Part shown: positions 1-64,000 of the stretch, piece by piece
Numbering within the stretch: position 1 is the first letter of the stretch
Layout of the letters: each line of letters starts with the position of its first letter
NCBI RefSeq assembly: GCF_034087045.1
Contig: NZ_CP139247.1
Span: 1,550,001 to 1,614,000 of the forward strand
DNA: 64,000 nucleotides
From: Chitinophaga sancti
GTDB taxonomy: Bacteria > Bacteroidota > Bacteroidia > Chitinophagales > Chitinophagaceae
Direction of reading: 5' to 3'
Program-made: the position numbers and the translations under genes
The notes under the pieces: model-generated
The model's input: the letters and a program-made list of their open reading frames with translations, nothing else
Database searches by the model: none
Told to the model about the DNA's origin: nothing

Positions 1-485
1 CACTGCAACCCTTCAGCGATGACAGGGGCTGGTTTGCAAGAACCTATTGCAAACGGGAGTTTGAGTCAATTGGACACCGGGAAGAATGGGTGCAGATGAA
101 TCACTCGTTTACTAAGCAAAAAGGTTCTATCCGTGGTATGCACTTCCAGCATTCTCCGTATGAGGAGATCAAATTGATCAGGTGTATTTCGGGAGCTATT
201 TATGATGTGATCGTAGATATCCGGCAGGATTCACCTACTTATCTGCAATGGTTTGGCATTGAGTTATCCGCCGATAATGGTAAAATGCTCTATATCCCTA
301 AAGGATTTGCCCATGGATTTCAGACATTGGAAGATAATTGTGCGCTCATCTATCACCACAGTGCATTTTATATGCCTCAGGTAGAAGGTGGTTTGCGATA
401 TGATGATCCAAAACTCGGTATCAAATGGCCTATAGCCGTTAAAGATATATCAGAAAGGGATAGACAACATCCCTTAATTAACTAA
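1..485 (+). CDS. rfbC: dTDP-4-dehydrorhamnose 3,5-epimerase-like protein (5' truncated)
   Basis: This is an RmlC-family cupin epimerase that acts on a nucleotide-activated 4-keto-6-deoxysugar in the cytoplasm. The reading frame is open from base 3, so the first residues lie outside the window and the ATG at 90 is internal. The visible part starts with an F-S-D-D-R-G-W-F segment typical of the family N-terminus. It then has RGMHFQ with the catalytic His, KLIRCISG, and IPKGFAHGF followed by a D-N-C-A-L-I-Y strand. The next gene is a sugar C-methyltransferase, so the true substrate may be a branched deoxysugar precursor rather than dTDP-rhamnose. The family call is firm; the exact substrate is inferred. 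Confidence 0.85.
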   Translation, partial: LQPFSDDRGWFARTYCKREFESIGHREEWVQMNHSFTKQKGSIRGMHFQHSPYEEIKLIRCISGAIYDVIVDIRQDSPTYLQWFGIELSADNGKMLYIPKGFAHGFQTLEDNCALIYHHSAFYMPQVEGGLRYDDPKLGIKWPIAVKDISERDRQHPLIN

Positions 486-533
486 TTAATTTCAATATAC
501 CGCCTCATTTGGGGCGCAAAATAAGGTTCATTT

Positions 534-1760
534 ATGCACTGCAGATTTTGTAAGACCGAATTGACAAATACATTCATAGACCTTGCTAACTCACCAGCAT
601 CTAATTCCTTTCTGACTGGTGAACAGTTGAACGAACCAGAAACCTTTTATCCGCTGAAGGTATATACCTGCAGCAAATGTTTTCTGGTACAGGTAGATGA
701 GTATAAAAAATCGGATGCAATTTTTAATAGTGAGTATGTATATTTTTCTTCCTATTCAACTAGTTGGCTGGCACACGTAAAAAAATATACTGAAGCAATG
801 ATAGCGCGATTTGGATTTAATCAACAATCACAGGTGATTGAAATCGCATCCAATGATGGCTATCTGTTGCAGTACTTTAAGGAAAATCAGGTGCCGGTAT
901 TAGGAATAGAGCCTACTGCAAATACAGCAAAGGTAGCTATTAGCAAGGGGATTGACTCCATTGTGGACTTCTTTGGTGTAAGACTTGCAACTGAGCTGGC
1001 AGCTAAAAATATACAGGCTGATCTTTTACTTGGCAACAATGTACTGGCACATGTTCCGGATATTGTTGACTTTGTTAAAGGCATGAAGATCATTCTAAAA
1101 AAGAATGGTGTCATTACCATGGAATTCCCTCACCTCATGCAGCTGGTGGAAAACAATCAGTTTGATACCATTTACCACGAGCACTTTTCTTATTTGTCTT
1201 TCTACACCGTGAAAGAAATATTTGAAGCACAGGGCCTGAAGATGTTTGATGTAGAAGAAGTGCCAACCCATGGCGGATCCTTGCGCATTTACGCGTGTCA
1301 TGTTGAGGATGATTCAAAAGAGATTTCGGATCGTGTAGCAACTATGCTGAAAAAAGAGGCTGATAAAGGAATGGTATCACTTGATTATTATGACAATTTT
1401 CAGCAGAAAGCATTGGGAATTAAATTAGACCTTATCGGGTTTCTTATTCAACAGAAGAGAGACGGTAAGCAAGTCGCTGCATATGGTGCTGCTGCTAAAG
1501 GTAATACGCTATTGAACTACTGTGGTATTAAGAATGATCTGATTGATTTTGTTGTAGATGCTAATCCTCATAAGCAAGATAAATTCCTTCCTGCTAGTCA
1601 TATTCCAGTAACTAATGAAGATTATCTGAAGGCAGTAAAACCTGCTTTTGTATTCATACTACCCTGGAATCTCAAAGAAGAGATCATGAATCAGCTATCT
1701 TATATACGTAGCTGGGGAGGACAGTTTGTGATTGCAATTCCTGAAATACAAATTCTGTAA
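534..1760 (+). CDS. SAM-dependent sugar C-methyltransferase
   Basis: This 408-residue protein has the three-part layout of NDP-hexose C-methyltransferases of the TylC3/NovU type. The N-terminus carries a zinc-binding domain with C-x2-C at residues 3-6 (CRFC) and a second pair, CSKC, near 46. A Rossmann methyltransferase domain follows, with the SAM motif VIEIASNDGYLLQYF near 100. The C-terminal domain of about 150 residues contains AAYGAAAKGNTLLNYC. It probably methylates a keto-deoxysugar nucleotide made with the upstream epimerase and the downstream SDR protein. It lies 48 bases after the epimerase in the same operon. The family is confident; the sugar is unknown. Confidence 0.85.
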   Translation: MHCRFCKTELTNTFIDLANSPASNSFLTGEQLNEPETFYPLKVYTCSKCFLVQVDEYKKSDAIFNSEYVYFSSYSTSWLAHVKKYTEAMIARFGFNQQSQVIEIASNDGYLLQYFKENQVPVLGIEPTANTAKVAISKGIDSIVDFFGVRLATELAAKNIQADLLLGNNVLAHVPDIVDFVKGMKIILKKNGVITMEFPHLMQLVENNQFDTIYHEHFSYLSFYTVKEIFEAQGLKMFDVEEVPTHGGSLRIYACHVEDDSKEISDRVATMLKKEADKGMVSLDYYDNFQQKALGIKLDLIGFLIQQKRDGKQVAAYGAAAKGNTLLNYCGIKNDLIDFVVDANPHKQDKFLPASHIPVTNEDYLKAVKPAFVFILPWNLKEEIMNQLSYIRSWGGQFVIAIPEIQIL

Positions 1761-1761
1761 T

Positions 1762-2616
1762 ATGAAGAAGGTGTTGGTAACAGGGGCAACTGGGTTCATT
1801 GGGAATTATGTGGTGAATAAATTACTGCAAAGTAATTGTACCGTGATTACCTCTTCTTCCGGTTTAGAGAAAGTGCAGCAAACTAGCTGGTACCCGGCAG
1901 TACATCATATCGTATTTAATATCGAATTATTCGACGACAGCATCAACTACTTTGATTTTTTTGGAGCACCTGATGCTGTTATTCATCTTACCTGGGAAGG
2001 ATTACCAAATTATAAATCAGACTTCCATTACAAGGTGAATCTCCCCCGGCATTATGCATTTTTGCAGAATATGATCAGACATGGATTGCGTGATCTTACA
2101 GTTACGGGTACATGTTTTGAATATGGAATGAAGGAGGGTCTTCTAAGGGAAGATATGGAAACGGACCCTCAGAATCCATATGCGATAGCAAAAGATACAC
2201 TGCGGAAACATTTACAGGTACTGCAGTTAGAAATTCCCTTCGATCTAAAATGGCTGCGGTTGTTTTATATGTACGGGAAAGGGCAGCACCCTAAATCGCT
2301 TTTATCTCAACTCGATACAGCGATTACTAATGGCGATACGGTATTCAACATGAGTGGGGGAGAGCAGGTACGGGATTACCTGCCAGTGGATAAGGTAGCA
2401 ACATACATTGTCAGTACCGCATTGCAAAATCAGGTGACTGGTGTGATTAATTGTTGCAGTGGTAAACCGATAACAGTAAAACAACTGGTGCTCGATTACC
2501 TGGAGAAAAAGCAAGCTGCCATTTCATTGAATCTTGGTTATTATCAGTATGCAGATTATGAACCAATGGTCTTTTGGGGGGATACAAATAAATTAAGTAC
2601 AATTGGGTTGTTATGA
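1762..2616 (+). CDS. NAD-dependent epimerase/dehydratase (extended SDR)
   Basis: This is a 284-residue extended short-chain dehydrogenase. The N-terminal nucleotide-binding motif VTGATGFIGNYVV is intact, and the YAIAK stretch supplies the catalytic Tyr-x3-Lys. The ATG at 1762 is chosen because it directly precedes the Rossmann strand and starts one base after the upstream stop. An in-frame ATG at 1732 would add ten non-homologous-looking residues inside the methyltransferase gene. It is expected to reduce or epimerise the 4-keto group of the sugar processed by the two genes before it. The exact reaction cannot be read from sequence. Confidence 0.8.
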   Translation: MKKVLVTGATGFIGNYVVNKLLQSNCTVITSSSGLEKVQQTSWYPAVHHIVFNIELFDDSINYFDFFGAPDAVIHLTWEGLPNYKSDFHYKVNLPRHYAFLQNMIRHGLRDLTVTGTCFEYGMKEGLLREDMETDPQNPYAIAKDTLRKHLQVLQLEIPFDLKWLRLFYMYGKGQHPKSLLSQLDTAITNGDTVFNMSGGEQVRDYLPVDKVATYIVSTALQNQVTGVINCCSGKPITVKQLVLDYLEKKQAAISLNLGYYQYADYEPMVFWGDTNKLSTIGLL

Positions 2617-3284
2617 TAACATCTTTGTCCAGAGAGGAATTAGAGAAATATACATCAAAACAGCTGAATTTTTTCTTTCCGGATGACCATCCTGTACAGT
2701 TGTCTGATTTTTCGGCAGAGGTGGATCTGGCTTTGCAGCGACTGGAATATTGTTTTAAACATTGTAGTCTAAAGCATTATTTTGATGGCACCGATGTAAA
2801 GTTCAATCACCTTTATAGTGATCACTATGTGATGTACCTCTGGTACCTTGGCAATTCAATCTGGAAGCAAAAGCAGGCAACAGATGTATGTAATAAGCTA
2901 TATTACCTGAATAAAACCTTGCACGGACTGGATTGTATGTATAATACAGCATTGCCGGATATTTTCCTGCTCTTTCATTGTAGTGCTACTATGTTAGGAA
3001 AAGCAACCTACTCAGACTTCTTTGTAGCATTGCAGGGATGCACTGTCGGTTCTCATAAAGGAATTTATCCGGTAATGGGTAAAGGTGTTTCCCTGACAGC
3101 ACACAGTGCACTCATTGGCAATTGCAGAATTGGGCACAATGTGTCTATCAGTGCATATACGTCCATATTTGGTACTAACATTCCGGATCACAGTATTGTA
3201 TTTAGAAATGACCAGGGAGCAACAGTCATCAGAGCAGCTGAAAAGTCATATGCTCAAACATTCTTTAATGTGCAAATAATATAA
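2613..3284 (+). CDS. Putative serine acetyltransferase-like hexapeptide-repeat protein
   Basis: This is a 223-residue protein whose start overlaps the previous stop (ATGA). Residues about 145-210 carry left-handed beta-helix hexapeptide features: GCTVGSHKGI, a G-K-G-V-S-L turn, and ALIGNCRIGHNVSISA. The arrangement resembles serine O-acetyltransferases. The N-terminal 130 residues are helical-looking and unlike anything I recognise. In a polysaccharide locus a protein like this most plausibly O- or N-acetylates a sugar. The first half could also be a scaffold or carrier-binding domain. The acyltransferase fold is moderately supported; acceptor and donor are not known. Confidence 0.55.
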   Translation: MITSLSREELEKYTSKQLNFFFPDDHPVQLSDFSAEVDLALQRLEYCFKHCSLKHYFDGTDVKFNHLYSDHYVMYLWYLGNSIWKQKQATDVCNKLYYLNKTLHGLDCMYNTALPDIFLLFHCSATMLGKATYSDFFVALQGCTVGSHKGIYPVMGKGVSLTAHSALIGNCRIGHNVSISAYTSIFGTNIPDHSIVFRNDQGATVIRAAEKSYAQTFFNVQII

Positions 3285-3285
3285 T

Positions 3286-4803
3286 TTGGCTTCTATTAAG
3301 GTAAACATAGTATCGAATTTACTGGGAAAAGTATGGGGTGCTGCCATTAGTATCCTGATGCTGCCTCTTTATATTAAATACCTGGGTATAGAATCTTATG
3401 GTCTGGTTGGATTTTATGCGACGCTAATCGGAACCATGGCGATTCTGGATATGGGCTTAAGTACAACACTCAATCGGGAGCTGGCTAAATATAAAGTAGA
3501 AAATAAATCTGTGGAAGAGGTGAGGGACCTCACTTTTTCACTGGAATGTATATATTGGTTAATTGGCCTGGTGATTGGAGCTGTTATCGTTTTATTTTCA
3601 GGTTTAATAGCTACACGGTGGGTAAAAGTAGAAACATTACCTACATCAATGGTAAAACATGCGGTAATGTTGATGGGCATGGTTGTTTCTTTTCAATGGC
3701 CGGTAAGTCTATACAATGGTGGATTAACAGGGCTGGAGAAGCAGATTGTCAATAATGTGATAACCGTGGTAATGACCACGCTAAGAGCTGCAGGAGTAAT
3801 AATTGTTCTAAAGTTTATTTCAGCTACCATTGATGCCTTTTTTTTATGGCAGGCAGCATTAAGTCTGTTATATGTTTTAACAATGCGTTGGGGGTTATGG
3901 AGGCAAATGCCTGGTGCACATAGAAAGCCGAAATTTTCAATACTACAGATAAAGATTATCTGGCGATTTGCAGCAGGAATGACCAGCATCAGTATTGTAT
4001 CTTTTCTGCTGTCACAAATTGATAAAATTGTATTGAGCAAAATGTTGCCCCTCTCCCAGTTTGGTTACTACACCCTGGCATATACACTGGCTACCACTGT
4101 GAACCTAATAGTAATACCCGTGAGTGAAACCTTTTTCCCCCGACTTGCTAACCTGGTGGCTTCAAATAATGAAGCACAGCTGAAGACGGCTTATCATCAG
4201 GCTTGTCGGCTGATGGCGGTACTTATCTTTCCTTTTTGTCTTGTACTTTTATTTTTTACAGAGGATGTGGCGCAGGTTTTGTTCAAAAATGCTGCTACTA
4301 CTTCACATGTATATGTGCTTACCCGCATAGTATTAATCGGCAGTATTTTTAATGCATTGATGGTTATGCCATACAATCTCATTGTGGCCAATGGCTGGAC
4401 TAAATTTACTATAATCCAGAATTTAATTGCGGCAATACTACTGATCCCTTTGCTTTTGGTATTAACGAAAAAATATGGAGCTATTGGAGCTACTTCAGTT
4501 TGGGTGATTGTGAATACCGGATATATTTTGATCAGTCAACCGCTTATGCACAGAAAACTATTGAAAACAGAATTATTCAGGTGGTACTGGAAGGATACAT
4601 TTTTGCCGATGTTGCCTCCAATGGCTGCTGTAATCCTGATAAAACTGGTCATTATTTATACGCTGCCCGGCATAGCATTAAATTTCATCACACTTGCTGG
4701 TATAGGTGTAGTGGTGTTTCTTAGCTCCTGTTTATGTATGAAAGAAGCAAGACAGTATGCAGGTACGTTGTTAAAAGGATATGTATATGACGGACATAGG
4801 TAA
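3286..4803 (+). CDS. Wzx-type oligosaccharide flippase
   Basis: This 505-residue integral membrane protein of the polysaccharide biosynthesis/MATE-like superfamily has about 12-14 hydrophobic segments. It presumably flips undecaprenyl-linked repeat units to the periplasm. The N-terminus (G-K-V-W-G-A-A-I-S then MLPLYIKYLGIESYGL) is the usual first helix and loop of Wzx proteins. The start is TTG at 3286, one base after the upstream stop. The next in-frame ATG would remove the first helix, so the TTG start is preferred. The C-terminus overlaps the next gene. Family assignment is strong; glycan specificity is unknown. Confidence 0.88.
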   Translation: MASIKVNIVSNLLGKVWGAAISILMLPLYIKYLGIESYGLVGFYATLIGTMAILDMGLSTTLNRELAKYKVENKSVEEVRDLTFSLECIYWLIGLVIGAVIVLFSGLIATRWVKVETLPTSMVKHAVMLMGMVVSFQWPVSLYNGGLTGLEKQIVNNVITVVMTTLRAAGVIIVLKFISATIDAFFLWQAALSLLYVLTMRWGLWRQMPGAHRKPKFSILQIKIIWRFAAGMTSISIVSFLLSQIDKIVLSKMLPLSQFGYYTLAYTLATTVNLIVIPVSETFFPRLANLVASNNEAQLKTAYHQACRLMAVLIFPFCLVLLFFTEDVAQVLFKNAATTSHVYVLTRIVLIGSIFNALMVMPYNLIVANGWTKFTIIQNLIAAILLIPLLLVLTKKYGAIGATSVWVIVNTGYILISQPLMHRKLLKTELFRWYWKDTFLPMLPPMAAVILIKLVIIYTLPGIALNFITLAGIGVVVFLSSCLCMKEARQYAGTLLKGYVYDGHR

Positions 4804-5779
4804 AAAGCCATTAGTAAGTATCATTATTACTTCTTATAACAGGGCTCGGTGGATAGGAGATGCTATTCAGTCAGCGCTTCAGCAGGATTATGAGAACTTT
4901 GAGGTAATTGTTTCCGATAACTGTTCGGATGATAATACGGCAGATGTGATTAAACCCTTGTTAAGTGATTCGCGGGTGAAATATTTTAGGAATGATATCA
5001 ATGTGGGGATGCTTCCCAATTTCAAGCTTGCAATAGAAACAAGGGCAATTGGAGATTATTTTGTAATACTGAACAGTGATGATTTGTTGCCGGATGCGGG
5101 CTTTATTTCAAAAGCGGTTGCGCTGGTGCAGCGGTATCCTTCTGCTAATTTTGTAAAAGGCCGGTGTAAAAACCTCTATGAGGCAACGGGAAAAGAGGAG
5201 GATGCGGCAGCAGGTAACTTATTTGATCAGGAATTTCGCAGAGGAATGGATGTATTCCTGAGCTATTCTGGTAAAGAAGATTTAAGCTGGGCGGGTATTC
5301 TTATCAATAGGGTTGTCTTTAATTCATTGCATGTATTTGATAACAATTATACAGCAATTGATGTGGGGAGTAACTTGATGCTGATGCTGCTGGGAGATGT
5401 TGGACTCATTAATGGAGCCTGTTATACATTTCGTGTACATGGGTCGAATGCACATATTCAGACCAGTGCACAACACTGTATCAACAATTTCCTAATGATC
5501 ACTAAACCCTACGAAATGGCCCTGGCACAAGGTAACATAGATAAGGGGCAGCTTGATAAATGGAAGCATTGTTTCCTGATGAATCTTATAAAGGACAATC
5601 TGACCCAGCTCTATATAGGGAAGAGAGATGCATATCGCCAATTGCGTAATTATATCATTGAAAATTATCCGAATGAATACATAGAGCTGACAAACAGAAT
5701 TAAATGGAAGGTATTTCTGCTTTTATACGCACAGCCCTTGATAGGTAAGACATTTATAAAACTCATTTTCGGGAAGTAA
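4781..5779 (+). CDS. Family 2 glycosyltransferase
   Basis: This 332-residue inverting GT-A glycosyltransferase has an N-terminal VSIIITSYNRARWIGDAI segment and the acidic VSDNCSDDNT loop. The DxD-like metal site is LNSDD near residue 90. The gene starts inside the end of the flippase gene (23-base overlap; a second ATG two codons later is also possible), implying translational coupling. It should add one sugar to the lipid-linked repeat unit on the cytoplasmic face. Donor and linkage cannot be predicted. Confidence 0.85.
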   Translation: MYMTDIGKKPLVSIIITSYNRARWIGDAIQSALQQDYENFEVIVSDNCSDDNTADVIKPLLSDSRVKYFRNDINVGMLPNFKLAIETRAIGDYFVILNSDDLLPDAGFISKAVALVQRYPSANFVKGRCKNLYEATGKEEDAAAGNLFDQEFRRGMDVFLSYSGKEDLSWAGILINRVVFNSLHVFDNNYTAIDVGSNLMLMLLGDVGLINGACYTFRVHGSNAHIQTSAQHCINNFLMITKPYEMALAQGNIDKGQLDKWKHCFLMNLIKDNLTQLYIGKRDAYRQLRNYIIENYPNEYIELTNRIKWKVFLLLYAQPLIGKTFIKLIFGK

Positions 5780-5790
5780 AAAGATTATTA

Positions 5791-6570
5791 ATGGCAAATG
5801 CTACATTATTTGTTGTATTTCATCATGAACTCAAGAAGAATTATTATGATGAATCTTTGCTTGGACAGTACGCATTTATAAATGTGAATCCTAAGAATGA
5901 GGCGGCTGTTCAGTATTCGGATTATAAAATTATCAATCAGTATGAATTCAGAAATTTCCACTCATTAGGTAAATGGTATACGGAATCAGAAGTGATGTAT
6001 AATATTTTCAAGAACCCTTACTTATGTGAGGGTGCTGATTATCTTGGTTTTCTCCAGCATGATATCGATTCATCTGGGTTGAATGAGAATGTCGTCAGTG
6101 AACTGACAGAAAAATATGATCACATAAATTTTCAACCATATTTATTTGAAACGGATTATGCCCAGCGGATATTGATGGATGAAAATCAGCCGGAGAAAAG
6201 GAATGGTGATGGGCTTAATTGTTATGATTCGATCATATCAGATTATAATAAATTCTATGGAACGAATCATACACTGAGTGAGCTGAGTGGTAAAACAATA
6301 AATCTCTGTTCTTCTTTTATACTGAAGAAGGACGTTTTTTTTAAGATGATGAAGTATATTGCTGCGGTGATTGAAAGCGGTAAGCTAAATATATTCGATA
6401 CAGCACACCAGTTTCGTATTCAGGGAGGGCTGCTGGAAAGATATTACGCTGTCTGGCTGGCTTTAAATGACCTTAGTACGACGGTAGTCCCGTTGAAACA
6501 TCATTTTATAGAGAGTGTAAGACAGGATTCTATATTTAACCGTATACTAAGAAAACTTGGTTTAAAATAA
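5791..6570 (+). CDS. Unrecognised polysaccharide-locus protein, possible glycosyltransferase
   Basis: This is a 259-residue soluble-looking protein with no signal peptide or membrane segment. I do not recognise it with certainty. The layout (short N-terminal strand LFVVFHHELK, then YLGFLQHDID near residue 88, with an acidic pair that could bind metal) recalls DUF4422-type or other small glycosyltransferases in capsule loci. It lies 11 bases after a GT2 gene and 8 bases before the next gene, clearly inside the operon. The base composition is AT-rich like its neighbours. A transferase role is an inference from context. Confidence 0.5.
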   Translation: MANATLFVVFHHELKKNYYDESLLGQYAFINVNPKNEAAVQYSDYKIINQYEFRNFHSLGKWYTESEVMYNIFKNPYLCEGADYLGFLQHDIDSSGLNENVVSELTEKYDHINFQPYLFETDYAQRILMDENQPEKRNGDGLNCYDSIISDYNKFYGTNHTLSELSGKTINLCSSFILKKDVFFKMMKYIAAVIESGKLNIFDTAHQFRIQGGLLERYYAVWLALNDLSTTVVPLKHHFIESVRQDSIFNRILRKLGLK

Positions 6571-6578
6571 GAATAATA

Positions 6579-7307
6579 ATGGAGCTATTGATTATTACCT
6601 CTACTGTATATGTGAGTAGCTGTTTTACCGTACTAACAGATCCTATTTTGCGTACAGAACAATATTTAGATAGTATTCAGTTTTACCTGCGTTCATCGAT
6701 ATTGAAAGATGTGATAGTATGTGACAATAGTGGTTACGATTATTCCAAACATCCAGAGCTGAAGCAGTTGGCTGATGAACAGGGAAAGAGACTGGAGATA
6801 CTTTATTTTTTAGGAGATAAACTAAATATGGAAGCGAAAGGAAAGGGGTATGGAGAAGGCGAAATAATGGAATATGTGCAAAAAAACAGCCTGTTATTGC
6901 TTAATGCCAGGTCATTTTGCAAAGTGACAGGGAGAATTCGCATCCTGAATATTGATAAACTGTTAAAGGAAATCAACCCAACTTATCCTTATTTCCAGAA
7001 AATGAATTTTAATCCTTTTGTCAATCAGAAAAAAGTAGATACACGCTTTTATCATTGTACAAAGGATGTATTCAACAAAAATCTGCTCTATGCTTACAAA
7101 GCAGTAAATGATACAGCTACTTATTACCTGGAGAATGCTTATTACGACCATCTTAAGCAAGGACGAGTGGTTTATAAAAGCTATTGGCATTTGCCAAGGT
7201 TTGTGGGAGTTTCAGGAAGTACAGGAGAATCGTATACTGTGGGAAAGGCAAGATGGTGGAAAGAAAAAATATTGCATGCAATTTTAAAGTTATACGGACT
7301 CAGGTAA
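6579..7307 (+). CDS. Unrecognised polysaccharide-locus protein
   Basis: This is a 242-residue protein of unknown family. It begins with a hydrophobic strand, MELLIITSTVYVSS, has a V-I-V-C-D-N-S-G segment near 45, and has a Lys/Gly/Glu-rich KGKGYGEGEIMEY loop near 88. These features are compatible with a nucleotide-sugar-binding Rossmann-like fold, but I see no diagnostic motif. It lies between glycosyltransferase genes with short spacers, so a role in repeat-unit assembly is likely by context only. Confidence 0.45.
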   Translation: MELLIITSTVYVSSCFTVLTDPILRTEQYLDSIQFYLRSSILKDVIVCDNSGYDYSKHPELKQLADEQGKRLEILYFLGDKLNMEAKGKGYGEGEIMEYVQKNSLLLLNARSFCKVTGRIRILNIDKLLKEINPTYPYFQKMNFNPFVNQKKVDTRFYHCTKDVFNKNLLYAYKAVNDTATYYLENAYYDHLKQGRVVYKSYWHLPRFVGVSGSTGESYTVGKARWWKEKILHAILKLYGLR

Positions 7308-7327
7308 AACCGGAAGAAATAATTGGA

Positions 7328-8116
7328 ATGAAAGAATATCAGCCGTTAGTATCGATAATAACAGTGGTATATAATGGTATTATATCATTGGAAAAGACAA
7401 TACTGAGTGTATTGGGTCAGTCCTTCCAAAATATCGAATATATCATCATTGATGGCGGATCGACAGATGGAAGCGTGGATATTATTAAAAAGTATGCTGA
7501 CCGGTTGGCATATTGGGTAAGTGAGCCAGATAAGGGTATTTATTATGCAATGAACAAAGGTATTGACCAGGCCAGTGGAGAATGGATTAATTTTATGAAT
7601 GTGGGTGACTGGTTTTATAGTGCTGATTCGGTCAATGATATATTTGGAGGTGAAAATCTGAATGGGTATGATTTGGTGTATGGCAATACTGAGAAAAGGC
7701 GTGGTGATAAAAGCGAAATATATATACCTGGCGATGCCAGCAATTTCTATAAAAGGCTCATGATTCATCAGAGCACTTTTAGTCGTACTTCTCTGAACAG
7801 GAAGTATAAATTTGATACCACATTCAAAGTATCAGCAGATTTTGATTTCATGTTCAAAGTCTTTTTATATAAGCATAAAACCCTGCATGTAGATGTAGTT
7901 GTATCCAGCTTTGATCTGGTAGGTTTTTCTCATGATAATCGTTACAGAGGGTTTTCAGAAGATAGGGTCATTGCGTTTAAATACAAAGGAAATTTATTGC
8001 TTAGCTGTAAGGTGTATCTTTTTTATGTGTATATCACGGGAATAGGCAAGGCTATTGATTTAATGAAAACTTATCTGCCTGGTGTTTACAAACAATTAAA
8101 AAAGATGAAAGGATGA
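7328..8116 (+). CDS. Family 2 glycosyltransferase
   Basis: This is a 262-residue GT-A enzyme of the WcaA/SpsA type. It has VSIITVVYNG at the N-terminus, IDGGSTDGSVDII, and the conserved EPDKGIYYAMNKGI segment followed by W-I-N-F-M-N-V-G-D, which holds the metal-binding acidic residue. The ATG at 7328 is chosen: it lies 20 bases after the previous stop and just before the first beta strand. The longer frame from 7184 would overlap the upstream gene by over 100 bases with unconserved-looking residues. It ends in an ATGA overlap with the polymerase gene. Confidence 0.87.
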   Translation: MKEYQPLVSIITVVYNGIISLEKTILSVLGQSFQNIEYIIIDGGSTDGSVDIIKKYADRLAYWVSEPDKGIYYAMNKGIDQASGEWINFMNVGDWFYSADSVNDIFGGENLNGYDLVYGNTEKRRGDKSEIYIPGDASNFYKRLMIHQSTFSRTSLNRKYKFDTTFKVSADFDFMFKVFLYKHKTLHVDVVVSSFDLVGFSHDNRYRGFSEDRVIAFKYKGNLLLSCKVYLFYVYITGIGKAIDLMKTYLPGVYKQLKKMKG

Positions 8117-9321
8117 TACCGTACTATCTTTTTTTTATGTTTTTTGGGCTTGGTGCATCTCTTGAATATGTCAGGAAGGATGATCATAAGGTACAGCTAT
8201 TGAAAAGACTTATGATTACTGTTGGTTTGTTTATTATACTTTTTTTTGTAGGGTTCAGATATAAGATTGGAAGTGATTGGGCCGTATATCTGCAAGGGTA
8301 TAATGAAGTTGTGCCTCTTGGCCAATTATTAGGAGGGAAGAACCTCAATTTTTCAGACGACTTTACCGAGCCAGGATTTAAAATTGTGTCTTCCCTCTGT
8401 AGTTATCTGGGAATGAACTTTTTTATGTTTGTATTCCTGATCACCGTATTTAATACATTTTCACTTTATTATTTTATATACAGAAATGACTTCCGGAATA
8501 AGTTGGTATTTCTTGCTATCATTCTAATTTTAACGGTTTTTCTTGAGTTTGATATTCTGCGTCAGTCTATAGCTTTTCATATCGTTTTGTTTGGATTTAT
8601 TGGAGACAGAATTAAGCCGGTAAAGTTTATTTTACTGGTGGTGTTGGCTATGATGTTTCATTACACTGCTATAATATTTTTATTATTTTATGTATTTCAG
8701 CGAATGAAACTGACACGTAAGAAGATTCTTTTTCTTACAATTGTATATGTTATATCCCTCTTTGTTACTATCCCTATTATTACCTCAATATTACTGGCAT
8801 TGAAGCCATTGGCCGGAGGGGTACTATCTGCGGTAATTGAGAAAGGCAGCAATCTTGTAGCTAACTTCGAGCTTACAAGAAATATCAGTTTTACATCTAT
8901 ACTGAACCTGGCATTCCTCTGCCTGCTCTATATGCGTTGGGAGAAACTGACGTTGACAGTAACAGAATCAACCCTGGTAAAAATGTTCCTCTTTTATATT
9001 CTGCTGATCTCCACGTTAAAGGAAGTTCAGGAAGTGGCTGACAGGTTTTCCTATTATTACAATATTGGCATTGCCTTTATGTTTGCCTTGCTAAGCAGTT
9101 TGATTACATTCAGAGCTAGGAATAAAGTATTGTTGATAGTACCAATGCTATTTATTCTGATGCGGTTGCTTTTGCATTTCAGACAAGAGGCAATTGTATA
9201 TGGTCAGACACCTTACAGAAATTATTTTTTTATGGATGAGTCGGATGAACTGGAGATCAGAATGCGGTATGAGAAGATGATGACGATAAAACAAGCAGAG
9301 AATGAGGGAAAGAAAGATTAG
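8113..9321 (+). CDS. EpsG/Wzy-type polysaccharide polymerase
   Basis: This 402-residue polytopic membrane protein has about ten hydrophobic helices and the EpsG-like signature FVGFRYKIGSDWAVYLQGY in the first periplasmic loop. Members of this family polymerise lipid-linked repeat units in the Wzx/Wzy pathway. The pairing with the flippase in this locus supports that role. The start overlaps the previous stop by four bases, and the end overlaps the next gene by 20 bases. The locus therefore encodes a Wzy-dependent polymer rather than an ABC-exported one. Confidence 0.8.
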   Translation: MIPYYLFFMFFGLGASLEYVRKDDHKVQLLKRLMITVGLFIILFFVGFRYKIGSDWAVYLQGYNEVVPLGQLLGGKNLNFSDDFTEPGFKIVSSLCSYLGMNFFMFVFLITVFNTFSLYYFIYRNDFRNKLVFLAIILILTVFLEFDILRQSIAFHIVLFGFIGDRIKPVKFILLVVLAMMFHYTAIIFLLFYVFQRMKLTRKKILFLTIVYVISLFVTIPIITSILLALKPLAGGVLSAVIEKGSNLVANFELTRNISFTSILNLAFLCLLYMRWEKLTLTVTESTLVKMFLFYILLISTLKEVQEVADRFSYYYNIGIAFMFALLSSLITFRARNKVLLIVPMLFILMRLLLHFRQEAIVYGQTPYRNYFFMDESDELEIRMRYEKMMTIKQAENEGKKD

Positions 9322-10390
9322 AATATCATTCATTTTACCTGGGAGGGGAACGAAACCGGTGGGAGGTTTCAGGGTGGTGTATGAGTATGCCAACCGTTTA
9401 TCGGCGGCAGGGTTTGAAGTACAACTGGTACATACGGCCTGGTTGTTCAAAAGAAACCCATTTGTGGGTGGGGTAATCAGGTATTTGTATTGTCTTTTCT
9501 TTTACAGGTTCATTAAGCCATGGTTTGCGCTGGAGAAAGGTGTTAAAAATAAATGGATCTTCGCGCTGTACAATTTTCTTTTGCCGGATGCAGATTTTGT
9601 AGTAGCTACTTCCTGGGAAACTGCAGAGCATGTAGCTGAGTTCCCAGCGCGGAAAGGCCGTAAGTTGTATTTAATACAAGCTAATGAATCGGAATTTACT
9701 TATGTTTCAAATAAGGGCTTAGAGAAGGCTTCGTTGGAAACGTGGAAATTGCCCATGCATAAGATTGCTATTTGTACATGGTTGCAGGTGGCAATAAAGG
9801 ATTATTCCGGACAGGATAGCACCGTAATTTTTAATGGGCTGAACTTTGAAGAGTTTTTTATAGAACGGGGCGTGCAAAAGAATGAAAATACAGTAATGAT
9901 GTTGCATCATCATTCTCCTCATAAAGGGAGTGCAGAAGGTATGGCAGCATTACGTCTTTTAAAAAGCAGGGTGAAGGACCTGCAGGTGATATTGTATGGT
10001 ATGCCAGCAGCACCTGACGGCCTCGAAGAATGGATGAGGTATTACCAAATGCCTGAAAGGAACGAATTGCGCCGGCTATATAATGAAGCGACGATATTTT
10101 TATCACCATCGCACTCAGAGGGTTGGGGTTTGCCTGTTTCAGAAGCGATGCAGTGTGGATGTTTAGCAGTAACTTCTGATATTGGTGGGTTTAAGGATTT
10201 TGTAAAGGATGGGCAGACTGCATGTTGTTTTCCGGTTGGAGATGTGGAATCGATGGCGACAGTATTGCAGGAATTGCTTTTGGATGATGAGAAAAGGAAG
10301 AAGCTGGCTAAACAGGGACATGCTTTTATACAGCAATTTACCTGGGATCGTGCAGTGGCTGATTTTATCAAAGTATTAAAAATGGAATAA
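9302..10390 (+). CDS. Family 4 glycosyltransferase
   Basis: This is a 362-residue GT-B retaining glycosyltransferase. The N-terminal domain opens with ISFILPGRGTKPVGGFRVV, a glycine-rich acceptor-side loop. The C-terminal domain has the nucleotide-sugar site FLSPSHSEGWGLPVSEAM, with the E-x7-E arrangement near residue 270. It starts 20 bases inside the polymerase gene and is followed six bases later by a GT2 gene. It adds one residue of the repeat unit; donor unknown. Confidence 0.87.
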   Translation: MRERKIRISFILPGRGTKPVGGFRVVYEYANRLSAAGFEVQLVHTAWLFKRNPFVGGVIRYLYCLFFYRFIKPWFALEKGVKNKWIFALYNFLLPDADFVVATSWETAEHVAEFPARKGRKLYLIQANESEFTYVSNKGLEKASLETWKLPMHKIAICTWLQVAIKDYSGQDSTVIFNGLNFEEFFIERGVQKNENTVMMLHHHSPHKGSAEGMAALRLLKSRVKDLQVILYGMPAAPDGLEEWMRYYQMPERNELRRLYNEATIFLSPSHSEGWGLPVSEAMQCGCLAVTSDIGGFKDFVKDGQTACCFPVGDVESMATVLQELLLDDEKRKKLAKQGHAFIQQFTWDRAVADFIKVLKME

Positions 10391-10395
10391 TCAGA

Positions 10396-11121
10396 ATGGT
10401 ATCAGTATGTATGGCCACCTATAACGGAGCTGCATTTGTAAAGGAGCAGATTAATTCTATTCTAACGCAGTTGAAGTCTGAAGATGAATTGATTATTTCT
10501 GACGATGGCTCTACTGACGGTACTCTCGATATTTTAAGCGAAATAGCAGATGACAGGATCCGATTATATCATGGCAATTTTCGGGATGTGATCAGAAACT
10601 TTCAGCATGCCCTGAGTAAGGCAGAAGGAGACCATATTTTTTTGGCAGATCAGGATGATGTATGGTTACCGGGCAAAGTAGCAAAGATGATAGATTTGTT
10701 GCAAAAATATGATTTGGTGATCAGTGATTCGGAAGTTGTCGATGAGCAGTTGCAACTGTTGCATGCTTCATTTTTCGCTTATTTTGGATCTGGTAAGGGC
10801 TTGCTGAAGAACATGGCGAGGAGTACGTATTATGGTTCATGTATGGCGTTCCGAAAAAGCTTGCTGGATGGCGCACTGCCTTTCCCTGCCACCCGGGAAA
10901 TAGGGCATGACCTGTGGATAGGATTAGTTGCAGAGATGACAGGCACTGTTTGTTTTTATCCGGAAGCCCTGATAAAATACAGAAGGCATGGAGAAACCTT
11001 TACGTCAGCGGGAACGGGGAAAAGCAAACGAGGTTTGATTACAAAGTTGAAAGGACGGATGATAATGATGAAAGAAGTTATTAAATATTACCTGAAGTAT
11101 AAAATATGCAAAAAGGTTTAG
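10396..11121 (+). CDS. Family 2 glycosyltransferase (rhamnosyltransferase-like)
   Basis: This is a 241-residue GT-A enzyme with VSVCMATYNGAAFVKEQI at the N-terminus, ISDDGSTDGTLDIL, and FLADQDDVWLPGK. That D-Q-D-D-V-W form is common in rhamnosyl/fucosyltransferase-like GT2 members. It fits a locus that makes 6-deoxysugars, although the sugar is not proven. The 3' end overlaps the next glycosyltransferase by 16 bases. Confidence 0.85.
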   Translation: MVSVCMATYNGAAFVKEQINSILTQLKSEDELIISDDGSTDGTLDILSEIADDRIRLYHGNFRDVIRNFQHALSKAEGDHIFLADQDDVWLPGKVAKMIDLLQKYDLVISDSEVVDEQLQLLHASFFAYFGSGKGLLKNMARSTYYGSCMAFRKSLLDGALPFPATREIGHDLWIGLVAEMTGTVCFYPEALIKYRRHGETFTSAGTGKSKRGLITKLKGRMIMMKEVIKYYLKYKICKKV

Positions 11122-11864
11122 TATCTATAATTACACCTGTTTACAATGCGCAGCGTTTCATCCCGGAAACGATTGAGACAGTGTTAGCACAGACCTATGT
11201 TAATTGGGAGATGTTGATTATTGATGATGGATCAAAGGACGACAGTGCGAAAGTAATTAGTGAATATGTGCAAAGAGACAACAGAATAAAGCTGTTTTCC
11301 CAGCAGAACGGTGGGTCTGCTGCTGCAAGAAACAACGGTATCAGACGGGCGAACGGGCAATATATTGCATTGTTGGATGCAGATGACCTATGGGAACCGA
11401 CCTTTCTGGAAAGACAGCTGGCGCTTATGAAGGAGAAGAATGCAACGCTTGTTTATGCCTCACACAAAAGGATTGATGAATTCTCAAAAGAATGTATGAA
11501 ACCTTTTATTGTTCCGGAGAAGGTCGACTATAATAGCATGTTGTGCACCTGTTCAATTTCCTGTTTGACGGGGCTGTATGATACGGAACGTTTTGGTAAG
11601 ATTTATCTGCGCGAGGAGTTTAAAAGCCTGCGTGATGATTATATATACTGGTTGGAGATTATTAAGAATTGCAAGGTCGCTTATGGTAATACCGATGTAA
11701 TTGCCAGCTATCGAGTATTGAATAATTCCACTTCCAGGAATAAAAAGAAGGTAATTAAGCCTCAGTTTATGGTGTATTACAAAGTTGAGAAGTTGGGCCT
11801 GATCAGGAGTATGTATTACTTAATGAGATGGGCAATAAAAGGTTATTCAAAATATAGTGCATGA
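11106..11864 (+). CDS. Family 2 glycosyltransferase
   Basis: This 252-residue GT-A enzyme has VSIITPVYNAQRFIPETI, IDDGSKDDSA, the NGGSAAARNNGI segment and the metal site LLDADDLW. These are all standard for small capsule or LPS GT2 enzymes. It overlaps both neighbours, by 16 bases upstream and by an ATGA with the mutase gene. It likely transfers one sugar of the repeat unit. Because the next gene makes UDP-galactofuranose, a galactofuranosyl donor is possible but unproven. Confidence 0.86.
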   Translation: MQKGLVSIITPVYNAQRFIPETIETVLAQTYVNWEMLIIDDGSKDDSAKVISEYVQRDNRIKLFSQQNGGSAAARNNGIRRANGQYIALLDADDLWEPTFLERQLALMKEKNATLVYASHKRIDEFSKECMKPFIVPEKVDYNSMLCTCSISCLTGLYDTERFGKIYLREEFKSLRDDYIYWLEIIKNCKVAYGNTDVIASYRVLNNSTSRNKKKVIKPQFMVYYKVEKLGLIRSMYYLMRWAIKGYSKYSA

Positions 11865-12979
11865 CGGATATTAAGTATGATTATCTAATAATTGGTGCCG
11901 GTTTATTTGGGTCTGTATTTGCATATGAAGCAAATAAAGCGGGTAAGAAATGTCTGGTAGTAGATAAACGTTCCCATACGGGAGGTAACGTATATTGTGA
12001 AAACATAGATGGCATCAATGTACATAAATATGGTGCGCATATTTTTCATACCAGCAACAAGGAAATCTGGGATTATGTAAACCAGTTTGCTGTATTTAAC
12101 CGGTACACCAATTCTCCTTTGGCTAATTTTAAAGGGGAGTTATATAACCTTCCCTTCAATATGAATACTTTTTATCAGTTGTGGAAGGTGCTTACACCTG
12201 AAGCCGCACAGAAGAAAATCAGGGAGCAGGTAGAAAAGCTGAATATTAAGGAGCCTAAGAATTTGGAAGAGCAGGCATTATCTCTGGTAGGGCCGGATAT
12301 TTATAATAAGCTGATCAAAGGCTATACAGAAAAGCAATGGGGCCGGCCGGCTACTGAATTGCCAGCATTCATTATAAAGCGTTTGCCGTTGCGCTTTACC
12401 TATGATAATAACTATTTTGATGATAAGTATCAAGGAATTCCAGAGGGGGGGTATAACGTAATAATTGATAAAATGCTGGCAAATTCAGATATTTGCTTAA
12501 ATGTGGACTTCTTTGCAGAAAGGGAGGCCCTGTCAAAGGTGGCACGCAAAATTGTATACACCGGTATGATTGATCAGTATTTTAACTACTGTTATGGAAA
12601 ATTAGAATACAGAAGTCTGCATTTTGAGCATGAACAAAGGAATACTCCTAACTATCAGGGTAATGCGGTAGTCAATTATACGGATAAGGAAACTCCATAT
12701 ACAAGGATCATTGAGCACAAACATTTTGAATTTGGTACCCAACCTGGAACTGTAGTGACAAAAGAATATCCTGCCGATTGGTCGGAAAGAATGGAACCTT
12801 ATTATCCAATTAATGACGATAGGAATAGTGATTTATATAAAAAATATAGGGAACTGGCGGATAAGGAGATGAATGTGGTCTTTGGCGGCAGGTTGGCAGA
12901 ATATAAGTATTACGATATGCATCATATTATAGCTCATGCTTTGAAAAAAGTCAGGCTAGAACTTGATAATTCCAAATAG
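11861..12979 (+). CDS. glf: UDP-galactopyranose mutase
   Basis: This flavoenzyme interconverts UDP-galactopyranose and UDP-galactofuranose. At 372 residues the length is typical. The FAD-binding motif [14 protein letters not shown] is at the N-terminus, followed by DKRSHTGGN and the substrate-site segment [26 protein letters not shown] near 155 and [13 protein letters not shown] near the end are family signatures. It implies galactofuranose in the surface glycan of this strain. Confidence 0.95.
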
Positions 12980-12983
12980 TATC

Positions 12984-14096
12984 ATGAAGAAAGCATTAAT
13001 TACTGGTATTACAGGGCAGGACGGTGCCTACCTGACCGAATTGTTGTTATCCAAGAACTATGAAGTTCATGGCATCAAACGTCGCTCCTCACTATTTAAT
13101 ACAGATAGGATAGATCATTTATATCAGGATCCTCATGAGCAGGGAGTACATCTGAATCTCCATTATGGTGATCTCAGTGATTCTACAAATCTTATCAGGA
13201 TCATTCAGCAGGTTCAGCCGGATGAAATTTATAATCTGGGTGCTATGAGTCACGTTCAGGTCAGTTTTGAAACTCCTGAGTATACTGCAAATGCTGATGG
13301 CATTGGTACGCTAAGAATATTAGAAGCAGTAAGGTTACTTGGCTTGGTTAATAAAACAAAAATATACCAGGCATCTACTTCTGAATTATATGGATTGGTG
13401 CAGGAAGTGCCTCAATCTGAAAGAACTCCTTTTTACCCTCGCTCTCCATATGCTGTGGCTAAGATGTATGCTTACTGGATAACCGTGAATTACAGGGAAG
13501 CTTACAAAATGTTCGCCTGCAATGGTATTCTGTTTAACCATGAAAGCCCCCTGAGAGGCGAAACATTTGTTACCCGCAAAATCACCCGTGGTGTATCTAA
13601 AATATTCTTAGGGATGCAGGAGAAACTGTATATGGGGAATATAGATGCACAACGTGACTGGGGGCATGCAAAGGATTATGTAGAAGCAATGTACCTGATT
13701 CTTCAGCAGGAAAAGCCGGAGGACTATGTCATAGCTACTGGTATTACAACCCCAGTAAGAGAATTCATTAAGATGGCCTTTTTCGAAGTGGGCATTGAAC
13801 TGGAATTTACAGGGAAAGGGATAGATGAAAAAGGGATTGTGAAAAGCGTAAGTGCAGAAAATCTGCACGTAAAACCAGGGCAGGAAGTATTGGCCATTGA
13901 TCCGCGCTATTTCCGTCCGACAGAGGTAGATCTCCTTATAGGAGATCCCACTAAAGCTCAGACAAAACTAGGGTGGATGCCTAAATATAATTTACAGACA
14001 TTGGTAAGAGAAATGATGGCAGCAGATGTGGAGCTGTTTAGAAAAGAACAGTTACTGAAGAATGCTGGATTTAAAGTATTAAACCAGTTTGAATAG
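12984..14096 (+). CDS. gmd: GDP-mannose 4,6-dehydratase
   Basis: This converts GDP-D-mannose to GDP-4-keto-6-deoxymannose, the first committed step to GDP-L-fucose. The N-terminal [19 protein letters not shown] motif, [14 protein letters not shown], the STSELYG catalytic stretch and [10 protein letters not shown] (Tyr-x3-Lys) are all present. At 370 residues it is full length. The ATG at 12984 is preferred over one at 12963, which lies inside glf and adds seven residues before the Rossmann strand. It is followed by fcl and manC, giving a contiguous GDP-fucose module. Confidence 0.95.
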
Positions 14097-14102
14097 AAAA
14101 GA

Positions 14103-15044
14103 ATGCAACAGCAGGATAAAATTTTTGTAGCCGGTCACAGGGGAATGGTAGGATCTGCCATTGTTAGAAGGCTTCAGGATGACGGGTTTAATAATATTGT
14201 AACCAGGTCTTCAAAAGACCTGGATCTGCGTGATCAGCAGCAAGTAAGCAAGTTCTTTGCTGAGGAAAAACCTGATTACGTATTCCTTGCAGCAGCTAAA
14301 GTGGGTGGCATTATTGCCAATAATACTTACAGAGCGCAATTTATTTATGAGAACATGATGATACAGAACAATGTTATTCATCATGCTTATGTGAATAATG
14401 TAAAGAAACTCATGTTTCTGGGGTCTTCCTGTATTTATCCTAAAATGGCTCCACAGCCATTGAAGGAGGATTATCTGCTGACAGGGCTGCTGGAACCAAC
14501 CAATGAACCCTATGCAATTGCCAAGATAGCCGGTATCAAGATGTGTGATGCATATAGGGCACAATATGGGTGCAATTATATTTCTGTAATGCCTACTAAC
14601 CTGTATGGTCCTAATGATAATTATGATCTGAATAATTCTCACGTATTACCTGCTTTATTGCGGAAATTTCATGAAGCAAAAATTAATAATATCCCAGAGG
14701 TGGTAGTATGGGGGACAGGTACCCCACTGCGTGAATTTCTGCATGCTGATGATATGGCTGATGCCTGTTTTTATCTAATGCAACATTATAATGAAGAGGG
14801 ATTGGTGAATATTGGTGTTGGGAAAGATATCAGCATTAAAGATCTGGCGCTGATGATTAAAGACATTGTAGAATATGAAGGTCAGCTGGTATTTGATGCC
14901 ACCAAGCCTGATGGTACTCCCAGAAAACTCATGGATGTAGGCAAACTGCACGGTCTGGGCTGGGATGCAAAAATTGAACTCAAAGAGGGTATTAATGAGG
15001 TTTATAAGCAACTAAAGACCAGCCTATGGAAGCAGAAAATATGA
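14103..15044 (+). CDS. fcl: GDP-L-fucose synthase
   Basis: This bifunctional 3,5-epimerase/4-reductase finishes GDP-L-fucose synthesis from the Gmd product using NADPH. It has 313 residues, with [17 protein letters not shown] at the N-terminus, [10 protein letters not shown] with the catalytic Ser/Cys, and [18 protein letters not shown] with Tyr-x3-Lys. The gene begins six bases after gmd and ends in an ATGA overlap with manC. Together with Gmd and ManC it shows that L-fucose is a likely constituent of the polymer. Confidence 0.95.
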
Positions 15045-16126
15045 TGAATATCCACAACCACGTTTTTATCATGGCCGGCGGCGTAGGCAGTCGCTTCTGG
15101 CCTAAGAGCCGTAATAACTATCCCAAACAGTTCATAGACATACTGGGCATAGGCAAGTCACTATTACAACTGACTTACGAACGGTTTAAAAAGATTTGTC
15201 CTTCAGAGAATATCTATATTGTAACCAATACTGCCTATAAAGGACTCATCCAGGAACAATTGCCCGAAGTGTTAGCTGACAATATCCTTTGCGAACCTTC
15301 CCGGAATAACACTGCACCAGGTATTGCATATGCTGCATTTAAAATTTTGGCAAAAGATGCGAATGCCTCTATGGTTATTGCTCCTTCTGATCATTTTATT
15401 CTCAGGGAAGAAATTTTCCTTGGAAAAATTCAGCAGGCATTAAATATCGTAGCTGAAAAGGATATATTATTAACCCTTGGTATTACACCTACCAGACCTG
15501 ATACTGGTTATGGTTATATCAAGTTTGCAGAGAAGGGTGTAGAGGATATTCATAAGGTGATAAAGTTCACTGAAAAACCAGTTCTGTCCAAGGCGCTTGA
15601 ATTTTTAAATAGTGGCGATTATGTATGGAATGCAGGTATCTTCATCTGGAAGGCACAATCTATACTCAATGCAATAAAGCAGCTGACCCCTGAATTATAT
15701 GACCTTTTCAGTAAAGGTGAGGGTCTCTATAATACCGCTCAGGAACAGGTATTTATAGATCAGCATTATCCACAGTCACCCAATATTTCCATAGATTATG
15801 CAGTAATGGAAAAGGCGGAAAATGTATATACTATGCCTGTTGAGTTTGGCTGGAGTGATCTTGGTACCTGGGCATCCCTGTTCATGGTAGCTGAAAAGCA
15901 GGATGACAGTAACAACGTTTTTTCTGGTGGTGATGGGAAGCTGGAAGATACCTCTGATTGTATCATTCATATACCCAAAGATAAACTGGCAGTGATTCGT
16001 GGCCTGAAAGATTTCATTGTTGTAGATGATGGAAATGTATTGCTGATCTATCCTAAAACAGCAGAACAGGAAATTAAACGAGTGACAGAACAGCTTCGGA
16101 TACAGAATAAGATCAGCCATTTATAA
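15041..16126 (+). CDS. manC: Mannose-1-phosphate guanylyltransferase
   Basis: This transfers GMP from GTP to mannose-1-phosphate, feeding Gmd. The pyrophosphorylase signature [15 protein letters not shown] and the PKQF segment are near the N-terminus, and VIKFTEKP near 175 is conserved. At about 361 residues it has only the nucleotidyltransferase part and no fused phosphomannose isomerase cupin. The ATG at 15041 overlaps the fcl stop as ATGA and is preferred; ATGs at 15026 and 15044 are possible. No manA or manB (phosphomannomutase) is present in the window, so those functions must be elsewhere. Confidence 0.92.
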
Positions 16127-16143
16127 TGGTCTTTTAATTCACG

Positions 16144-16178
16144 TTAGTCCGATATTCCTGTAAAAGGAAATATATTTG
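16144..16178 (+). promoter_or_regulatory. Candidate Bacteroidota promoter upstream of the Wzi-like gene
   Basis: TATATTTG at 16171-16178 matches the TAnnTTTG -7 consensus of Bacteroidota sigma-70 promoters and lies 24 bases before the ATG at 16203. The -33 side is weak (TTAG near 16144). It suggests the Wzi-like gene can be transcribed separately from the operon. This is pattern-based only. Confidence 0.4.
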
Positions 16179-16202
16179 TGGCTGGCAAGCTAATTCTTTT
16201 CT

Positions 16203-17774
16203 ATGTTCAAATCATGTTTTACCTCATCAATACTCCTGCTAGGTTGTAGCATAGTGGTATCAATGTCTGTGAATGCACAAAGTACAGGCCGACAATATTC
16301 ACTTGGCTTTTATCAAAACTCAACTGATAGTCTGGGGTACCATTCTTCCCAGCGGGACTACAGTCTGGAACCATCGTTTGATCTTCCAAAAGGAGATACA
16401 ACCCGCAAACAGAGCTGGTTGTATCGTAAATTGTTTAGAGAACACCTGTTGGAAGTAAAAGAGGATGATTTTACTTTTTATGCAAGTATACTTCCGGATT
16501 TTCAGATTGGGCATAGCAATGTAAATGGTAGAACATGGCTGAATACCCGGGGCGTAATAGCTGGTGGTACTATTGGACATAATCTCACGTTTAGAACAGA
16601 GTTCTACGAGAATCAGGGAAAATTTGCATCCTATATCGATGAATATAGCCGGAAAAATGCCATTGTGCCCGGACAGGGACAATGGAAGGCATTTAATACA
16701 AATGCATTTGACTTCGCATATTCATCTGCACTCATAAATTACAAAGCGGGGCGTCATTTTGATTTTCAGCTGGGTTATGACAAGAACTTTATAGGCGATG
16801 GCTATCGCTCTATGTTGTTGTCGGATGCTTCGTTCAACTATCCTTTCCTGAAAATTATAGCTAACCTGGGGCGTGTACAGTATACCACTATGTGGGCGCA
16901 GTTCGTAGATATGCAATATCCCAAATCTTCTTATGATAATGGTTATCGAAAGAAATGGGGCGTATTTAATTACCTGGACTGGAATGTCAGCAAGAAGTTT
17001 TCCATCGGATTGTTTGAAGCTGTAATATGGCAGGACTCTGACTCTACAGGTAAAAGAGGGTTTGATGTGAGTTATCTGAACCCCATCGTTTTCCTTCGCC
17101 CGGTCGAATTCTCAGTAGGTTCTCCTGATAATGCACTATTGGGGCTAAACCTAAAGTATGCTCCTTCTGTGAACAGTACTATTTATGGCCAGTTTATCCT
17201 GGATGAATTTGTACTGAAGGAAATGACCAGTGGTAGCGGTTGGTGGGCCAATAAATTTGGCGGTCAGCTGGGTTTCCGTTCCAACAGTCTTTTCAAGGTA
17301 CCTAACCTGAATGCATTGACAGAAGTGAATGCTGCCCGTCCATATACTTACTCTCAGCGTACTACGCTCAATAACTATGGTCACTACAATCAGCCATTGG
17401 CACACCCGCTGGGAGCAAACTTTGTGGAGTGGGTCAATATTGCAGATTACCGGTACAGGCGCTTCTTCCTCCGTGGACAGATTACCTATGCAAAGTATGG
17501 TTTGGATTCTGCCGGGATCAATTATGGGAATAACATTTTCGAGTCTTATAATACCCGTGCAGAAGACTTTGGTAACCACATCGGGCAGGGGCTGAAAACA
17601 ACCCTCACCAATATTCAGGGGTCAGTTGCTTATCTGCTTAATCCAAAGTATAACCTGCGATTGGAAGCATCTCTAACTGCCCGTCAGGAAAAGAATGACC
17701 AGTGGAAGAAAAATGAGCTGATATTTAATCTGGGACTAAGGGCCAGCTTCAGGCAACTTTACTATGATTTTTAA
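16203..17774 (+). CDS. Capsule assembly Wzi-family outer-membrane protein
   Basis: This 523-residue protein has an N-terminal signal peptide (hydrophobic core SSILLLGCSIVV, cleavage after VNAQ). The rest of the chain is rich in aromatic-terminated beta strands and ends in QLYYDF, a C-terminal Phe typical of outer-membrane barrels. Length and composition fit the Wzi/capsule-assembly family seen at the end of Bacteroidota polysaccharide loci. In that family the protein binds or anchors polymer at the outer membrane. It has its own candidate promoter and is followed by a strong terminator, closing the locus. Confidence 0.75.
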   Translation: MFKSCFTSSILLLGCSIVVSMSVNAQSTGRQYSLGFYQNSTDSLGYHSSQRDYSLEPSFDLPKGDTTRKQSWLYRKLFREHLLEVKEDDFTFYASILPDFQIGHSNVNGRTWLNTRGVIAGGTIGHNLTFRTEFYENQGKFASYIDEYSRKNAIVPGQGQWKAFNTNAFDFAYSSALINYKAGRHFDFQLGYDKNFIGDGYRSMLLSDASFNYPFLKIIANLGRVQYTTMWAQFVDMQYPKSSYDNGYRKKWGVFNYLDWNVSKKFSIGLFEAVIWQDSDSTGKRGFDVSYLNPIVFLRPVEFSVGSPDNALLGLNLKYAPSVNSTIYGQFILDEFVLKEMTSGSGWWANKFGGQLGFRSNSLFKVPNLNALTEVNAARPYTYSQRTTLNNYGHYNQPLAHPLGANFVEWVNIADYRYRRFFLRGQITYAKYGLDSAGINYGNNIFESYNTRAEDFGNHIGQGLKTTLTNIQGSVAYLLNPKYNLRLEASLTARQEKNDQWKKNELIFNLGLRASFRQLYYDF

Positions 17775-17800
17775 GTTATAACAGTAATATCTTTTATGAA

Positions 17801-17828
17801 CCCCGGGCCGCGCGCCCGGGGTTTTTTT
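17801..17828 (+). terminator. Rho-independent terminator ending the polysaccharide locus
   Basis: This is a GC-only stem (ccccgggc paired with gcccgggg, short cgcg loop) followed by a run of seven Ts. It lies 26 bases after the Wzi-like stop codon. Confidence 0.9.
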
Positions 17829-17841
17829 ATAACTTCGCCTC

Positions 17842-19752
17842 ATGCATTATGTTACAGTAGAAGGGCTTACAAAGTCCTACGGCGCAGGCCCCTTGTTTAA
17901 AGATATTTCTTTCCATATCGAAGAAGGTGACAAAATCGCCCTGGTGGCGCTGAATGGTACCGGTAAGTCCACCCTGCTCCGCATTCTTTGCGGCCAGGAA
18001 ACCCCCGATGCCGGCACGGTATGGATACACAAAGATGTAACAGTAGTAATGCTGGAACAGCAAAATGCTTTCAATCCCGGAGAAACCATCTCCCGCCACA
18101 TATTCTCACAGGGGCACCCTGTACTGTCCGCTATCAGGGATTATGAAATGCTGACTGAAGAAGGCGAGGAGCCGGACCTGGATAAGCTCACCAAAGCCAT
18201 CGAACGTATGGATGAGCTGAACGCATGGCACTTTGATTCCAAGGTAAAACAGATCCTGGGCAAGCTGAATATTCACCACATGGAACAGCTGATGGGCAGC
18301 CTGTCCGGTGGCCAGGTAAAAAGAGTAGCGCTGGCCAAGGTGCTGATCGATATCGGCTTTGAGCATAGACATACCCTGCTCATCATGGATGAACCGACCA
18401 ACCACCTGGACGTAAGCATGATCGAGTGGCTGGAAAACTACCTGGACCAGGAAAGAGTGACCCTGCTGCTCGTAACGCACGACCGTTACTTCCTCGATAG
18501 CGTGTGTAATGAGATCATGGAAATCGATCAGCAACAGCTGTATATCTATAAAGGAGATTACGAGAACTATCTCGAAAAGAAAGCGACCCGTGAGGAAATG
18601 AATAAAGCCAGTGTGGAAAAGGCCCGCAATGTATTCCGTAAAGAGCTGGAATGGATGCGCAAACAGCCCAAGGCACGTACCACAAAATCTAAATCACGTA
18701 TAGATGCATTTACTGATGTAAAGGAAAAAGCCAGTGTAAAACTGGAAAAACAGCAGCTGGAGCTAAATGTGAAGATGACCCGACTGGGAGGCAAGATCAT
18801 CGAAATGAAAAAAGTGTACAAGGCCTATGGCGATTTACAGATCCTGAAAGGCTTTGACTATACATTTAAGAGAGGGGAACGCGTAGGCGTGGTGGGTAAG
18901 AACGGTGTGGGGAAATCCACATTCCTCAACATGTTGCTGGGCCTGGAACAACCTGATTCCGGAAAGATCAATACAGGGGAAACCATTGTATTCGGTAACT
19001 ACGATCAGCGTGGCCTGATTATAAAGGAAGATATGCGGGTGATCGAATTCGTAAAGAATATCGCCGAAAACTTCCCGCTGGCAGATGGTACCAAAGTAAG
19101 TGCCGCCCAGTTCTTACAGTTATTCCTGTTCCCGCCTGAGAAGCAGTATACCTACATCTCCAAACTCAGTGGTGGTGAAAAAAGAAGATTACACTTATTG
19201 AGCATACTCTTCCGTAACCCGAACTTCCTGGTACTGGATGAGCCTACGAACGACCTGGATCTGCCTACGCTGAGCATCCTGGAAGACTTCCTGCTGGATT
19301 TCCAGGGATGTCTGATCATCGTGAGCCACGACCGTTATTTCATGGATAAACTGGTAGATCACCTGTTTGTATTTGAAGGACAGGGAGAGGTACGGGACTT
19401 CCCGGGCAACTATACCCAATACCGTGAGTGGGAAAAGGACAAGCCTGAAAGAGAAAAAGAAGCGGCTGAGCAGAAAGCGGTACCAGCACCAGTGGCAGAA
19501 CCTGTAACTGCTGCTGTAACAGCACCGGCTGCACCCGCACGTAAAATGTCTTTCAAAGAAAAGCGTGAACTGGAACTGCTGGAAAAGGAAATTGCGGACC
19601 TGGAAAAGGAGAAAGCAACCCTGGATGCAAAGATGGCGGCAGGCGATATACCCTATGCAGAACTGGAACCGATGGCCCGCCGTGTGGGAGAAGTGATCGG
19701 TCTGCTGGATGAAAAAGGACTGCGGTGGTTAGAATTGAGTGAACTAAGCTGA
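17842..19752 (+). CDS. ABC-F family ATPase (Uup/EttA-like)
   Basis: This is a 636-residue soluble protein with two ABC cassettes and no membrane domain. Walker A motifs are LNGTGKST (near 40) and KNGVGKST (near 355). The signature motifs are LSGGQVKR and LSGGEKRR, and the Walker B segments are LLIMDEPTNHLD and FLVLDEPTNDLD. A charged linker follows the first cassette. The C-terminus (from about 560) is a lysine/glutamate-rich coiled coil as in Uup. ABC-F proteins act on the ribosome or in DNA maintenance. It is more GC-rich than the polysaccharide genes before it and sits between terminators as a single gene. Confidence 0.92.
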   Translation: MHYVTVEGLTKSYGAGPLFKDISFHIEEGDKIALVALNGTGKSTLLRILCGQETPDAGTVWIHKDVTVVMLEQQNAFNPGETISRHIFSQGHPVLSAIRDYEMLTEEGEEPDLDKLTKAIERMDELNAWHFDSKVKQILGKLNIHHMEQLMGSLSGGQVKRVALAKVLIDIGFEHRHTLLIMDEPTNHLDVSMIEWLENYLDQERVTLLLVTHDRYFLDSVCNEIMEIDQQQLYIYKGDYENYLEKKATREEMNKASVEKARNVFRKELEWMRKQPKARTTKSKSRIDAFTDVKEKASVKLEKQQLELNVKMTRLGGKIIEMKKVYKAYGDLQILKGFDYTFKRGERVGVVGKNGVGKSTFLNMLLGLEQPDSGKINTGETIVFGNYDQRGLIIKEDMRVIEFVKNIAENFPLADGTKVSAAQFLQLFLFPPEKQYTYISKLSGGEKRRLHLLSILFRNPNFLVLDEPTNDLDLPTLSILEDFLLDFQGCLIIVSHDRYFMDKLVDHLFVFEGQGEVRDFPGNYTQYREWEKDKPEREKEAAEQKAVPAPVAEPVTAAVTAPAAPARKMSFKEKRELELLEKEIADLEKEKATLDAKMAAGDIPYAELEPMARRVGEVIGLLDEKGLRWLELSELS

Positions 19753-19781
19753 TAAATAATTGAGTAAACTGAGCTAAAAAT

Positions 19782-19815
19782 AAAAAGGGCTGACAATCAG
19801 AGGTCAGCCCTTTTT
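19782..19815. terminator. Bidirectional terminator between convergent genes
   Basis: A stem aaaaagggctgac paired with gtcagccctttt, with a 7-base loop, is flanked by A and T runs on both sides. It can terminate both the ABC-F gene (+) and the small secreted protein gene (-) that converges on it. Confidence 0.88.
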
Positions 19816-19828
19816 GTATATGTACGAA

Positions 19829-20128
19829 TTAATCTTTCTTGTCCCTGATTTCAGATGGTTTCAGGTATACTTTTTTACCCTTTTCATCTACATAGTATTT
19901 CTTGTCTTTTTTATCGATAAACACAGTTTGTCCGCCTGGACCTTCTTTGCCTTTATATGTTTTGTCAGTTACCTTGCTGGCGCCTTTTACAGCGATGGAA
20001 GCAGTCTTGTGCCCCACTTTTTTTGCAGTACTGTCTATACCCTGGGCCATAGTTACATGGCTACCAAGTAATGCTGCGGCAGTAATGGTCATAGCCACTA
20101 AACCTGCACGTATGGTTTTCAGTTTCAT
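19829..20128 (-). CDS. Small secreted hypothetical protein
   Basis: This is a 99-residue protein with a clear signal peptide (AGLVAMTITAAALLG, likely cleavage after TMAQ). The mature part is highly basic, of about 70 residues, with a Lys-rich KKDKKYYVDEKGKKVYLKP stretch that reads as a repeated tyrosine/lysine strand pattern. I do not recognise a family. It is a single gene that converges on the ABC-F gene through a shared terminator. Longer plus-strand frames in the same place are antisense shadows. Confidence 0.7.
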   Translation of the reverse strand: MKLKTIRAGLVAMTITAAALLGSHVTMAQGIDSTAKKVGHKTASIAVKGASKVTDKTYKGKEGPGGQTVFIDKKDKKYYVDEKGKKVYLKPSEIRDKKD

Positions 20129-20287
20129 AATATCAGATTTTTATACACCTTATAATCCAATTTTAGTGCCAGTACATGAGCAGATGAGCTGGGCTATAAT
20201 AGATTAGATTGGTAGTGACGGAAGCCTTTTCGTTGAATGATATATTTACAATACATTTGTTTTACATCATCAAAAAATAAAATCACT

Positions 20288-20578
20288 ATGGCTAAGTTAC
20301 CCAAGTTTATGATCGCTGATGATCCAGTGACGGATCCTGATAACGAATATATCTTTCATACAGAGCAGCCTCGTTTCTTCGCTAAACGTGTGGAAGAAGA
20401 TGAAGAAAGTGCATACATTGATATCGTTCACGAAATAGACAATGTAGAAGACTTCTTCAAGAACGATCCGGCTAAAAAAGAAGAATTACTGGATGAACTG
20501 GAAAGCTGGTATTATGCATACCTGGAATGGCTGGATGAAGATGAATTGGGTGATGAAGATGAAGACGACGAAGAATAG
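20288..20578 (+). CDS. Conserved hypothetical acidic protein
   Basis: This is a 96-residue cytoplasmic protein that begins MAKLPKFMIADDP and ends in an acidic tail of Asp/Glu (DEDELGDEDEDDEE region). The ATG at 20288 is used rather than an upstream ATG at 20237, because the added residues are hydrophobic and the MAKLPKF start follows a typical AT-rich leader. It contains an aromatic-rich helix, LESWYYAYLEWLDED. No function can be assigned. It is a single gene followed by a strong terminator. Confidence 0.75.
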   Translation: MAKLPKFMIADDPVTDPDNEYIFHTEQPRFFAKRVEEDEESAYIDIVHEIDNVEDFFKNDPAKKEELLDELESWYYAYLEWLDEDELGDEDEDDEE

Positions 20579-20597
20579 TCAGCAATAATTATTCAGT

Positions 20598-20636
20598 AAA
20601 AGAGCGTGTATCAAAAGTAAGATACACGCTCTTTTT
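20598..20636 (+). terminator. Rho-independent terminator
   Basis: A 13-base stem (agagcgtgtatc with gatacacgctct) and short aaaagtaa loop are followed by five Ts. It lies 19 bases after the acidic protein gene. Confidence 0.9.
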
Positions 20637-20774
20637 ATGCTGATACCTAATGGTGCAGGGTTGCTATGAAATGCTTAGGAATTTCATTTCTTTATGATAC
20701 TATTTAACTAGATAGTAAACAGGTTTTTCTATGCAAGGGAGTTACTTTTATGTATAGATAAAAGTTTTGAAACT

Positions 20775-21812
20775 ATGGAATACAGACAATTAGGAGGATC
20801 AGGATTAAGAGTACCCGTATTGAGTTTTGGGACAGCGACGTTTGGTGGTGGCAACGAGTTTTTTAAAGCATGGGGTAGCACGCAGGTAGAAGAAGCGCGT
20901 CGCCTGGTAGATATCTGTTTAGAAGCGGGTGTCAATTTTTTTGACACTGCCAATGTATATTCAGCAGGAACCTCTGAAGAGATCCTGGGCAAAGCCCTGA
21001 AAGGCCTGCGCGATCAGGTCCTGATTTCTACAAAATCCACTTTCCCGTTGGGTGAAGGGGTGAATGATTATGGTTCTTCCCGTTTTAATCTAATCAAGAG
21101 CGCTGAAGCGAGTTTGAAGAGACTGGGTACAGATTATATCGATGTGTATCACCTGCATGGCTTTGATGCCAATACGCCGGTAGAGGAAACGCTGAATGCC
21201 CTGAATACGCTGGTACAGAGTGGTAAGGTGCGTTACATAGCCTGCTCTAACTTCTCCGGCTGGCACCTGATGAAATCACTGTCAATATCTGAAAGATATG
21301 GCTGGTCTAAGTACATTGCACACCAGGCCTACTATTCACTGGTAAACAGGGATTTTGAGTGGGAACTGATGCCACTGGGTATCGACCAGAACGTGGGTAC
21401 CATCGTATGGAGCCCGCTGGCAGCTGGCAGATTAAGTGGTAAATACCGCCGTAACCAGCCTGCCCCTGCTGATTCAAGGGTAGCGCAGGGGGGTAGCCCC
21501 ATTCCGGCATCCGCCATCACTGACGAAGTGTTTTACAACATCATCGACGAGCTGGAAGCCATTGCAAAAGAAGTAGAGAAAACTGTGGCGCAGGTAGCCA
21601 TCAACTGGTTGCTGCAAAGACCGACTGTTTCCAATATCATCATTGGTGCAAGGAATGAAGAACAACTGAAACAGAATTTCGGAGCAGTAGGCTGGAACCT
21701 GACCGTAGATCAGGTAAAGCGGCTGGATAAAGTAAGCGAGGTACCACCTGTGTATCCTTACTGGCACCAGCGGGAGTTTCCAATGCTGAATGCAGCACCG
21801 AAATTGTACTAA
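20775..21812 (+). CDS. Aldo/keto reductase
   Basis: This is a 345-residue NADPH-dependent (beta/alpha)8 oxidoreductase. The N-terminus MEYRQLGGSGLRVPVLSFG, the active-site FFDTANVYSAGTSEE (Asp and Tyr of the tetrad), the HLHGFD segment and the cofactor site IIIGARNEEQLKQN are typical of the YghZ/Kv-beta-like branch. It most likely detoxifies or reduces small aldehydes or ketones. The gene stands alone between two terminators, and its role in the cell is not indicated by context. Confidence 0.88.
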   Translation: MEYRQLGGSGLRVPVLSFGTATFGGGNEFFKAWGSTQVEEARRLVDICLEAGVNFFDTANVYSAGTSEEILGKALKGLRDQVLISTKSTFPLGEGVNDYGSSRFNLIKSAEASLKRLGTDYIDVYHLHGFDANTPVEETLNALNTLVQSGKVRYIACSNFSGWHLMKSLSISERYGWSKYIAHQAYYSLVNRDFEWELMPLGIDQNVGTIVWSPLAAGRLSGKYRRNQPAPADSRVAQGGSPIPASAITDEVFYNIIDELEAIAKEVEKTVAQVAINWLLQRPTVSNIIIGARNEEQLKQNFGAVGWNLTVDQVKRLDKVSEVPPVYPYWHQREFPMLNAAPKLY

Positions 21813-21837
21813 GGCCGTTTTCTGATAACAGAAGATT

Positions 21838-21885
21838 GCAAAGCCCTTAGAAAAATGCTTCAACATTTTTCTAAGGGCTTTGCCC
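21838..21885 (+). terminator. Rho-independent terminator
   Basis: A long stem (gcaaagcccttagaaaaatg with its complement catttttctaagggctttgc, apart from a 6-base loop) ends the aldo/keto reductase gene. The T tract is short (cgtttt), so it could also act as a processing or stability hairpin. Confidence 0.8.
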
Positions 21886-21969
21886 GTTTTATAATAATGA
21901 CGAATGGTATTTCTTTGATGATAACCGGATTTTTGTATTTTTATTCGGTTACTAACATTATTTAATCGC

Positions 21970-22587
21970 ATGGGTGGGGCAGATACCAGTTTCAACCAAG
22001 ACAAGACGAGGACACATTTGGATACTGTCTTCTTCCAGCGCATCGCAGCAGGTGATCAGACTGCATTTGCAGTTTTGGTATCCCAATACTCTAAAGTTGT
22101 GTATAGCGTAGCATACAGGCTTACAAGGTCTGTTCCCCTTTCGGAAGAGATTGTGCAGGATGTATTTTTGAAGATCTGGCTGAAAAGGGCAATGCTTGTA
22201 GATGTCGTGAACTTTCCGGCTTTTCTGTATACTGTTTCAACAAATATAATTTATAGCACACTCCGGCAACAACAAAGGGATGTTTTAAGCATCCATGCAA
22301 CAGATATAGAAGCGCATCAACCTGCGGTGAATGCAACAGAAGACATCGTACAGGACCGGGAATATGCCGGCTTACTGGAGAAGGCTATCCGCCGGTTACC
22401 AGAGCGGCAGCAGCAAACCTATATACTTATTAAAAAAGAAGGGATGAAAAGAGATGCAGCCGCTGCAGCTATGAACATCTCTCCGGAAACAGTGAAATCT
22501 AACCTGGAACAGGCAATGAAGAACATCCGGGCATTTTGCCTGGCTAACCTGGACATTCTGATGATTATAATCTGGCTGATCCTGTAA
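21970..22587 (+). CDS. ECF-type RNA polymerase sigma factor
   Basis: This is a 205-residue FecI-like sigma factor. Region 2 (about residues 20-90) includes DQTAFAVLVSQYSKVVYSVA and EEIVQDVFLKIW. Region 4 (about 135-190) includes RLPERQQQTYILIKKEGM and an HTH with ISPETVKSNLEQAMKNI. A short hydrophobic tail (ILMIIIWLIL) ends the protein, as in many Bacteroidota FecI homologues. With the adjacent FecR anti-sigma and SusC receptor it should form a cell-surface signalling circuit that switches on the uptake genes downstream. Confidence 0.92.
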   Translation: MGGADTSFNQDKTRTHLDTVFFQRIAAGDQTAFAVLVSQYSKVVYSVAYRLTRSVPLSEEIVQDVFLKIWLKRAMLVDVVNFPAFLYTVSTNIIYSTLRQQQRDVLSIHATDIEAHQPAVNATEDIVQDREYAGLLEKAIRRLPERQQQTYILIKKEGMKRDAAAAAMNISPETVKSNLEQAMKNIRAFCLANLDILMIIIWLIL

Positions 22588-22642
22588 AATTTTTTTCTTA
22601 AGTCATACCCCCAAACCTATTTTTAAAGCGTCATTATTAATA

Positions 22643-23809
22643 ATGGATTCATTTAACCGCCTGGAAGAATTATTTCAAAGATGCATGAGTGAGCAAGCTA
22701 CGAAAGAAGAAGTAGAAGAACTCACCGACCTGTTGCGACTACCTGAAAATGAGGAGAAAGCCAGGCAGTTAATAGAGCATGCTCACCTGACAGTGCCAGA
22801 AATGGAGTTGCCAATGAGCACTATTGCATCCATTACAACTGCCATATTCCAGGCTGAAGAAAAGCAACAGCTGTTAGTGGTAAAGAAAAGTAATTTGCGC
22901 TGGATACGGCATGCTGCTGCGATTATTCTGCTACTGGCAGTAGGAGGAGGGTATGTATGGCGGTCATTCTACAAGTCTAAACAGGCGGTCTTGACGCAAC
23001 AGGTAGATGATATCATGCCCGGCGGAGATAAGGCAATCCTGACATTGGCAGATGGCTCTACTATCGCATTGGATAGTATGGGAAACCAGCAGATTGCAAA
23101 ACAAGGCGGAACTTCTATTTTAAAAGTAGCAGGTGGCACATTAGCCTATAATCCTGAGGGCAATAGCAATGAAGTTTTATATAATAAAATCAGCACGCCA
23201 CGTGGAGGTCAGTTCCAGATAACATTGCCGGATGGGTCACAGGTATGGCTCAATGCCCTATCGTCACTCCGCTTTCCGACAGCGTTTAACTCGGACAACA
23301 GAACAGTGGAACTAACCGGTGAAGCCTATTTTGATGTACAGCAAAATGTAGCCAAACCATTCATAGTAAAGGTTGCAGACATGAAAATAGAAGTACTGGG
23401 CACAAGTTTCAATGTGATGGCCTATCCAGATGAAACGAGCGTTCAGACAACTTTAATGACTGGCGCAGTAAAAGTCTCAGCCACAGGACAAACCAGATTA
23501 TTACAGCCTGGACAACAAACACAATTACAAAAAGATGGCAAGCTTGATGTGATATCCACCACAGACACTGAGAGCGTAATTGCATGGAAAAACGGTTATT
23601 TTAAATTCAACCAGGCAGATTTGCCAGATGTTATGAGACAATTGGCCCGTTGGTATGATATCGACGTCAATTTTGAAGGTCCTATACCTGATTTTCGATT
23701 CGTAGGTGAACTTAAGAAGGGAGCTAGTTTATCGACCAATTTAAAAATCCTGAGTTATAGTCAGGTAAATTTTAAAATTGAAAGAAATACGCTAACAATT
23801 ACTCCGTAG
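22643..23809 (+). CDS. FecR-family anti-sigma factor
   Basis: This is a 388-residue single-pass inner-membrane regulator. Residues 1-85 are the cytoplasmic sigma-binding part, one transmembrane helix lies near 93-110 (AAAIILLLAVGGGYVW), and the periplasmic FecR domain follows (about 125-300, with the TPRGGQFQITLPDGSQVWLN motif). A C-terminal DUF4974-like domain starts around 320. It transmits receptor occupancy from the STN domain of the neighbouring SusC protein to the sigma factor. It lies 55 bases after the sigma gene, probably in one transcript. Confidence 0.93.
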   Translation: MDSFNRLEELFQRCMSEQATKEEVEELTDLLRLPENEEKARQLIEHAHLTVPEMELPMSTIASITTAIFQAEEKQQLLVVKKSNLRWIRHAAAIILLLAVGGGYVWRSFYKSKQAVLTQQVDDIMPGGDKAILTLADGSTIALDSMGNQQIAKQGGTSILKVAGGTLAYNPEGNSNEVLYNKISTPRGGQFQITLPDGSQVWLNALSSLRFPTAFNSDNRTVELTGEAYFDVQQNVAKPFIVKVADMKIEVLGTSFNVMAYPDETSVQTTLMTGAVKVSATGQTRLLQPGQQTQLQKDGKLDVISTTDTESVIAWKNGYFKFNQADLPDVMRQLARWYDIDVNFEGPIPDFRFVGELKKGASLSTNLKILSYSQVNFKIERNTLTITP

Positions 23810-24017
23810 CGGTCTATATCTATTAAATATCAAACCAAAAACTAAATCATTATGAGCAGTAATCAAATGAAGAATTAACTTATTATCTAAACTCTTGTAA
23901 GCTTACTATTTAGTGAGCCGGGATTGCTACAACAATCCCGGCAGGTAGTCCTGGTTTGGCTATATGCATATAGCCTTAATGTATCGTCATTTTTCTTAAC
24001 CAAAACCGACTCAAGGT

Positions 24018-27000
24018 ATGAATTTATCCATGCACGGCAAAGCCTGGCCTGGCAGCCGTTTTATGTCTTCCGAAATCTTAAAAATTATGCGCCTTGCTAT
24101 TTATCTGATATTGGCCAGTTGCCTGCAGATTCATGCAAAAGGGTTTTCTCAGAAGGTTACTTTTTCCGGCAGGAATGTATCATTAACACATGTGTTGAAC
24201 ACTATTAAAGAACAAACAGGTTACCTCTTCTGGTACGATGCCCGTTTAATTGAAAATGCACATCTTGTGAATGTCTCCTTGAAGGATGCCTCCATTGATG
24301 AGGCAATGTATGTCTGTTTGAAAGATCAGCCAATTACTTACAAAATTGAGGACAATACAATTGTATTAAGTCCTAAAAAAATAATTGATCCCGTTATACT
24401 ATTCCGGCAGGTAATCACAGGTATCGTAAAGGATGAAAAAGGTACGCCTTTACCAGGTGTATCTGTACGTGTAAAAGGTGCACAAAAAGGAACTTCAACC
24501 AAACCTGATGGTAGCTTTGAGCTGGATGCACCAGCTGGAGCTACCCTCGTATTTTCTTTTGTTGGTATGGAGCAGAAGGAGGTGGTCGCAAATTCAGGCG
24601 TACCGCTCAAGATAGTGCTGGTGTCCAAAACAGGTGCCCTGAATGAAGTAGTTGTAACCGGGTTTGGTGACCGTAACAAAGGTGAACTGGGTTATAGTGC
24701 AGTAACCGTATCTGGTTTGGATGTGCAGAAAGCAACTCCCATCAACCCGATCGCAGCGCTGCAGGGTATGGTGCCCGGGTTACAGGTACAATCAGGTACC
24801 GGTGGCCCCCAGGGTACTACACGTTTCCTGATCAGGGGAAGTGCTTCTCTTGACCCTTATGGCAACCAGCCACTGGTAGTAGTGGATGACATTATCATGG
24901 ACCAGGATGTAATTATGCCTAACAAAGGCAGTGATCAGGATATGGGTAACATACTGAAAGACATCAACCCGGACGATATTGAATCTATCACCGTACTGAA
25001 AGGTGGTGCTGTTACCGCACTGTATGGTAGCCGTGCTTCCAATGGCGTGATTCTCATCAAAACAAAAAAAGGGTTTAAGCAAAAAGGTCTGGGCGTGAAT
25101 GTGAGTGCTGATATCTATGCGAGCACACCCTATAAAACCGTAGATTTCCAGGATAAATTCGGGTCAGGTTATGGCCTGAGTGACTTCGTTACTGACGCTG
25201 ATGGCAATCTGAATGTGAATCCTAATACTTATGGTTACAATTTTGGTCCTGAAATGACAGGCCAGACTGTAATTGATATCACCGGTAAAACCATTAAAAA
25301 TAATCCACGTCCTCATAATATTCTGGATGCATTTCGCACCGGTATAACCAGGAACTTTAACGTAGGATTATCAAATGGTAGTGAACTCGGTACGTATAGA
25401 GTATCTTATTCCAATCTGCATTCAGAAGGTGTGACACCCAACAATGATTTGAAAAGAAATAACCTCACCTTCCGGGGTACTACCAAGATTGCCAATGTAC
25501 TGACAGTAGATGCAAACATGACTTATGTACAGAGCACTGCCCTGAACCCTGCTAACACGGGTAGCACCTATGGTACTATGAAGAACTTTGTATATGGCGG
25601 TACACGTAACTACGATACGAAGTACTGGATGAATAACTATATTGATAAAACGAACGGTGGTGTAAATAACAATGACGTAAGTGGATTGACATGGTATGTA
25701 TGGTATCCTATTTACCAGAACAGAATGACGCAGGTAGAAAATAACTTCAGGGGAAGCCTGAATCTGAAAGCAGATTTAGCCAGCCATCTGAGATGGGAGG
25801 CCCTTGCAAATGTGAACTACATTGGTACTGAATATGATAATAAAGTAAGAGGTAAAGATGAAGGCTTCGGCAATCCAGGATATTCTACCAGCAGTACCAA
25901 CAAGAGAGTAGAGCGTTACATGTCTAATCTGACTTATACCAATGACCTGACATCCTCTCTGAGCCTGGTCGCACAGGCTGGTGGTGAAATAGATAGAGGT
26001 ATTCAGAAATATATGTATGCTGAAATGAATGGTTATATCCTGCCTGATATCTATCGCCTTTCCAACTCTTCAGGCACACCAAATGTTACGGAAGGTGCAC
26101 CTAACCAATATCAGACCAGCTCTGCATTTGCACAGGCTACACTCGGCTATAAACAATATCTTTACTTAAACCTCTACGGCAGGAATGACTGGAATTCAAC
26201 ACTGGTTTACAATGATGGCCATGGTAACTATTCCTACTTCTATCCTGGTGCTGATATCTCCTGGATCTTCACAGATATGTTCAAGCTGCCGGCAGCATTC
26301 GATTATGGAAAGTTTCGTGTGTCTTATGCAAGCGTAGGTGGAGGTACATCTAACTATAAAGCGAATACCGGTGCTTATTCTGCTAATACACCCTATGTAA
26401 ATGCAGTAGGTGATAACGTGGCAAACTATAGTTATTCTTCCAATACATTGCCTAACCAGACATTATTACCTACCCGCTCTAACAAGTTTGAAACAGGCCT
26501 TGAACTGAAACTTTTCAAAAACAGACTGGGTGCTGATATTACTTTTTACAACCAGGACAGCAAAGCACAGATCATTAGTTTCTCTGCCCCTGTTGAATCA
26601 GGTGTAAACGCTACCCTGATCAATGGTGGAAAGGTACGTAACCGTGGATGGGAAGTACGAATTAATGCTACACCTGTTAAGACAAAGAATTTCTCATGGG
26701 ATACCTACTTTAACTATACCCGCAACAGAAATAAAGTATTGACCTTGCCATATGGATTAGACTATGTAACACTGGGTAGCGGAGATGGATTCTCTGTGAT
26801 AGCTAAAAAAGGTGGCGACTATGGTACCATCATCGCTAACTATGGATATGCACTGTACAACAGCCCTGATGGGAAACATAGTGAAAACAATGGGAAACAT
26901 GTAATTACTACTTCCGGTGCTAAGAGTTCTTCTTACTATGTAAGAGCACAAAACTATGCTGATGGCACCTCCAAAAGCCCGGCAGTAGGTAATATCACCC

Positions 27001-27647
27001 CTGATTTCCTGGGTAACTGGCGCAATAACTTTAACTACAAAAACTGGCAGTTAGGTTTTGTACTTGACAGCAAGTTCGGTGGTAAGGTATATTCCTTTAC
27101 ACACGATCTGGGTAGCTGGCTGGGTAGTATGAAGAGCACTATTCCCAACAGAAATGCTAAACTGGGTGGTTTAAAATATACCAACTCGTCTGGTGTGGAT
27201 CAGGAGAATGGTATGATCATCGATGGTGTGTACAAAGATGGTACTGTGATCACCGGCCTGGATGGTAACTCACATGACATCTCCGGAATGACGATGAAAG
27301 ACGTATATGCCAATGGATGGATCAATCCAACAAGTGCTTTCGCCTATTATCAGAACACGCATAGCTGGGGGAATGGTATCCGTGAATCTTCAATGTTTAC
27401 TTCTTCCTGGGTATCTCTGCAGCAGGTAAGTCTTACTTACGATATGCCGGCTAAGGTAGCCAGTAAGTTTAAAATGAATGGAATGCGTCTTTCCATTATT
27501 GGCAACAACCTGATGTACCTGTATAACAGTGCCAAAGACCATATCAATCCGGACAACCTGAACAGCAGCGGATCTGATGCATTCCAGGAAGTATCTGCTA
27601 TGCCTTATATCCGAAATATAGGTTTTCAGATCTGGGGTAGCTTCTAA
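24018..27647 (+). CDS. SusC/RagA-family TonB-dependent receptor with STN signalling domain
   Basis: This is a 1209-residue outer-membrane importer. After a signal segment (MRLAIYLILASCLQIHAKG) comes an STN/secretin-like domain (about 40-115), then a carboxypeptidase-regulatory-like domain (about 133-215, GIVKDEKGTPLPGVSVRVKG). Next is the SusC signature and plug (ITVLKGGAVTALYGSRASNG), then a long beta barrel. The STN domain marks it as a transducer for the FecR protein. The first ATG at 24018 gives 23 extra residues before the hydrophobic segment, so an internal start at MRLAIY is also possible. The substrate is not indicated by a nearby hydrolase. Confidence 0.93.
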   Translation: MNLSMHGKAWPGSRFMSSEILKIMRLAIYLILASCLQIHAKGFSQKVTFSGRNVSLTHVLNTIKEQTGYLFWYDARLIENAHLVNVSLKDASIDEAMYVCLKDQPITYKIEDNTIVLSPKKIIDPVILFRQVITGIVKDEKGTPLPGVSVRVKGAQKGTSTKPDGSFELDAPAGATLVFSFVGMEQKEVVANSGVPLKIVLVSKTGALNEVVVTGFGDRNKGELGYSAVTVSGLDVQKATPINPIAALQGMVPGLQVQSGTGGPQGTTRFLIRGSASLDPYGNQPLVVVDDIIMDQDVIMPNKGSDQDMGNILKDINPDDIESITVLKGGAVTALYGSRASNGVILIKTKKGFKQKGLGVNVSADIYASTPYKTVDFQDKFGSGYGLSDFVTDADGNLNVNPNTYGYNFGPEMTGQTVIDITGKTIKNNPRPHNILDAFRTGITRNFNVGLSNGSELGTYRVSYSNLHSEGVTPNNDLKRNNLTFRGTTKIANVLTVDANMTYVQSTALNPANTGSTYGTMKNFVYGGTRNYDTKYWMNNYIDKTNGGVNNNDVSGLTWYVWYPIYQNRMTQVENNFRGSLNLKADLASHLRWEALANVNYIGTEYDNKVRGKDEGFGNPGYSTSSTNKRVERYMSNLTYTNDLTSSLSLVAQAGGEIDRGIQKYMYAEMNGYILPDIYRLSNSSGTPNVTEGAPNQYQTSSAFAQATLGYKQYLYLNLYGRNDWNSTLVYNDGHGNYSYFYPGADISWIFTDMFKLPAAFDYGKFRVSYASVGGGTSNYKANTGAYSANTPYVNAVGDNVANYSYSSNTLPNQTLLPTRSNKFETGLELKLFKNRLGADITFYNQDSKAQIISFSAPVESGVNATLINGGKVRNRGWEVRINATPVKTKNFSWDTYFNYTRNRNKVLTLPYGLDYVTLGSGDGFSVIAKKGGDYGTIIANYGYALYNSPDGKHSENNGKHVITTSGAKSSSYYVRAQNYADGTSKSPAVGNITPDFLGNWRNNFNYKNWQLGFVLDSKFGGKVYSFTHDLGSWLGSMKSTIPNRNAKLGGLKYTNSSGVDQENGMIIDGVYKDGTVITGLDGNSHDISGMTMKDVYANGWINPTSAFAYYQNTHSWGNGIRESSMFTSSWVSLQQVSLTYDMPAKVASKFKMNGMRLSIIGNNLMYLYNSAKDHINPDNLNSSGSDAFQEVSAMPYIRNIGFQIWGSF

Positions 27648-27670
27648 TTTTAAAAGTAAACTTGTTAAAG

Positions 27671-29362
27671 ATGAACATGACGAATAAACTAAAATATATA
27701 TTCCTGTTGCTGCTTGTACCGGCTTTGTATATCGGATGCAGCCGCGAAAAGTTTGCAGAAATGAATACTGATCCGGATGATCTGTTAAGTATAAATCCAG
27801 AGACAGAATTTACTTCTGCTTTATTAGCCATCAATAATAGTAGTTTCGAGTATTATTACGATCATAACAGGGCAATGTACTACTGGACACAGTCCTTTGT
27901 AACATTAAATGGAGCCTCTTCTACAGTATATGATGGTTCTGGTAACCTGAATCAGCGGTATAGCAATTTTTATAATAATGTAGGAAATCAGCTGGTGGAT
28001 GTGCAAAAACTGATCGAAAAAATGACAGGTGAGCAGCGTGAGAAGTATACCTATCTGCATGCCATAACCTACATTCCGCTGGCTTATTATGCAGCTTATG
28101 TATCTGATGTACAGGGTAGCATTGCATACTCCCAGGCATTCCAGGCAAGGTATACCGGGTTACTCACACCTGCTTATGATACACAGGAGGAATTGTTTTC
28201 TAACCTGCAGGTAAAACTGGATAGTGTTGTGCAGGTATTAAAATCCACTCCTTCTGTTGAGCAGGTAAATCTGGGTACGGCTGATGTGGTATATGGTGGT
28301 GATGAAAAGAAATGGATCAGAGCGGCAAACAGCTTGCGTTTAAGATTAGCCATGCGCCTTTTAAACAGGGATGCTGATAAAATGAAGACCCTGGTGGCTG
28401 ATATCCTTTCAGATGATGGGGGATTGATCAGCTCTAATGAAGAGAACTGGCAGTTTGTAGGGGGTATTAACTTCGCATCTGGTGGCAATTACAACCCTCA
28501 AAGTAATGGAGATGTATCTGGTTCTAAAAACCTGATTGATTTTATGTCTGCTACATCAGATCCTCGTATCAGGATTTTCTTCCAGAAATCTGATTTTACA
28601 AAAGATAAATTTGATTCTGCAAAGGCCCAGGGTAAACTGCCTGCTACATTGACATGGGATGGACAGCTGTATAGAGGGCAGTTTGCAAATCCATCTGCTT
28701 CTTCAGTATCTGCTTACAGCTATTATTTTTCAGACATTTCTTATAGCTATAAAGGCGTAACCACCGCAGATAGATGGGTGTCTAATGTCCAGGATAGATT
28801 ATTTTACAATCCTGAAACCAAGGCGCATATTACATTCCCTGTTGTTACTTATGCTGATGTTTGCTTTATGCGCGCAGAGCTGGCGGTAAGAGGGATCACC
28901 AGTGAAGATGCGTCAAGCCTGTATACTGCAGGTATAGAAGCGTCTATCAAGGCGTATGATGAAATGGGGAGTAATGCTTCCCTGAGCGACTATACTACCC
29001 TGAGTGCTACTGAGATTGCAACATATCTTTCTCAAACTGGCGTGGCATATGATGCTGCCAATGCATTGGAACAAATCTGCATTCAGGAATATCTGAACTG
29101 TTTCAAAAATCAGAACGAAGCATGGGCAACCATCAAACGTACTGGTTATCCTTCTATGACAAGCAGTATACTTAATAGAGAGACTGTAGTAGTAGATGGT
29201 GATACGAAGACAATGCCAAGACGCTTTATTGTTAGTTATCCTTCAATATCTGATCTGAACTATACTAACAGGTTAAATGCAATCGAGGAGATGACGAAAG
29301 ATGCTGGTTTCAGTACACCAGATGACATTACAGGTCGGGTATGGTGGGATACTGCTAATTAA
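27671..29362 (+). CDS. SusD/RagB-family surface lipoprotein
   Basis: This is a 563-residue nutrient-binding lipoprotein partner of the SusC protein. The lipobox is LYIGC near residue 23, so the Cys is lipidated and the protein faces the cell surface. The body resembles the SusD-like 2 group (F-A-E-M-N-T-D-P start, WIRAANSLRLRLAMRL helix, C-terminal WATIKRTGYPS region). The ATG at 27671 is used; a TTG at 27662 would add only three residues. It is followed by a strong terminator. Confidence 0.92.
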   Translation: MNMTNKLKYIFLLLLVPALYIGCSREKFAEMNTDPDDLLSINPETEFTSALLAINNSSFEYYYDHNRAMYYWTQSFVTLNGASSTVYDGSGNLNQRYSNFYNNVGNQLVDVQKLIEKMTGEQREKYTYLHAITYIPLAYYAAYVSDVQGSIAYSQAFQARYTGLLTPAYDTQEELFSNLQVKLDSVVQVLKSTPSVEQVNLGTADVVYGGDEKKWIRAANSLRLRLAMRLLNRDADKMKTLVADILSDDGGLISSNEENWQFVGGINFASGGNYNPQSNGDVSGSKNLIDFMSATSDPRIRIFFQKSDFTKDKFDSAKAQGKLPATLTWDGQLYRGQFANPSASSVSAYSYYFSDISYSYKGVTTADRWVSNVQDRLFYNPETKAHITFPVVTYADVCFMRAELAVRGITSEDASSLYTAGIEASIKAYDEMGSNASLSDYTTLSATEIATYLSQTGVAYDAANALEQICIQEYLNCFKNQNEAWATIKRTGYPSMTSSILNRETVVVDGDTKTMPRRFIVSYPSISDLNYTNRLNAIEEMTKDAGFSTPDDITGRVWWDTAN

Positions 29363-29370
29363 TAATGCTA

Positions 29371-29403
29371 CCGGTGGCTACATTCATAGCCACCGGTTTT
29401 TTT
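29371..29403 (+). terminator. Rho-independent terminator after susD-like gene
   Basis: A ten-base stem (ccggtggcta with tagccaccgg) and 6-base loop are followed by seven Ts. It separates the SusCD pair from the redoxin gene only 15 bases later, so it may act as an attenuator if the genes are co-transcribed. Confidence 0.9.
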
Positions 29404-29417
29404 AAATTAAGTGATGT

Positions 29418-29939
29418 ATGAGGGTGTTAGTTTTCCTTTTATTGATCTGTAATTTTGCAGTAGCGCAGCGTGTGCAGCAATTTCTAAAACAGGTACATAC
29501 ACCTATGGTGGCCATTGTATGGCTATCGCCAGAATGCCCGTTGTGCAGGAATTATACTAAACCATTGAATGAACTGAGCCGGAAATATGCCAACACAGTT
29601 ACTGTGGTCGGCGTCTTTCCAGGCCATTGGTATACCCAAAAGGATTACACTGCATTTCAAAAGAAATATAAGGTCTTTTTTCCATTGTTAACCGATAGAA
29701 AAAACAAATTGGGTAAGCATCTGCATGCATCTGTAACACCGGAAGTATGTCTCCTGAATAAAAAGGGGAAAGTGTTGTATCAGGGAGCAATTGACAACTG
29801 GGCAACTGGTTTGGGACAAACAAAAACCAGCACTGCAACAGAACATTACCTTGAAGATGCAATTACAAATACTATTGCCGGGAAAACCGTATATCCAACG
29901 GTTACCAAACCAGTGGGATGTTTTATTAATGATAAATGA
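29418..29939 (+). CDS. Periplasmic thioredoxin-fold (redoxin/AhpC-TSA) protein
   Basis: This is a 173-residue protein with a signal peptide (MRVLVFLLLICNFAVAQ) and a thioredoxin fold. The redox motif is SPECPLCRNY (Cys40-x2-Cys43), followed by a K-Y-A-N-T-V-T-V-V-G-V strand, and VTPEVCLLNKKGKVLYQGAIDN gives the cis-Pro region. Such C-P-x-C redoxins accompany copper or cytochrome c maturation. The stop overlaps the start of the cytochrome/monooxygenase-like gene, so the two probably function together. The exact substrate is not known. Confidence 0.75.
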   Translation: MRVLVFLLLICNFAVAQRVQQFLKQVHTPMVAIVWLSPECPLCRNYTKPLNELSRKYANTVTVVGVFPGHWYTQKDYTAFQKKYKVFFPLLTDRKNKLGKHLHASVTPEVCLLNKKGKVLYQGAIDNWATGLGQTKTSTATEHYLEDAITNTIAGKTVYPTVTKPVGCFINDK

Positions 29940-31222
29940 TGAGAGCACTAATTTTATTGATGGTGATATTATTGCCCGCACGCCTGTTGCTGGCACAGAC
30001 ATATACAGATGTACAACCTGTTTTTGCAACAAGGTGTGTGGGGTGTCACCATACAGGTGGTTCAGCACCGTTTTCATTAGCCACTTATGAAGAGGTAAAG
30101 AGAAGAATTTCGTTTATCAAAGAAGTGATCAATACCGGTTACATGCCCCCATTCAAAGCAGATGTGCACTATCGGGATTATGCCAATAACCGTATCCTGA
30201 CACCGGAAGAAAAGAATACTATTCTGAACTGGATTAGTAATAATGCGCCAAAAGGGAAAACAGTGGCGCCGGCAAAAGTTGTAGATGTGAATGCCACAGC
30301 TCCTGACCTGATCCTGAAAGCAGATAAACCCTATATCGTAAAAGGCGATAACCAGGAGAGATTTGTGATATTCAAAGTGCCTTTTGAACTGAAAGATACT
30401 GCCAATATTGAGCGACTCGAATTATACACAAATAACAAGAAAGTCATTCACCATATCAATTATGGTTTTTATGCCGTGGCAGATGCCGGCAAAGACATCT
30501 CTGTAGCTCCTTCCTTTGTTGAAGCAGATATTGATACCGCCGGCCTGGAAGTAAAAAGGTTCGGACCATTAAAGCAAAATATGGTGTACTATTCCGGGTG
30601 GATACCCGGCACGACCGAAGAATTTTACCCTAAGCAGTTCGGATGGGTACTGCCTAAGCGCGGTGTCGTATTATTAACTGTACACTATGCGGCAATAGCA
30701 GCAGATGAAGTATCTACAGTAGGGGTAAAGTTATTTTATAAGAAAGGACCTGTACAGCGTAAGGTCCAGATCATCAGCCTTGGATCCGGTGGTATAGCCG
30801 AAAGAGACATTCAACCCAGGTTTGTAATCTTTCCCAATCAGGTTAGTACCTATACCCTGAAGGTAAAAACACAGGAGACGCAGTCTGTTATGTATGTATG
30901 GCCACATATGCATTTGTTAGGTAAGGAGTTTGTGGCTTACGCAGTGACGCCGGATCGTGATACCATTCCATTGGTACATATCCCTGCCTGGGATTTCCGC
31001 TGGCAGGAATTGTATCGTATGCAGCACCTGGTGAAAATACCTGCAGGTGCTATCATTCATATGATTGGAATTTATGATAATACGACGGGCAACCCTGTGA
31101 ACCCAAATCATCCGCCTAAGCTGGTGATGTCAAGTGGAGATATGCGGGCCAATGAGGAAATGTTTACCCTTATGATGATCTATGTGCCATATGAGCCGGG
31201 GGATGAAAACATTACATTGTGA
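29936..31222 (+). CDS. c-type cytochrome fused to a copper type II monooxygenase-like domain
   Basis: This is a 428-residue exported protein. A signal peptide (ALILLMVILLPARLLLAQ) is followed by one haem c site, CVGCH (Cys34, Cys37, His38), and a Met-containing GYMPPF axial-ligand loop near 68. From about residue 110 the sequence resembles the two-domain fold of peptidylglycine hydroxylating/ascorbate-dependent copper monooxygenases. The candidate copper ligands are the HHINYGF histidines near 165 and the W-P-H-M-H pair near 320. It overlaps the redoxin gene by four bases. It may be an electron-fed copper oxidase/monooxygenase; the reaction is unknown. Confidence 0.7.
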   Translation: MMRALILLMVILLPARLLLAQTYTDVQPVFATRCVGCHHTGGSAPFSLATYEEVKRRISFIKEVINTGYMPPFKADVHYRDYANNRILTPEEKNTILNWISNNAPKGKTVAPAKVVDVNATAPDLILKADKPYIVKGDNQERFVIFKVPFELKDTANIERLELYTNNKKVIHHINYGFYAVADAGKDISVAPSFVEADIDTAGLEVKRFGPLKQNMVYYSGWIPGTTEEFYPKQFGWVLPKRGVVLLTVHYAAIAADEVSTVGVKLFYKKGPVQRKVQIISLGSGGIAERDIQPRFVIFPNQVSTYTLKVKTQETQSVMYVWPHMHLLGKEFVAYAVTPDRDTIPLVHIPAWDFRWQELYRMQHLVKIPAGAIIHMIGIYDNTTGNPVNPNHPPKLVMSSGDMRANEEMFTLMMIYVPYEPGDENITL

Positions 31223-31562
31223 TCGGTGATCAATCCCCTGACTGACCAGAAAAGATTCCTTTTCCAGCCAGTCACCAGGGGTTGGGATGGGGCTAATAGC
31301 GTTATCCATTCATCACGCTTTGATAGAAATTTAAAAGAGGGCTTATCTCGAAGTATTGTTGGGGCCACAAGTATGAATGCGCTTACGAACAATTCTTTCT
31401 TCGCAGTGAAGAAAGGGGATTAATTTCACTACAGGACTAATAGGCCGTTATGCTGATATGCTATTGCAGGGTAAAGAAAGGATAAAACACGCAAACCTGT
31501 ATAAAATGAGCGTCTACAAAGTGTATACAAGGTATTAATTTGTAGTTGTGTAGTATGTTTTA
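31223..31562. other. Convergent intergenic stretch with an imperfect hairpin
   Basis: No convincing gene lies here. A 65-codon frame from a GTG at 31226 has no recognisable content. An imperfect long hairpin spans about 31235-31281 (cccctg...cagggg outer stem with a gaaaag/cttttc inner stem), with no T tract. It may mark the end of the + transcript. Confidence 0.4.
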
Positions 31563-33206
31563 TTAATTGGTTTTCAATTTCTTATTCAATCTTGCCTTTG
31601 CCTGCCGCACACTCGCAGCTTCAATGTTTAGCAGGGTAGCAATCTCTTTTGTTGACAAATTGATGTGGAAATAAGCATATAATCTCAACTCATTATTGGT
31701 GAGATTGGGGTGTTGAGACTTCAGTTTTTCGAAGAAACCAGGGTGTACCTGTTCAAAATGCAACCTGAATTTATCCCATTCGGCATCCAGGAATTTATGT
31801 TCCCGCAATGACGATTTGATTGATTTTATACCCGGGTATAATTCGTCGATGTCGTGGATTTGTTTCTTCAGGTCATCCAGCAGTTTATTTTTCTGATAGA
31901 TGTAAAGACTATTACTAACCAACTCCCGGTTATTGTTATCCAGTTTTTGCTGCAATAGATCGTTTCTGTCTTTTTCTGCCTGCATGGCCAGGGAGATCTG
32001 TTCATTTTCCTTTTCTATGAGCCAGTGATGGTGTTTACTTTGAGCAATGTCCGTTTCAAGTTTCGCTATTTCATATCCTTTGGCATCCAGTTCCTCATGA
32101 ATGGTCTTGATCCGGCTCACCAGGACCATCGTGAAGGTAATGATCTGGGAAATGATGGCGATTTCCGGCAGCAGAGAGCTATTTTTACTATAATCAGGAG
32201 TAGAATTAATTATGAAAGACACGGCCAGTCCGGTGGAAAAAATAATCGGCAGCAGATTCGCCAGCATGAACACACTGGCGCCCCGTATGCGTTTCTTGTA
32301 AGCTACTACGCTGGTAATCAATAAACTTAGAGAAAGTATACAGATGAAGATGTCATCATATACCAGGGTATAATTGTCCATGTAAAACCAGCCTGAAATC
32401 GTGGTGATACACGGAACTACCTCAAAAATTATGTACCCGACCAGCAGATAACGAAGCATCCTGTCGTATGTTGGTAACAGCTCTTTGGTTCGCAGGTAGG
32501 AGCGGGTTAGCTGAATGAACCCTGTAAAGATGATGGTGCAACCAACATGTAAAAAGAGCGAGTTCAGGTCATACATATACACCGTACCATCCGGCATGAC
32601 CCTGAGATGATAGTAAGAAAGGGGAAGTAACCGGGTGGTGAAATGCTTGAAGGAGGTAACAAATATCATCGCCCCCAGCTGTACCAGCAGGTACCAGATA
32701 TTTACACGGTCGTGCAGTTGAAACCAGGTATATAAATTATAAGCTGCAAAACAGGCCAACAGGGAAATGGTGACGATCCAGGAAATATACATGAGGTGAT
32801 CCCGACTGGCGGCGGCGATCTCTTTTTCAAGCCGGATCACGGGATGAACCTTGTATCCATAGCGCTGTATTTCGGCAAAATCTGGTCGCAGGTACAGGGT
32901 AGTAGTCGCATTGCCATTGAAAGTAAGGTGTATTTCCCCTCTTTTCCGCTGGCGTGAAGGAATGGCAGGGCCTGCCTTGTATGCTTTTCCGTCTATATAT
33001 AATGTATAGTTCAGGGGCTCGGAGAGCGAGAACCGGTATTTTTCTTTGTTGGGATAGGGGTTCCCCACTATAAACTGAGCAGAATCAGTGCTGATTTCCA
33101 GTACCGGTTCATTGTTCAGATAGTGTATTTTAGATTGTGCGCGTACCCCCAACGTAACGAACAGTAATAGTATAGGACTGAAATGATTGGCGACTCCCGA
33201 TGGCAT
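31563..33206 (-). CDS. Membrane-anchored LuxR-type transcriptional regulator (7TM sensor)
   Basis: This is a 547-residue protein with a signal peptide (SPILLLFVTLGVRAQS), an extracytoplasmic beta-rich part to about 130, and seven hydrophobic segments from about 140 to 365, as in 7TMR-DISM-like sensors. A cytoplasmic coiled coil spans about 375-450. The C-terminal GerE/LuxR-like helix-turn-helix reads LTNNELRLYAYFHINLSTKE then IATLLNIEAASVRQAKARL. Single-component regulators of this kind are common in Bacteroidota. It is divergent from the large TonB-dependent receptor gene at 33607, its most obvious candidate target. Confidence 0.8.
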   Translation of the reverse strand: MPSGVANHFSPILLLFVTLGVRAQSKIHYLNNEPVLEISTDSAQFIVGNPYPNKEKYRFSLSEPLNYTLYIDGKAYKAGPAIPSRQRKRGEIHLTFNGNATTTLYLRPDFAEIQRYGYKVHPVIRLEKEIAAASRDHLMYISWIVTISLLACFAAYNLYTWFQLHDRVNIWYLLVQLGAMIFVTSFKHFTTRLLPLSYYHLRVMPDGTVYMYDLNSLFLHVGCTIIFTGFIQLTRSYLRTKELLPTYDRMLRYLLVGYIIFEVVPCITTISGWFYMDNYTLVYDDIFICILSLSLLITSVVAYKKRIRGASVFMLANLLPIIFSTGLAVSFIINSTPDYSKNSSLLPEIAIISQIITFTMVLVSRIKTIHEELDAKGYEIAKLETDIAQSKHHHWLIEKENEQISLAMQAEKDRNDLLQQKLDNNNRELVSNSLYIYQKNKLLDDLKKQIHDIDELYPGIKSIKSSLREHKFLDAEWDKFRLHFEQVHPGFFEKLKSQHPNLTNNELRLYAYFHINLSTKEIATLLNIEAASVRQAKARLNKKLKTN

Positions 33207-33606
33207 AATTATCGAATAGCGGGAAAGGTAGATGATAATCAGCGAAAAAGCAAAATGATAGAAGTTGTATATTGTGAGTGTTAAATAGTTCGTATTTTTC
33301 TTTATACCTGTATTTTTTCTCGTGCCATCAGTATCCTAAACAGGCAAAATCAACCAACGACACAACAAGAACGATAACAGGTACAACAAAAGAAGGGGCA
33401 GATGAGATAAGTAATGTAGAAATTGGCAATACGAAATAGATTCTCTGTTTGCACTAAAGAAAGATTGGCCTATAAGTATGTACTGGAATTGTATCAGGAT
33501 GCTGTAAAACACAAACTGGAAATGTAACCATCACTTAACACACATCTCATAATAAGTAGCTTGTAATTCATATAATTTAACAACCAAAATCAAAATCAGG
33601 CAAATC
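33207..33606. other. Divergent intergenic region
   Basis: This 400-base AT-rich region sits between the divergent regulator and receptor genes and must hold both promoters. One open stretch at about 33427-33527 reads in frame as ...TKERLAYKYVLELYQDAVK... and ends in a stop. It looks protein-like but has no start or family I recognise, so it may be a decayed gene end. Confidence 0.4.
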
Positions 33607-36600
33607 ATGTCGATCCGAAATTGTCTATTAACACTCGTGTTAATACTTAATTTACCTATGTTCCTCCTGGCGCAGGAAACAACCTCAGAAATTCACGGTA
33701 TAGTTACCGACGGCCAGACTGGAGTACCAGGCGCCGTTATCACAGCTGTACACACCCCTACCGGCACCCGCTATATAACCACCAGCCGTGCGGATGGTCG
33801 CTACAATTTTGCCAACGTACGTGTAGGTGGTCCTTACACCATTTCCGTGACCTTTATCGGGTATGGTGATCAGCACCTGGACAATATCAATCTGTCACTG
33901 GGCCAGGAATTTACCGGCAACTTCACCCTCGCCCCGAGTACCAAACAACTGGGCGAAATAGTGGTGAAAGGAAAGCAGGATAAAACCTTCAACAACAGCC
34001 GCACCGGTTCCCAGGAGATCATCAGCAGGGATCAGTTGGAAAAACTGCCAACCATCAGCCGCTCTGCACAGGATTTTACCCGTCTTGAACCTACCAGCAG
34101 TACTGTAGCCGCTGGTCAGAGCTTTGGTGGTAGAAGCCCCCAGTACAACAACTTTACTGTAGATGGTGCAAACTTCAACAACTCTTTTGGCCTGTCCGGT
34201 ACCCTGGGTGGTCAAACAAGTGCACAACCTATCAGCCTGGATGCGATTGAGCAGGTACAGGTAAACGTATCGCCTTACGATGTACGTCAGGGTGGTTTCT
34301 CCGGTGCCGGTGTAAATGCTGTAACCAGGAGTGGTACCAATACCCTGAAAGCATCTGTATACACCTACATCAAAGGTGCAGGTACACAAGGGTATAAAGT
34401 AGGCAACAGCCAGGTGAACAAAACACCGCTGTCCTTCAATATCCGTGGTCTCTCTATCGGTGGGCCGATCATTAAGAACAAAGTGTTCTTCTTCCTGAGC
34501 TTAGAGTCTTCCCGTCAAACGGCGCCTGCTACCAGCTGGGTACCTTCTGATGCTAATCACCCTGCTAATGCCAGTGCTGGCGTGTCACAGGCCAATGCCG
34601 ATACACTCAATGCACTCGCCGCTTTCCTGAAGTCTAACTTCGGCTATGACCCAGGTGCATTCACCGGTTATTCTTTCAGAACAAACAGTGATAAGGCTAC
34701 CCTTAAATTCGACTGGAACATCAATGAAAAACATTCATTGACGGTGAAGTACAACTACCTGAAATCATTCACTGACCAGTTTGCGAGCAACAGCCGTCCT
34801 GCCGGTGTTACCACGGGCCAGCCAGGCACGAACTCCATGCCTTTTTTTGGTAGCGGTTATGTGATCAATAACAACTTCAACATCTTTATCGCTGAGTTGA
34901 ATTCACGCTTCAGCAATAAGGTGTCCAATAAATTCCAGGTGGGCTATACCGCACTGCGCGACTATCGTACACCTAACTCTACTTCAAATACCTTCCCGCT
35001 GGTAGATATCCTGAACAACGGTAATATTTATACCACCTTCGGATACGAACCATACACTTACAACAACGTACTGAATACAGACGTATTCCAGATCTCAGAC
35101 ATCTTCACGTACTATGCCAGTGCACACGAGATCACAGTGGGTACACAGGACTATTACAGGAAGTACCAGAACGCTTTTGCTCCCGGCTATCAGGGCGCTT
35201 ACCAGTTCAATAGTCTGACAGACTTCTACAACAGTGTAACCAATGGCACTGCCAATGCAAAAAGCTATTACCTGCAGTACTCTGCACTGAAAGATGGTTC
35301 CTTTCCATGGGCATATGCAGGTTCTACAGAACTGGGTGTGTTTGCACAGGATAAATGGAGAGTCTCTGATCGTTTTACCTTCACCTATGGTGTAAGGTTT
35401 GACATGACGATCTACAAGCAATCCTTCACTGACAACCCTAATTTCGACAAACTGATTTTCAAAGATGGCCAGTCTTACAACATTGGTAAAGCGCCGGGCA
35501 ATGCAGTGCTGATCTCTCCACGCATCGGTTTCAACTATGATGTAATGGGCGACAGAACCCTGCAGTTAAGAGGTGGTTTCGGTATCTTCTCAGGTCCTCC
35601 TCCGTTTGTATGGTTGAGCAACCAGGCTAGTAACAACGGTATTCAGTGGGGTTCCTTCACGAATACTTCCGGTGTGGCCTTTAGTGCAGATCCAAATGCA
35701 TACCGTCCTACAAGTGCATCAGCTAACACTTCTTACAGTGTAGCACTGACAGACAAGAATTTCAAATACCCTTCCGTACTGAAATCAAGTCTGGCGGTTG
35801 ATAAAAAGATCAATGACTGGGTATTCACAGTAGAGGGTACGTATTCCAAAGATATCAATGCAGTTTACTTCTCCAACATCAACCTGAATGAGACGAATGG
35901 CTATGCATTGAATAATGGTGGTGATAACCGTATGCGATATAACACATCGCTGACTACTTCTCTGAATACAAGCAATAAGTATTATTCAGGTACCACACTT
36001 GAAAACCCTAATATCGGTAATGCTATTCTGATGAAGAATACCAACAAGGGTTATACATACAATATTACAGCAAGAATAGAGCGTACTTTTGGTAACCTGT
36101 ACACCAGCGTGGCTTACGCACATGGTGATGCAAGAAATACTTCTGAAACAGGTAGCACCGCATCTTCTATGTGGAGTGCACGCGCAGTAAGTGGTGATCC
36201 AAATGGTGCTAACCTGGCATATGCTTCTTACAGACTGCCTAACCGTGTCATTGCAATGGCATCTTACAAAGTGTCTTATGCAAAGTACTTCGCTACTTCA
36301 TTCGGTGCTATTTTCGAAGCAGCACCCGCTGGTGCCGTTTCTTATATTTACAATGGTGACCTGAATGGCGATGGCTTTAACAATGACCTGATCTATATTC
36401 CAAAGAGTGCGACCGATATCAACCTGATCAATGTGGGTTCTTACAATGCTACCACACATACAGGTTCTACTACAGGTACTGCTGCTGATCCAAGAACTGC
36501 TTCACAGATCTATACACAGCTGGACAACTTCATTGGTCAGAACAAATACCTCAATTTCCACCGTGGCGAAACAGCAAAAGCAAATGCTGCTGTATTACCT

Positions 36601-36918
36601 TACTACAAAAAACTGGATGTAAATATCACAGAAGATATCTCAGTAAAAACAGGAAAAGACAGGCATACATTGAGATTGTCTCTCGATATTATCAATGTGG
36701 GTAACTTCCTGAACAGGAACTGGGGTATTGTGCAAGCCGCTACAGTCAATAACTTCCTGAAGTTTGAAGGGTTGGCTGCTGATGGTAAAACGCCTTTATT
36801 CTCATTCCCTTATGCTGATTCAAAAAATCAGGTGTCTTATGTGAATAGCTATGCCAATAACACCGCTATTACTTCAAGATGGCAGATGCAGTTTGGTATC
36901 AGATATTTATTTAACTAA
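33607..36918 (+). CDS. Oar-like TonB-dependent outer-membrane protein
   Basis: This is an 1103-residue protein with a signal peptide (LLTLVLILNLPMFLLAQ). A carboxypeptidase-regulatory-like Ig fold spans about 28-110 (IHGIVTDGQTGVPGAVI), then comes a plug (QEIISRDQLEKLPTISRSAQ and SPQYNNFTVDGANFNNSFGL) and a large barrel. The plug sequence with PYDVRQGGFSGAGVNAVTRSG is characteristic of the Oar/CarboxypepD-TonB group rather than SusC. No SusD partner or STN domain is present. It could import peptides or export/display adhesion-related protein as some Oar proteins do; the substrate is unknown. Confidence 0.85.
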   Translation: MSIRNCLLTLVLILNLPMFLLAQETTSEIHGIVTDGQTGVPGAVITAVHTPTGTRYITTSRADGRYNFANVRVGGPYTISVTFIGYGDQHLDNINLSLGQEFTGNFTLAPSTKQLGEIVVKGKQDKTFNNSRTGSQEIISRDQLEKLPTISRSAQDFTRLEPTSSTVAAGQSFGGRSPQYNNFTVDGANFNNSFGLSGTLGGQTSAQPISLDAIEQVQVNVSPYDVRQGGFSGAGVNAVTRSGTNTLKASVYTYIKGAGTQGYKVGNSQVNKTPLSFNIRGLSIGGPIIKNKVFFFLSLESSRQTAPATSWVPSDANHPANASAGVSQANADTLNALAAFLKSNFGYDPGAFTGYSFRTNSDKATLKFDWNINEKHSLTVKYNYLKSFTDQFASNSRPAGVTTGQPGTNSMPFFGSGYVINNNFNIFIAELNSRFSNKVSNKFQVGYTALRDYRTPNSTSNTFPLVDILNNGNIYTTFGYEPYTYNNVLNTDVFQISDIFTYYASAHEITVGTQDYYRKYQNAFAPGYQGAYQFNSLTDFYNSVTNGTANAKSYYLQYSALKDGSFPWAYAGSTELGVFAQDKWRVSDRFTFTYGVRFDMTIYKQSFTDNPNFDKLIFKDGQSYNIGKAPGNAVLISPRIGFNYDVMGDRTLQLRGGFGIFSGPPPFVWLSNQASNNGIQWGSFTNTSGVAFSADPNAYRPTSASANTSYSVALTDKNFKYPSVLKSSLAVDKKINDWVFTVEGTYSKDINAVYFSNINLNETNGYALNNGGDNRMRYNTSLTTSLNTSNKYYSGTTLENPNIGNAILMKNTNKGYTYNITARIERTFGNLYTSVAYAHGDARNTSETGSTASSMWSARAVSGDPNGANLAYASYRLPNRVIAMASYKVSYAKYFATSFGAIFEAAPAGAVSYIYNGDLNGDGFNNDLIYIPKSATDINLINVGSYNATTHTGSTTGTAADPRTASQIYTQLDNFIGQNKYLNFHRGETAKANAAVLPYYKKLDVNITEDISVKTGKDRHTLRLSLDIINVGNFLNRNWGIVQAATVNNFLKFEGLAADGKTPLFSFPYADSKNQVSYVNSYANNTAITSRWQMQFGIRYLFN

Positions 36919-37016
36919 GAAAAACACTATCATAAAGAGCGTGTATAAAAAATAAATAAACCTCCTCAGAAGTGCTTAAAGGAAGGACTACCTATCTCCA
37001 TTAGGTATCCGAATAA

Positions 37017-37056
37017 AACGAGGCCGTATCTTAAGTAAGATACGGCCTCGTTTTTT
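37017..37056. terminator. Bidirectional terminator between convergent transcripts
   Basis: A stem of about 17 bases (aaacgaggccgtatctta with taagatacggcctcgtttt) is flanked by A and T runs. It serves the Oar-like gene (+) and the minus-strand operon ending at 37107. Confidence 0.9.
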
Positions 37057-37106
37057 GAAAATAGTTTTCATTCCCCGTTGATGAATTCTCCTCTTTCGTG
37101 AATGTT

Positions 37107-37769
37107 TTATTTCGTTAATGACAATGCAGACCCTTTGATCTTCGTATTCCAATAAGTAATATAAAAAGTCCCTATAATCGAAGGCATTATCCACGTAACC
37201 AGTGTTTGTATATGCAAACCCGCCACCATAAAAGCTGTAATAGAAGCGATCAGCGCCGCCACCATCCTGCCTATATGACTACTCAGCCACGCATTTTTCT
37301 TCTCTTTAAAAACCCTGAAAGTGTAAAAATCCTTTAATGTCATATACAACCCAAACCCACCAAAGAAAGCAAACAATACGGCATTCCCACCTTTGTGCGT
37401 AGTGATCTGGTAAATGCCGATCAGCAGCATGATAACAGAAGCGCCCAGCATAGTACCCGATATCGTTTTATCAATCGTATCAGCACTGCTTTTAGTATCA
37501 TACCTGAATGTGAGCGCGCGATTGCCTGCCAGTACCAGATAAATGGTAAATACCCCGATCAGGAATAAGAACAGGTTCTCATGGCCAGGCATTCGCGCGA
37601 TCACCAACGATACCAGTGAGCTGATGACCATTGAATAAGAAAAAGTTTTGCCACAGTTTTTATGCAGCTTGCTGCCCTTTTTTACACCTATGCTGGCAAT
37701 GCCACTGACAAGGCCCAGCCCACCACATAAGGCATGTATATAAATAAGAACTTTTACGAGCGTTTCCAT
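37107..37769 (-). CDS. Predicted multi-pass membrane protein (DUF2306-like)
   Basis: This 220-residue protein has about six hydrophobic helices. The opening IYIHALCGGLGLVSGIASIG with the following KKGSKLHKNCGKTFSYSM resembles the small DUF2306-type membrane family, which carries a conserved His in helix 1 and a K-x-x-K-x-H-x-x-x-G segment. The function of that family is not established. It lies 18 bases downstream of the TPR-like gene and is last in the minus-strand operon before a terminator. Confidence 0.6.
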   Translation of the reverse strand: METLVKVLIYIHALCGGLGLVSGIASIGVKKGSKLHKNCGKTFSYSMVISSLVSLVIARMPGHENLFLFLIGVFTIYLVLAGNRALTFRYDTKSSADTIDKTISGTMLGASVIMLLIGIYQITTHKGGNAVLFAFFGGFGLYMTLKDFYTFRVFKEKKNAWLSSHIGRMVAALIASITAFMVAGLHIQTLVTWIMPSIIGTFYITYWNTKIKGSALSLTK

Positions 37770-37787
37770 GGTAATAACAATTAATGG

Positions 37788-38414
37788 TTAATTACATTTG
37801 GCCAGGTATCTTTCAGTCTCTGCCAGTCCCCAGTGTGGATATAACTCTGCTGGTTTCTCTGCCTTAAAGAGTTGTTCTGCTTTTACAAATAGCGGTTTAG
37901 CTTTCTCTTTTCCACCTCCAATGTATTCAGGTTTACCAAAGGTAGAAGCACCATCCAGGAAGTACAGGCGTGGGTTGTTCGGATCCAGTTTGTATCCTTC
38001 CTGCAGGTAAGTATACGCTTTGATGCCAAAGGTTTTAAAGCGTTCCATGGGATTCACCAGCATCTGTATAGTCGCTGCCATATTGCGGATGGTGCAGAAC
38101 TCTGCATTTTTCTGAATTGCTTCTCCTTTTGCTGCCAGGTCATTGGCTTTCTGACCGATGGCGTCTTTATCTGCTTTAGGATCGCCAAACCCAATGCGGG
38201 TCTGTGCCAGCGCTGCATAGTAGTAAGGCAGCCACTGTGTTTTTTCCGCATCTCCTATACGTTCAAATGCCTGTGATACGGTAGCGAGTTGTTCGATGGT
38301 TTTAGCAGAATCAAGCAATTCGAGGTTATGCTGCATAGCTGCCACATACTTTGTGCTCTGTGCCTGGGCACCAATGGTGACCAGTAATGCAAGGGCGAAG
38401 ATGATTTTTTTCAT
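37788..38414 (-). CDS. Secreted TPR-like hypothetical protein
   Basis: This is a 208-residue protein with a signal peptide (IFALALLVTIGAQAQS). It is all-helical and alanine-rich; segments such as WLPYYYAALAQTRIGFG and AYTYLQEGYKLDPNNPRLYF look like tetratricopeptide helices. It is encoded nine bases after the TonB-dependent receptor gene and probably works with it in the periplasm or on the surface. I cannot name its family. Confidence 0.65.
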   Translation of the reverse strand: MKKIIFALALLVTIGAQAQSTKYVAAMQHNLELLDSAKTIEQLATVSQAFERIGDAEKTQWLPYYYAALAQTRIGFGDPKADKDAIGQKANDLAAKGEAIQKNAEFCTIRNMAATIQMLVNPMERFKTFGIKAYTYLQEGYKLDPNNPRLYFLDGASTFGKPEYIGGGKEKAKPLFVKAEQLFKAEKPAELYPHWGLAETERYLAKCN

Positions 38415-38423
38415 GTTTATATT

Positions 38424-40637
38424 TTAAAGGTTATCAATAGTATCCTGTCTTCTATCTATGCCCCAGTTCAATATCAGACCTACAAAGAAGGTGCGTTGTG
38501 CCGGGGGGAGAATAGGTTGTTTTACCAGGGCATTATAAGAGTAATTGTATCCTGAGATGTTCGTACGCCCAAGCAGATTGGTAGCAGAAGCATATAAAAT
38601 AGCCGATGCTTTGCCGATCGTGGTCAGGTGATAAACGCTCATGTCCAGTGTTTGATAGCCATTTGTTTTGCCCTGATCTTTGATGTAGTATGCTTTGCCT
38701 GTACTATCTGGTATGATGGCATAATAAGGCCTTCCTGTAGCAAATGTGTACGTCAGACTGGCACCGGTTCCTATTTGAGTAATGAAGCGTTTTACAGAAG
38801 CGGTAGCGGTGTGATTGGCTGCAATATTAGGCATGAGTGCCGTTGGATAATTCAGGTAATCACGTTTGGTATCCAGGTAGGAATAGCTGATGCTGTAATC
38901 CAGGTGTTTGAACGAGGTCTTGTCACGGAAGTACAGTTCGATTCCTTTGGCATAACCACTGCCGCTGTTGTTGTACGTAGGCATTGTTTTAATCAGGTCT
39001 TCGTATTGCTTGTAGAATGCTTCCACTCTCAGGAAGGTACCGCGTACCTGTCGCTGATAGTTGACGATATAGTGAGTGGCTTTGGTATAACCGAGCGATG
39101 AGGTCACTTGCAGATATGTATTTTCTGGTTTTTGCCAGAACTGTCCGTATGCTGCAGAGAAGGTAGATCCATTGCCCATCCTATAGGCCAATGAGGCACG
39201 GGGTGCCACTTTGGCCTTTTGGAGGATGGAAGAATATTCTGCCCTGATGCCGATAGTAGCCACGAGCGAATTCGTAAAGTATAGTTCTGTTTCAGCAAAG
39301 CCGGCGGTCAGTTGATCCGGAAGGTCCTTACTGATTTTATTATATTTGAAATTATAGGAAGAGTACCAGTATTCACTACCAAAGCGAATGGTATTCAGGT
39401 TGCTGAATTTTTTCTCTATCACAGCTTTGCCTTGTACCAGGCTTTCTCTTCTGTCTAACCTGAAATTCACCGTATCCAGCCAGTATTTTTCAGAGACGTA
39501 TTGAGGTACGTTGTTCGCATCCTGCAGCTGACTGCTGATGCTGTCGTGGGTAATGCTATAGCTGGCGGAGAGGGTCATTTTCCAGCCGTCTCCCAGGTTT
39601 TCTTTCCAGTTGAGGGCATTGAACCAGTTATAATTACTAAGGGTGATCGCCGTTTTCATATTAACCGAATCGATATTGGGATTGCGTACACCCAGTTTAT
39701 TATAACTAAAGGTGGTGTAGTATTTTATCATTCCGTTCTTAGTCCTGATGCGGAAGTTAGCATCCGCATTATGAAACCGTGGACGGATATAGTAATCAGG
39801 TGTTTGTTTCACCAGTGCATAATACAGGCTGGTGTTGGTATATTGATAGTTAAAGCCAAAAGAAGATCTTTGGTTCTTTGCAAGCTTTTGTATACCCAGG
39901 CTATTCTGGATAGGAGAGATGAAGGCATTGGCTTCTGATTGCTGTGGCAGATCGATGGTCTCCATGATCAATACAGAGCTAAGGGCCTGTCCATACAGTG
40001 CGGAATAGCCACCGGTACTAAAAGCAAAGCCTTTGAACAGGGTAGCCGGGTATCTGCCACGGCTGGGTATATTGGAGGCGCTCAGGTAGTAAGGTCTGTT
40101 CACGAGCGATCCGTCTATGAACTGTTTGGCTTCATAGCTATCACCCCCTCTTACAAAGAGGCCTTCCTGGTTGCTGATCTGTTGTGCACCGGGTAGGGTA
40201 TTGACCGCCCGGGAAATGTCTGCGTTGGCGCCGGCCGTGGTTTGTACGTCCAGCGAACTTAATACGGTAAGGCCTTTTTTGCCCATACCTCCTCCAAATG
40301 CGCCGGCGGTGACCGTGACGGCATTGAGTTCACTTATCTTTTCCTTGAGGGCAAAGTCTATTTGTATAGGTTCACTACCCAGGGTGATGGTTTGTACTTT
40401 GGTCTCATACCCTGTGGCGGAGGCGATCAGCGTGAAAGTACCTTTTTCTGTGGTACTGATACGGAAGCGCCCGGTAGAGTCAGTGGTGGCACCATCGTAG
40501 GTGTCTTTTAAAGCGACAGATACACCAGGTATTGCCTGCTTTTTGTTGTCAGTAACCGAACCGGTTATTTGTGCCTGCCCAAAGGCCACGGTGGTTACAA
40601 GCAGGAACAACATGATGGTAAGTATCTTTTTAGGCAT
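38424..40637 (-). CDS. TonB-dependent receptor with carboxypeptidase-regulatory-like domain
   Basis: This is a 737-residue outer-membrane receptor. The signal peptide is KKILTIMLFLLVTTVAFGQ, an Ig-like regulatory domain lies at about 22-105 (ITGSVTDNKKQAIPGVSVAL), and the plug contains LPGAQQISNQEGLFVRGGDS and FSTGGYSALYGQALSSVL. The barrel ends with FFVGLILNWGI. It is smaller than SusC and has no SusD neighbour, so it is closer to siderophore or peptide receptors. It starts 11 bases after a receiver-only regulator and lies in the operon headed by a lanthipeptide-like precursor, which makes a peptide ligand conceivable. Confidence 0.87.
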   Translation of the reverse strand: MPKKILTIMLFLLVTTVAFGQAQITGSVTDNKKQAIPGVSVALKDTYDGATTDSTGRFRISTTEKGTFTLIASATGYETKVQTITLGSEPIQIDFALKEKISELNAVTVTAGAFGGGMGKKGLTVLSSLDVQTTAGANADISRAVNTLPGAQQISNQEGLFVRGGDSYEAKQFIDGSLVNRPYYLSASNIPSRGRYPATLFKGFAFSTGGYSALYGQALSSVLIMETIDLPQQSEANAFISPIQNSLGIQKLAKNQRSSFGFNYQYTNTSLYYALVKQTPDYYIRPRFHNADANFRIRTKNGMIKYYTTFSYNKLGVRNPNIDSVNMKTAITLSNYNWFNALNWKENLGDGWKMTLSASYSITHDSISSQLQDANNVPQYVSEKYWLDTVNFRLDRRESLVQGKAVIEKKFSNLNTIRFGSEYWYSSYNFKYNKISKDLPDQLTAGFAETELYFTNSLVATIGIRAEYSSILQKAKVAPRASLAYRMGNGSTFSAAYGQFWQKPENTYLQVTSSLGYTKATHYIVNYQRQVRGTFLRVEAFYKQYEDLIKTMPTYNNSGSGYAKGIELYFRDKTSFKHLDYSISYSYLDTKRDYLNYPTALMPNIAANHTATASVKRFITQIGTGASLTYTFATGRPYYAIIPDSTGKAYYIKDQGKTNGYQTLDMSVYHLTTIGKASAILYASATNLLGRTNISGYNYSYNALVKQPILPPAQRTFFVGLILNWGIDRRQDTIDNL

Positions 40638-40648
40638 ACAATGAAGGG

Positions 40649-41029
40649 TTAATTTAATTTGGATGCGTGCAGGTCCTTTATTCTCCCTATTTCTTTTTTA
40701 AAGAGCAGGAAACTCACGGGTTTGTTTAAATATCCTACGTTGGCTAATTGTCTGGGCAATATATCCAGCACATAGTCATATGGATATTTGGTGACGAAAA
40801 CATATACAATGTTCTTCTGGAATATGTCGTCAAACACCAGGTTCTCAATACCTGAAATACTGACGTCTATAAAAACTATATCCGGAGTGGACTTTCTGAT
40901 GGTGGTCAATATATCGGAGGCTTTGGTCGATTTGTCGATGAGCCTTATTCCATCCGTCTGACTGATATAGTATTCCAGCATATCAACACTGAGCGGGTCT
41001 TCGTCTATTATAATGCAGGTCAAATACAT
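40649..41029 (-). CDS. Stand-alone response-regulator receiver domain
   Basis: This is a 126-residue protein consisting only of a CheY-like receiver. The acidic pocket is IIIDEDP (residues 7-12), the phospho-acceptor is Asp55 in VFIDVS, Thr80 and Lys103 (LNKPVSF) complete the site, and no output domain follows. It resembles the receiver half of LytTR regulators such as the one encoded at 42647. It might act as a phosphate sink or competitor for the LytS-type kinase at 41535, or as a diffusible regulator. It lies between the lanthipeptide-like gene and the TonB receptor gene. Confidence 0.85.
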   Translation of the reverse strand: MYLTCIIIDEDPLSVDMLEYYISQTDGIRLIDKSTKASDILTTIRKSTPDIVFIDVSISGIENLVFDDIFQKNIVYVFVTKYPYDYVLDILPRQLANVGYLNKPVSFLLFKKEIGRIKDLHASKLN

Positions 41030-41058
41030 TGCTGGTAGATAATTAATGAAAAAAGGGA

Positions 41059-41235
41059 TTAAGCGGTTACAGTCGCTAAGCTGGATACACCGGTAGGCAG
41101 TGTGTTGATAGAAGAATAGTTGTTGCCCTGGCCATTAGCACCTTTGCCGCAACCGCAGGCGTTGAGCTTGCTGATGATTTCTTTGTTCAGGCTCAGATTT
41201 GATTGTTTGCCGGTAGTGTTTTTTACTTGTTTCAT
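41059..41235 (-). CDS. Orphan lanthipeptide-like precursor peptide
   Basis: This is a 58-residue peptide starting at the ATG complementary to 41233-41235. The leader half (about 1-28) contains NLSLNKEIISKLNAC, matching the L-x-L-N-K-E-x-I-x-x-L-N leader motif of Bacteroidota class I lanthipeptide-type precursors. The remainder has a CGCGKGANGQG segment followed by a Ser/Thr-rich tail (NNYSSINTLPTGVSSLATVT). Both Cys lie before the Ser/Thr block, which is unusual. No LanB, LanC or ABC exporter is in the window, so modification would need enzymes elsewhere, or the peptide acts unmodified. An upstream ATG would add 11 residues. Confidence 0.6.
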   Translation of the reverse strand: MKQVKNTTGKQSNLSLNKEIISKLNACGCGKGANGQGNNYSSINTLPTGVSSLATVTA

Positions 41236-41534
41236 AGTGGTAGTTTTTTGTTGTTGATTACGATACAAACTTTCATCTTTTCCCGCCGGGCAAAAATTCT
41301 TTTAGACCAAAGTGATGTCTTACCCAACGAAATGATCACACCGTAGGCATCAAGGATTTTGAAAAACAGGAAAAATGGGGGAAGAAGGGGTGTTTTTGGA
41401 AGATTACTCACCAAAATTTGGGCTGTAAAACCCCCTTAGATAAGGAAATCCGCCAAAAAAAACATATCTTCATTAAGTATTGTAGAAAATGACCCAAAGA
41501 GAAGGCACTGATTTATAATTGTTTAGAGGCGGAC

Positions 41535-42644
41535 ATGAAAAAACCCTTTGATTTTACCCGACTACTTATCCCGGAGAATGTAAAGTATGTGCACATCGTA
41601 TTCTGGTGTATTATGTTGATCCTGTATACCCTGAATATTATGTTCCTTTACTCGACGAACGGACTTATTTCCCTCATGTTTGGTTTAAGGAACCTGCTGG
41701 GGGCCATGTTTTTCTTTTATTTCATCTTTTATGTACTGGTACCGGTTTTCCTGAACAGGAAGGAACGGATCCTGTTCTTTGTAGGCCTCCTGGTTCCCTT
41801 CTGGATCTGGGCAGTGATCAACTATTCTTTTATGTCACTGCTTATTAACTATTTTACAATAGCAGACAGGGATCTACTGGCTTCGGTAAAGGTGATCGCC
41901 GATAAATCTATCTGGCAGATCATGGCGCCGCACACCATTTTGCAGACCTCCATCGGGGTGCTCATGATCGTAACGCCGCCTATTACCATTAAACTTGTGG
42001 AAGAGATCTCCCGGTCAGTGAACAGGGCACTCCGGTTGGAAAGAGATAACCTGAACCTGGAAGTGAGTTTTCTACGTTCGCAGCTAAATCCACACTTTTT
42101 ATTCAACACGCTCAATAATATCTATTCGCTGTCTGTCAGAAATAATCCCAGGGCACCTGAATTAATTATGCAGCTCTCCGATATGCTGCGTTATACCCTG
42201 TACGAATCAAACCGCGAAGAAGTAGAGTTGTCAAAAGAAGCCGATTTTTTATATAACTATGTTCAACTGGAAAAAGCCAGGTATGGAAAGGATGTAGATA
42301 TTCAGTTTGTATACGATGCTGAATCCCTGGAGGGATATAAGATCGTACCGTTGCTGACATTCCCGTTTATCGAGAATTCATTTAAACACGGGCTGGATAC
42401 ATCCACCCAAAATCCATGGCTGAAGATTTCATTTGAGGTGACGGACAATACCCTCTTTTTTGAAATCGCAAATAGTAAAGGGGACGAATCATTATTTAAA
42501 CATCATAAAGAATCCGGAACGGGGGGGATAGGGATTGCAAATACGAAAAAGCGCCTATCCTTGTTATATCAGAATAAGTACTCATTATCTATCAACAATA
42601 GTCCGGATTCCCATAGCATCAACCTTAATATAACTCTTATCTAG
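41535..42644 (+). CDS. LytS-type sensor histidine kinase
   Basis: This is a 369-residue kinase with four hydrophobic helices in the first 155 residues and no obvious extracellular sensor. A coiled linker is followed by the His_kinase domain with the phospho-acceptor in SQLNPHFLFNTLNNIYSL (His187). The ATP-binding part has PFIENSFKHG and GTGGIGIANTKKRL. It is followed after two bases by its LytTR regulator. It lies immediately upstream of the acyl-peptide biosynthetic unit and divergent from the lanthipeptide-like operon, so it may control either. Confidence 0.93.
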   Translation: MKKPFDFTRLLIPENVKYVHIVFWCIMLILYTLNIMFLYSTNGLISLMFGLRNLLGAMFFFYFIFYVLVPVFLNRKERILFFVGLLVPFWIWAVINYSFMSLLINYFTIADRDLLASVKVIADKSIWQIMAPHTILQTSIGVLMIVTPPITIKLVEEISRSVNRALRLERDNLNLEVSFLRSQLNPHFLFNTLNNIYSLSVRNNPRAPELIMQLSDMLRYTLYESNREEVELSKEADFLYNYVQLEKARYGKDVDIQFVYDAESLEGYKIVPLLTFPFIENSFKHGLDTSTQNPWLKISFEVTDNTLFFEIANSKGDESLFKHHKESGTGGIGIANTKKRLSLLYQNKYSLSINNSPDSHSINLNITLI

Positions 42645-42646
42645 CC

Positions 42647-43387
42647 ATGAAGAAAATCAAATGTATCATCGTAGATGATGAGCCGTTATCCCGGGAATTG
42701 TTAGAAAGTCATATCGAGCGCATACCCTTCTTAGAACTTGTCAAATCCTGCGCAGATGCTTTCGATGCGATAGACATATTGCAGACAGATACCATTGAGC
42801 TCCTGATCACAGATATCCAGATGCCGAGAATCAATGGCCTGGAACTGATCAAATCATTGTCTAATCCGCCCTTCCTGATCTTTGCCACTGCCTATTCCAA
42901 CTATGCGATCGAAGGGTATGACCTGAATGCGGTAGACTTTTTATTAAAGCCTATTTCGTTCGAAAGATTTTTAAAAGCGATCAATAAAGCAAAGAAAGAT
43001 ATTGATCAGAAAGCAGGAGAAGCAGCAGCATCCACTCCTGCACCTGCAAGCGCTACACAGCTGCCACAACACCTGTTTGTAAAAGACGGACACAAGTTGT
43101 CAAAGATCCTGTTCGAAGATATCCTGTATATCGAAGGCATGAAAGATTATATCAAAATAGTCACGAAACAAAAGAATGTAGTGACCTACATGCGTATGAA
43201 GAGTATTGAAGAAGTGCTGCCCGAAACACAGTTTGTACGCATACATAAGTCTTATATTATCCACCTGCCTGCTATTAAATCAGTAGTAGGAAATTCAATT
43301 GAATTGATAAATAATGAATCAATCATCATATCAAAACAACATAAACAAATGTTGATCGATCGATTGAATGTAGCTGGTAAAGTATAG
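42647..43387 (+). CDS. LytTR-family response regulator
   Basis: This is a 246-residue regulator. The receiver (1-120) has IIVDDEP, the phospho-acceptor Asp56 in LLITDIQMPR, and LLKPISF. An Ala/Pro-rich linker near 125-142 joins the LytTR DNA-binding domain, which includes ILYIEGMKDYIKIVT and FVRIHKSYIIHL. It is co-transcribed with the kinase and ends at a terminator before the biosynthetic unit. Its targets are likely nearby promoters on either side. Confidence 0.94.
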   Translation: MKKIKCIIVDDEPLSRELLESHIERIPFLELVKSCADAFDAIDILQTDTIELLITDIQMPRINGLELIKSLSNPPFLIFATAYSNYAIEGYDLNAVDFLLKPISFERFLKAINKAKKDIDQKAGEAAASTPAPASATQLPQHLFVKDGHKLSKILFEDILYIEGMKDYIKIVTKQKNVVTYMRMKSIEEVLPETQFVRIHKSYIIHLPAIKSVVGNSIELINNESIIISKQHKQMLIDRLNVAGKV

Positions 43388-43409
43388 CTAAACCCGCGCC
43401 AGTATTGCG

Positions 43410-43446
43410 GAAAGCCCGCTTCAACATAGTGTTGGAGCGGGCTTTC
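43410..43446 (+). terminator. Terminator after the LytTR regulator
   Basis: A stem of about 15 bases (gaaagcccgcttcaaca with the near-complement tgttggagcgggctttc) has a 4-base loop. The T tract is weak, but position and symmetry fit a transcription end. It separates the regulatory pair from the biosynthetic unit. Confidence 0.75.
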
Positions 43447-43499
43447 TGCATTTAAGCGCATTGTGCACGATATCTAAACCAAGGTTTATTTGGTGTGGT

Positions 43500-43555
43500 A
43501 AACTCTCAATTTCGTCTAAAAGAGTTTTTGTGCGAAGCGTTTTGTTGGACATTTG
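43500..43555 (+). promoter_or_regulatory. Candidate promoter and operator of the biosynthetic unit
   Basis: An inverted repeat AAACTCT-N14-AGAGTTT occupies 43500-43527. It touches TTTG (43527-43530), which is followed after 17 bases by GACATTTG (43548-43555), resembling the TTTG / TAnnTTTG promoter layout. This gives a leader of about 165 bases before the first gene. It is a pattern match only, with a non-consensus first base in the -7 element. Confidence 0.3.
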
Positions 43556-43726
43556 AATCATCGAAGCAAACATGATCAAAATGAAAACGAAAATGTTCGC
43601 CACCAGATACAAGATTTGAAGAGAATGAACTTTGGTTGTGTAGAAACAGCATCTTGTCTAAAAAAATTTTCTAAGTGTACGTTTCGAAGCAATTTTAAAC
43701 CATCAATCAAAACTGAAAATAAAAAC

Positions 43727-44134
43727 ATGGAACTTAAAAATTACAGCACAGTATCGAATGCCTTCTACAAGGTGGTGCAGGCCGGAGCAAAAATAGATGA
43801 ACTGATCACAGCCATCAAAACCACCAGCCTGCCTGCATCTGAAAAGTATGCGTACCAGGCGTTCTGTTATGCGATGATGGCGAGAGAAGCTTCCGGAATG
43901 TTGCAGAAAGGAAAATATATTCAGCAGTACGGTGAGTTCATCGGCAAATCGATCGTGATCAACAACGACTGCTACGAAGCAAGACTGATGCGTTTCATTG
44001 TAGAAAAGAAATTGTCTGACGTCGGTTTTGTAAGTCACAAAGAAACAGATATAGCATTCCTCTCGACCAATGTCGAATCCATACAGGACGATTGTTTAAA
44101 GCATGTAACCTTAAAAGCCCTTTCAAATGTATAA
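43727..44134 (+). CDS. Hypothetical helical protein, first gene of the acyl-peptide unit
   Basis: This is a 135-residue all-alpha protein. The ATG at 43727 follows an A-rich leader; an earlier in-frame ATG at 43553 would add 58 Cys/Lys/Asn-rich residues that look non-coding. Features are A-G-A-K-I-D-E-L-I-T, a YAYQAFCYAMMAREA helix and a KYIQQYGEFIGKSIVI stretch, suggesting a TPR-like or scaffold fold. I do not recognise the family. It overlaps the next gene by eight bases, so it is co-translated with the acyl-activating enzyme. Confidence 0.65.
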   Translation: MELKNYSTVSNAFYKVVQAGAKIDELITAIKTTSLPASEKYAYQAFCYAMMAREASGMLQKGKYIQQYGEFIGKSIVINNDCYEARLMRFIVEKKLSDVGFVSHKETDIAFLSTNVESIQDDCLKHVTLKALSNV

Positions 44135-45530
44135 GGACTCATTTTTCATCCCTTTCAAAGAACATCACGACTCGATCATAATAGATGCTACACAGTCGAA
44201 GAGTTATACCTATGAAGAAGTGTATAACCAGATTGACGATATAGCTGCGGGCATCGAAGCGCTGCAACTGGCACAACATTCTATCGTAGTGATCTATGGC
44301 TACAAGAATGCATACAAATCATTGCTGCTGTTTTTCTCCTGTCTGAAATGCGATCTGATCCCATTCCTGGTAGAAACTGGCGGATTGAGTAAAATCACAG
44401 ATCTTAAGTTCAACGCGCTCATTGCAGAAGCAGCTGTGACAGATAGTATCGTAGAAAACGCCACTGCACAAAAAGTAAATGATGCATACGTTTATTACAA
44501 CCTGCACGATGATATTTATATAGGCGATGAAAATGATCTGCTGGTAGTATCCAGTTCCGGCACTACCGCAGGCACTCCTAAAAAGATACTGCTGGGCAAA
44601 CAGCAAACCATCGCAAACATTGCCTCCAACAGAGAAGCAATGTCTATCACAAAGGATGATGTGACGCTTGTATTACTACCTGTATCATACTCCTACGGCC
44701 TCATAGCACAGTTTCTTACACACTTCTTTACAGGTGCAAAGATCGTACTGGGCGAAAGATTGCTGGGCATCTTACAACTACCACAGCTCTTTCAGAAACA
44801 CCAGATCACGAATGTGTTTATGACGCCCCTGTTGGCAAGACTCATTTTGTACTATTATCAAAAGATACCCAAGATCAAAAATAATCTGCGGTTCATCACC
44901 ATGGGAGGAGACAAGCCACACCTGCCTACATTCCAGAATGTATTCAGACTGTTCAGCTGCCCTATCTATAGCACCTATGGCCTGGCTGAAGCGGGACCCA
45001 GAGTCGCAACCTGCAAATATACAGAGGTACCCGAACAGGATAGTGAAGCCTGCATTGGCCTTGTCAATCCAGGTATCACCCTCCGGGTAGCACACACAGA
45101 AAAATACCAGGACAAGTACAACGATACGCCCATTGGCTACCTGCAAATAGAAAGCCCTTCCATCTACCTCGGTTATATCAGGGGCAATGTGCTGGACAAA
45201 CCTTCTTCCAATGCGGTACTCACGACAAAAGATATTGTGGTGAAGAAAGATAACCGCTACTTCATACTGGGTAGGGAAGGAGATTTCATCGAATACAAAG
45301 ACAGGATCATCTGGTTCAATAGTCTCTCCGATGAACTCTATCATGCGCCCGAAGTACTGAAAGTAAGTATCCGGAAAGATAGTGAAGACAGAATGGAAAT
45401 AGGCGTCTTTCACAGAAATAAGATCAACGTGCCCGAAGTGGAACAGGCGCTGAAAGATAAGTACGACCTGCACGCAGGGGATCACTATGACCTGAAATTG
45501 ATAGAATTTAATAATACCTATTACAAATGA
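44127..45530 (+). CDS. AMP-forming acyl/aryl-CoA (or acyl-ACP) synthetase-like enzyme
   Basis: This is a 467-residue ANL-superfamily enzyme. The P-loop is VVSSSGTTAGTPKK (near 140), the A5 motif is TYGLAEAGPR (near 285), and the hinge/A8 region is ILGREGDFIEYKDRIIW. The C-terminal domain is short, and a catalytic Lys is not obvious. It should activate a carboxylic acid as the starter unit for the ketosynthases, loading it onto the ACP or CoA, similar to the ligases of aryl-polyene-type clusters. It overlaps both neighbours, showing tight operon structure. Confidence 0.8.
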   Translation: MYKDSFFIPFKEHHDSIIIDATQSKSYTYEEVYNQIDDIAAGIEALQLAQHSIVVIYGYKNAYKSLLLFFSCLKCDLIPFLVETGGLSKITDLKFNALIAEAAVTDSIVENATAQKVNDAYVYYNLHDDIYIGDENDLLVVSSSGTTAGTPKKILLGKQQTIANIASNREAMSITKDDVTLVLLPVSYSYGLIAQFLTHFFTGAKIVLGERLLGILQLPQLFQKHQITNVFMTPLLARLILYYYQKIPKIKNNLRFITMGGDKPHLPTFQNVFRLFSCPIYSTYGLAEAGPRVATCKYTEVPEQDSEACIGLVNPGITLRVAHTEKYQDKYNDTPIGYLQIESPSIYLGYIRGNVLDKPSSNAVLTTKDIVVKKDNRYFILGREGDFIEYKDRIIWFNSLSDELYHAPEVLKVSIRKDSEDRMEIGVFHRNKINVPEVEQALKDKYDLHAGDHYDLKLIEFNNTYYK

Positions 45531-46132
45531 CCCGGCTATTCATTGCTGAAATAATACCAGCTGCCGATGACAGCTGTATGGATACGATCAGGCATCATTT
45601 CAGCGATGAATTAGTAAACAGGCTAACGAAATCTCCGGGTACGGGACACTGGTTAAAAAGGGTGACTTCCAGGTTAATGCTTGTAAAGATCTTCAAGGAA
45701 CTGGGACTGGACACAACGCTGCTCAGGGAACTGCATTACAACCCGCATGGAAAGTTAGTGATGGATAAGGGGGGCCTCAATATATCTATCTCCTATAGCA
45801 ACAGTATCGTAGCATGTGTAGTGAGTGAAAACAAAATAGGGGTGGACATAGAAGACGTAAGTACGCCTCCCACTGGCAAAACAATGACCCTGCTGGAAAA
45901 GTGGACAGGCAGAAAGGTAAAGGACCAGATGGATTTCTTTATGTTATGGACCCAAATAGAATCGATCGCCAAGCTATACGACGACAAGGGACTTGCTGAT
46001 ATATTCTACGGCAATCTGCTGTCAGAAAAACATTATACCAGACAATATCTTTTAAATCACAATTACCTCGTATCCATGTCTGCATTGACATGCCTGGATA
46101 CTGTTGACCAAATAAAAACATTGACTATATGA
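45527..46132 (+). CDS. 4'-phosphopantetheinyl transferase
   Basis: This is a 201-residue Sfp-type transferase that converts the apo-ACP to its holo form. The magnesium-binding signature is KIGVDIEDV (residues 103-111), and the second motif is LWTQIESIAKL, where the Glu is kept but the usual Lys-Glu pair reads Ile-Glu. An N-terminal LKRVTSRLMLVKIF segment with NPHGKLVMD matches the substrate-binding region. It overlaps its neighbours by ATGA on both sides. A dedicated PPTase indicates that the ACP of this unit needs its own activation. Confidence 0.85.
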   Translation: MTRLFIAEIIPAADDSCMDTIRHHFSDELVNRLTKSPGTGHWLKRVTSRLMLVKIFKELGLDTTLLRELHYNPHGKLVMDKGGLNISISYSNSIVACVVSENKIGVDIEDVSTPPTGKTMTLLEKWTGRKVKDQMDFFMLWTQIESIAKLYDDKGLADIFYGNLLSEKHYTRQYLLNHNYLVSMSALTCLDTVDQIKTLTI

Positions 46133-46587
46133 CAACGGCAGAATTTGATACCCTGAAGCCTTCCGCGCTACTACCCCACAGAGAGCCAATGTTGCTGGTG
46201 GATAAGGTACTGCACACAGATTTTAAAAATACCATTACCACCGAAACCGAAATAGGGGAGGACATGATATTCCTGAAAGGACACTTCCCCGGTTATCCCT
46301 TACTACCAGGTGTAATCATTATCGAAGCCATGTTCCAGGCCTCTGGTGTACTCAACAGGGTCGCTACGCTGGAAAGAGATGGTGAAGCACAACAGAAGAA
46401 GAAATTGGGCAAGGCGGTGAAAGTAAAATCTGCCGTGTTCTATAAGGAAGTGTTACCCGGAGATAAGCTCGTGATCACATCTGAACGCATCAAGAATATA
46501 TTAAACTTCAGCGAGTACAAGGCGACAGCCACAGTAAACGGTGAAGTAGTATGTAAAGCAGAAATCACTTTATCTATAAGCATATGA
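46129..46587 (+). CDS. 3-hydroxyacyl-ACP dehydratase (FabZ/hotdog fold)
   Basis: This is a 152-residue hotdog-fold dehydratase. LPHREPMLLVDKV is the family N-terminal motif, and FLKGHFPGYPLLPGVIIIEA contains the catalytic His52 and the helix-start Glu. It removes water from the beta-hydroxyacyl-ACP made by the ketoreductase, giving a trans double bond. No enoyl reductase follows, so double bonds should persist. ATGA overlaps join it to the PPTase and the chain-length-factor-like gene. Confidence 0.9.
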   Translation: MTTAEFDTLKPSALLPHREPMLLVDKVLHTDFKNTITTETEIGEDMIFLKGHFPGYPLLPGVIIIEAMFQASGVLNRVATLERDGEAQQKKKLGKAVKVKSAVFYKEVLPGDKLVITSERIKNILNFSEYKATATVNGEVVCKAEITLSISI

Positions 46588-47759
46588 AAAATAATAACAA
46601 AATTCTGATCACTGGCCTTGGCAGCATCTCCCCACTGGGATATGGATCTGCCGCCGCAAGGGAGAAAATACTCGCAGGTGAGAATGGCATCAAAATAAAA
46701 ACCAACTGGGCCAATACAAGTATTCAACCCCAGTATTATGGAGAAGCACCTGTAGTAGAATTTGCCGGAGAAGTAAAATGGGATGATCGGTTCCCTCCCC
46801 AGCAATACTCCAAACTCGGTCTGCTGGCCTGTAAGAAAGCACTCGATGATGCAGGCATCGTACTCGAAGCCGCTGACAACGAAATCGGTTTGGTCATAGA
46901 AACCAGCCTCGGTGCTACGGCTAGTGTAGAAGATTACCTGTATGACCTGTACCGGTTCGGGTTGCAAAAAATAAGCCCGGTGAAGTTTACGAAGACCGTT
47001 GCCAATACCGTATTAGGTGACATATCAAGAGTCTTCAAACTAAATGGTCCCAGTTCTTTGATCTATAATTCCAACAGTATCACCTATGGGTTTGACCTGA
47101 TTAAAAAAGGTCTTGCAGATATAGTGATCTGTGGTGGAGTGGATCACTACACAGAGTTCAGGGTACTGAGCGAGCAGGAAAGCAATCACCTGGTCAATGT
47201 AAATGAAGGGACGGATGCATTCAGTGCTGCTACAAAAGAGCCGGATGACCGCCGCAATATACTGGGAGATGGCGCCGCCTTCCTGGTGCTGGAAAGTGAA
47301 GCCAGCGCTGCACGTAGAGGAGCCAAACGATATGCAGAACTGGTAGAATACCACAGCTGCTTTGACTACCAGAATGTGGAAGATACCACCCGTCGCTCAC
47401 CAGCAGTCGTGAAATCTGCGATCGATGCTCTCAAACCTATCGTAACAGCCAGTGGTAAGTTAGTCTACCTGAGTGCCTACACCACTGCCGAACAACTGGA
47501 ACACAGCGAACGGCACCTGTTAGAAGACCTGAATAAACAACACGAAACATACAGCCTGCGGCACAAAGCCTACACTGGTGATATGAAATCGGCCAGCAGC
47601 ATTATGGGGGCAAGCATTGCCAGCCAGATCCTGTACAGTGACCGGTTCCCTGAACCGGATGCAGCGGGAGAATATCCTTCCGGGTTCGGCTATGCCCTGG
47701 TCAATACAAGCCACGAAGGTGGCGGTAGTTCTCATCTCTTACTTAGAAAAACACATTAA
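46584..47759 (+). CDS. Chain-length-factor-like ketosynthase partner (KS-beta)
   Basis: This is a 391-residue thiolase-fold protein related to KAS I/II. The catalytic residues are lost. Where the active sister has STACASG, this protein reads LIYNSNSITYG, so the Cys aligns with Asn164. The N-A-H-G-T-G-T histidine region reads YLSAYTTAEQ, and the K-C-L-T-G-H stretch reads HKAYTGDMKSA, with the His replaced. This is the pattern of the KS-beta/CLF subunit in type II polyketide and aryl-polyene systems, which forms a heterodimer with the active KS and sets chain length. Confidence 0.85.
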   Translation: MKNNNKILITGLGSISPLGYGSAAAREKILAGENGIKIKTNWANTSIQPQYYGEAPVVEFAGEVKWDDRFPPQQYSKLGLLACKKALDDAGIVLEAADNEIGLVIETSLGATASVEDYLYDLYRFGLQKISPVKFTKTVANTVLGDISRVFKLNGPSSLIYNSNSITYGFDLIKKGLADIVICGGVDHYTEFRVLSEQESNHLVNVNEGTDAFSAATKEPDDRRNILGDGAAFLVLESEASAARRGAKRYAELVEYHSCFDYQNVEDTTRRSPAVVKSAIDALKPIVTASGKLVYLSAYTTAEQLEHSERHLLEDLNKQHETYSLRHKAYTGDMKSASSIMGASIASQILYSDRFPEPDAAGEYPSGFGYALVNTSHEGGGSSHLLLRKTH

Positions 47760-47761
47760 TC

Positions 47762-48511
47762 ATGAAGAATATTTTCATCACAGGCGGTTCCAAAGGAATC
47801 GGCAAAGAACTGGTAAAAACCTTCGCCCGACTGGGTCATCAGGTAGTATTCACTTACCAGTATTCAGCAGAAAGCGCACAGAAAATAGTGGATGAACTCC
47901 ATGCAGAAGGCTTCCCAAATGTATACACCTTCAAGTGCGACATGGGCAATGAGGCAGAAGTAAAAGCCCTGTTCAAATCCAACAAAGAGATCCTGAGAGA
48001 TGTGGATGTACTGATCAACAACGCAGGTATCCGCGACAGCAAGCTCAATGCAAACCCCAAGCCTTTCCTCATGACATCAAGCGCAGAGTGGTGGGAAGTG
48101 ATGCACAACAACGTCAATGGCGTAATGAATACCAGTCGTGCAGTACTGCCATCAATGATCAAAAGAAAGAACGGCAGGATCATCAATGTGACCTCGCTGG
48201 CAGGTATCAAAGGCAACCCCGGGCAATCGGCTTATGCCGCCTCCAAAGCCGCCATCAATTGCTTCTCCAAGTCATTGAGCAAGGAAGTAAAGGGCATGGG
48301 TATCATCATCAACTGTGTGGCGCCTGGTTTTATCGAAACAGATATGGTAGACAATCTGCCTGATCAATATGTAAGCAACAGGGTTGGTAATAGTCTGCTG
48401 AAGCGGATGGGTACCACGGATGAAATTTCGAACTTCATCTCTTACCTGGCGCTTGAATGTCCCGAATTTTTAATCAACCAGGAAATCGTGATCGATGGTG
48501 GTATGAACTAA
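47762..48511 (+). CDS. 3-oxoacyl-ACP reductase (FabG-like SDR)
   Basis: This is a 249-residue classical SDR. The cofactor motif is FITGGSKGIGKEL and NNAG lies near 86. The catalytic residues are Ser145 (INVTSLAG), Tyr158 and Lys162 (YAASK). The C-terminal V-I-D-G-G-M-N end is typical of FabG. It reduces the beta-keto group made by the ketosynthase pair using NADPH. It lies two bases after the KS-beta gene and 15 bases before the active KS gene. Confidence 0.92.
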   Translation: MKNIFITGGSKGIGKELVKTFARLGHQVVFTYQYSAESAQKIVDELHAEGFPNVYTFKCDMGNEAEVKALFKSNKEILRDVDVLINNAGIRDSKLNANPKPFLMTSSAEWWEVMHNNVNGVMNTSRAVLPSMIKRKNGRIINVTSLAGIKGNPGQSAYAASKAAINCFSKSLSKEVKGMGIIINCVAPGFIETDMVDNLPDQYVSNRVGNSLLKRMGTTDEISNFISYLALECPEFLINQEIVIDGGMN

Positions 48512-48526
48512 AAAAAACTATGTAAC

Positions 48527-49738
48527 ATGAAAAAGAGAGTCGTTGTTACCGGTATCGGTGCCATATCAGCACTAGGCAATAATATAGCTGAGATGACAGA
48601 AAGCCTCGAAAATGGCCGCATCAAATACAATGCAATTCCATCGGACAGGTTCAGCACCGCCCACAAGCTATTTGCCAACAACAGGGGATTTATGATGGAT
48701 TATGAACTCTATCAGAGCTCCTGGGACAAAGATGTATCCATCATGAGCGAAGTAGCTGTAAAGTGTATACAGGAAGCGATAGATAGCGCAAACCTGTCAG
48801 AAGAAAAACTGCACGAGCACAATGCAGGACTTATCATCGGTACATCAGTAGGAGCCAGTTTTCCCATCCTGCAGCGTATCAAGAAATCAGTGCAGGAGAA
48901 TGAGGATGACTATGAGCTGGCGCTGTATTCGACTCCCAAGATCTTAGGCAAGATCGCCCGCGCATTCAAACTACAGGGATACGTTTCCGCCATCTCTACC
49001 GCCTGTGCATCCGGCACAAACTCGATAGGCAGGGCTTTTGACCTGATCGAAAACGGCAAGGCAGATATTATGATCAGTGGTGGAATGGACATCTTTACGG
49101 AGCTCACCTATACAGGGTTCAATAGCCTGATGGCTATCTCCAAAACGAAGTGTAAGCCCTTTACCAAATCGAGAGACGGTATGTCGCTGGGTGATGGGTG
49201 TGCCATCCTGATCCTGGAAAGCCTGGAATCGGCGGTAGAAAGGGGAGCACCCATCTATGCAGAGATCAAAGGGTATCACATATTAAACGAAGCCTATCAC
49301 GCTACAGCGCCTCATCCGGATGGCATCTATGCATTGAAGTGCATGAAGAGTGCCCTTGCATATGGTGGTATGAGTACAGATGATGTGGATTACATCAATG
49401 CACACGGTACGGGTACAGGCAAGAATGATAGTGCGGAACTAAAAGGGTGTGAAGCCCTGCTACAGGAAAAGACCAGTAAAACCTATGTAGGGTCTACCAA
49501 GTGCCTCACGGGGCATACCCTGGGTGCGGCAGGCAGTATAGAGGCGATTATCAGCATCCTGAGCATGCAGCACAATGCCCTCTATGCAAACTACGAGGCG
49601 GACGATCTGCCTGAATCTGAAAAGATCGAATTCGTCACACAAAACAAAAATAACATTCCGCTGGATACAGTATTGTCCAACTCCTTTGGCTTCGGCGGAA
49701 ACATGGCCAGCATTTTATTAACAAAATATAAAAACTAA
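48527..49738 (+). CDS. Beta-ketoacyl-ACP synthase (active KS-alpha)
   Basis: This is a 403-residue condensing enzyme with a complete catalytic set: Cys160 in ISTACASGTNSIG, His293 in INAHGTGTGKND, Lys325 and His330 in STKCLTGHTLGAAGS. It elongates an ACP-bound chain with malonyl-ACP, together with the inactive KS-beta partner. No acyltransferase/MCAT gene is present, so malonyl-ACP must come from the cell's fatty-acid FabD. It is followed 30 bases later by the ACP gene. Confidence 0.93.
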   Translation: MKKRVVVTGIGAISALGNNIAEMTESLENGRIKYNAIPSDRFSTAHKLFANNRGFMMDYELYQSSWDKDVSIMSEVAVKCIQEAIDSANLSEEKLHEHNAGLIIGTSVGASFPILQRIKKSVQENEDDYELALYSTPKILGKIARAFKLQGYVSAISTACASGTNSIGRAFDLIENGKADIMISGGMDIFTELTYTGFNSLMAISKTKCKPFTKSRDGMSLGDGCAILILESLESAVERGAPIYAEIKGYHILNEAYHATAPHPDGIYALKCMKSALAYGGMSTDDVDYINAHGTGTGKNDSAELKGCEALLQEKTSKTYVGSTKCLTGHTLGAAGSIEAIISILSMQHNALYANYEADDLPESEKIEFVTQNKNNIPLDTVLSNSFGFGGNMASILLTKYKN

Positions 49739-49768
49739 AAATTTAAAAACCTTTAAAAACTTATAATT

Positions 49769-50044
49769 ATGGAACACAAAGTAATCGAACAAAAAACTAA
49801 AGAAGTTCTCATCAGCGTACTGAACCTGAACAAATCAGTTGATGAATTATCTAACGATCAGGCCTTGTTTGGCAATGACGAAAACCCGGGATTGTTTGAC
49901 GACAGCCTGGCAGTACTGGAAGTGACTTCTGTACTGATGGCAGAATTCGAACTGGAAGCATCTGACTTCGGCGAGGAAAGCTTCAAGACAGTGGGTACCC
50001 TTGCGCAGCGCATCTACGATGTATTGCACCTGGCAGTTGTATAA
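49769..50044 (+). CDS. Acyl carrier protein
   Basis: This is a 91-residue carrier protein. The phosphopantetheine site is Ser46 in NPGLFDDSLAVLEVTSVL, with the D-S-L core motif conserved, within a four-helix acidic sequence (MAEFELEASDFGEE). It carries the growing chain between the KS pair, ketoreductase and dehydratase and probably presents it to the acyltransferase encoded at 54051. The leader before its ATG (ctttaaaaacttataatt) resembles those of the peptide genes downstream. Confidence 0.9.
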   Translation: MEHKVIEQKTKEVLISVLNLNKSVDELSNDQALFGNDENPGLFDDSLAVLEVTSVLMAEFELEASDFGEESFKTVGTLAQRIYDVLHLAVV

Positions 50045-50060
50045 CCATAATTCCAGATCC

Positions 50061-50162
50061 ATGCAAAAAGAACTAGTCAAAAACGGTCTTTCTAACATTG
50101 TATCGCCGGAGGGTGTGCGTAGCATCAGAAGGCCTTTCAGGCAGGTTTGCATCAATAAGTAA
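50061..50162 (+). CDS. Possible small peptide (33 aa) between the ACP gene and the peptide array
   Basis: This 33-codon frame starts 16 bases after the ACP stop: MQKELVKNGLSNIVSPEG then a basic VRSIRRPFRQVCINK end. It shares only the M-Q-x-E-L opening and one Cys near the C-terminus with the array peptides. It could be a divergent precursor, a regulatory leader peptide or a chance frame. The short spacing in an operon of tightly packed genes favours translation. Confidence 0.4.
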   Translation: MQKELVKNGLSNIVSPEGVRSIRRPFRQVCINK

Positions 50163-50207
50163 GCTACCCCCGGTTTAACCCACTCATCAACCAAAATTTA
50201 TATCAAC

Positions 50208-50300
50208 ATGTCCATGCTCGAACTCAACGTAGTAGAACTGGAAACCCGTCTTGAACTGGCTGGTGCTACTGTGATCGACTCTATCGAAGTAAACTGTTAA
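50208..50300 (+). CDS. Array precursor peptide 1 (30 aa, divergent first copy)
   Basis: This is a ribosomal peptide of 30 residues, first of twelve related ORFs. The leader-like part reads LELNVVELETRLELAG and the C-terminal part reads ATVIDSIEVNC, ending in Cys. Compared with the central copies it has Thr in place of Ser/Asn, Leu for Val, no poly-Ala tract, and two extra N-terminal residues. The VELExRxEL segment is conserved in all copies and is the likely recognition sequence for the processing enzymes; the variable Ala tract plus I-D-x-x-x-N-C would be the core. An internal ATG at 50214 is an alternative start. Confidence 0.65.
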   Translation: MSMLELNVVELETRLELAGATVIDSIEVNC

Positions 50301-50334
50301 TCATTTTTTCATAAACCATTTAAAACTTACACAC

Positions 50335-50418
50335 ATGCAGGAAACAACTATCGTAGAACTGGAAAGCCGCATAGAGCAGGCAGCAGCAGCAATTGACATC
50401 ACTATCAATTGCGACTAA
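50335..50418 (+). CDS. Array precursor peptide 2 (27 aa)
   Basis: This second copy opens METTIVE-like (Met-Gln-Glu-Thr-Thr-Ile-Val-Glu-Leu-Glu), with SRIEQ in place of SRVEL, a four-Ala tract, and the end IDITINCD. It is the only copy in which the Cys is followed by another residue (Asp). The upstream leader aaaccatttaaaacttacac is related to that of the central copies. It lies 34 bases after copy 1. Confidence 0.65.
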   Translation: MQETTIVELESRIEQAAAAIDITINCD

Positions 50419-50451
50419 TTAAGATTCTTAAACCTTTTAAAACTTAACAAA

Positions 50452-50538
50452 ATGCAAGAGTTAAACATCGTAGAACTGGAAAGCCGCGTAGAACTGGCGG
50501 CAGCAGCAGCAGCAATCGACATCACAATCAATTGCTAA
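50452..50538 (+). CDS. Array precursor peptide 3 (28 aa, first of nine near-identical units)
   Basis: Leader MQELNIVELESRVEL, six Ala, then IDITINC with C-terminal Cys. It is preceded by ccttttaaaacttaacaaa, the leader shared by all central copies. The codon for Glu3 is gag (gaa in later copies), a small mark of divergence from the rest. No signal peptide or lipobox is present, so the peptide is made in the cytoplasm. Confidence 0.7.
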   Translation: MQELNIVELESRVELAAAAAAIDITINC

Positions 50539-50607
50539 TTGCTCAGCAGCTATTCAGGCAATAGCTCATTGAACAACCTTTTTTCAACCCTTTTAAAGCT
50601 TAACAAA

Positions 50608-50694
50608 ATGCAGGAATTAAACATCGTAGAACTGGAAAACCGCGTAGAACTGGCGGCAGCAGCAGCAGCAATCGACATCACAATCAATTGCTAA
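50608..50694 (+). CDS. Array precursor peptide 4 (28 aa, Asn variant)
   Basis: Same as copy 3 except ELENR in place of ELESR at residue 11 (Asn for Ser). It has six Ala and ends IDITINC. The Asn/Ser alternation is the only amino-acid difference in the leader among the nine central units. Confidence 0.7.
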   Translation: MQELNIVELENRVELAAAAAAIDITINC

Positions 50695-50763
50695 TTGCTC
50701 AGCAGCTATTCAGGCAATAGCTCATTGAACAACCTTTTTTCAACCCTTTTAAAGCTTAACAAA

Positions 50764-50850
50764 ATGCAGGAATTAAACATCGTAGAACTGGAAAACCGCG
50801 TAGAACTGGCGGCAGCAGCAGCAGCAATCGACATCACAATCAATTGCTAA
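50764..50850 (+). CDS. Array precursor peptide 5 (28 aa, Asn variant)
   Basis: Protein identical to copy 4 (ELENRVEL, six Ala, IDITINC). The preceding spacer is also the same as the one before copy 4, indicating recent duplication of the whole 156-base unit. Confidence 0.7.
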   Translation: MQELNIVELENRVELAAAAAAIDITINC

Positions 50851-50918
50851 TTGCTCAGCAGCTATTCAGGCAATAGCTTATTGAACCCCTTTTTTCAACC
50901 CTTTTAAAACTTAACAAA

Positions 50919-51002
50919 ATGCAGGAATTAAACATCGTAGAACTGGAAAACCGCGTAGAACTGGCGGCAGCAGCAGCAATCGACATCACAATCAATTGCT
51001 AA
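50919..51002 (+). CDS. Array precursor peptide 6 (27 aa, Asn variant, five Ala)
   Basis: ELENR leader with a five-Ala tract, one GCA codon fewer than its neighbours, and the same IDITINC end. The spacer before it is slightly different (cttattgaacccctttttt in place of ctcattgaacaaccttttt). Confidence 0.7.
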   Translation: MQELNIVELENRVELAAAAAIDITINC

Positions 51003-51071
51003 TTGCTCAGCAGCTATTCAGGCAATAGCTCATTGAACAACCTTTTTTCAACCCTTTTAAAACTTAACAAG

Positions 51072-51155
51072 ATGCAGGAATTAAACATCGTAGAACTGGA
51101 AAGCCGCGTAGAACTGGCAGCAGCAGCAGCAATCGACATCACAATCAATTGCTAA
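51072..51155 (+). CDS. Array precursor peptide 7 (27 aa, Ser variant, five Ala)
   Basis: ELESR leader with five Ala; the first Ala codon is GCA rather than the GCG of the other units. Ends IDITINC. Base before ATG is g (caagATG) in this and the next two copies. Confidence 0.7.
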   Translation: MQELNIVELESRVELAAAAAIDITINC

Positions 51156-51224
51156 TTGCTCAGCAGCTATTCAGGCAATAGCTCATTGAACAACCTTTTT
51201 TCAAACCTTTTAAAGCTTAACAAG

Positions 51225-51311
51225 ATGCAGGAATTAAACATCGTAGAACTGGAAAGCCGCGTAGAACTGGCGGCAGCAGCAGCAGCAATCGACATCACAA
51301 TCAATTGCTAA
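51225..51311 (+). CDS. Array precursor peptide 8 (28 aa, Ser variant)
   Basis: ELESR leader, six Ala, IDITINC. Protein identical to copy 3. The leader before it carries caaaccttttaaagc, showing single-base drift among otherwise repeated spacers. Confidence 0.7.
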   Translation: MQELNIVELESRVELAAAAAAIDITINC

Positions 51312-51380
51312 TTGCTCAGCAGCTATTCAGGCAATAGCTCATTGAACAACCTTTTTTCAAACCTTTTAAAACTTAACAAG

Positions 51381-51467
51381 ATGCAGGAATTAAACATCGT
51401 AGAACTGGAAAGCCGCGTAGAACTGGCGGCAGCAGCGGCAGCAATCGACATCACAATCAATTGCTAA
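51381..51467 (+). CDS. Array precursor peptide 9 (28 aa, Ser variant)
   Basis: ELESR leader, six Ala with a GCG codon at the fourth Ala, IDITINC. Protein identical to copies 3 and 8, distinguished only by silent changes. Confidence 0.7.
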   Translation: MQELNIVELESRVELAAAAAAIDITINC

Positions 51468-51536
51468 TTGCTCAGCAGCTATTCAGGCAATAGCTCATTG
51501 AACAACCTTTTTTCAAACCTTTTAAAACTTAACAAA

Positions 51537-51623
51537 ATGCAGGAATTAAACATCGTAGAACTGGAAAACCGCGTAGAACTGGCGGCAGCAGCGGCAGCAA
51601 TCGACATCACCATCAATTGCTAA
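51537..51623 (+). CDS. Array precursor peptide 10 (28 aa, Asn variant)
   Basis: ELENR leader, six Ala with the same internal GCG as copy 9, and a silent ACC codon for Thr in IDITINC. Protein identical to copies 4 and 5. The mixture of shared silent changes with copy 9 and the Asn shared with copies 4-6 suggests recombination between units. Confidence 0.7.
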   Translation: MQELNIVELENRVELAAAAAAIDITINC

Positions 51624-51692
51624 TTGCTCAGCAGCTATTCAGGCAATAGCTCATTGAACAACCTTTTTTCAAACCTTTTAAAACTTAACAAA

Positions 51693-51779
51693 ATGCAGGA
51701 ATTAAACATCGTAGAACTGGAAAGCCGCGTAGAACTGGCGGCAGCTGCAGCAGCAATCGACATCACAATCAATTGCTAA
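51693..51779 (+). CDS. Array precursor peptide 11 (28 aa, Ser variant, last near-identical unit)
   Basis: ELESR leader, six Ala with one GCT codon, IDITINC. It is the last of the nine repeated units; the standard spacer with its hairpin is absent after it. Confidence 0.7.
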   Translation: MQELNIVELESRVELAAAAAAIDITINC

Positions 51780-51816
51780 TTCACAAATATTCTTAAACCA
51801 ATTAAATTATAATCAC

Positions 51817-51903
51817 ATGCAGGAATTAAATATCGTAGAACTGGAATCTCGCGTTGAACTGGCAGCAGCTTCTGTGATCGATTCTATCACAATCAATTGC
51901 TAA
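51817..51903 (+). CDS. Array precursor peptide 12 (28 aa, divergent last copy)
   Basis: Leader MQELNIVELESRVEL with different codons from the central units (e.g. tct cgc gtt). The core reads AAASVIDSITINC, intermediate between copy 1 (VIDSIEVNC) and the central type (IDITINC). It is 28 residues long with a C-terminal Cys. Copies 1 and 12, which flank the array, probably represent the older sequence. Confidence 0.68.
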   Translation: MQELNIVELESRVELAAASVIDSITINC

Positions 51904-51973
51904 TCACAGCAGCCTGTAACCACCGGCAGGAGAACGCGAACCCCCAATTTATAACAGTCTAAAATCGATTCCC

Positions 51974-52054
51974 ATGAAAAGATCAGATCCTTGTTATAAG
52001 TCATTACCCAAAGTTGGTGTTGGTGTATGTTACCCGGCAATATATGATCACTAA
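51974..52054 (+). CDS. Possible small two-cysteine peptide (26 aa) after the array
   Basis: This 26-codon frame, 70 bases after the last array peptide and 55 bases before the M50 protease gene, reads MKRSDPCYKSLPKVGVGVC then YPAIYDH. It has two Cys separated by eleven residues, two Pro and a basic start, and no similarity to the array peptides. It could be a second type of product precursor, a pheromone or a chance ORF. Its position beside the processing protease makes it worth noting. Confidence 0.4.
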   Translation: MKRSDPCYKSLPKVGVGVCYPAIYDH

Positions 52055-52109
52055 TGATGGGCATTTGATACAAATGCCCATCATTTAAAAACCCTTCAAA
52101 TCATTTTAT

Positions 52110-53318
52110 ATGAATCCTCTACAAACAGAAAATTCCTTGTTAAACTATGATTACTCAATCACCAGTGCTTCTAACAATGAATTTGTACTTTCCTACGAGG
52201 GCAAGTACTTTAAGATAGGCGAGTTCATGTATCAGATCTTAAGGGAAGGCCAGCAAGCCAAATACCTGGAAGACTTACAAGCCCGACTTGATAACGTCAG
52301 CCTGGCCGGCCTGAAAGAAATAATAGACACAAAGATTTTGCCCATCTTCAAAACCACAGAAAGCAAAGCCAGTGAAGCGTCCGACGATGGATTCTGGTAT
52401 AAGAAGCAAGTTCTTTCCAGCAGGCAATCCACCACACTGGCCAAACCATTGTCTTTTCTGTTTGGCAAATCATTCTACTTCCTGTTCCTGTTACTAACAG
52501 GTGTAAACTTTGCACTCTATTCCCGTACACACAGTATCGTAGCCAACGATGACCTGCCACTGGGAACTGAGATACTAACCTGGGTCGCCTCTTACTTTTC
52601 CCTCTTCTTCATCATGTTTGTGCATGAACTGGGTCACACAGCCGCTGCCTACAAATCAGGTATCAATGCCAGAAGCATAGGCCTGGGATTCTACACCATT
52701 ATGCCCGCCATGTATACTGACCTGACGGATGTATGGACGGTGTCCAAAAGCAACAGGATAAAAATCAACCTGGCAGGCATTTATATTCAATTGATCATCA
52801 ACCTGGGTCTTGTAGCAGCATTGCATACTATTAGCAACGATTTTGCGCAAAGTTTTGTCTGGAAGATCTATGTGTTCAACAGTGTGCTCATGGTGGCGAA
52901 CCTTGTACCACTCTTAAAGCTCGACGGCTATTGGGTATTATCAGACTTCCTCGGTGTACCGAACCTGATAAAGACATCCAATGAACTACTCCTGAATGCG
53001 GTCACTAAGAAAGACCCGTTCGCAGAAGAGCAGCCCCGTGACTATAGCTTTAAAAAGATCTTACTGGTTGTATATACCATCATTCGCGTATCGTTTATCA
53101 TATTCGTCACCTTTATGGCATTTGCCTTTATATATGCCTCCATATTGAAGACAATTGCACTGATCAGGTATATACCTTACCTGAGTTTTAATTTCGAGAC
53201 GGCCATTGAAGTGCTCAAGCGCATAGTGACCATAGTGATCATATCACTGTTTACCCGGAAGTACAGGAAGCTATTTTCAAACGTCATATTAAAACGTGTA
53301 AAATGGTACAGAGCATAA
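52110..53318 (+). CDS. M50-family membrane zinc metalloprotease with N-terminal PqqD-like segment
   Basis: This is a 402-residue site-2-protease-like protein. The zinc motif HELGH is at 172-176 and the third ligand motif LDGYW at 271-275. About six transmembrane helices flank these. The N-terminal 80 residues (SYEGKYFKIGEFMYQILREG and a helical KYLEDLQARL segment) look like a PqqD/RRE winged-helix domain, which binds leader peptides in RiPP pathways. M50 proteins of this type occur beside modified-peptide genes. It is the best candidate for cleaving or exporting the array peptides. The RRE reading is by eye. Confidence 0.78.
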   Translation: MNPLQTENSLLNYDYSITSASNNEFVLSYEGKYFKIGEFMYQILREGQQAKYLEDLQARLDNVSLAGLKEIIDTKILPIFKTTESKASEASDDGFWYKKQVLSSRQSTTLAKPLSFLFGKSFYFLFLLLTGVNFALYSRTHSIVANDDLPLGTEILTWVASYFSLFFIMFVHELGHTAAAYKSGINARSIGLGFYTIMPAMYTDLTDVWTVSKSNRIKINLAGIYIQLIINLGLVAALHTISNDFAQSFVWKIYVFNSVLMVANLVPLLKLDGYWVLSDFLGVPNLIKTSNELLLNAVTKKDPFAEEQPRDYSFKKILLVVYTIIRVSFIIFVTFMAFAFIYASILKTIALIRYIPYLSFNFETAIEVLKRIVTIVIISLFTRKYRKLFSNVILKRVKWYRA

Positions 53319-54061
53319 ATAAAAATGCGGATGAATGCCTGATATTCTTTAACCCCATGAGTTCAGACAGCCGCTTCTGGACAACCAATATTCCCAAGGA
53401 TCTATTGGAGCGCTTTGAGGTCATCTTTTATGAATATCCAGGCTACAACAGGCCATTTATCAAGCTGGAAAATTTTAAGGAACTGGCCCAATATATCGAC
53501 AAAGAAGTATTGGATCACATACATAAACCCATTCACCTGGTCGGTTATAGTTACGGAGGTCTCCTGGTACAGCACTTATTGAACCTGAACCGTCACAATA
53601 TCAAGTCTGCCGTACTGATAGCATGTGCCAACAGGATTCTGGCAAGAGATAAAGAGCTGTTGTCTGTACTGAAAAAAGTGAGCGATGTAGATATGTATCT
53701 TTTCTGTAGGGTACTGAGTCTCTTCTCTCATGGTTACGAAGACTTCAACAAGAATCCATTGATCGGGTTACAGAAGTTTTCAAACCTGAAACTCTCTATA
53801 CCTGATAAGGTGCCTATTATCCAGCAGATGAATCACATTATCCGTACCTCGCGGATCGAGATTCGGCCACAGTCTACGAGGGCGATGCTGCTGTATGGAT
53901 CGGAAGATAAGATGATCGATATGGATACATTGGATAGTTTACATGAATATTTAGAAAATCTGAGTTTTAAAAAGTTGATTGGTGAAGCACACATCATTGA
54001 TCCAACGAAAATGTTTCATCACATTCATCAATTCCTAAAAACAGAGGAATATGCAATCTAA
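53303..54061 (+). CDS. Alpha/beta hydrolase (thioesterase-like)
   Basis: This is a 252-residue alpha/beta-hydrolase fold protein. The nucleophile elbow is HLVGYSYGGLLVQHL (Ser83), the acid is probably in LLYGSEDKMIDMD near 210, and the His is in GEAHIIDP near 232. The N-terminal strand with FFNPMSSDSRFW fits type II thioesterase-like or lipase-like members. It may release or edit acyl chains from the ACP, or hydrolyse acyl-peptide intermediates. It overlaps the protease gene by 16 bases and the acyltransferase gene by 11 bases. Confidence 0.8.
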   Translation: MVQSINKNADECLIFFNPMSSDSRFWTTNIPKDLLERFEVIFYEYPGYNRPFIKLENFKELAQYIDKEVLDHIHKPIHLVGYSYGGLLVQHLLNLNRHNIKSAVLIACANRILARDKELLSVLKKVSDVDMYLFCRVLSLFSHGYEDFNKNPLIGLQKFSNLKLSIPDKVPIIQQMNHIIRTSRIEIRPQSTRAMLLYGSEDKMIDMDTLDSLHEYLENLSFKKLIGEAHIIDPTKMFHHIHQFLKTEEYAI

Positions 54062-55163
54062 AAATTTAAGGCTCGAAATATTCGAGGAAAGCAAGCAGGA
54101 GTTGAAAGTATCATTTGAAAAGAAGTGGGAAAGCCACAGTCTGCAGACGTTTCAGTTCCTGTCTGCCAACCTTTCCATGTGTCTGCCAGCAATGCCGGAA
54201 TCCCAGCATAAAAGCGCCTATTTCGATATCCTGTCTTACAAGGTGCTACAAGGGATCGATACACAGTTCAGTTCAAAGTTCAGTGGTATAGATGATTTTA
54301 ATGAATTTAATTATGATGAAATTAAAAAGCATTTACCAGCGCTGTTTGTTTCTTATCATACAGGTTCATACAGATCAGCCATTGCTTTTTTGGTGAAGTA
54401 CAATATTAATGTAGTGCTGATAGCAGATCCGCTGGCGTACAAGTTTAACCTGGAGAAAATGATGTACCAGTTTCAGCAGGTGAAAGATGCATTCAATTCT
54501 ACTTCAGAATTCATCGTATTTCCTGCTGATAGAGCAGACCTCGCTTTGCAGATTATGGGGAAAATGAAACAGGGCTACTCGGTACTGGCTTATTTAGATG
54601 GCAATTCCGGATCTAATGGTTATCTGAACCGGGATAACAGCCAGCAGATCCCATTCTTCGGTCAGGAAATGTTTGTGAGAACAGGTTTGCCTACATTGTC
54701 ATTCTATTTGAAAGTGCCTATCATACCGATGTTGTCATATTATGATGAGCGCTTACAGCCCAGGTGGAATGTGTATGATCCTATTGCACCGCCTAAGGGA
54801 GAAAGGAATCCTGCGGCCTATGTAGAACAGAGTACCCGCTACTTATACAGTATATTGGAAAATGCCGTGCAAGCGTATCCTATGCAGTGGGAGGGGTGGA
54901 TGTTTATACACCGGTACCTGACTATAGTAGCTCCTGATGTGGGTGTTCCATCTAGTCTTACAAATATAGCGATCAATGATAAAGCTGGGTTGTTCATGCT
55001 CGATGGCAGGTACTATATATTGAATAAAGAAAATTACAAACTGATGGAACTGGATGAAGAGGTGTTCCATTTGTTTAACAATAAAAACCGGGACGCAATT
55101 ATAGAACGTCCATTGGCAGATGTTCACCTACTTTATAAAAATAGATTCTTAATTCATAACTAA
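54051..55163 (+). CDS. LpxL-like (LPLAT) acyltransferase with C-terminal PqqD-like segment
   Basis: This is a 370-residue protein. Residues about 80-290 resemble the lysophospholipid/lipid A acyltransferase fold: FVSYHTGSYRSAIAF (His103), LAYLDGNSGSNG, IPFFGQEMFVRTGLP and VPIIPMLSYYDE. The usual H-x4-Asp/Glu pair reads His-Thr-Gly-Ser-Tyr-Arg, so the acidic residue is missing. The last 65 residues (GLFMLDGRYYILNKENYKLM then ELDEEVFHLFNN) look like a PqqD-type domain rather than part of LPLAT. This suggests an enzyme that transfers ACP-bound acyl chains to a peptide. The substrate is inferred from context. Confidence 0.72.
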   Translation: MQSKNLRLEIFEESKQELKVSFEKKWESHSLQTFQFLSANLSMCLPAMPESQHKSAYFDILSYKVLQGIDTQFSSKFSGIDDFNEFNYDEIKKHLPALFVSYHTGSYRSAIAFLVKYNINVVLIADPLAYKFNLEKMMYQFQQVKDAFNSTSEFIVFPADRADLALQIMGKMKQGYSVLAYLDGNSGSNGYLNRDNSQQIPFFGQEMFVRTGLPTLSFYLKVPIIPMLSYYDERLQPRWNVYDPIAPPKGERNPAAYVEQSTRYLYSILENAVQAYPMQWEGWMFIHRYLTIVAPDVGVPSSLTNIAINDKAGLFMLDGRYYILNKENYKLMELDEEVFHLFNNKNRDAIIERPLADVHLLYKNRFLIHN

Positions 55164-55168
55164 CTATC

Positions 55169-55573
55169 ATGAAAATATTATTTACATCCTTGTTGCTGTT
55201 GACAACGTTCGCGGGTTTTGCCCAGAGAAATTGTTCTATAAAGGTCAAAGTCAGAAATATACTGATCAATAAAGGGGATTTCTATTTCGCGCTTTATAAC
55301 AAAGAAGGCGATTTTATGAAAGTACCTTTTTCAAAGATCAAAGTGCCTGCCAGCCGTGTGAAGAATGGCGTGATTTTTACCAAACTGCCGGCAGGGGAGT
55401 ATGCGGTTACTATCTTTCAGGATCTGAATAGTAACAAGACGCTGGATAAGGTGATGTCAGTGCCAGTAGAGCCGTATGGGCTTTCTAATAATGTACCGGC
55501 TTATCCGACGTATGCGAGTACAAAGTTTACGGTGACGGATCAGTCATCGATAACAGTGAGTTTAAGGAATTAG
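55169..55573 (+). CDS. DUF2141-family secreted protein
   Basis: This is a 134-residue protein with a signal peptide (ILFTSLLLLTTFAGFAQ) and a small beta-sandwich characteristic of DUF2141: FYFALYNKEGDFMKVPF, LPAGEYAVTIFQDLNSNKTL, and a D-x-N-x-N-x-x-L-D calcium-like loop. It lies six bases after the acyltransferase gene and is the last gene before a terminator. A role in handling the exported product on the surface is possible but has no direct support. Confidence 0.8.
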   Translation: MKILFTSLLLLTTFAGFAQRNCSIKVKVRNILINKGDFYFALYNKEGDFMKVPFSKIKVPASRVKNGVIFTKLPAGEYAVTIFQDLNSNKTLDKVMSVPVEPYGLSNNVPAYPTYASTKFTVTDQSSITVSLRN

Positions 55574-55609
55574 GCGAGAGCTAGCGGTATCGCTAACTCT
55601 TGCTTTTTT
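55573..55609 (+). terminator. Rho-independent terminator ending the acyl-peptide unit
   Basis: A stem gcgagag-c-tagcg paired with cgcta-a-ctcttgc (one mismatch, gtat loop) is followed by six Ts. It begins at the last base of the DUF2141 gene. Confidence 0.85.
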
Positions 55610-55752
55610 AATAAGCGGATTTGGAATTCCTTTTGATGGAATATTTCTTTGGTTGCACAACCGTACATATATGACAATAGGCCGGTGTGGCAGATGCGCA
55701 ATCTGCCAGATCTGAAATGAAAAGATATAAATTGGAGGTTAAAGCGTCGTTA

Positions 55753-56295
55753 TTATTCGCCTATCGATAGTTCTTTTACCGTTTCATTGCCTGGCAAATC
55801 GACCGCGACAACTATTACCTTACCACCTGGGGGCAAACTGGTAGCTTTATAATGCCAATCCACGCCGTTTCTGCTTAACACAGCATTACCTCTTTCCTGA
55901 ATGCTACCTGCTTTATTTACCACTCTTATTTCCACTGCTGCTACCCTGAATTCGTCTTTCGCGGTTACTATAACAGTCTCCTCTTCAAAACGAATATTCT
56001 GCACTTCTGGTGACTTGTAAGCATCTTTTACTGCCATATTATAGGCATTCTGGCCGGGTCCTGCGAGGGATTTGTAATAAGCTTTCAGCTCAGGATCCTC
56101 TATGATCGCCCGTGCATAAGCTGCTGCTATTTTCATCTTATACCTTGCTTCCAGCTGTTTTATAGTGGGCTTATTCTTTGATGGGCCGCGTTTCTTGGCG
56201 ATAATGATTTGTCCGTTTCGTTCGTAAATCGTGAGTTGATCGCCCAGGGAGCCGCGGATGCATTGCAGGAGGATATTGTCTTTGACAAGCGCCAT
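55753..56295 (-). CDS. Hypothetical protein
   Basis: This is a 180-residue protein without signal peptide. The N-terminal 70 residues include LLQCIRGSLGDQLTIYERNG and a basic KKRGPSKNKPTIKQLEARYK stretch. A helical part with AYARAIIEDPELKAYYKSLA follows. The C-terminal part is beta-rich (VIVTAKDEFRVAAVEIRVV and a LPPGGKVIVVAVDLPGNE strand). I do not recognise the family; the basic segment could bind nucleic acid. It is the only minus-strand gene between the biosynthetic unit and the Septu genes. Confidence 0.65.
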   Translation of the reverse strand: MALVKDNILLQCIRGSLGDQLTIYERNGQIIIAKKRGPSKNKPTIKQLEARYKMKIAAAYARAIIEDPELKAYYKSLAGPGQNAYNMAVKDAYKSPEVQNIRFEEETVIVTAKDEFRVAAVEIRVVNKAGSIQERGNAVLSRNGVDWHYKATSLPPGGKVIVVAVDLPGNETVKELSIGE

Positions 56296-56381
56296 AAAAA
56301 TTGATTTTGGGGTTATAAAGTCAATATTAAGGATTAGTTCGGTTACATAGTGCTACTATACTGCTAATTGAGTACTAATAC

Positions 56382-56436
56382 GTCATTAAAAGGGCACTTC
56401 AATATCGAATGGATATTGAAGTGCCCTTTTAATGAC
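56382..56436. other. Perfect 25-base inverted repeat
   Basis: Arms 56382-56406 and 56412-56436 are exact complements (gtcattaaaagggcacttca... paired with ...tgaagtgcccttttaatgac) around a 5-base gaatg loop. There is no T run beyond what the arms contain, and no + gene ends here. It may be a terminator-like element reading leftward or rightward, a small mobile-element remnant, or a structured RNA. Confidence 0.75.
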
Positions 56437-57135
56437 CTTATGGTGATCTTGTGGAAGTATGGTCGTGTAATAGTCTATTTGCGTATAATTGGTTGAATAG
56501 TGTTACTATTTCCGGGAATTAACCTAAGACTTGGATTTGATAAATATCTATTTCTCAGACCGACACGAAATGGCACTTACTGTATTAAGCGTTATGTGAG
56601 ATTCAGGTTCCCGAGGTAAAACAGGGATAATAAAACATATTATTCCCAGGGGGGAGATATTATCGAACTGAAAAATGAACTTAGTGTTTCACCGTATTAT
56701 ACCACTCATGGTTGGTGGAAATAAAAAAGCCAGCATCGCTGCTGACTCCATTTTGTAGCCAAAGCAGGTGGGTTATCGAACTTTGATTTGTGATGTGCTG
56801 GTGGTTGAAGCCTTTATTGAGATATATAAGGGGTTGATTTCTTTATTTTAAAAGGAGAGACGATATTCTGTATAGAAAGATGCTGATTTGTCAGGCGCTT
56901 GTAGTGGTTTGATACCGGGTTATTTACGAAATGTTCGTATATGAATTTAAAATAGCATGATAGGGGAGCCCGGGTGATGGTGTGGAGGGAAGATGCCTAA
57001 TAAACAGACTGAGAGGATTTAAAATTAGTAATGTAGAGACTGGAGAGGTGTTAGATGATGTCTAAAAAAATGAAACAAACTAAGCCAGATATGCTTAAAA
57101 TTGGTCACTTAGCTGTTTTTGTATAAATTTGGGAT
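56437..57135. other. Gene-poor AT-rich stretch upstream of the Septu genes
   Basis: No credible protein gene is visible here. Apart from the tRNA-like remnant and its terminator, it contains only very short frames (for example a 23-codon one at 57055). It may carry the Septu promoter and decayed sequence from earlier insertions. Confidence 0.45.
56722..56790 (-). other. tRNA 3'-end-like remnant followed by a terminator
   Basis: On the minus strand, about 56790-56753 reads ...TTCGATAACCCACCTGC... then TTTGGCTACA, like the T-loop, 3' T-stem strand and acceptor end of a tRNA. No D-arm or anticodon arm precedes it. It is followed by the hairpin gtcagc-agcgat-gctggc and six Ts (56747-56722). It could be the scar of an integration event at a tRNA gene. 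Weak evidence, by eye. Confidence 0.35.
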
Positions 57136-57306
57136 ATGGTCGCACATTCAAAATTGAAAAAAATTGATGCGCTTAGGATTATCGCAAAAGCAAAACTGAA
57201 AAAAAAGGTTAAATTACCTGTAGTGCGACGTTTTGTCCAATTTGAGGGTGCAAAATATCTGATATTTGGTTCGGGTGCACCAATTTCAGAGCAAACCGAG
57301 CGCTGA
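57136..57306 (+). CDS. Possible 56-aa basic protein upstream of ptuA
   Basis: This 56-codon frame opens MVAHSKLKKIDALRIIAKAK and continues LKKKVKLPVVRRFVQFEGAK with a short ...SEQTER end. It is strongly basic in its first half and ends 24 bases before the ATPase start. I recognise no family. The amphipathic, Lys-rich helix could bind nucleic acid. The position suggests a third component or a leader ORF of the defence operon, or it may be a chance frame. Confidence 0.4.
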   Translation: MVAHSKLKKIDALRIIAKAKLKKKVKLPVVRRFVQFEGAKYLIFGSGAPISEQTER

Positions 57307-57330
57307 TAAACATTATTTTCTTCGTATACA

Positions 57331-58620
57331 ATGCAGAGAATCTACTTCAAAAAAGTAAGCATCGATAATGCCTTCTGCTTCCATCCCCAACAGCAATTAT
57401 CTTTTATCAACGAACAAGGTGATTGGTCCAGATGGACCGTGATACTGGGTGAAAACGGCACAGGAAAGACTACATTATTGCAGCTCCTGGCTACTATGGA
57501 AATGCAAATAATTAGCTACCGTAGTGATGGTAAAATCGATTTTTCGCCTTCTACTGAGGCTTTCCTTTCCTATGGTCATCCTAAGCCAGGACCCAATGCC
57601 AAGGTTACGGTTGAGTTGATGCAGCATGACCATGAGCTATTGCCACCTATCAAACTTCAATTTTCAAATTTTAATATATTTGGGCAACCGGTATTTGATG
57701 ACCCCATATTTGGTGAGATTAAGTGTTATGGATATGGTGCTTCCCGGATAATGGGGCCTCCTACACTGACAGAAGAGGATCTTTCGATTAATTCTGCGAC
57801 TTTGTTTTATGATTATCTATACTTAATAAACGCGGAAGAGTGGTTTATGAGATTAGATTACAATGCAAAGGCATCGGCTGAAGATAATAGATCTTTTTTT
57901 GAGGGTCGAAGAGAACTGGTTAAAACCATATTGATTAAATTGTTGCCAGATGTTGAAGATATTCAACTTGTAGCTCCTACCAAGGAGAATAATGCCCCCA
58001 GGCTCGAGTTCAAAACTTTCACAGGCTGGGTTTCATTAGAGGATTTAAGTCTGGGATATAAAACAATGGTGACATGGGCTGTTGACTTGGCGTATAGGTT
58101 GTTCATACGATACGCTGAGAGTGCCAATCCTTTAGCCGAACCAGCTATCGTGCTAATTGATGAAATCGATCTTCATCTGCATCCTAAGTGGCAGCGTCAG
58201 ATTTTTGAACATTTGAGTGCTACGTTTCCTCAAACACAGTTCATTGTTACTGCCCATAGCCCCCTTATAGTTCAATCTCTTCCAGGAGATTCTAATCTGG
58301 TCTTATTAAAACGTAAGGGAGATCGTGTACTGATCGATCAAAATATCGAAAATGTACGGCATTGGCGTATTGATCAAATTCTGAGTAGTGAATTATTTGA
58401 TGTTCCCATCCGTAATAAGGACGTAGAAACAAAATTGGAACGTCGTCGGATTTTAACGGCTAAGCCAGATAGAACGCAGACGGAAGAACAGGAATTAGCC
58501 GAGCTTCAAAAATTTGCAGATTCATTGCCATATGCCGAATCCGAACTGGATAGAAAAGCAAGAGAGATAATCAGGAGGGCTGCAGCTCATCTTAGCAATA
58601 ATAAAGGCTTACAGCAATGA
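57331..58620 (+). CDS. ptuA: Septu system ATPase PtuA
   Basis: This is a 429-residue SMC/ABC-like AAA ATPase. Walker A is GENGTGKTT (40-48), an ABC-type signature LSLGYKTM lies near 239-246, Walker B is AIVLIDEIDLHLHP (272-285), and the switch His is in VTAHSPLIVQS. No membrane segment and no TOPRIM domain are present. In Septu, PtuA ATPase multimers assemble with the HNH nuclease PtuB and restrict phage. The stop overlaps the start of the nuclease gene by four bases, which supports the pair. Identification rests on domain type and gene order. Confidence 0.82.
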   Translation: MQRIYFKKVSIDNAFCFHPQQQLSFINEQGDWSRWTVILGENGTGKTTLLQLLATMEMQIISYRSDGKIDFSPSTEAFLSYGHPKPGPNAKVTVELMQHDHELLPPIKLQFSNFNIFGQPVFDDPIFGEIKCYGYGASRIMGPPTLTEEDLSINSATLFYDYLYLINAEEWFMRLDYNAKASAEDNRSFFEGRRELVKTILIKLLPDVEDIQLVAPTKENNAPRLEFKTFTGWVSLEDLSLGYKTMVTWAVDLAYRLFIRYAESANPLAEPAIVLIDEIDLHLHPKWQRQIFEHLSATFPQTQFIVTAHSPLIVQSLPGDSNLVLLKRKGDRVLIDQNIENVRHWRIDQILSSELFDVPIRNKDVETKLERRRILTAKPDRTQTEEQELAELQKFADSLPYAESELDRKAREIIRRAAAHLSNNKGLQQ

Positions 58621-59384
58621 TTCAAATTTCTAAAAAGGCTACTATAGCGGAGCCTAATGCATTGCAAACCATTGGTGCAACTGCAACGGCACAATTAGAA
58701 GCAGATTATAATGCAGGCGTACGGGAGTTTTCATTTGATGCTACGATTTATGCTCATGAAGAGGTGAAAAATGCTTTAATTGATGCCCAAAATTATAAAT
58801 GCTGTTTTTGTGAAGCCAAAATTGGTCATATAGATGATGGAGATGTTGAACATTTTCGCCCTAAAAAACGATCACAACAGGCGGCCGGAACTCCATATAT
58901 TTATCCAGGTTATTATTGGACAGCCTATCAGTGGAATAATCTTTTCCTGGCGTGTACAAAATGTAACCAACGGAATAAGAAAAGTCTTTTCCCACTTTTA
59001 AATCCTGGTCACCGTGCCCTCTTTCATGGTGATAACATCGCCTTGGAGCAGCCCGTATTTATACATCCTGCTGATGAAAATCCTGAAGATTTCATCTCTT
59101 TTAACCATGAAAACATATACGCGGTTGGAAACAATCAGAGGGGAACAATGACGATAGCACTTTTAGAACTTGATCGGTCAGAATTAACACAAGCAAGAGC
59201 AGAAATGCTAGACGCGATAGAGGTATTGTACCTGACCGTTTCCGATTTGGCTGCCATACTACCCCGGGATGTTCTTCGGGATAGTATTGATTTGTTAAAC
59301 GCAATGAGAGATAGAAAGACAGATGAAGATCATCAGTATGCCGGAATGTTTCGTGCATTTTTTAGTACTTATCCGATTCCTTAG
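58617..59384 (+). CDS. ptuB: Septu system HNH nuclease PtuB
   Basis: This is a 255-residue HNH endonuclease of the TIGR02646/PtuB type. Zinc-binding pairs are YKCCFCEAKIG (Cys62/63, Cys65) and ACTKCNQRN (Cys113, Cys116). The catalytic part is DVEHFRPKKR (His79), and the WNNLFLACTKCNQRNKK block is a hallmark of the family. The C-terminal half is helical (LLELDRSELTQARAEMLDAI). It is the nuclease effector controlled by the adjacent ATPase. It ends before a long terminator hairpin and a tRNA gene. Confidence 0.85.
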   Translation: MIQISKKATIAEPNALQTIGATATAQLEADYNAGVREFSFDATIYAHEEVKNALIDAQNYKCCFCEAKIGHIDDGDVEHFRPKKRSQQAAGTPYIYPGYYWTAYQWNNLFLACTKCNQRNKKSLFPLLNPGHRALFHGDNIALEQPVFIHPADENPEDFISFNHENIYAVGNNQRGTMTIALLELDRSELTQARAEMLDAIEVLYLTVSDLAAILPRDVLRDSIDLLNAMRDRKTDEDHQYAGMFRAFFSTYPIP

Positions 59385-59413
59385 ATCATGTTGTATTACT
59401 TTGCTATTATATA

Positions 59414-59468
59414 AAAGTAAAAAGCCTTAAAATGTCTACATGTAAACATTTTAAGGCTTTTTACTTTT
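59414..59468. terminator. Long bidirectional terminator hairpin
   Basis: A stem of about 22 bases (aaagtaaaaagccttaaaat with attttaaggctttttacttt) has T and A runs on both sides. It separates ptuB (+) from the tRNA-Arg gene (-). Confidence 0.88.
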
Positions 59469-59470
59469 TG

Positions 59471-59542
59471 TAGCCCGGACAAGAATCGAACTTGTATCTA
59501 AAGTTTAGGAAACTTCTATTCTATCCATTGAACTACCGGGCC
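59471..59542 (-). tRNA. tRNA-Arg(CCU)
   Basis: Minus-strand cloverleaf: acceptor GGCCCGG pairs with CCGGGCT (G-U at the end), D arm GTTC/GAAT, anticodon stem GAAGT/ACTTT around loop TTCCTAA with anticodon CCT, and T arm ACAAG-TTCGATT-CTTGT. CCA is not encoded. It is 72 bases long. The Septu genes adjoin its 3' side, consistent with a tRNA-linked insertion site. Confidence 0.9.
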
Positions 59543-59616
59543 GTCACTTTAGGAAAAATCCTCCTTTAGCGGAGTGCAAAAGTAAAGGATTTTTCCAAAA
59601 TTCCTCACACATTTAA

Positions 59617-61401
59617 TTAATTATAGATTTTCTCAATCTGTTCAGCATATTTCTGGGCAATCACTTTCCGCTTCACTTTCAGCGTTCCCGACAGCTCCCC
59701 ATTCGCAATTGTCCACTCTTGTGGCAGTAACTCAAACTTCTTCACCTGCTCTATATGGCTAAAGTACGCATTGTACTTCTCCACGATCTGCTGAAACAGG
59801 ATCTGTATCTCCGGAAGCCTGCACAATGCCGCATGGTCACTCACCTGTATTCCTTTTTTATGCGCCCAGCGTTCCAGCTGAGGAAAAGACGGTACTATCA
59901 ATGCCCCGGTGAATTTGCGGTCTTCGCCTACCACCATCATCTGCTCAATAAACACGGATTCCTTGAACTTGTTTTCGATAGGCTGCGGGGCCACAAACTT
60001 ACCCCCTGAGGTCTTGAACAGCTCCTTCTTCCGATCTGTGATCTTCAGGAATTTATTGTTCACCAGCACCCCGATATCCCCGGTATGGAACCATCCATCT
60101 TTAATGGCTTCTGCCGTGAGGTCGGGACGTTTATAATAGCCGATAGTGATGTTGGGTCCTTTTACAAGGATCTCTCCATCTTCGGCAATCTTCACTTCCA
60201 CATTATTGATCAGGGGGCCTACAGTGCCAAACATGCGATCTTTTTCTTCCGTGCGGTTTACGCTGATCACAGGCGAGGTTTCTGTCAATCCATAGCCTTC
60301 CAGGATGGGTATTTGGGCCGCTGTAAAGATCTTCAGCAATCTTACCTGGCAGGCGGCGGAGCCTGTTACAATCACATCGATATTGCCACCCAGTGCTTCC
60401 CGCCATTTGCTGAACACAAGTTTATTGGCAATGGCCAGTTGTACTTTGTACCACCAGCCCTGGTCCTGATTGATATCGAACTTTTTGCCCAGGTCTACTG
60501 CCCAGAAGAAAAGCCCTTTTTTGATGCCTTTTAGTTCCAGTCCCTTACCCATGATCCGCTCATACACTTTTTCCAGCAACCGTGGTACGGTCGTGAAGAT
60601 GGAGGGTTTTACCTCCCGCAGGTTATCGGCAATCGTATCCAGACTTTCCGCGTAGTAAATAGGTACGCCGGCAGTGAGATAGATATACGATACGGTGCGT
60701 TCGAAAATATGATTCAGGGGCAGGAAACTAAGTGCTTTGGCAGTAGGGTTTACTGGCAGGCAGGGGGTACAGGCGTGTACATTGCTCATGATATTGTGGT
60801 GGGTGAGCATCACACCTTTGGGGGTACCCGTTGTTCCTGAGGTATAAATTATAGTAGCTAGTTGTTCCGGATCAATGCTGTCTTTGATGGCGGCGATCTT
60901 TGGAAAGTCCGCTTCATCGGCCATGGCTGGAACTTCCAGCCAGTGTTTGGCACCAGGGACCTTGTTAAAGGTAAACACTTCCCTGAGGTGTGGCAGCTTG
61001 CTCCGGAAGGCCGAGACCTTGTCGTACAGGTCTTTGTCGCTGACAAAGAGAATGCTGGCTGCAGCATCATTCAGAATGTATTCCAGGTCGTGCTCGCTCA
61101 GTGTAGGGTAAATGGGGGCAAGTACGGCGCCCGCCTGCTGGCAGGCCAGATCCGTAATGAGCCACTCAGGGCGGTTGGGCGATAAGATCGCAATCTTATC
61201 TACACCTTCGGGGGTGCGGTCCCCGTTGCCAATACCTAATTTAAGCAAGCCTGCACTGAAGCGTAGTGTCAGATCGGCTACATCCTGTGTGCTATATTGT
61301 TTCCAGACGTTGTTTTCTTTTCCTACCAGCATGTCAGCTTTTGGGAAGTGGGCCAGCTGGTATGCGATAATGTCGAATAATCTCCGTGGCTGATCAGTCA
61401 T
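59617..61401 (-). CDS. Long-chain acyl-CoA synthetase (AMP-forming)
   Basis: This is a 594-residue ANL enzyme of the FadD15 type. The P-loop is TIIYTSGTTGTPKGVML (near 190), GYGLTETSPVISVN lies near 370, GWFHTGDIG near 440, and the linker is ITDRKKELFKTSGGK. The C-terminus contains the conserved SGTLKVKR stretch. It activates fatty acids to acyl-CoA for lipid synthesis or degradation. It is distinct from the short ligase at 44127. The downstream tRNA gene is on the same strand; the 2TM gene lies 15 bases upstream and may share its transcript. Confidence 0.9.
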   Translation of the reverse strand: MTDQPRRLFDIIAYQLAHFPKADMLVGKENNVWKQYSTQDVADLTLRFSAGLLKLGIGNGDRTPEGVDKIAILSPNRPEWLITDLACQQAGAVLAPIYPTLSEHDLEYILNDAAASILFVSDKDLYDKVSAFRSKLPHLREVFTFNKVPGAKHWLEVPAMADEADFPKIAAIKDSIDPEQLATIIYTSGTTGTPKGVMLTHHNIMSNVHACTPCLPVNPTAKALSFLPLNHIFERTVSYIYLTAGVPIYYAESLDTIADNLREVKPSIFTTVPRLLEKVYERIMGKGLELKGIKKGLFFWAVDLGKKFDINQDQGWWYKVQLAIANKLVFSKWREALGGNIDVIVTGSAACQVRLLKIFTAAQIPILEGYGLTETSPVISVNRTEEKDRMFGTVGPLINNVEVKIAEDGEILVKGPNITIGYYKRPDLTAEAIKDGWFHTGDIGVLVNNKFLKITDRKKELFKTSGGKFVAPQPIENKFKESVFIEQMMVVGEDRKFTGALIVPSFPQLERWAHKKGIQVSDHAALCRLPEIQILFQQIVEKYNAYFSHIEQVKKFELLPQEWTIANGELSGTLKVKRKVIAQKYAEQIEKIYN

Positions 61402-61416
61402 GTTGCTTTTAGTTTA

Positions 61417-61707
61417 TTACAGGCCTCTTTGTTCCTTCTCGGCTTGTAACCGCTCATATTCTCTTAGTGTATCCCCAAATGGGTCGCGATGGAAAGCATT
61501 GAAGTACTGGAATGCGATGGCTAATCCCCATCCCAGACCCGGCCATACCGGCCAGGGTGTGCCTCCATAATAACGACCTGTGGTGATATACCAGATCGCC
61601 CAGAAGAAGAGGTTCATAACGAGGTAAACAATCAGGGAATTCTTAAAAGCTGCTCTGGATTTTGCGATCTTCCACAGCCTTTCATCCCGTTGTTGTATAG
61701 TTTCCAT
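61417..61707 (-). CDS. 2TM domain-containing protein
   Basis: This is a 96-residue protein with two transmembrane helices (LIVYLVMNLFFWAIWYIT and WPGLGWGLAIAFQYFNAF) between charged ends, the layout of the Bacteroidota 2TM domain (pfam 2TM). The first cytoplasmic segment, ERLWKIAKSRAAFKNSL, is also typical. Function unknown. It is probably co-transcribed with the acyl-CoA synthetase gene. Confidence 0.8.
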   Translation of the reverse strand: METIQQRDERLWKIAKSRAAFKNSLIVYLVMNLFFWAIWYITTGRYYGGTPWPVWPGLGWGLAIAFQYFNAFHRDPFGDTLREYERLQAEKEQRGL

Positions 61708-61812
61708 ATGTTTAGTGGTTTAAATAGATAGGCGCGTATCTAAATATAGATAATTTTCCTGAATTATCCGGAGGGGGGGGAATTACTGCATTATCATTTC
61801 AGCAGAATAGAT

Positions 61813-62062
61813 TAATTTTGCTTTAAGAACCTAACAGACAGACTACGAGCAATATTTAACTACCAGATCAGCGCATTACGACATTCCACGGCATTCACCC
61901 AAACTTATTGACGATTCATCACACGCAACGATATTCAAAGATTGTGTCTTAATGGTTATTTAATTGATGAAACCCAGAGCGTTTTGTTTAATAATGCACT
62001 CACCAGTCCCTGGTGATAAACTTATCCTTTATCAACAAGGACCGGTGAGCTGGTTTTTACAC
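61813..62062 (+). ncRNA. Candidate plus-strand small RNA
   Basis: TAATTTTG at 61813-61820 fits the TAnnTTTG -7 element. About 235 bases downstream a hairpin (ctcaccagtcc paired with ggaccggtgag, 61996-62056 region) is followed by ctggttttt, a rho-independent terminator reading on the + strand. No + strand ORF lies between them, and both flanking genes are on the minus strand. The T tract is only on the + side, which favours an independent + transcript. No RNA family recognised. Confidence 0.4.
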
Positions 62063-62065
62063 AAA

Positions 62066-63280
62066 CTACTTTCGGGATTTCTCAACATCCGGCAATAGTC
62101 CTGTTAATAAACCTATCAATGGCAGATAGGCGCATAACCGGAACACATAATCTATACCCTTACTATCCGCAATATTGCCCAATACTGCGGAGCCTATACC
62201 ACCCATACCGAAGGCCAGACCAAAGAAAAGGCCGGCTATCATGCCTACCTTGCCCGGTACTAACTCCTGTGCATATACTAATATTGCTGAGAAGGCTGAA
62301 GAGAGTATAACACCTATGAATATACTCAGTATGCATGTCCACATCAGATTTGCATGTGGCAGTAACAATGAGAAAGGTGCCACACCAAGAATAGAGATCC
62401 AGATCACATACTTACGGCCTATGCGGTCGCCCAGGGGGCCGCCAAAGAAGGTACCTGCTGCCACAGCAAAGAGAAATACAAACAGGTAGATCTGCGAAGC
62501 CTGTACACTTACATTGAACTTGTGCATGAGATAGAACGTATAGTAACTGGTCATGCCTGCCATGTAAAAATACTTAGAAAATACCAGTACCAGCAGGATG
62601 CCCATGGCAAAAATCACTTTTCCCTGAGACAGGTGATTGTCTGTATGCACCTGTACCTTTTTAGGTTTCAGGCGATGGGTATTTTGCTTATACCAGGAGC
62701 CGATATTGATCATCACCACGATGGCCAGAATAGCCAGTATGGAGAACCAGCTCAAACTGGATTGTCCATGAGGTACAATGATCATTGCTGCCAACAGGGG
62801 GCCCAGTGAACTACCTGCATTGCCACCCAATTGGAAGAGGGACTGTGCCAAACCATGTTGTCCGCCGGAAGCCATGTGAGCCAGCCGGCTGGATTCAGGG
62901 TGGAATACAGAGGAACCTACACCTACCAGACCTACAGAGATAAGAACGAAGTAAAAGTGATGTGCCTGTGATAAACATACGAGTCCGAGTAATGTAAAGC
63001 CCATTCCTATAATCAGGGAATAAGGCTGTGGTTTCCTGTCCGTATACAAACCGACCAGGGGTTGTAACAGGGAGGCGGTGAGCTGGTAGGTCAATGTAAT
63101 GTAGCCTACCTGGCTGAAATTAAGATTCAATGAATCTTTTACAATCGGGTAAATGGCGGGGATCAGTGACTGGATAGCATCATTGATCAGATGAGAGAAG
63201 CTGAGGGCCAATAATACAGAGAATACGGTCCTCTCAGCGGCCTGTTGTACAGGGGCTTTGGCAGTGGCGATCTTTTCCAT
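62066..63280 (-). CDS. MFS transporter (fosmidomycin-resistance Fsr-like)
   Basis: This is a 404-residue 12-helix major facilitator. The N-terminal helix with LALSFSHLINDAIQSLIPAI and YPIVKDSLNLNFSQVG matches the Fsr/fosmidomycin-resistance group. The loop 2-3 motif reads GLYTDRKPQPYS, and the second half has GGPLGDRIGRKYVIW. It is probably an inner-membrane drug or small-molecule exporter. The next gene on the same strand upstream is a GntR-type regulator that could control it, with decayed repeats between them. Confidence 0.87.
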   Translation of the reverse strand: MEKIATAKAPVQQAAERTVFSVLLALSFSHLINDAIQSLIPAIYPIVKDSLNLNFSQVGYITLTYQLTASLLQPLVGLYTDRKPQPYSLIIGMGFTLLGLVCLSQAHHFYFVLISVGLVGVGSSVFHPESSRLAHMASGGQHGLAQSLFQLGGNAGSSLGPLLAAMIIVPHGQSSLSWFSILAILAIVVMINIGSWYKQNTHRLKPKKVQVHTDNHLSQGKVIFAMGILLVLVFSKYFYMAGMTSYYTFYLMHKFNVSVQASQIYLFVFLFAVAAGTFFGGPLGDRIGRKYVIWISILGVAPFSLLLPHANLMWTCILSIFIGVILSSAFSAILVYAQELVPGKVGMIAGLFFGLAFGMGGIGSAVLGNIADSKGIDYVFRLCAYLPLIGLLTGLLPDVEKSRK

Positions 63281-63360
63281 AAAATGTATCAGTAAAAAAT
63301 AGGCAATACAATCCCTGTAACGCTTCCCTGCATTGGAGGCGGTTTCAGCAGAAATTGGTA

Positions 63361-63531
63361 TTACTGGTTGAAAATTATAAACGTGGTTGATGATTTGGGA
63401 GACATATTGCTATAGCTTTTGATCATCCTGTACCACTTGCTGGTAGAAAATTAAAATCGTGGTTGATGATTTTGCCGGCATAATGCTATAGCTTTTGATC
63501 ATCCTGTACCACTTACTGGTTGAAAATTTTA
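63361..63531 (-). repeat. Two decayed tandem copies of the 3' end of the GntR/FCD gene
   Basis: Two segments, starting about 63383 and 63459, resemble the end of the adjacent regulator gene at 63550. All three contain gtggt[tc]gatgat followed about 40 bases later by tgatcatcctg. Translated on the minus strand, both copies read V-V-Q-D-D-Q-K-L, stop, then I-I-N-H, against I-V-A-Q-D-D-Q-K-A-W...I-I-D-H in the gene. They are out of use and carry an in-frame stop. Confidence 0.7.
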
Positions 63532-63534
63532 AAG

Positions 63535-64000
63535 TTACTTGCTATCGTTGTGGTCGATGATCTGCTGCCCACATTTCCATGCTTTCTGATCATCCTGCGC
63601 CACAATACTGTTCAAAAGACTTTTGTGCAGTTGCTGTGTATTTGTAAAAGTCTCAGTTGTTTTAAACCGTTCTATAAACTTCGCTTTCAGGTGCATGGCT
63701 ACAGTTCTGTACAGATCTGTAAGGATGCTATTGCCCGAAGCCTGTGCAATGGCCAGGTGAAAATCGATATCAGCCTGTATACAAGCTGTTACGTCATTGG
63801 CCACCCCATATTCTTTTCGCCTATTCAGTGCCTCTGTCATCCGCTCTATATCCTGTTCCGTTCTATTGAGGGCGGCTTTTTGTGCTATTTTCAATTCCAG
63901 CAGTTGTCTTACCTCGTCCAGATCTTCGAACTGTGCGCGTTTCAGCCGTTGGGGGAGGGGTTCTACAATGCCTGTCTGCTCTTCTACAAAAGTGCCAAGG
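63535..64000 (-). CDS. GntR-family regulator, FCD domain (5' end outside window)
   Basis: The frame is open to the edge at 64000, beginning L-G-T-F-V, the end of the winged-helix wing (usually G-K-G-T-F-V). The helical FCD effector domain follows: DEVRQLLELKIAQKAALNRT, then DIDFHLAIAQASGNSILTDL, with Asp and His residues that bind metal in FadR/FCD proteins. About 154 residues are visible; the DNA-binding part lies beyond the window. An apparent start at 63894 is internal. It is a likely ligand-responsive repressor of the neighbouring MFS gene. Confidence 0.85.
   Translation of the reverse strand, partial: LGTFVEEQTGIVEPLPQRLKRAQFEDLDEVRQLLELKIAQKAALNRTEQDIERMTEALNRRKEYGVANDVTACIQADIDFHLAIAQASGNSILTDLYRTVAMHLKAKFIERFKTTETFTNTQQLHKSLLNSIVAQDDQKAWKCGQQIIDHNDSK

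Follow-up and report, generated by a model that had tools for sequence, protein, structure and literature searches.

The window, a 64,000-nucleotide stretch of the Chitinophaga sancti genome (contig NZ_CP139247.1, positions 1,550,001 to 1,614,000), carries a packed gene run that probably encodes a lipidated RiPP system, in which the tail is made by a dedicated, enoyl-reductase-free type II polyketide synthase (PKS) and joined to the peptide by an LPLAT acyltransferase with an RRE-like domain, not by a GNAT. The run occupies window positions 43730-55573 on the plus strand, as do all features described below, and is bounded by two hairpins. Following its first gene, it encodes an AMP-dependent acyl ligase, a phosphopantetheinyl transferase (PPTase)-like protein, a FabZ-type dehydratase (DH), a CLF-like ketosynthase (KS), a ketoreductase (KR), a catalytic KS, an acyl carrier protein (ACP) and twelve short peptides, succeeded by an M50 protease, an alpha/beta-hydrolase, an LPLAT of LpxL/PatA fold and a DUF2141 protein. 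Every gene named in a preliminary description of the locus was recovered through Pfam and NCBIfam profile matches, alignment or small-ORF listing. The route proposed there, from PKS chain through LPLAT to peptide, is supported computationally by RRE-like folds in the LPLAT and M50 models, by a KS-linked branch of the LPLAT tree and by the co-occurrence seen in each of the five Chitinophaga genomes, out of 60, that carry this CLF.

Gene run and acyl-chain genes

The run was originally said to lie between two terminators; a hairpin does stand on each flank, but the upstream one is terminator-like by shape alone. Located directly 3' of a LytTR regulator gene, this strong hairpin (43388..43500) separates the histidine kinase (HK)/LytTR pair from the run and has a 21-bp stem free of mismatches (-55.9 kcal/mol, z -7.8, as good in 0 of 200 shuffles); its designation as a terminator is a shape-based guess because the stem is followed only by TTTAAG, without a long T-run. 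At the downstream end, folding yields a terminator-like hairpin that does possess a T-run (55570..55625; -19.3 kcal/mol, z -2.6, as good in 1 of 200 shuffles). A terminator consensus scan missed the former and, for the latter, picked up just its inner 5-bp stem.

The first gene (43730..44134) encodes 134 residues from its ATG, or 193 from a TTG at 43553; it has no Pfam or NCBIfam match, and homologues also occupy the first position at loci L002, L004, L132 and L120-L123 of relatives. Two small ORFs flank the peptide genes, namely MQKELVKNGLSNIV...CINK (50061..50162; kept in L002, L120 and L123) and MKRSDPCYKSLPKVGVGVCYPAIYDH (51974..52054; kept in L002, L003, L121 and L123). The DUF2141 protein (55169..55573; PF09912) has homologues near the LPLAT in L002, L003, L007, L010, L121, L123 and L131, and by eye its N-terminus resembles a signal peptide.

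The acyl ligase (44127..45530; PF00501, 2.5e-31, 109 bits) has as its best NCBIfam match the acyl-ACP ligase AmcH (127.7 bits, below the cut-off of 370) and is the likely enzyme for charging the ACP with a starter acid. The adjacent gene (45527..46132) is 4'-phosphopantetheinyl transferase-like by its match to NCBIfam AusB (2.9e-16, 59.5 bits, below the cut-off of 225), with no match in Pfam. The dehydratase (46129..46587; PF07977) scores 116 bits against the NCBIfam FabZ model NF000582, above the cut-off of 113, and the FabG-type ketoreductase (47762..48511; PF00106) has the S-Y-K residues in alignment. The preliminary assignment of a KS-alpha/KS-beta pair is borne out by alignment, in which the catalytic KS (48527..49738; PF00109/PF02801) keeps the Cys-His-His triad, whereas the CLF-like partner (46584..47759; PF00109) has lost it, the active-site Cys and His being missing. 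With the ACP (49769..50044; a DSL motif in alignment and weak NCBIfam ACP matches, no Pfam match), the run thus contains the discrete KS, CLF partner and ACP of a type II PKS. As also proposed earlier, no enoyl reductase was found among the run's genes with Pfam or NCBIfam, though one could act from elsewhere.

We infer the following route. The AMP-ligase and PPTase would place a starter acid on the ACP, after which KS/CLF, KR and DH would extend it into a conjugated enoyl chain, predicted to be a polyene because no enoyl reductase is encoded. The thioesterase-like hydrolase (53303..54061; PF00561/PF00975), which is kept in L002-L005, would probably edit stalled chains.

Precursor peptides and candidate maturation enzymes

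As originally described, there are twelve short peptide genes; exactly twelve ATG-initiated genes of one family encode peptides of 27-30 residues within 50208..51903 (starts at 50208, 50335, 50452, 50608, 50764, 50919, 51072, 51225, 51381, 51537, 51693 and 51817). Nine of them lie inside a tandem repeat with a 156-bp unit, present in 8.7 copies at 96% matches. Of the 483 small ORFs in the window as a whole, twelve carry the leader motif, and every one of these is within this interval. Relatives share the leader LExRxE[LM] and differ in their cores (75 distinct precursors), so that the short precursor genes, conserved N-terminal leader and variable core characteristic of RiPPs are all present. 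Cores in the window end in Cys or Asp and those across its clade in Cys, Asp, Ser, Leu, Lys or others; none of the twelve window cores contains Lys or Arg. Ten precursors that were scanned had no NCBIfam match and no Pfam match beyond chance, and the window peptides, as read from their sequences, have neither a lipobox nor a type II signal peptide.

Two enzymes encoded downstream appear equipped to recognize these leaders. In the model of the M50 intramembrane protease (52110..53318; PF02163, HExxH), residues 4-86 match RREs and residues 103-341 match SpoIVFB by structure comparison; the protein scores 102 bits against the NCBIfam daptide protease model, below the cut-off of 300, and is likely the leader peptidase of the peptides. 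The LPLAT (54051..55163; PF03279, 34.6 bits) is modeled with the LpxL/PatA-type fold of lipid and glycolipid acyltransferases and with an RRE-like domain at its C-terminus. RRE-like folds in both models, at moderate Z scores, suggest that the two enzymes are probably leader-guided. In the LPLAT subfamily, HxGSYR replaces the catalytic HX4(D/E) motif of LpxL/LpxM acyltransferases (HTGSYR in the window copy), with Arg or Lys at the acidic position in 38 of 41 aligned members. A PDB sequence search with the LPLAT profile returned only designed TIM barrels up to an E value of 1.

In the preferred scheme, the LPLAT, an acyltransferase of the lipid A family, would hold the leader (..VELExRxEL..) through its RRE while the acyl group passes from the ACP to the core. 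The acceptor would most likely be a side chain, since acylation should take place before the leader is removed, with the C-terminal Cys or Ser as first candidate in Chitinophaga. The RRE-M50 protease would then cleave within the Ala-rich spacer or after it, releasing acyl-peptides of 7-9 residues such as acyl-IDITINC. It is also conceivable, if rather unlikely, that the same hybrid pathway places the chain on the free core N-terminus after M50 cleavage, as happens in goadvionins and lipolanthines. The sole acceptor that all cores of the window's clade have in common is the N-terminal amine, and the N-terminus is where microvionin, goadvionins and lipoavitides carry their lipid (PMC13060382). 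However, an RRE on the acyltransferase is easier to explain with the leader still on, and arginase-containing relatives suggest side-chain chemistry of their own, as [RK]C is present in 44 of 44 cores accompanied by an arginase-like gene compared with 0 of 31 cores without one. Two other acceptor proposals were discarded: S-acylation of a universal Cys as a family rule, as 9 of the 31 arginase-free cores have no Cys, and a Lys/Orn acceptor in the window, given the composition of its cores. No arginase gene is present in the window gene run. By pairing arginase-fold proteins with conserved-Arg precursors, the relatives resemble the peptide arginase RiPPs (OspR, FlmR and OhkR). The FlmR and OhkR precursors end in DD(I/V)LF (PMC12703449), whereas those of the arginase relatives have the LExRxE[LM] leader and [RK]C core.

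Distribution in relatives

Among the listed matches to the CLF, 38 protein clusters show 45-90% identity, followed by a fall to 28%. When 60 Chitinophaga genomes were searched without selection, five, the window's own included, proved to carry this CLF, and each of these has leader peptides downstream of the KS. Hp32, Arcicella and the MAG NP30 were examined because of their LPLAT and are kept apart from this count. The weaker CLF matches of G410 (4e-42) and G396:C11 (1.5e-44), in stretches L115 and L133, look like ordinary fatty-acid KS genes; neither an LPLAT nor an M50 gene was found in the two stretches, nor, by pattern search, a leader peptide in L133. In the complete PKS loci read from the window's clade (the window, L002, L004/L122, L121 and L123), the peptide array follows KS/ACP and precedes the M50 gene.

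One condition named in advance as refuting the hybrid pathway was the occurrence of the peptides without PKS genes in most relatives, and the outcome was an even division. KS genes, counted if in the locus or on a matching contig of the same genome, accompany 12 of 24 leader-peptide loci and are lacking from the other 12, some of which are short stretches (e.g., L088, 3960 bases). The KS-free L012 and L083 come from genomes in which a PKS-LPLAT locus, or the PKS half of one, is present at another place. This division might suggest chance neighbors, with two unrelated pathways joined by rearrangement, yet such a reading appears highly improbable given that several Chitinophaga species preserve the gene order, as do a flavobacterium (on two contigs) and MAG NP30 (with the LPLAT first), and that PKS-linked LPLATs group together in the tree.

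In a 38-row tree with corrected KS labels and L131 added, the LPLATs whose locus or genome contains KS genes occupy one side of a branch with support 86/83, and the KS label requires a single change. Not included in this tree are 14 loci with a long branch, a short stretch or a highly divergent LPLAT (L022, L023, L027, L028, L029, L030, L062, L065, L066, L070, L084, L085, L087 and L088) and five duplicates or near-duplicates (L009, L052, L054, L055 and L064); L065 combines two KS genes with a very long-branched LPLAT, and therefore the single origin could break on its inclusion. Some labels reflect reduced gene sets, namely KS, ACP and DH only in L025, and KS, a KS-like partner and DH in L007, L010 and L011, with KR in two of these. 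A repeated origin of the PKS link, taken from a 56-row tree with four KS-label changes, at least three of them forced, was set aside as partly unsound, because L003 and L005 had been labeled PKS-free while their PKS half lies on another contig. The preliminary proposal therefore needs a different scope: what the family has in common is the pairing of peptide and LPLAT, with the PKS as an addition in a single LPLAT clade.

Known systems and a possible signaling role

In goadvionins and lipoavitides, the acyl chain is supplied by a pathway-specific PKS/FAS. The GNAT-dependent lipidated RiPPs (goadvionins, lipolanthines such as microvionin, lipoavitides, selidamides and nostolysamides) resemble the system predicted here in combining a ribosomal peptide with a fatty or polyketide acyl chain; the differences here are an RRE-fused LPLAT as candidate acyltransferase, a discrete KS/CLF type II PKS and precursors of another family. 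Lanthionine synthetase genes, a feature of goadvionin, lipolanthine and lipoavitide pathways, had no match in the run with Pfam or NCBIfam. The contrast with GNATs drawn in the preliminary description holds, as no GNAT is among the run's Pfam matches, whereas the lipidated lanthipeptides listed in PMC13060382 depend on GNAT acyltransferases. Daptides, as described in PMC10036551, combine an RRE-dependent intramembrane peptidase (MpaP), an RRE on another maturase and several short precursors, all of which have counterparts in the RRE-M50 protease, the second RRE-bearing maturase and the short precursors of the window. In contrast to daptides, the run has acyl-chain genes instead of an oxidative decarboxylase, aminotransferase and methyltransferase set, and its precursors do not end in the invariant C-terminal Thr.

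Aryl polyene and flexirubin clusters contain KS/CLF, KR, DH, ACP, AMP-ligase and LPLAT genes without an enoyl reductase, and use an aromatic ammonia-lyase for their starter. The window shares the former set, whereas its LPLAT differs in the RRE-like domain and HxGSYR motif, and peptide and RRE-M50 genes are built into the run. No ammonia-lyase is among the Pfam matches of the 41535-55573 genes; a separate cluster in the same genome (L124), judged by eye to be aryl-polyene-like, has an ORF that by eye resembles an ammonia-lyase. Aryl polyenes are thought to be placed on a membrane lipid by the LPLAT. An analogous arrangement, in which the LPLAT would acylate a membrane lipid with the PKS product while the M50 protease separately processes the peptides as signals or bacteriocins, would agree with the lipid and glycolipid acyltransferase fold and with the similar gene combination of aryl-polyene-like clusters, including L124. 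It is nevertheless improbable, considering that the window LPLAT carries an RRE-like domain and has lost HX4(D/E), whereas the L124 enzyme has HLGNWE and only 296 residues, and that every complete PKS locus read from the clade has the peptide array embedded in it.

DAG-RiPPs of Chryseobacterium are lipidated RiPPs from Bacteroidota, as the window products would be. They use the lipoprotein pathway, which combines a signal peptide and lipobox with the enzymes Lgt/LspA/Lnt (PMC12636315); the window peptides differ, by reading, in having no signal-peptide N-terminus or lipobox. Chitinocin was set aside as the product on its composition and mass of 1852 Da, as reported in PMC10239826. Among the titles and abstract openings listed from the open-access literature, none describes such a system, and the main texts of the RiPP-mining papers checked contain no mention of acyltransferase, arginase or M50. 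The nearest conceptual precedent is reportedly the non-modular FAS RiPPs of Ren et al. (2024). If the preferred scheme is correct, the LPLAT would be a second, unrelated enzyme solution for lipidating ribosomal peptides, with a leader-binding domain of its own, and genetically encoded peptides would gain access to type II polyketide chains. It would also provide a search handle (an HxGSYR LPLAT with C-terminal RRE, an LExRxE[LM] leader, an RRE-M50 protease and an arginase with [RK]C) and make Bacteroidota lipopeptide signaling directly testable.

Directly upstream of the first hairpin lie genes for a LytS-type HK (41535..42644) and the LytTR regulator (42647..43387), which may possibly regulate the gene run. 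Speculatively, the locus might fall within an undescribed class of ribosomal lipopeptides, spread across Bacteroidota, whose makers would be lipid-A-type acyltransferases guided by an RRE. The simplest form of this class (one Cys-containing peptide, LPLAT, HK and LytTR) would be a peptide-pheromone system with an acylated signal, and the window's version an elaborate branch, with a polyene-tailed peptide produced from twelve copies and sensed by the adjoining HK-LytTR pair. In agr-type quorum sensing, precursor, modifying enzyme, HK and LytTR regulator genes form a single unit; here the pair is directly upstream, yet the strong hairpin intervenes. The pair is kept upstream in L120, L121 and L123, absent in L122 and missing in C. 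vietnamensis. A special kinship between the window HK and LPLAT-linked HKs was not supported, the latter sharing ~23-33% identity with it. The same genome holds 31 matches to the window HK, itself included, the others at 38% identity or less.

Organization of the gene run

The gene run (43730-55573, + strand) starts with a 134-aa protein to which no function was assigned, followed by genes for an AMP-ligase, a PPTase-like protein, a FabZ-type dehydratase, CLF (the KS partner without an active site), KR, KS and ACP, twelve peptides, an M50 protease, an alpha/beta-hydrolase, LPLAT (an LpxL/PatA-fold acyltransferase) and a DUF2141 protein. Gene calls, family searches and the reading of small ORFs showed that the preliminary description was correct in its gene list, coordinates and peptide count (twelve). 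This tightly packed + strand run is probably a single operon between two hairpins, located by folding at 43388-43500 and 55570-55625, the former having a very strong fold and no long T-run. HK and LytTR genes are present upstream of the run in the window and in three other Chitinophaga loci (L120, L121 and L123; identity 89-99%), and the same comparison of Chitinophaga loci found no such pair upstream of the C. vietnamensis run. Because of this absence, and because the strong upstream hairpin separates the pair from the window run, HK and LytTR are likely regulators rather than a defining part of the system. On the - strand, an ORF with a class I lanthipeptide-like leader (41062-41235; NF038153, 16.8 bits, under the cut-off of 22) adjoins a 737-aa ORF without annotation and a response-regulator ORF (38424-40637 and 40649-41029, both -), and 38424-41235 is possibly a second RiPP locus right beside the run.

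Alignments indicate that KS retains Cys and both His in their usual contexts (STACASG, NAHGTGT and STKCLTGH), and that CLF of the window, C. vietnamensis (L004) and MAG NP30 (L081) no longer has any of these three residues and is gapped where the Cys loop would be; KR retains Ser-Tyr-Lys and ACP retains DSL. Neither an enoyl reductase nor a malonyl transferase was found among the genes of the run. By analogy with highly reducing type II PKSs, the FabD of the cell would therefore supply malonyl-ACP, and the product would be an unsaturated chain.

The window peptides comprise 27-30 aa each (e.g., MQELNIVELESRVELAAAAAAIDITINC), and nine copies form a 156-bp tandem array in which Ser/Asn exchanges, Ala codon number and silent changes account for the variation. 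For candidate cores before acylation, the calculated [M+H]+ values are 791.397 (IDITINC), 862.434 (AIDITINC), 977.497 (VIDSITINC), 991.476 (VIDSIEVNC) and 906.424 (IDITINCD). Two small ORFs of other sequence flank the array (50061-50162 and 51974-52054) and are kept in related Chitinophaga loci. In close relatives the leader is the same and the array size differs, with 6 copies in L002, 5 in L003 (C. silvisoli), 4 in L120 (at a contig end), 10 in L121 and 15 in L123, where Ser replaces Cys as the last residue in 14 copies. Leader and position are also kept in C. vietnamensis (L004 and L122; 6 copies) and flavobacterium Hp32 (3 copies in L005 and one at the end of L132), and the cores differ, resembling ASIEIGSVVIL and ASIEIVVEGDVNVK. 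The leader motif, LExRxE[LM] or a close variant of it, was present in 82 of 6199 small ORFs, and none of the 82 was more than 5 kb away from a gene for LPLAT or M50; since the motif was derived from these same loci, only its absence elsewhere carries information.

Co-occurrence of PKS, peptide and LPLAT genes

An unselected CLF search returned 5 positives among 60 Chitinophaga genomes (the window's own, G812, G796, G819 and G828), and the association of PKS and peptide genes proposed in the preliminary description held in every one, with leader peptides downstream of KS. M50, hydrolase and LPLAT genes occupy the same stretch in four of the five; in the fifth, G812 (judged from its coordinates to be the same genome as C. 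silvisoli G836), the stretch ends within the peptide array, and another C. silvisoli contig (L003) begins with peptides followed by M50, hydrolase and LPLAT. Across the phylum, CLF was detected in 2 of 395 genomes, namely the window's own and G410, where the match was weak and LPLAT and M50 were not found. Among the best 120 matches, CLF homologues form a discrete group of 38 clusters at 45-90% identity (next, 28%), which includes Chitinophaga, Bacteroides graminisolvens and Chryseobacterium sp. SNU WT5. In the last of these, CLF (FNJ88_08345) and LPLAT (FNJ88_08375) are probably near one another, given the closeness of their locus tag numbers.

Three further genomes were chosen because their LPLAT was already known and are thus not unselected. 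In Hp32 (G396), the PKS genes and one peptide gene lie at a contig end (L132), and a second contig (L005) carries peptide genes along with those for M50, hydrolase and LPLAT. In MAG NP30 (L081), a single stretch contains the PKS, LPLAT, M50 and arginase genes as well as nine peptides, all with DRC cores. The Arcicella locus (L131, G837:C76) contains PKS, LPLAT, HK, LytTR and DUF2141, together with a YhhB/FxsB-like radical SAM/SPASM cyclophane-type maturase (347 bits, cut-off 445) and short peptides of the VRGG and LGG types in place of the LExRxE[LM] leader type. Therefore, the PKS-LPLAT pair occurs with more than one type of ribosomal-peptide machinery.

A tree of 38 LPLATs, built without L022, L023, L027, L028, L029, L030, L062, L065, L066, L070, L084, L085, L087 and L088 and without the duplicates or near-duplicates L009, L052, L054, L055 and L064, placed all 14 LPLATs accompanied by KS genes, either in the locus or elsewhere in the genome, to the same side of one branch (86/83). 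This branch was recovered in 88% of bootstrap trees; the KS label changes once on the tree, and none of 500 label shuffles gave so low a number of changes.

In the best-supported mechanism, which draws on RRE-like folds modelled at the C-terminus of LPLAT and the N-terminus of M50, the RRE-LPLAT would transfer the type II PKS chain to the ribosomal peptide under guidance of the leader, and the RRE-M50 would then cleave the product. Such a system would work like goadvionin/selidamide-type lipidation in acyl attachment and like daptides in leader removal, but it is a member of neither the GNAT-based lipidated families nor the daptides, as the defining features of both were looked for and found absent.

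The arginase branch

A somewhat broader leader pattern gave 75 distinct precursors from 24 loci, which were grouped according to whether an arginase-fold gene is present. L007 and L010 were scored as positive, their M50, arginase and further precursors being on another contig of the genome (L075 and L082). With arginase, [RK]C occurred in 44/44 cores (36 RC, 8 KC only); without it, [RK]C and any Arg each occurred in 0/31, and Cys in 22/31, the nine Cys-free cores all coming from L004/L005. As the loci are kin, the locus split of 13 versus 11 is a more honest sample size than these core counts. The simplest reading is that arginase forms Orn beside Cys, that Lys can substitute, and that an amine side chain next to Cys matters in this branch; the correlation also supports precursor identity and maturase-precursor pairing. 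The window run, with no arginase and no Arg in its cores, agrees with this rule.

The N-terminal ~90 aa of the arginase-fold proteins appear RRE-like by eye in L081, L011, L012, L016, L017, L021, L024, L025, L026, L075, L082 and L007/L010, and Pfam gave a weak winged-helix match in L081; Arg or Lys precedes Cys in every core of these loci. CLF had no match in 4 of 7 genomes searched, those with the M50-arginase-LPLAT loci L016, L024, L026 and L017, and these systems would therefore have to take their acyl chain from elsewhere.

The wider LPLAT family

Scanning genome contigs with the LPLAT alignment yielded 29 loci, and whole-genome surveys gave matches in 20/394 genomes of the family and 89/395 of the phylum. 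Most phylum-level matches were short and weak, apparently from ordinary lipid acyltransferases, and follow-up was confined to the strongest. The annotated set of 53 LPLAT loci (superseded short stretches and phylum loci from L089 on excluded) contained M50 in 23, an arginase-fold gene in 12, HK in 29, LytTR in 29 and KS in 9, all lower bounds because contig ends interrupt loci. The five duplicates or near-duplicates each carry HK and LytTR, so 24/48 is the fairer figure for both; the LytTR background is 34 in the 8.32-Mb window genome, or ~0.08 per 20 kb.

In HK-LytTR-LPLAT loci without M50 (L008, L009, L013, L014, L018, L020, L051, L053, L057, L060, L063, L068 and L069), one short peptide directly precedes LPLAT and has [ST]C or CC close to its C-terminal end, as in L014 (MVTTENVFSKPLSIEELEARFKNVWASVVSFFTDSCCIDTQPPLPPGTGR). 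A short peptide in this position was found in 14/16 such loci versus 22/146 control genes, the fourteenth being L029, whose peptide looks different. This arrangement looks like an acylated-peptide signalling module.

In L030 (Oleiagrimonas, a pseudomonadote), L066/L070 and L088, leader peptides, M50 and LPLAT-like genes occur together with radical SAM-like proteins, for which the L030 protein served as the reference in similarity comparisons. In Hp32, L083 (G396:C45) encodes five short leader peptides, of which four resemble FQVEKLEERLEMASWQCDVLxPGEVDCNF; next to them are genes for a 689-aa protein with M50-like and MauE matches, a 656-aa protein with no Pfam match and a PPTase. TonB-dependent outer-membrane receptor-like proteins adjoin L081 and L012 (Pfam) and L132 and others (by eye), where they perhaps serve lipopeptide uptake or export.
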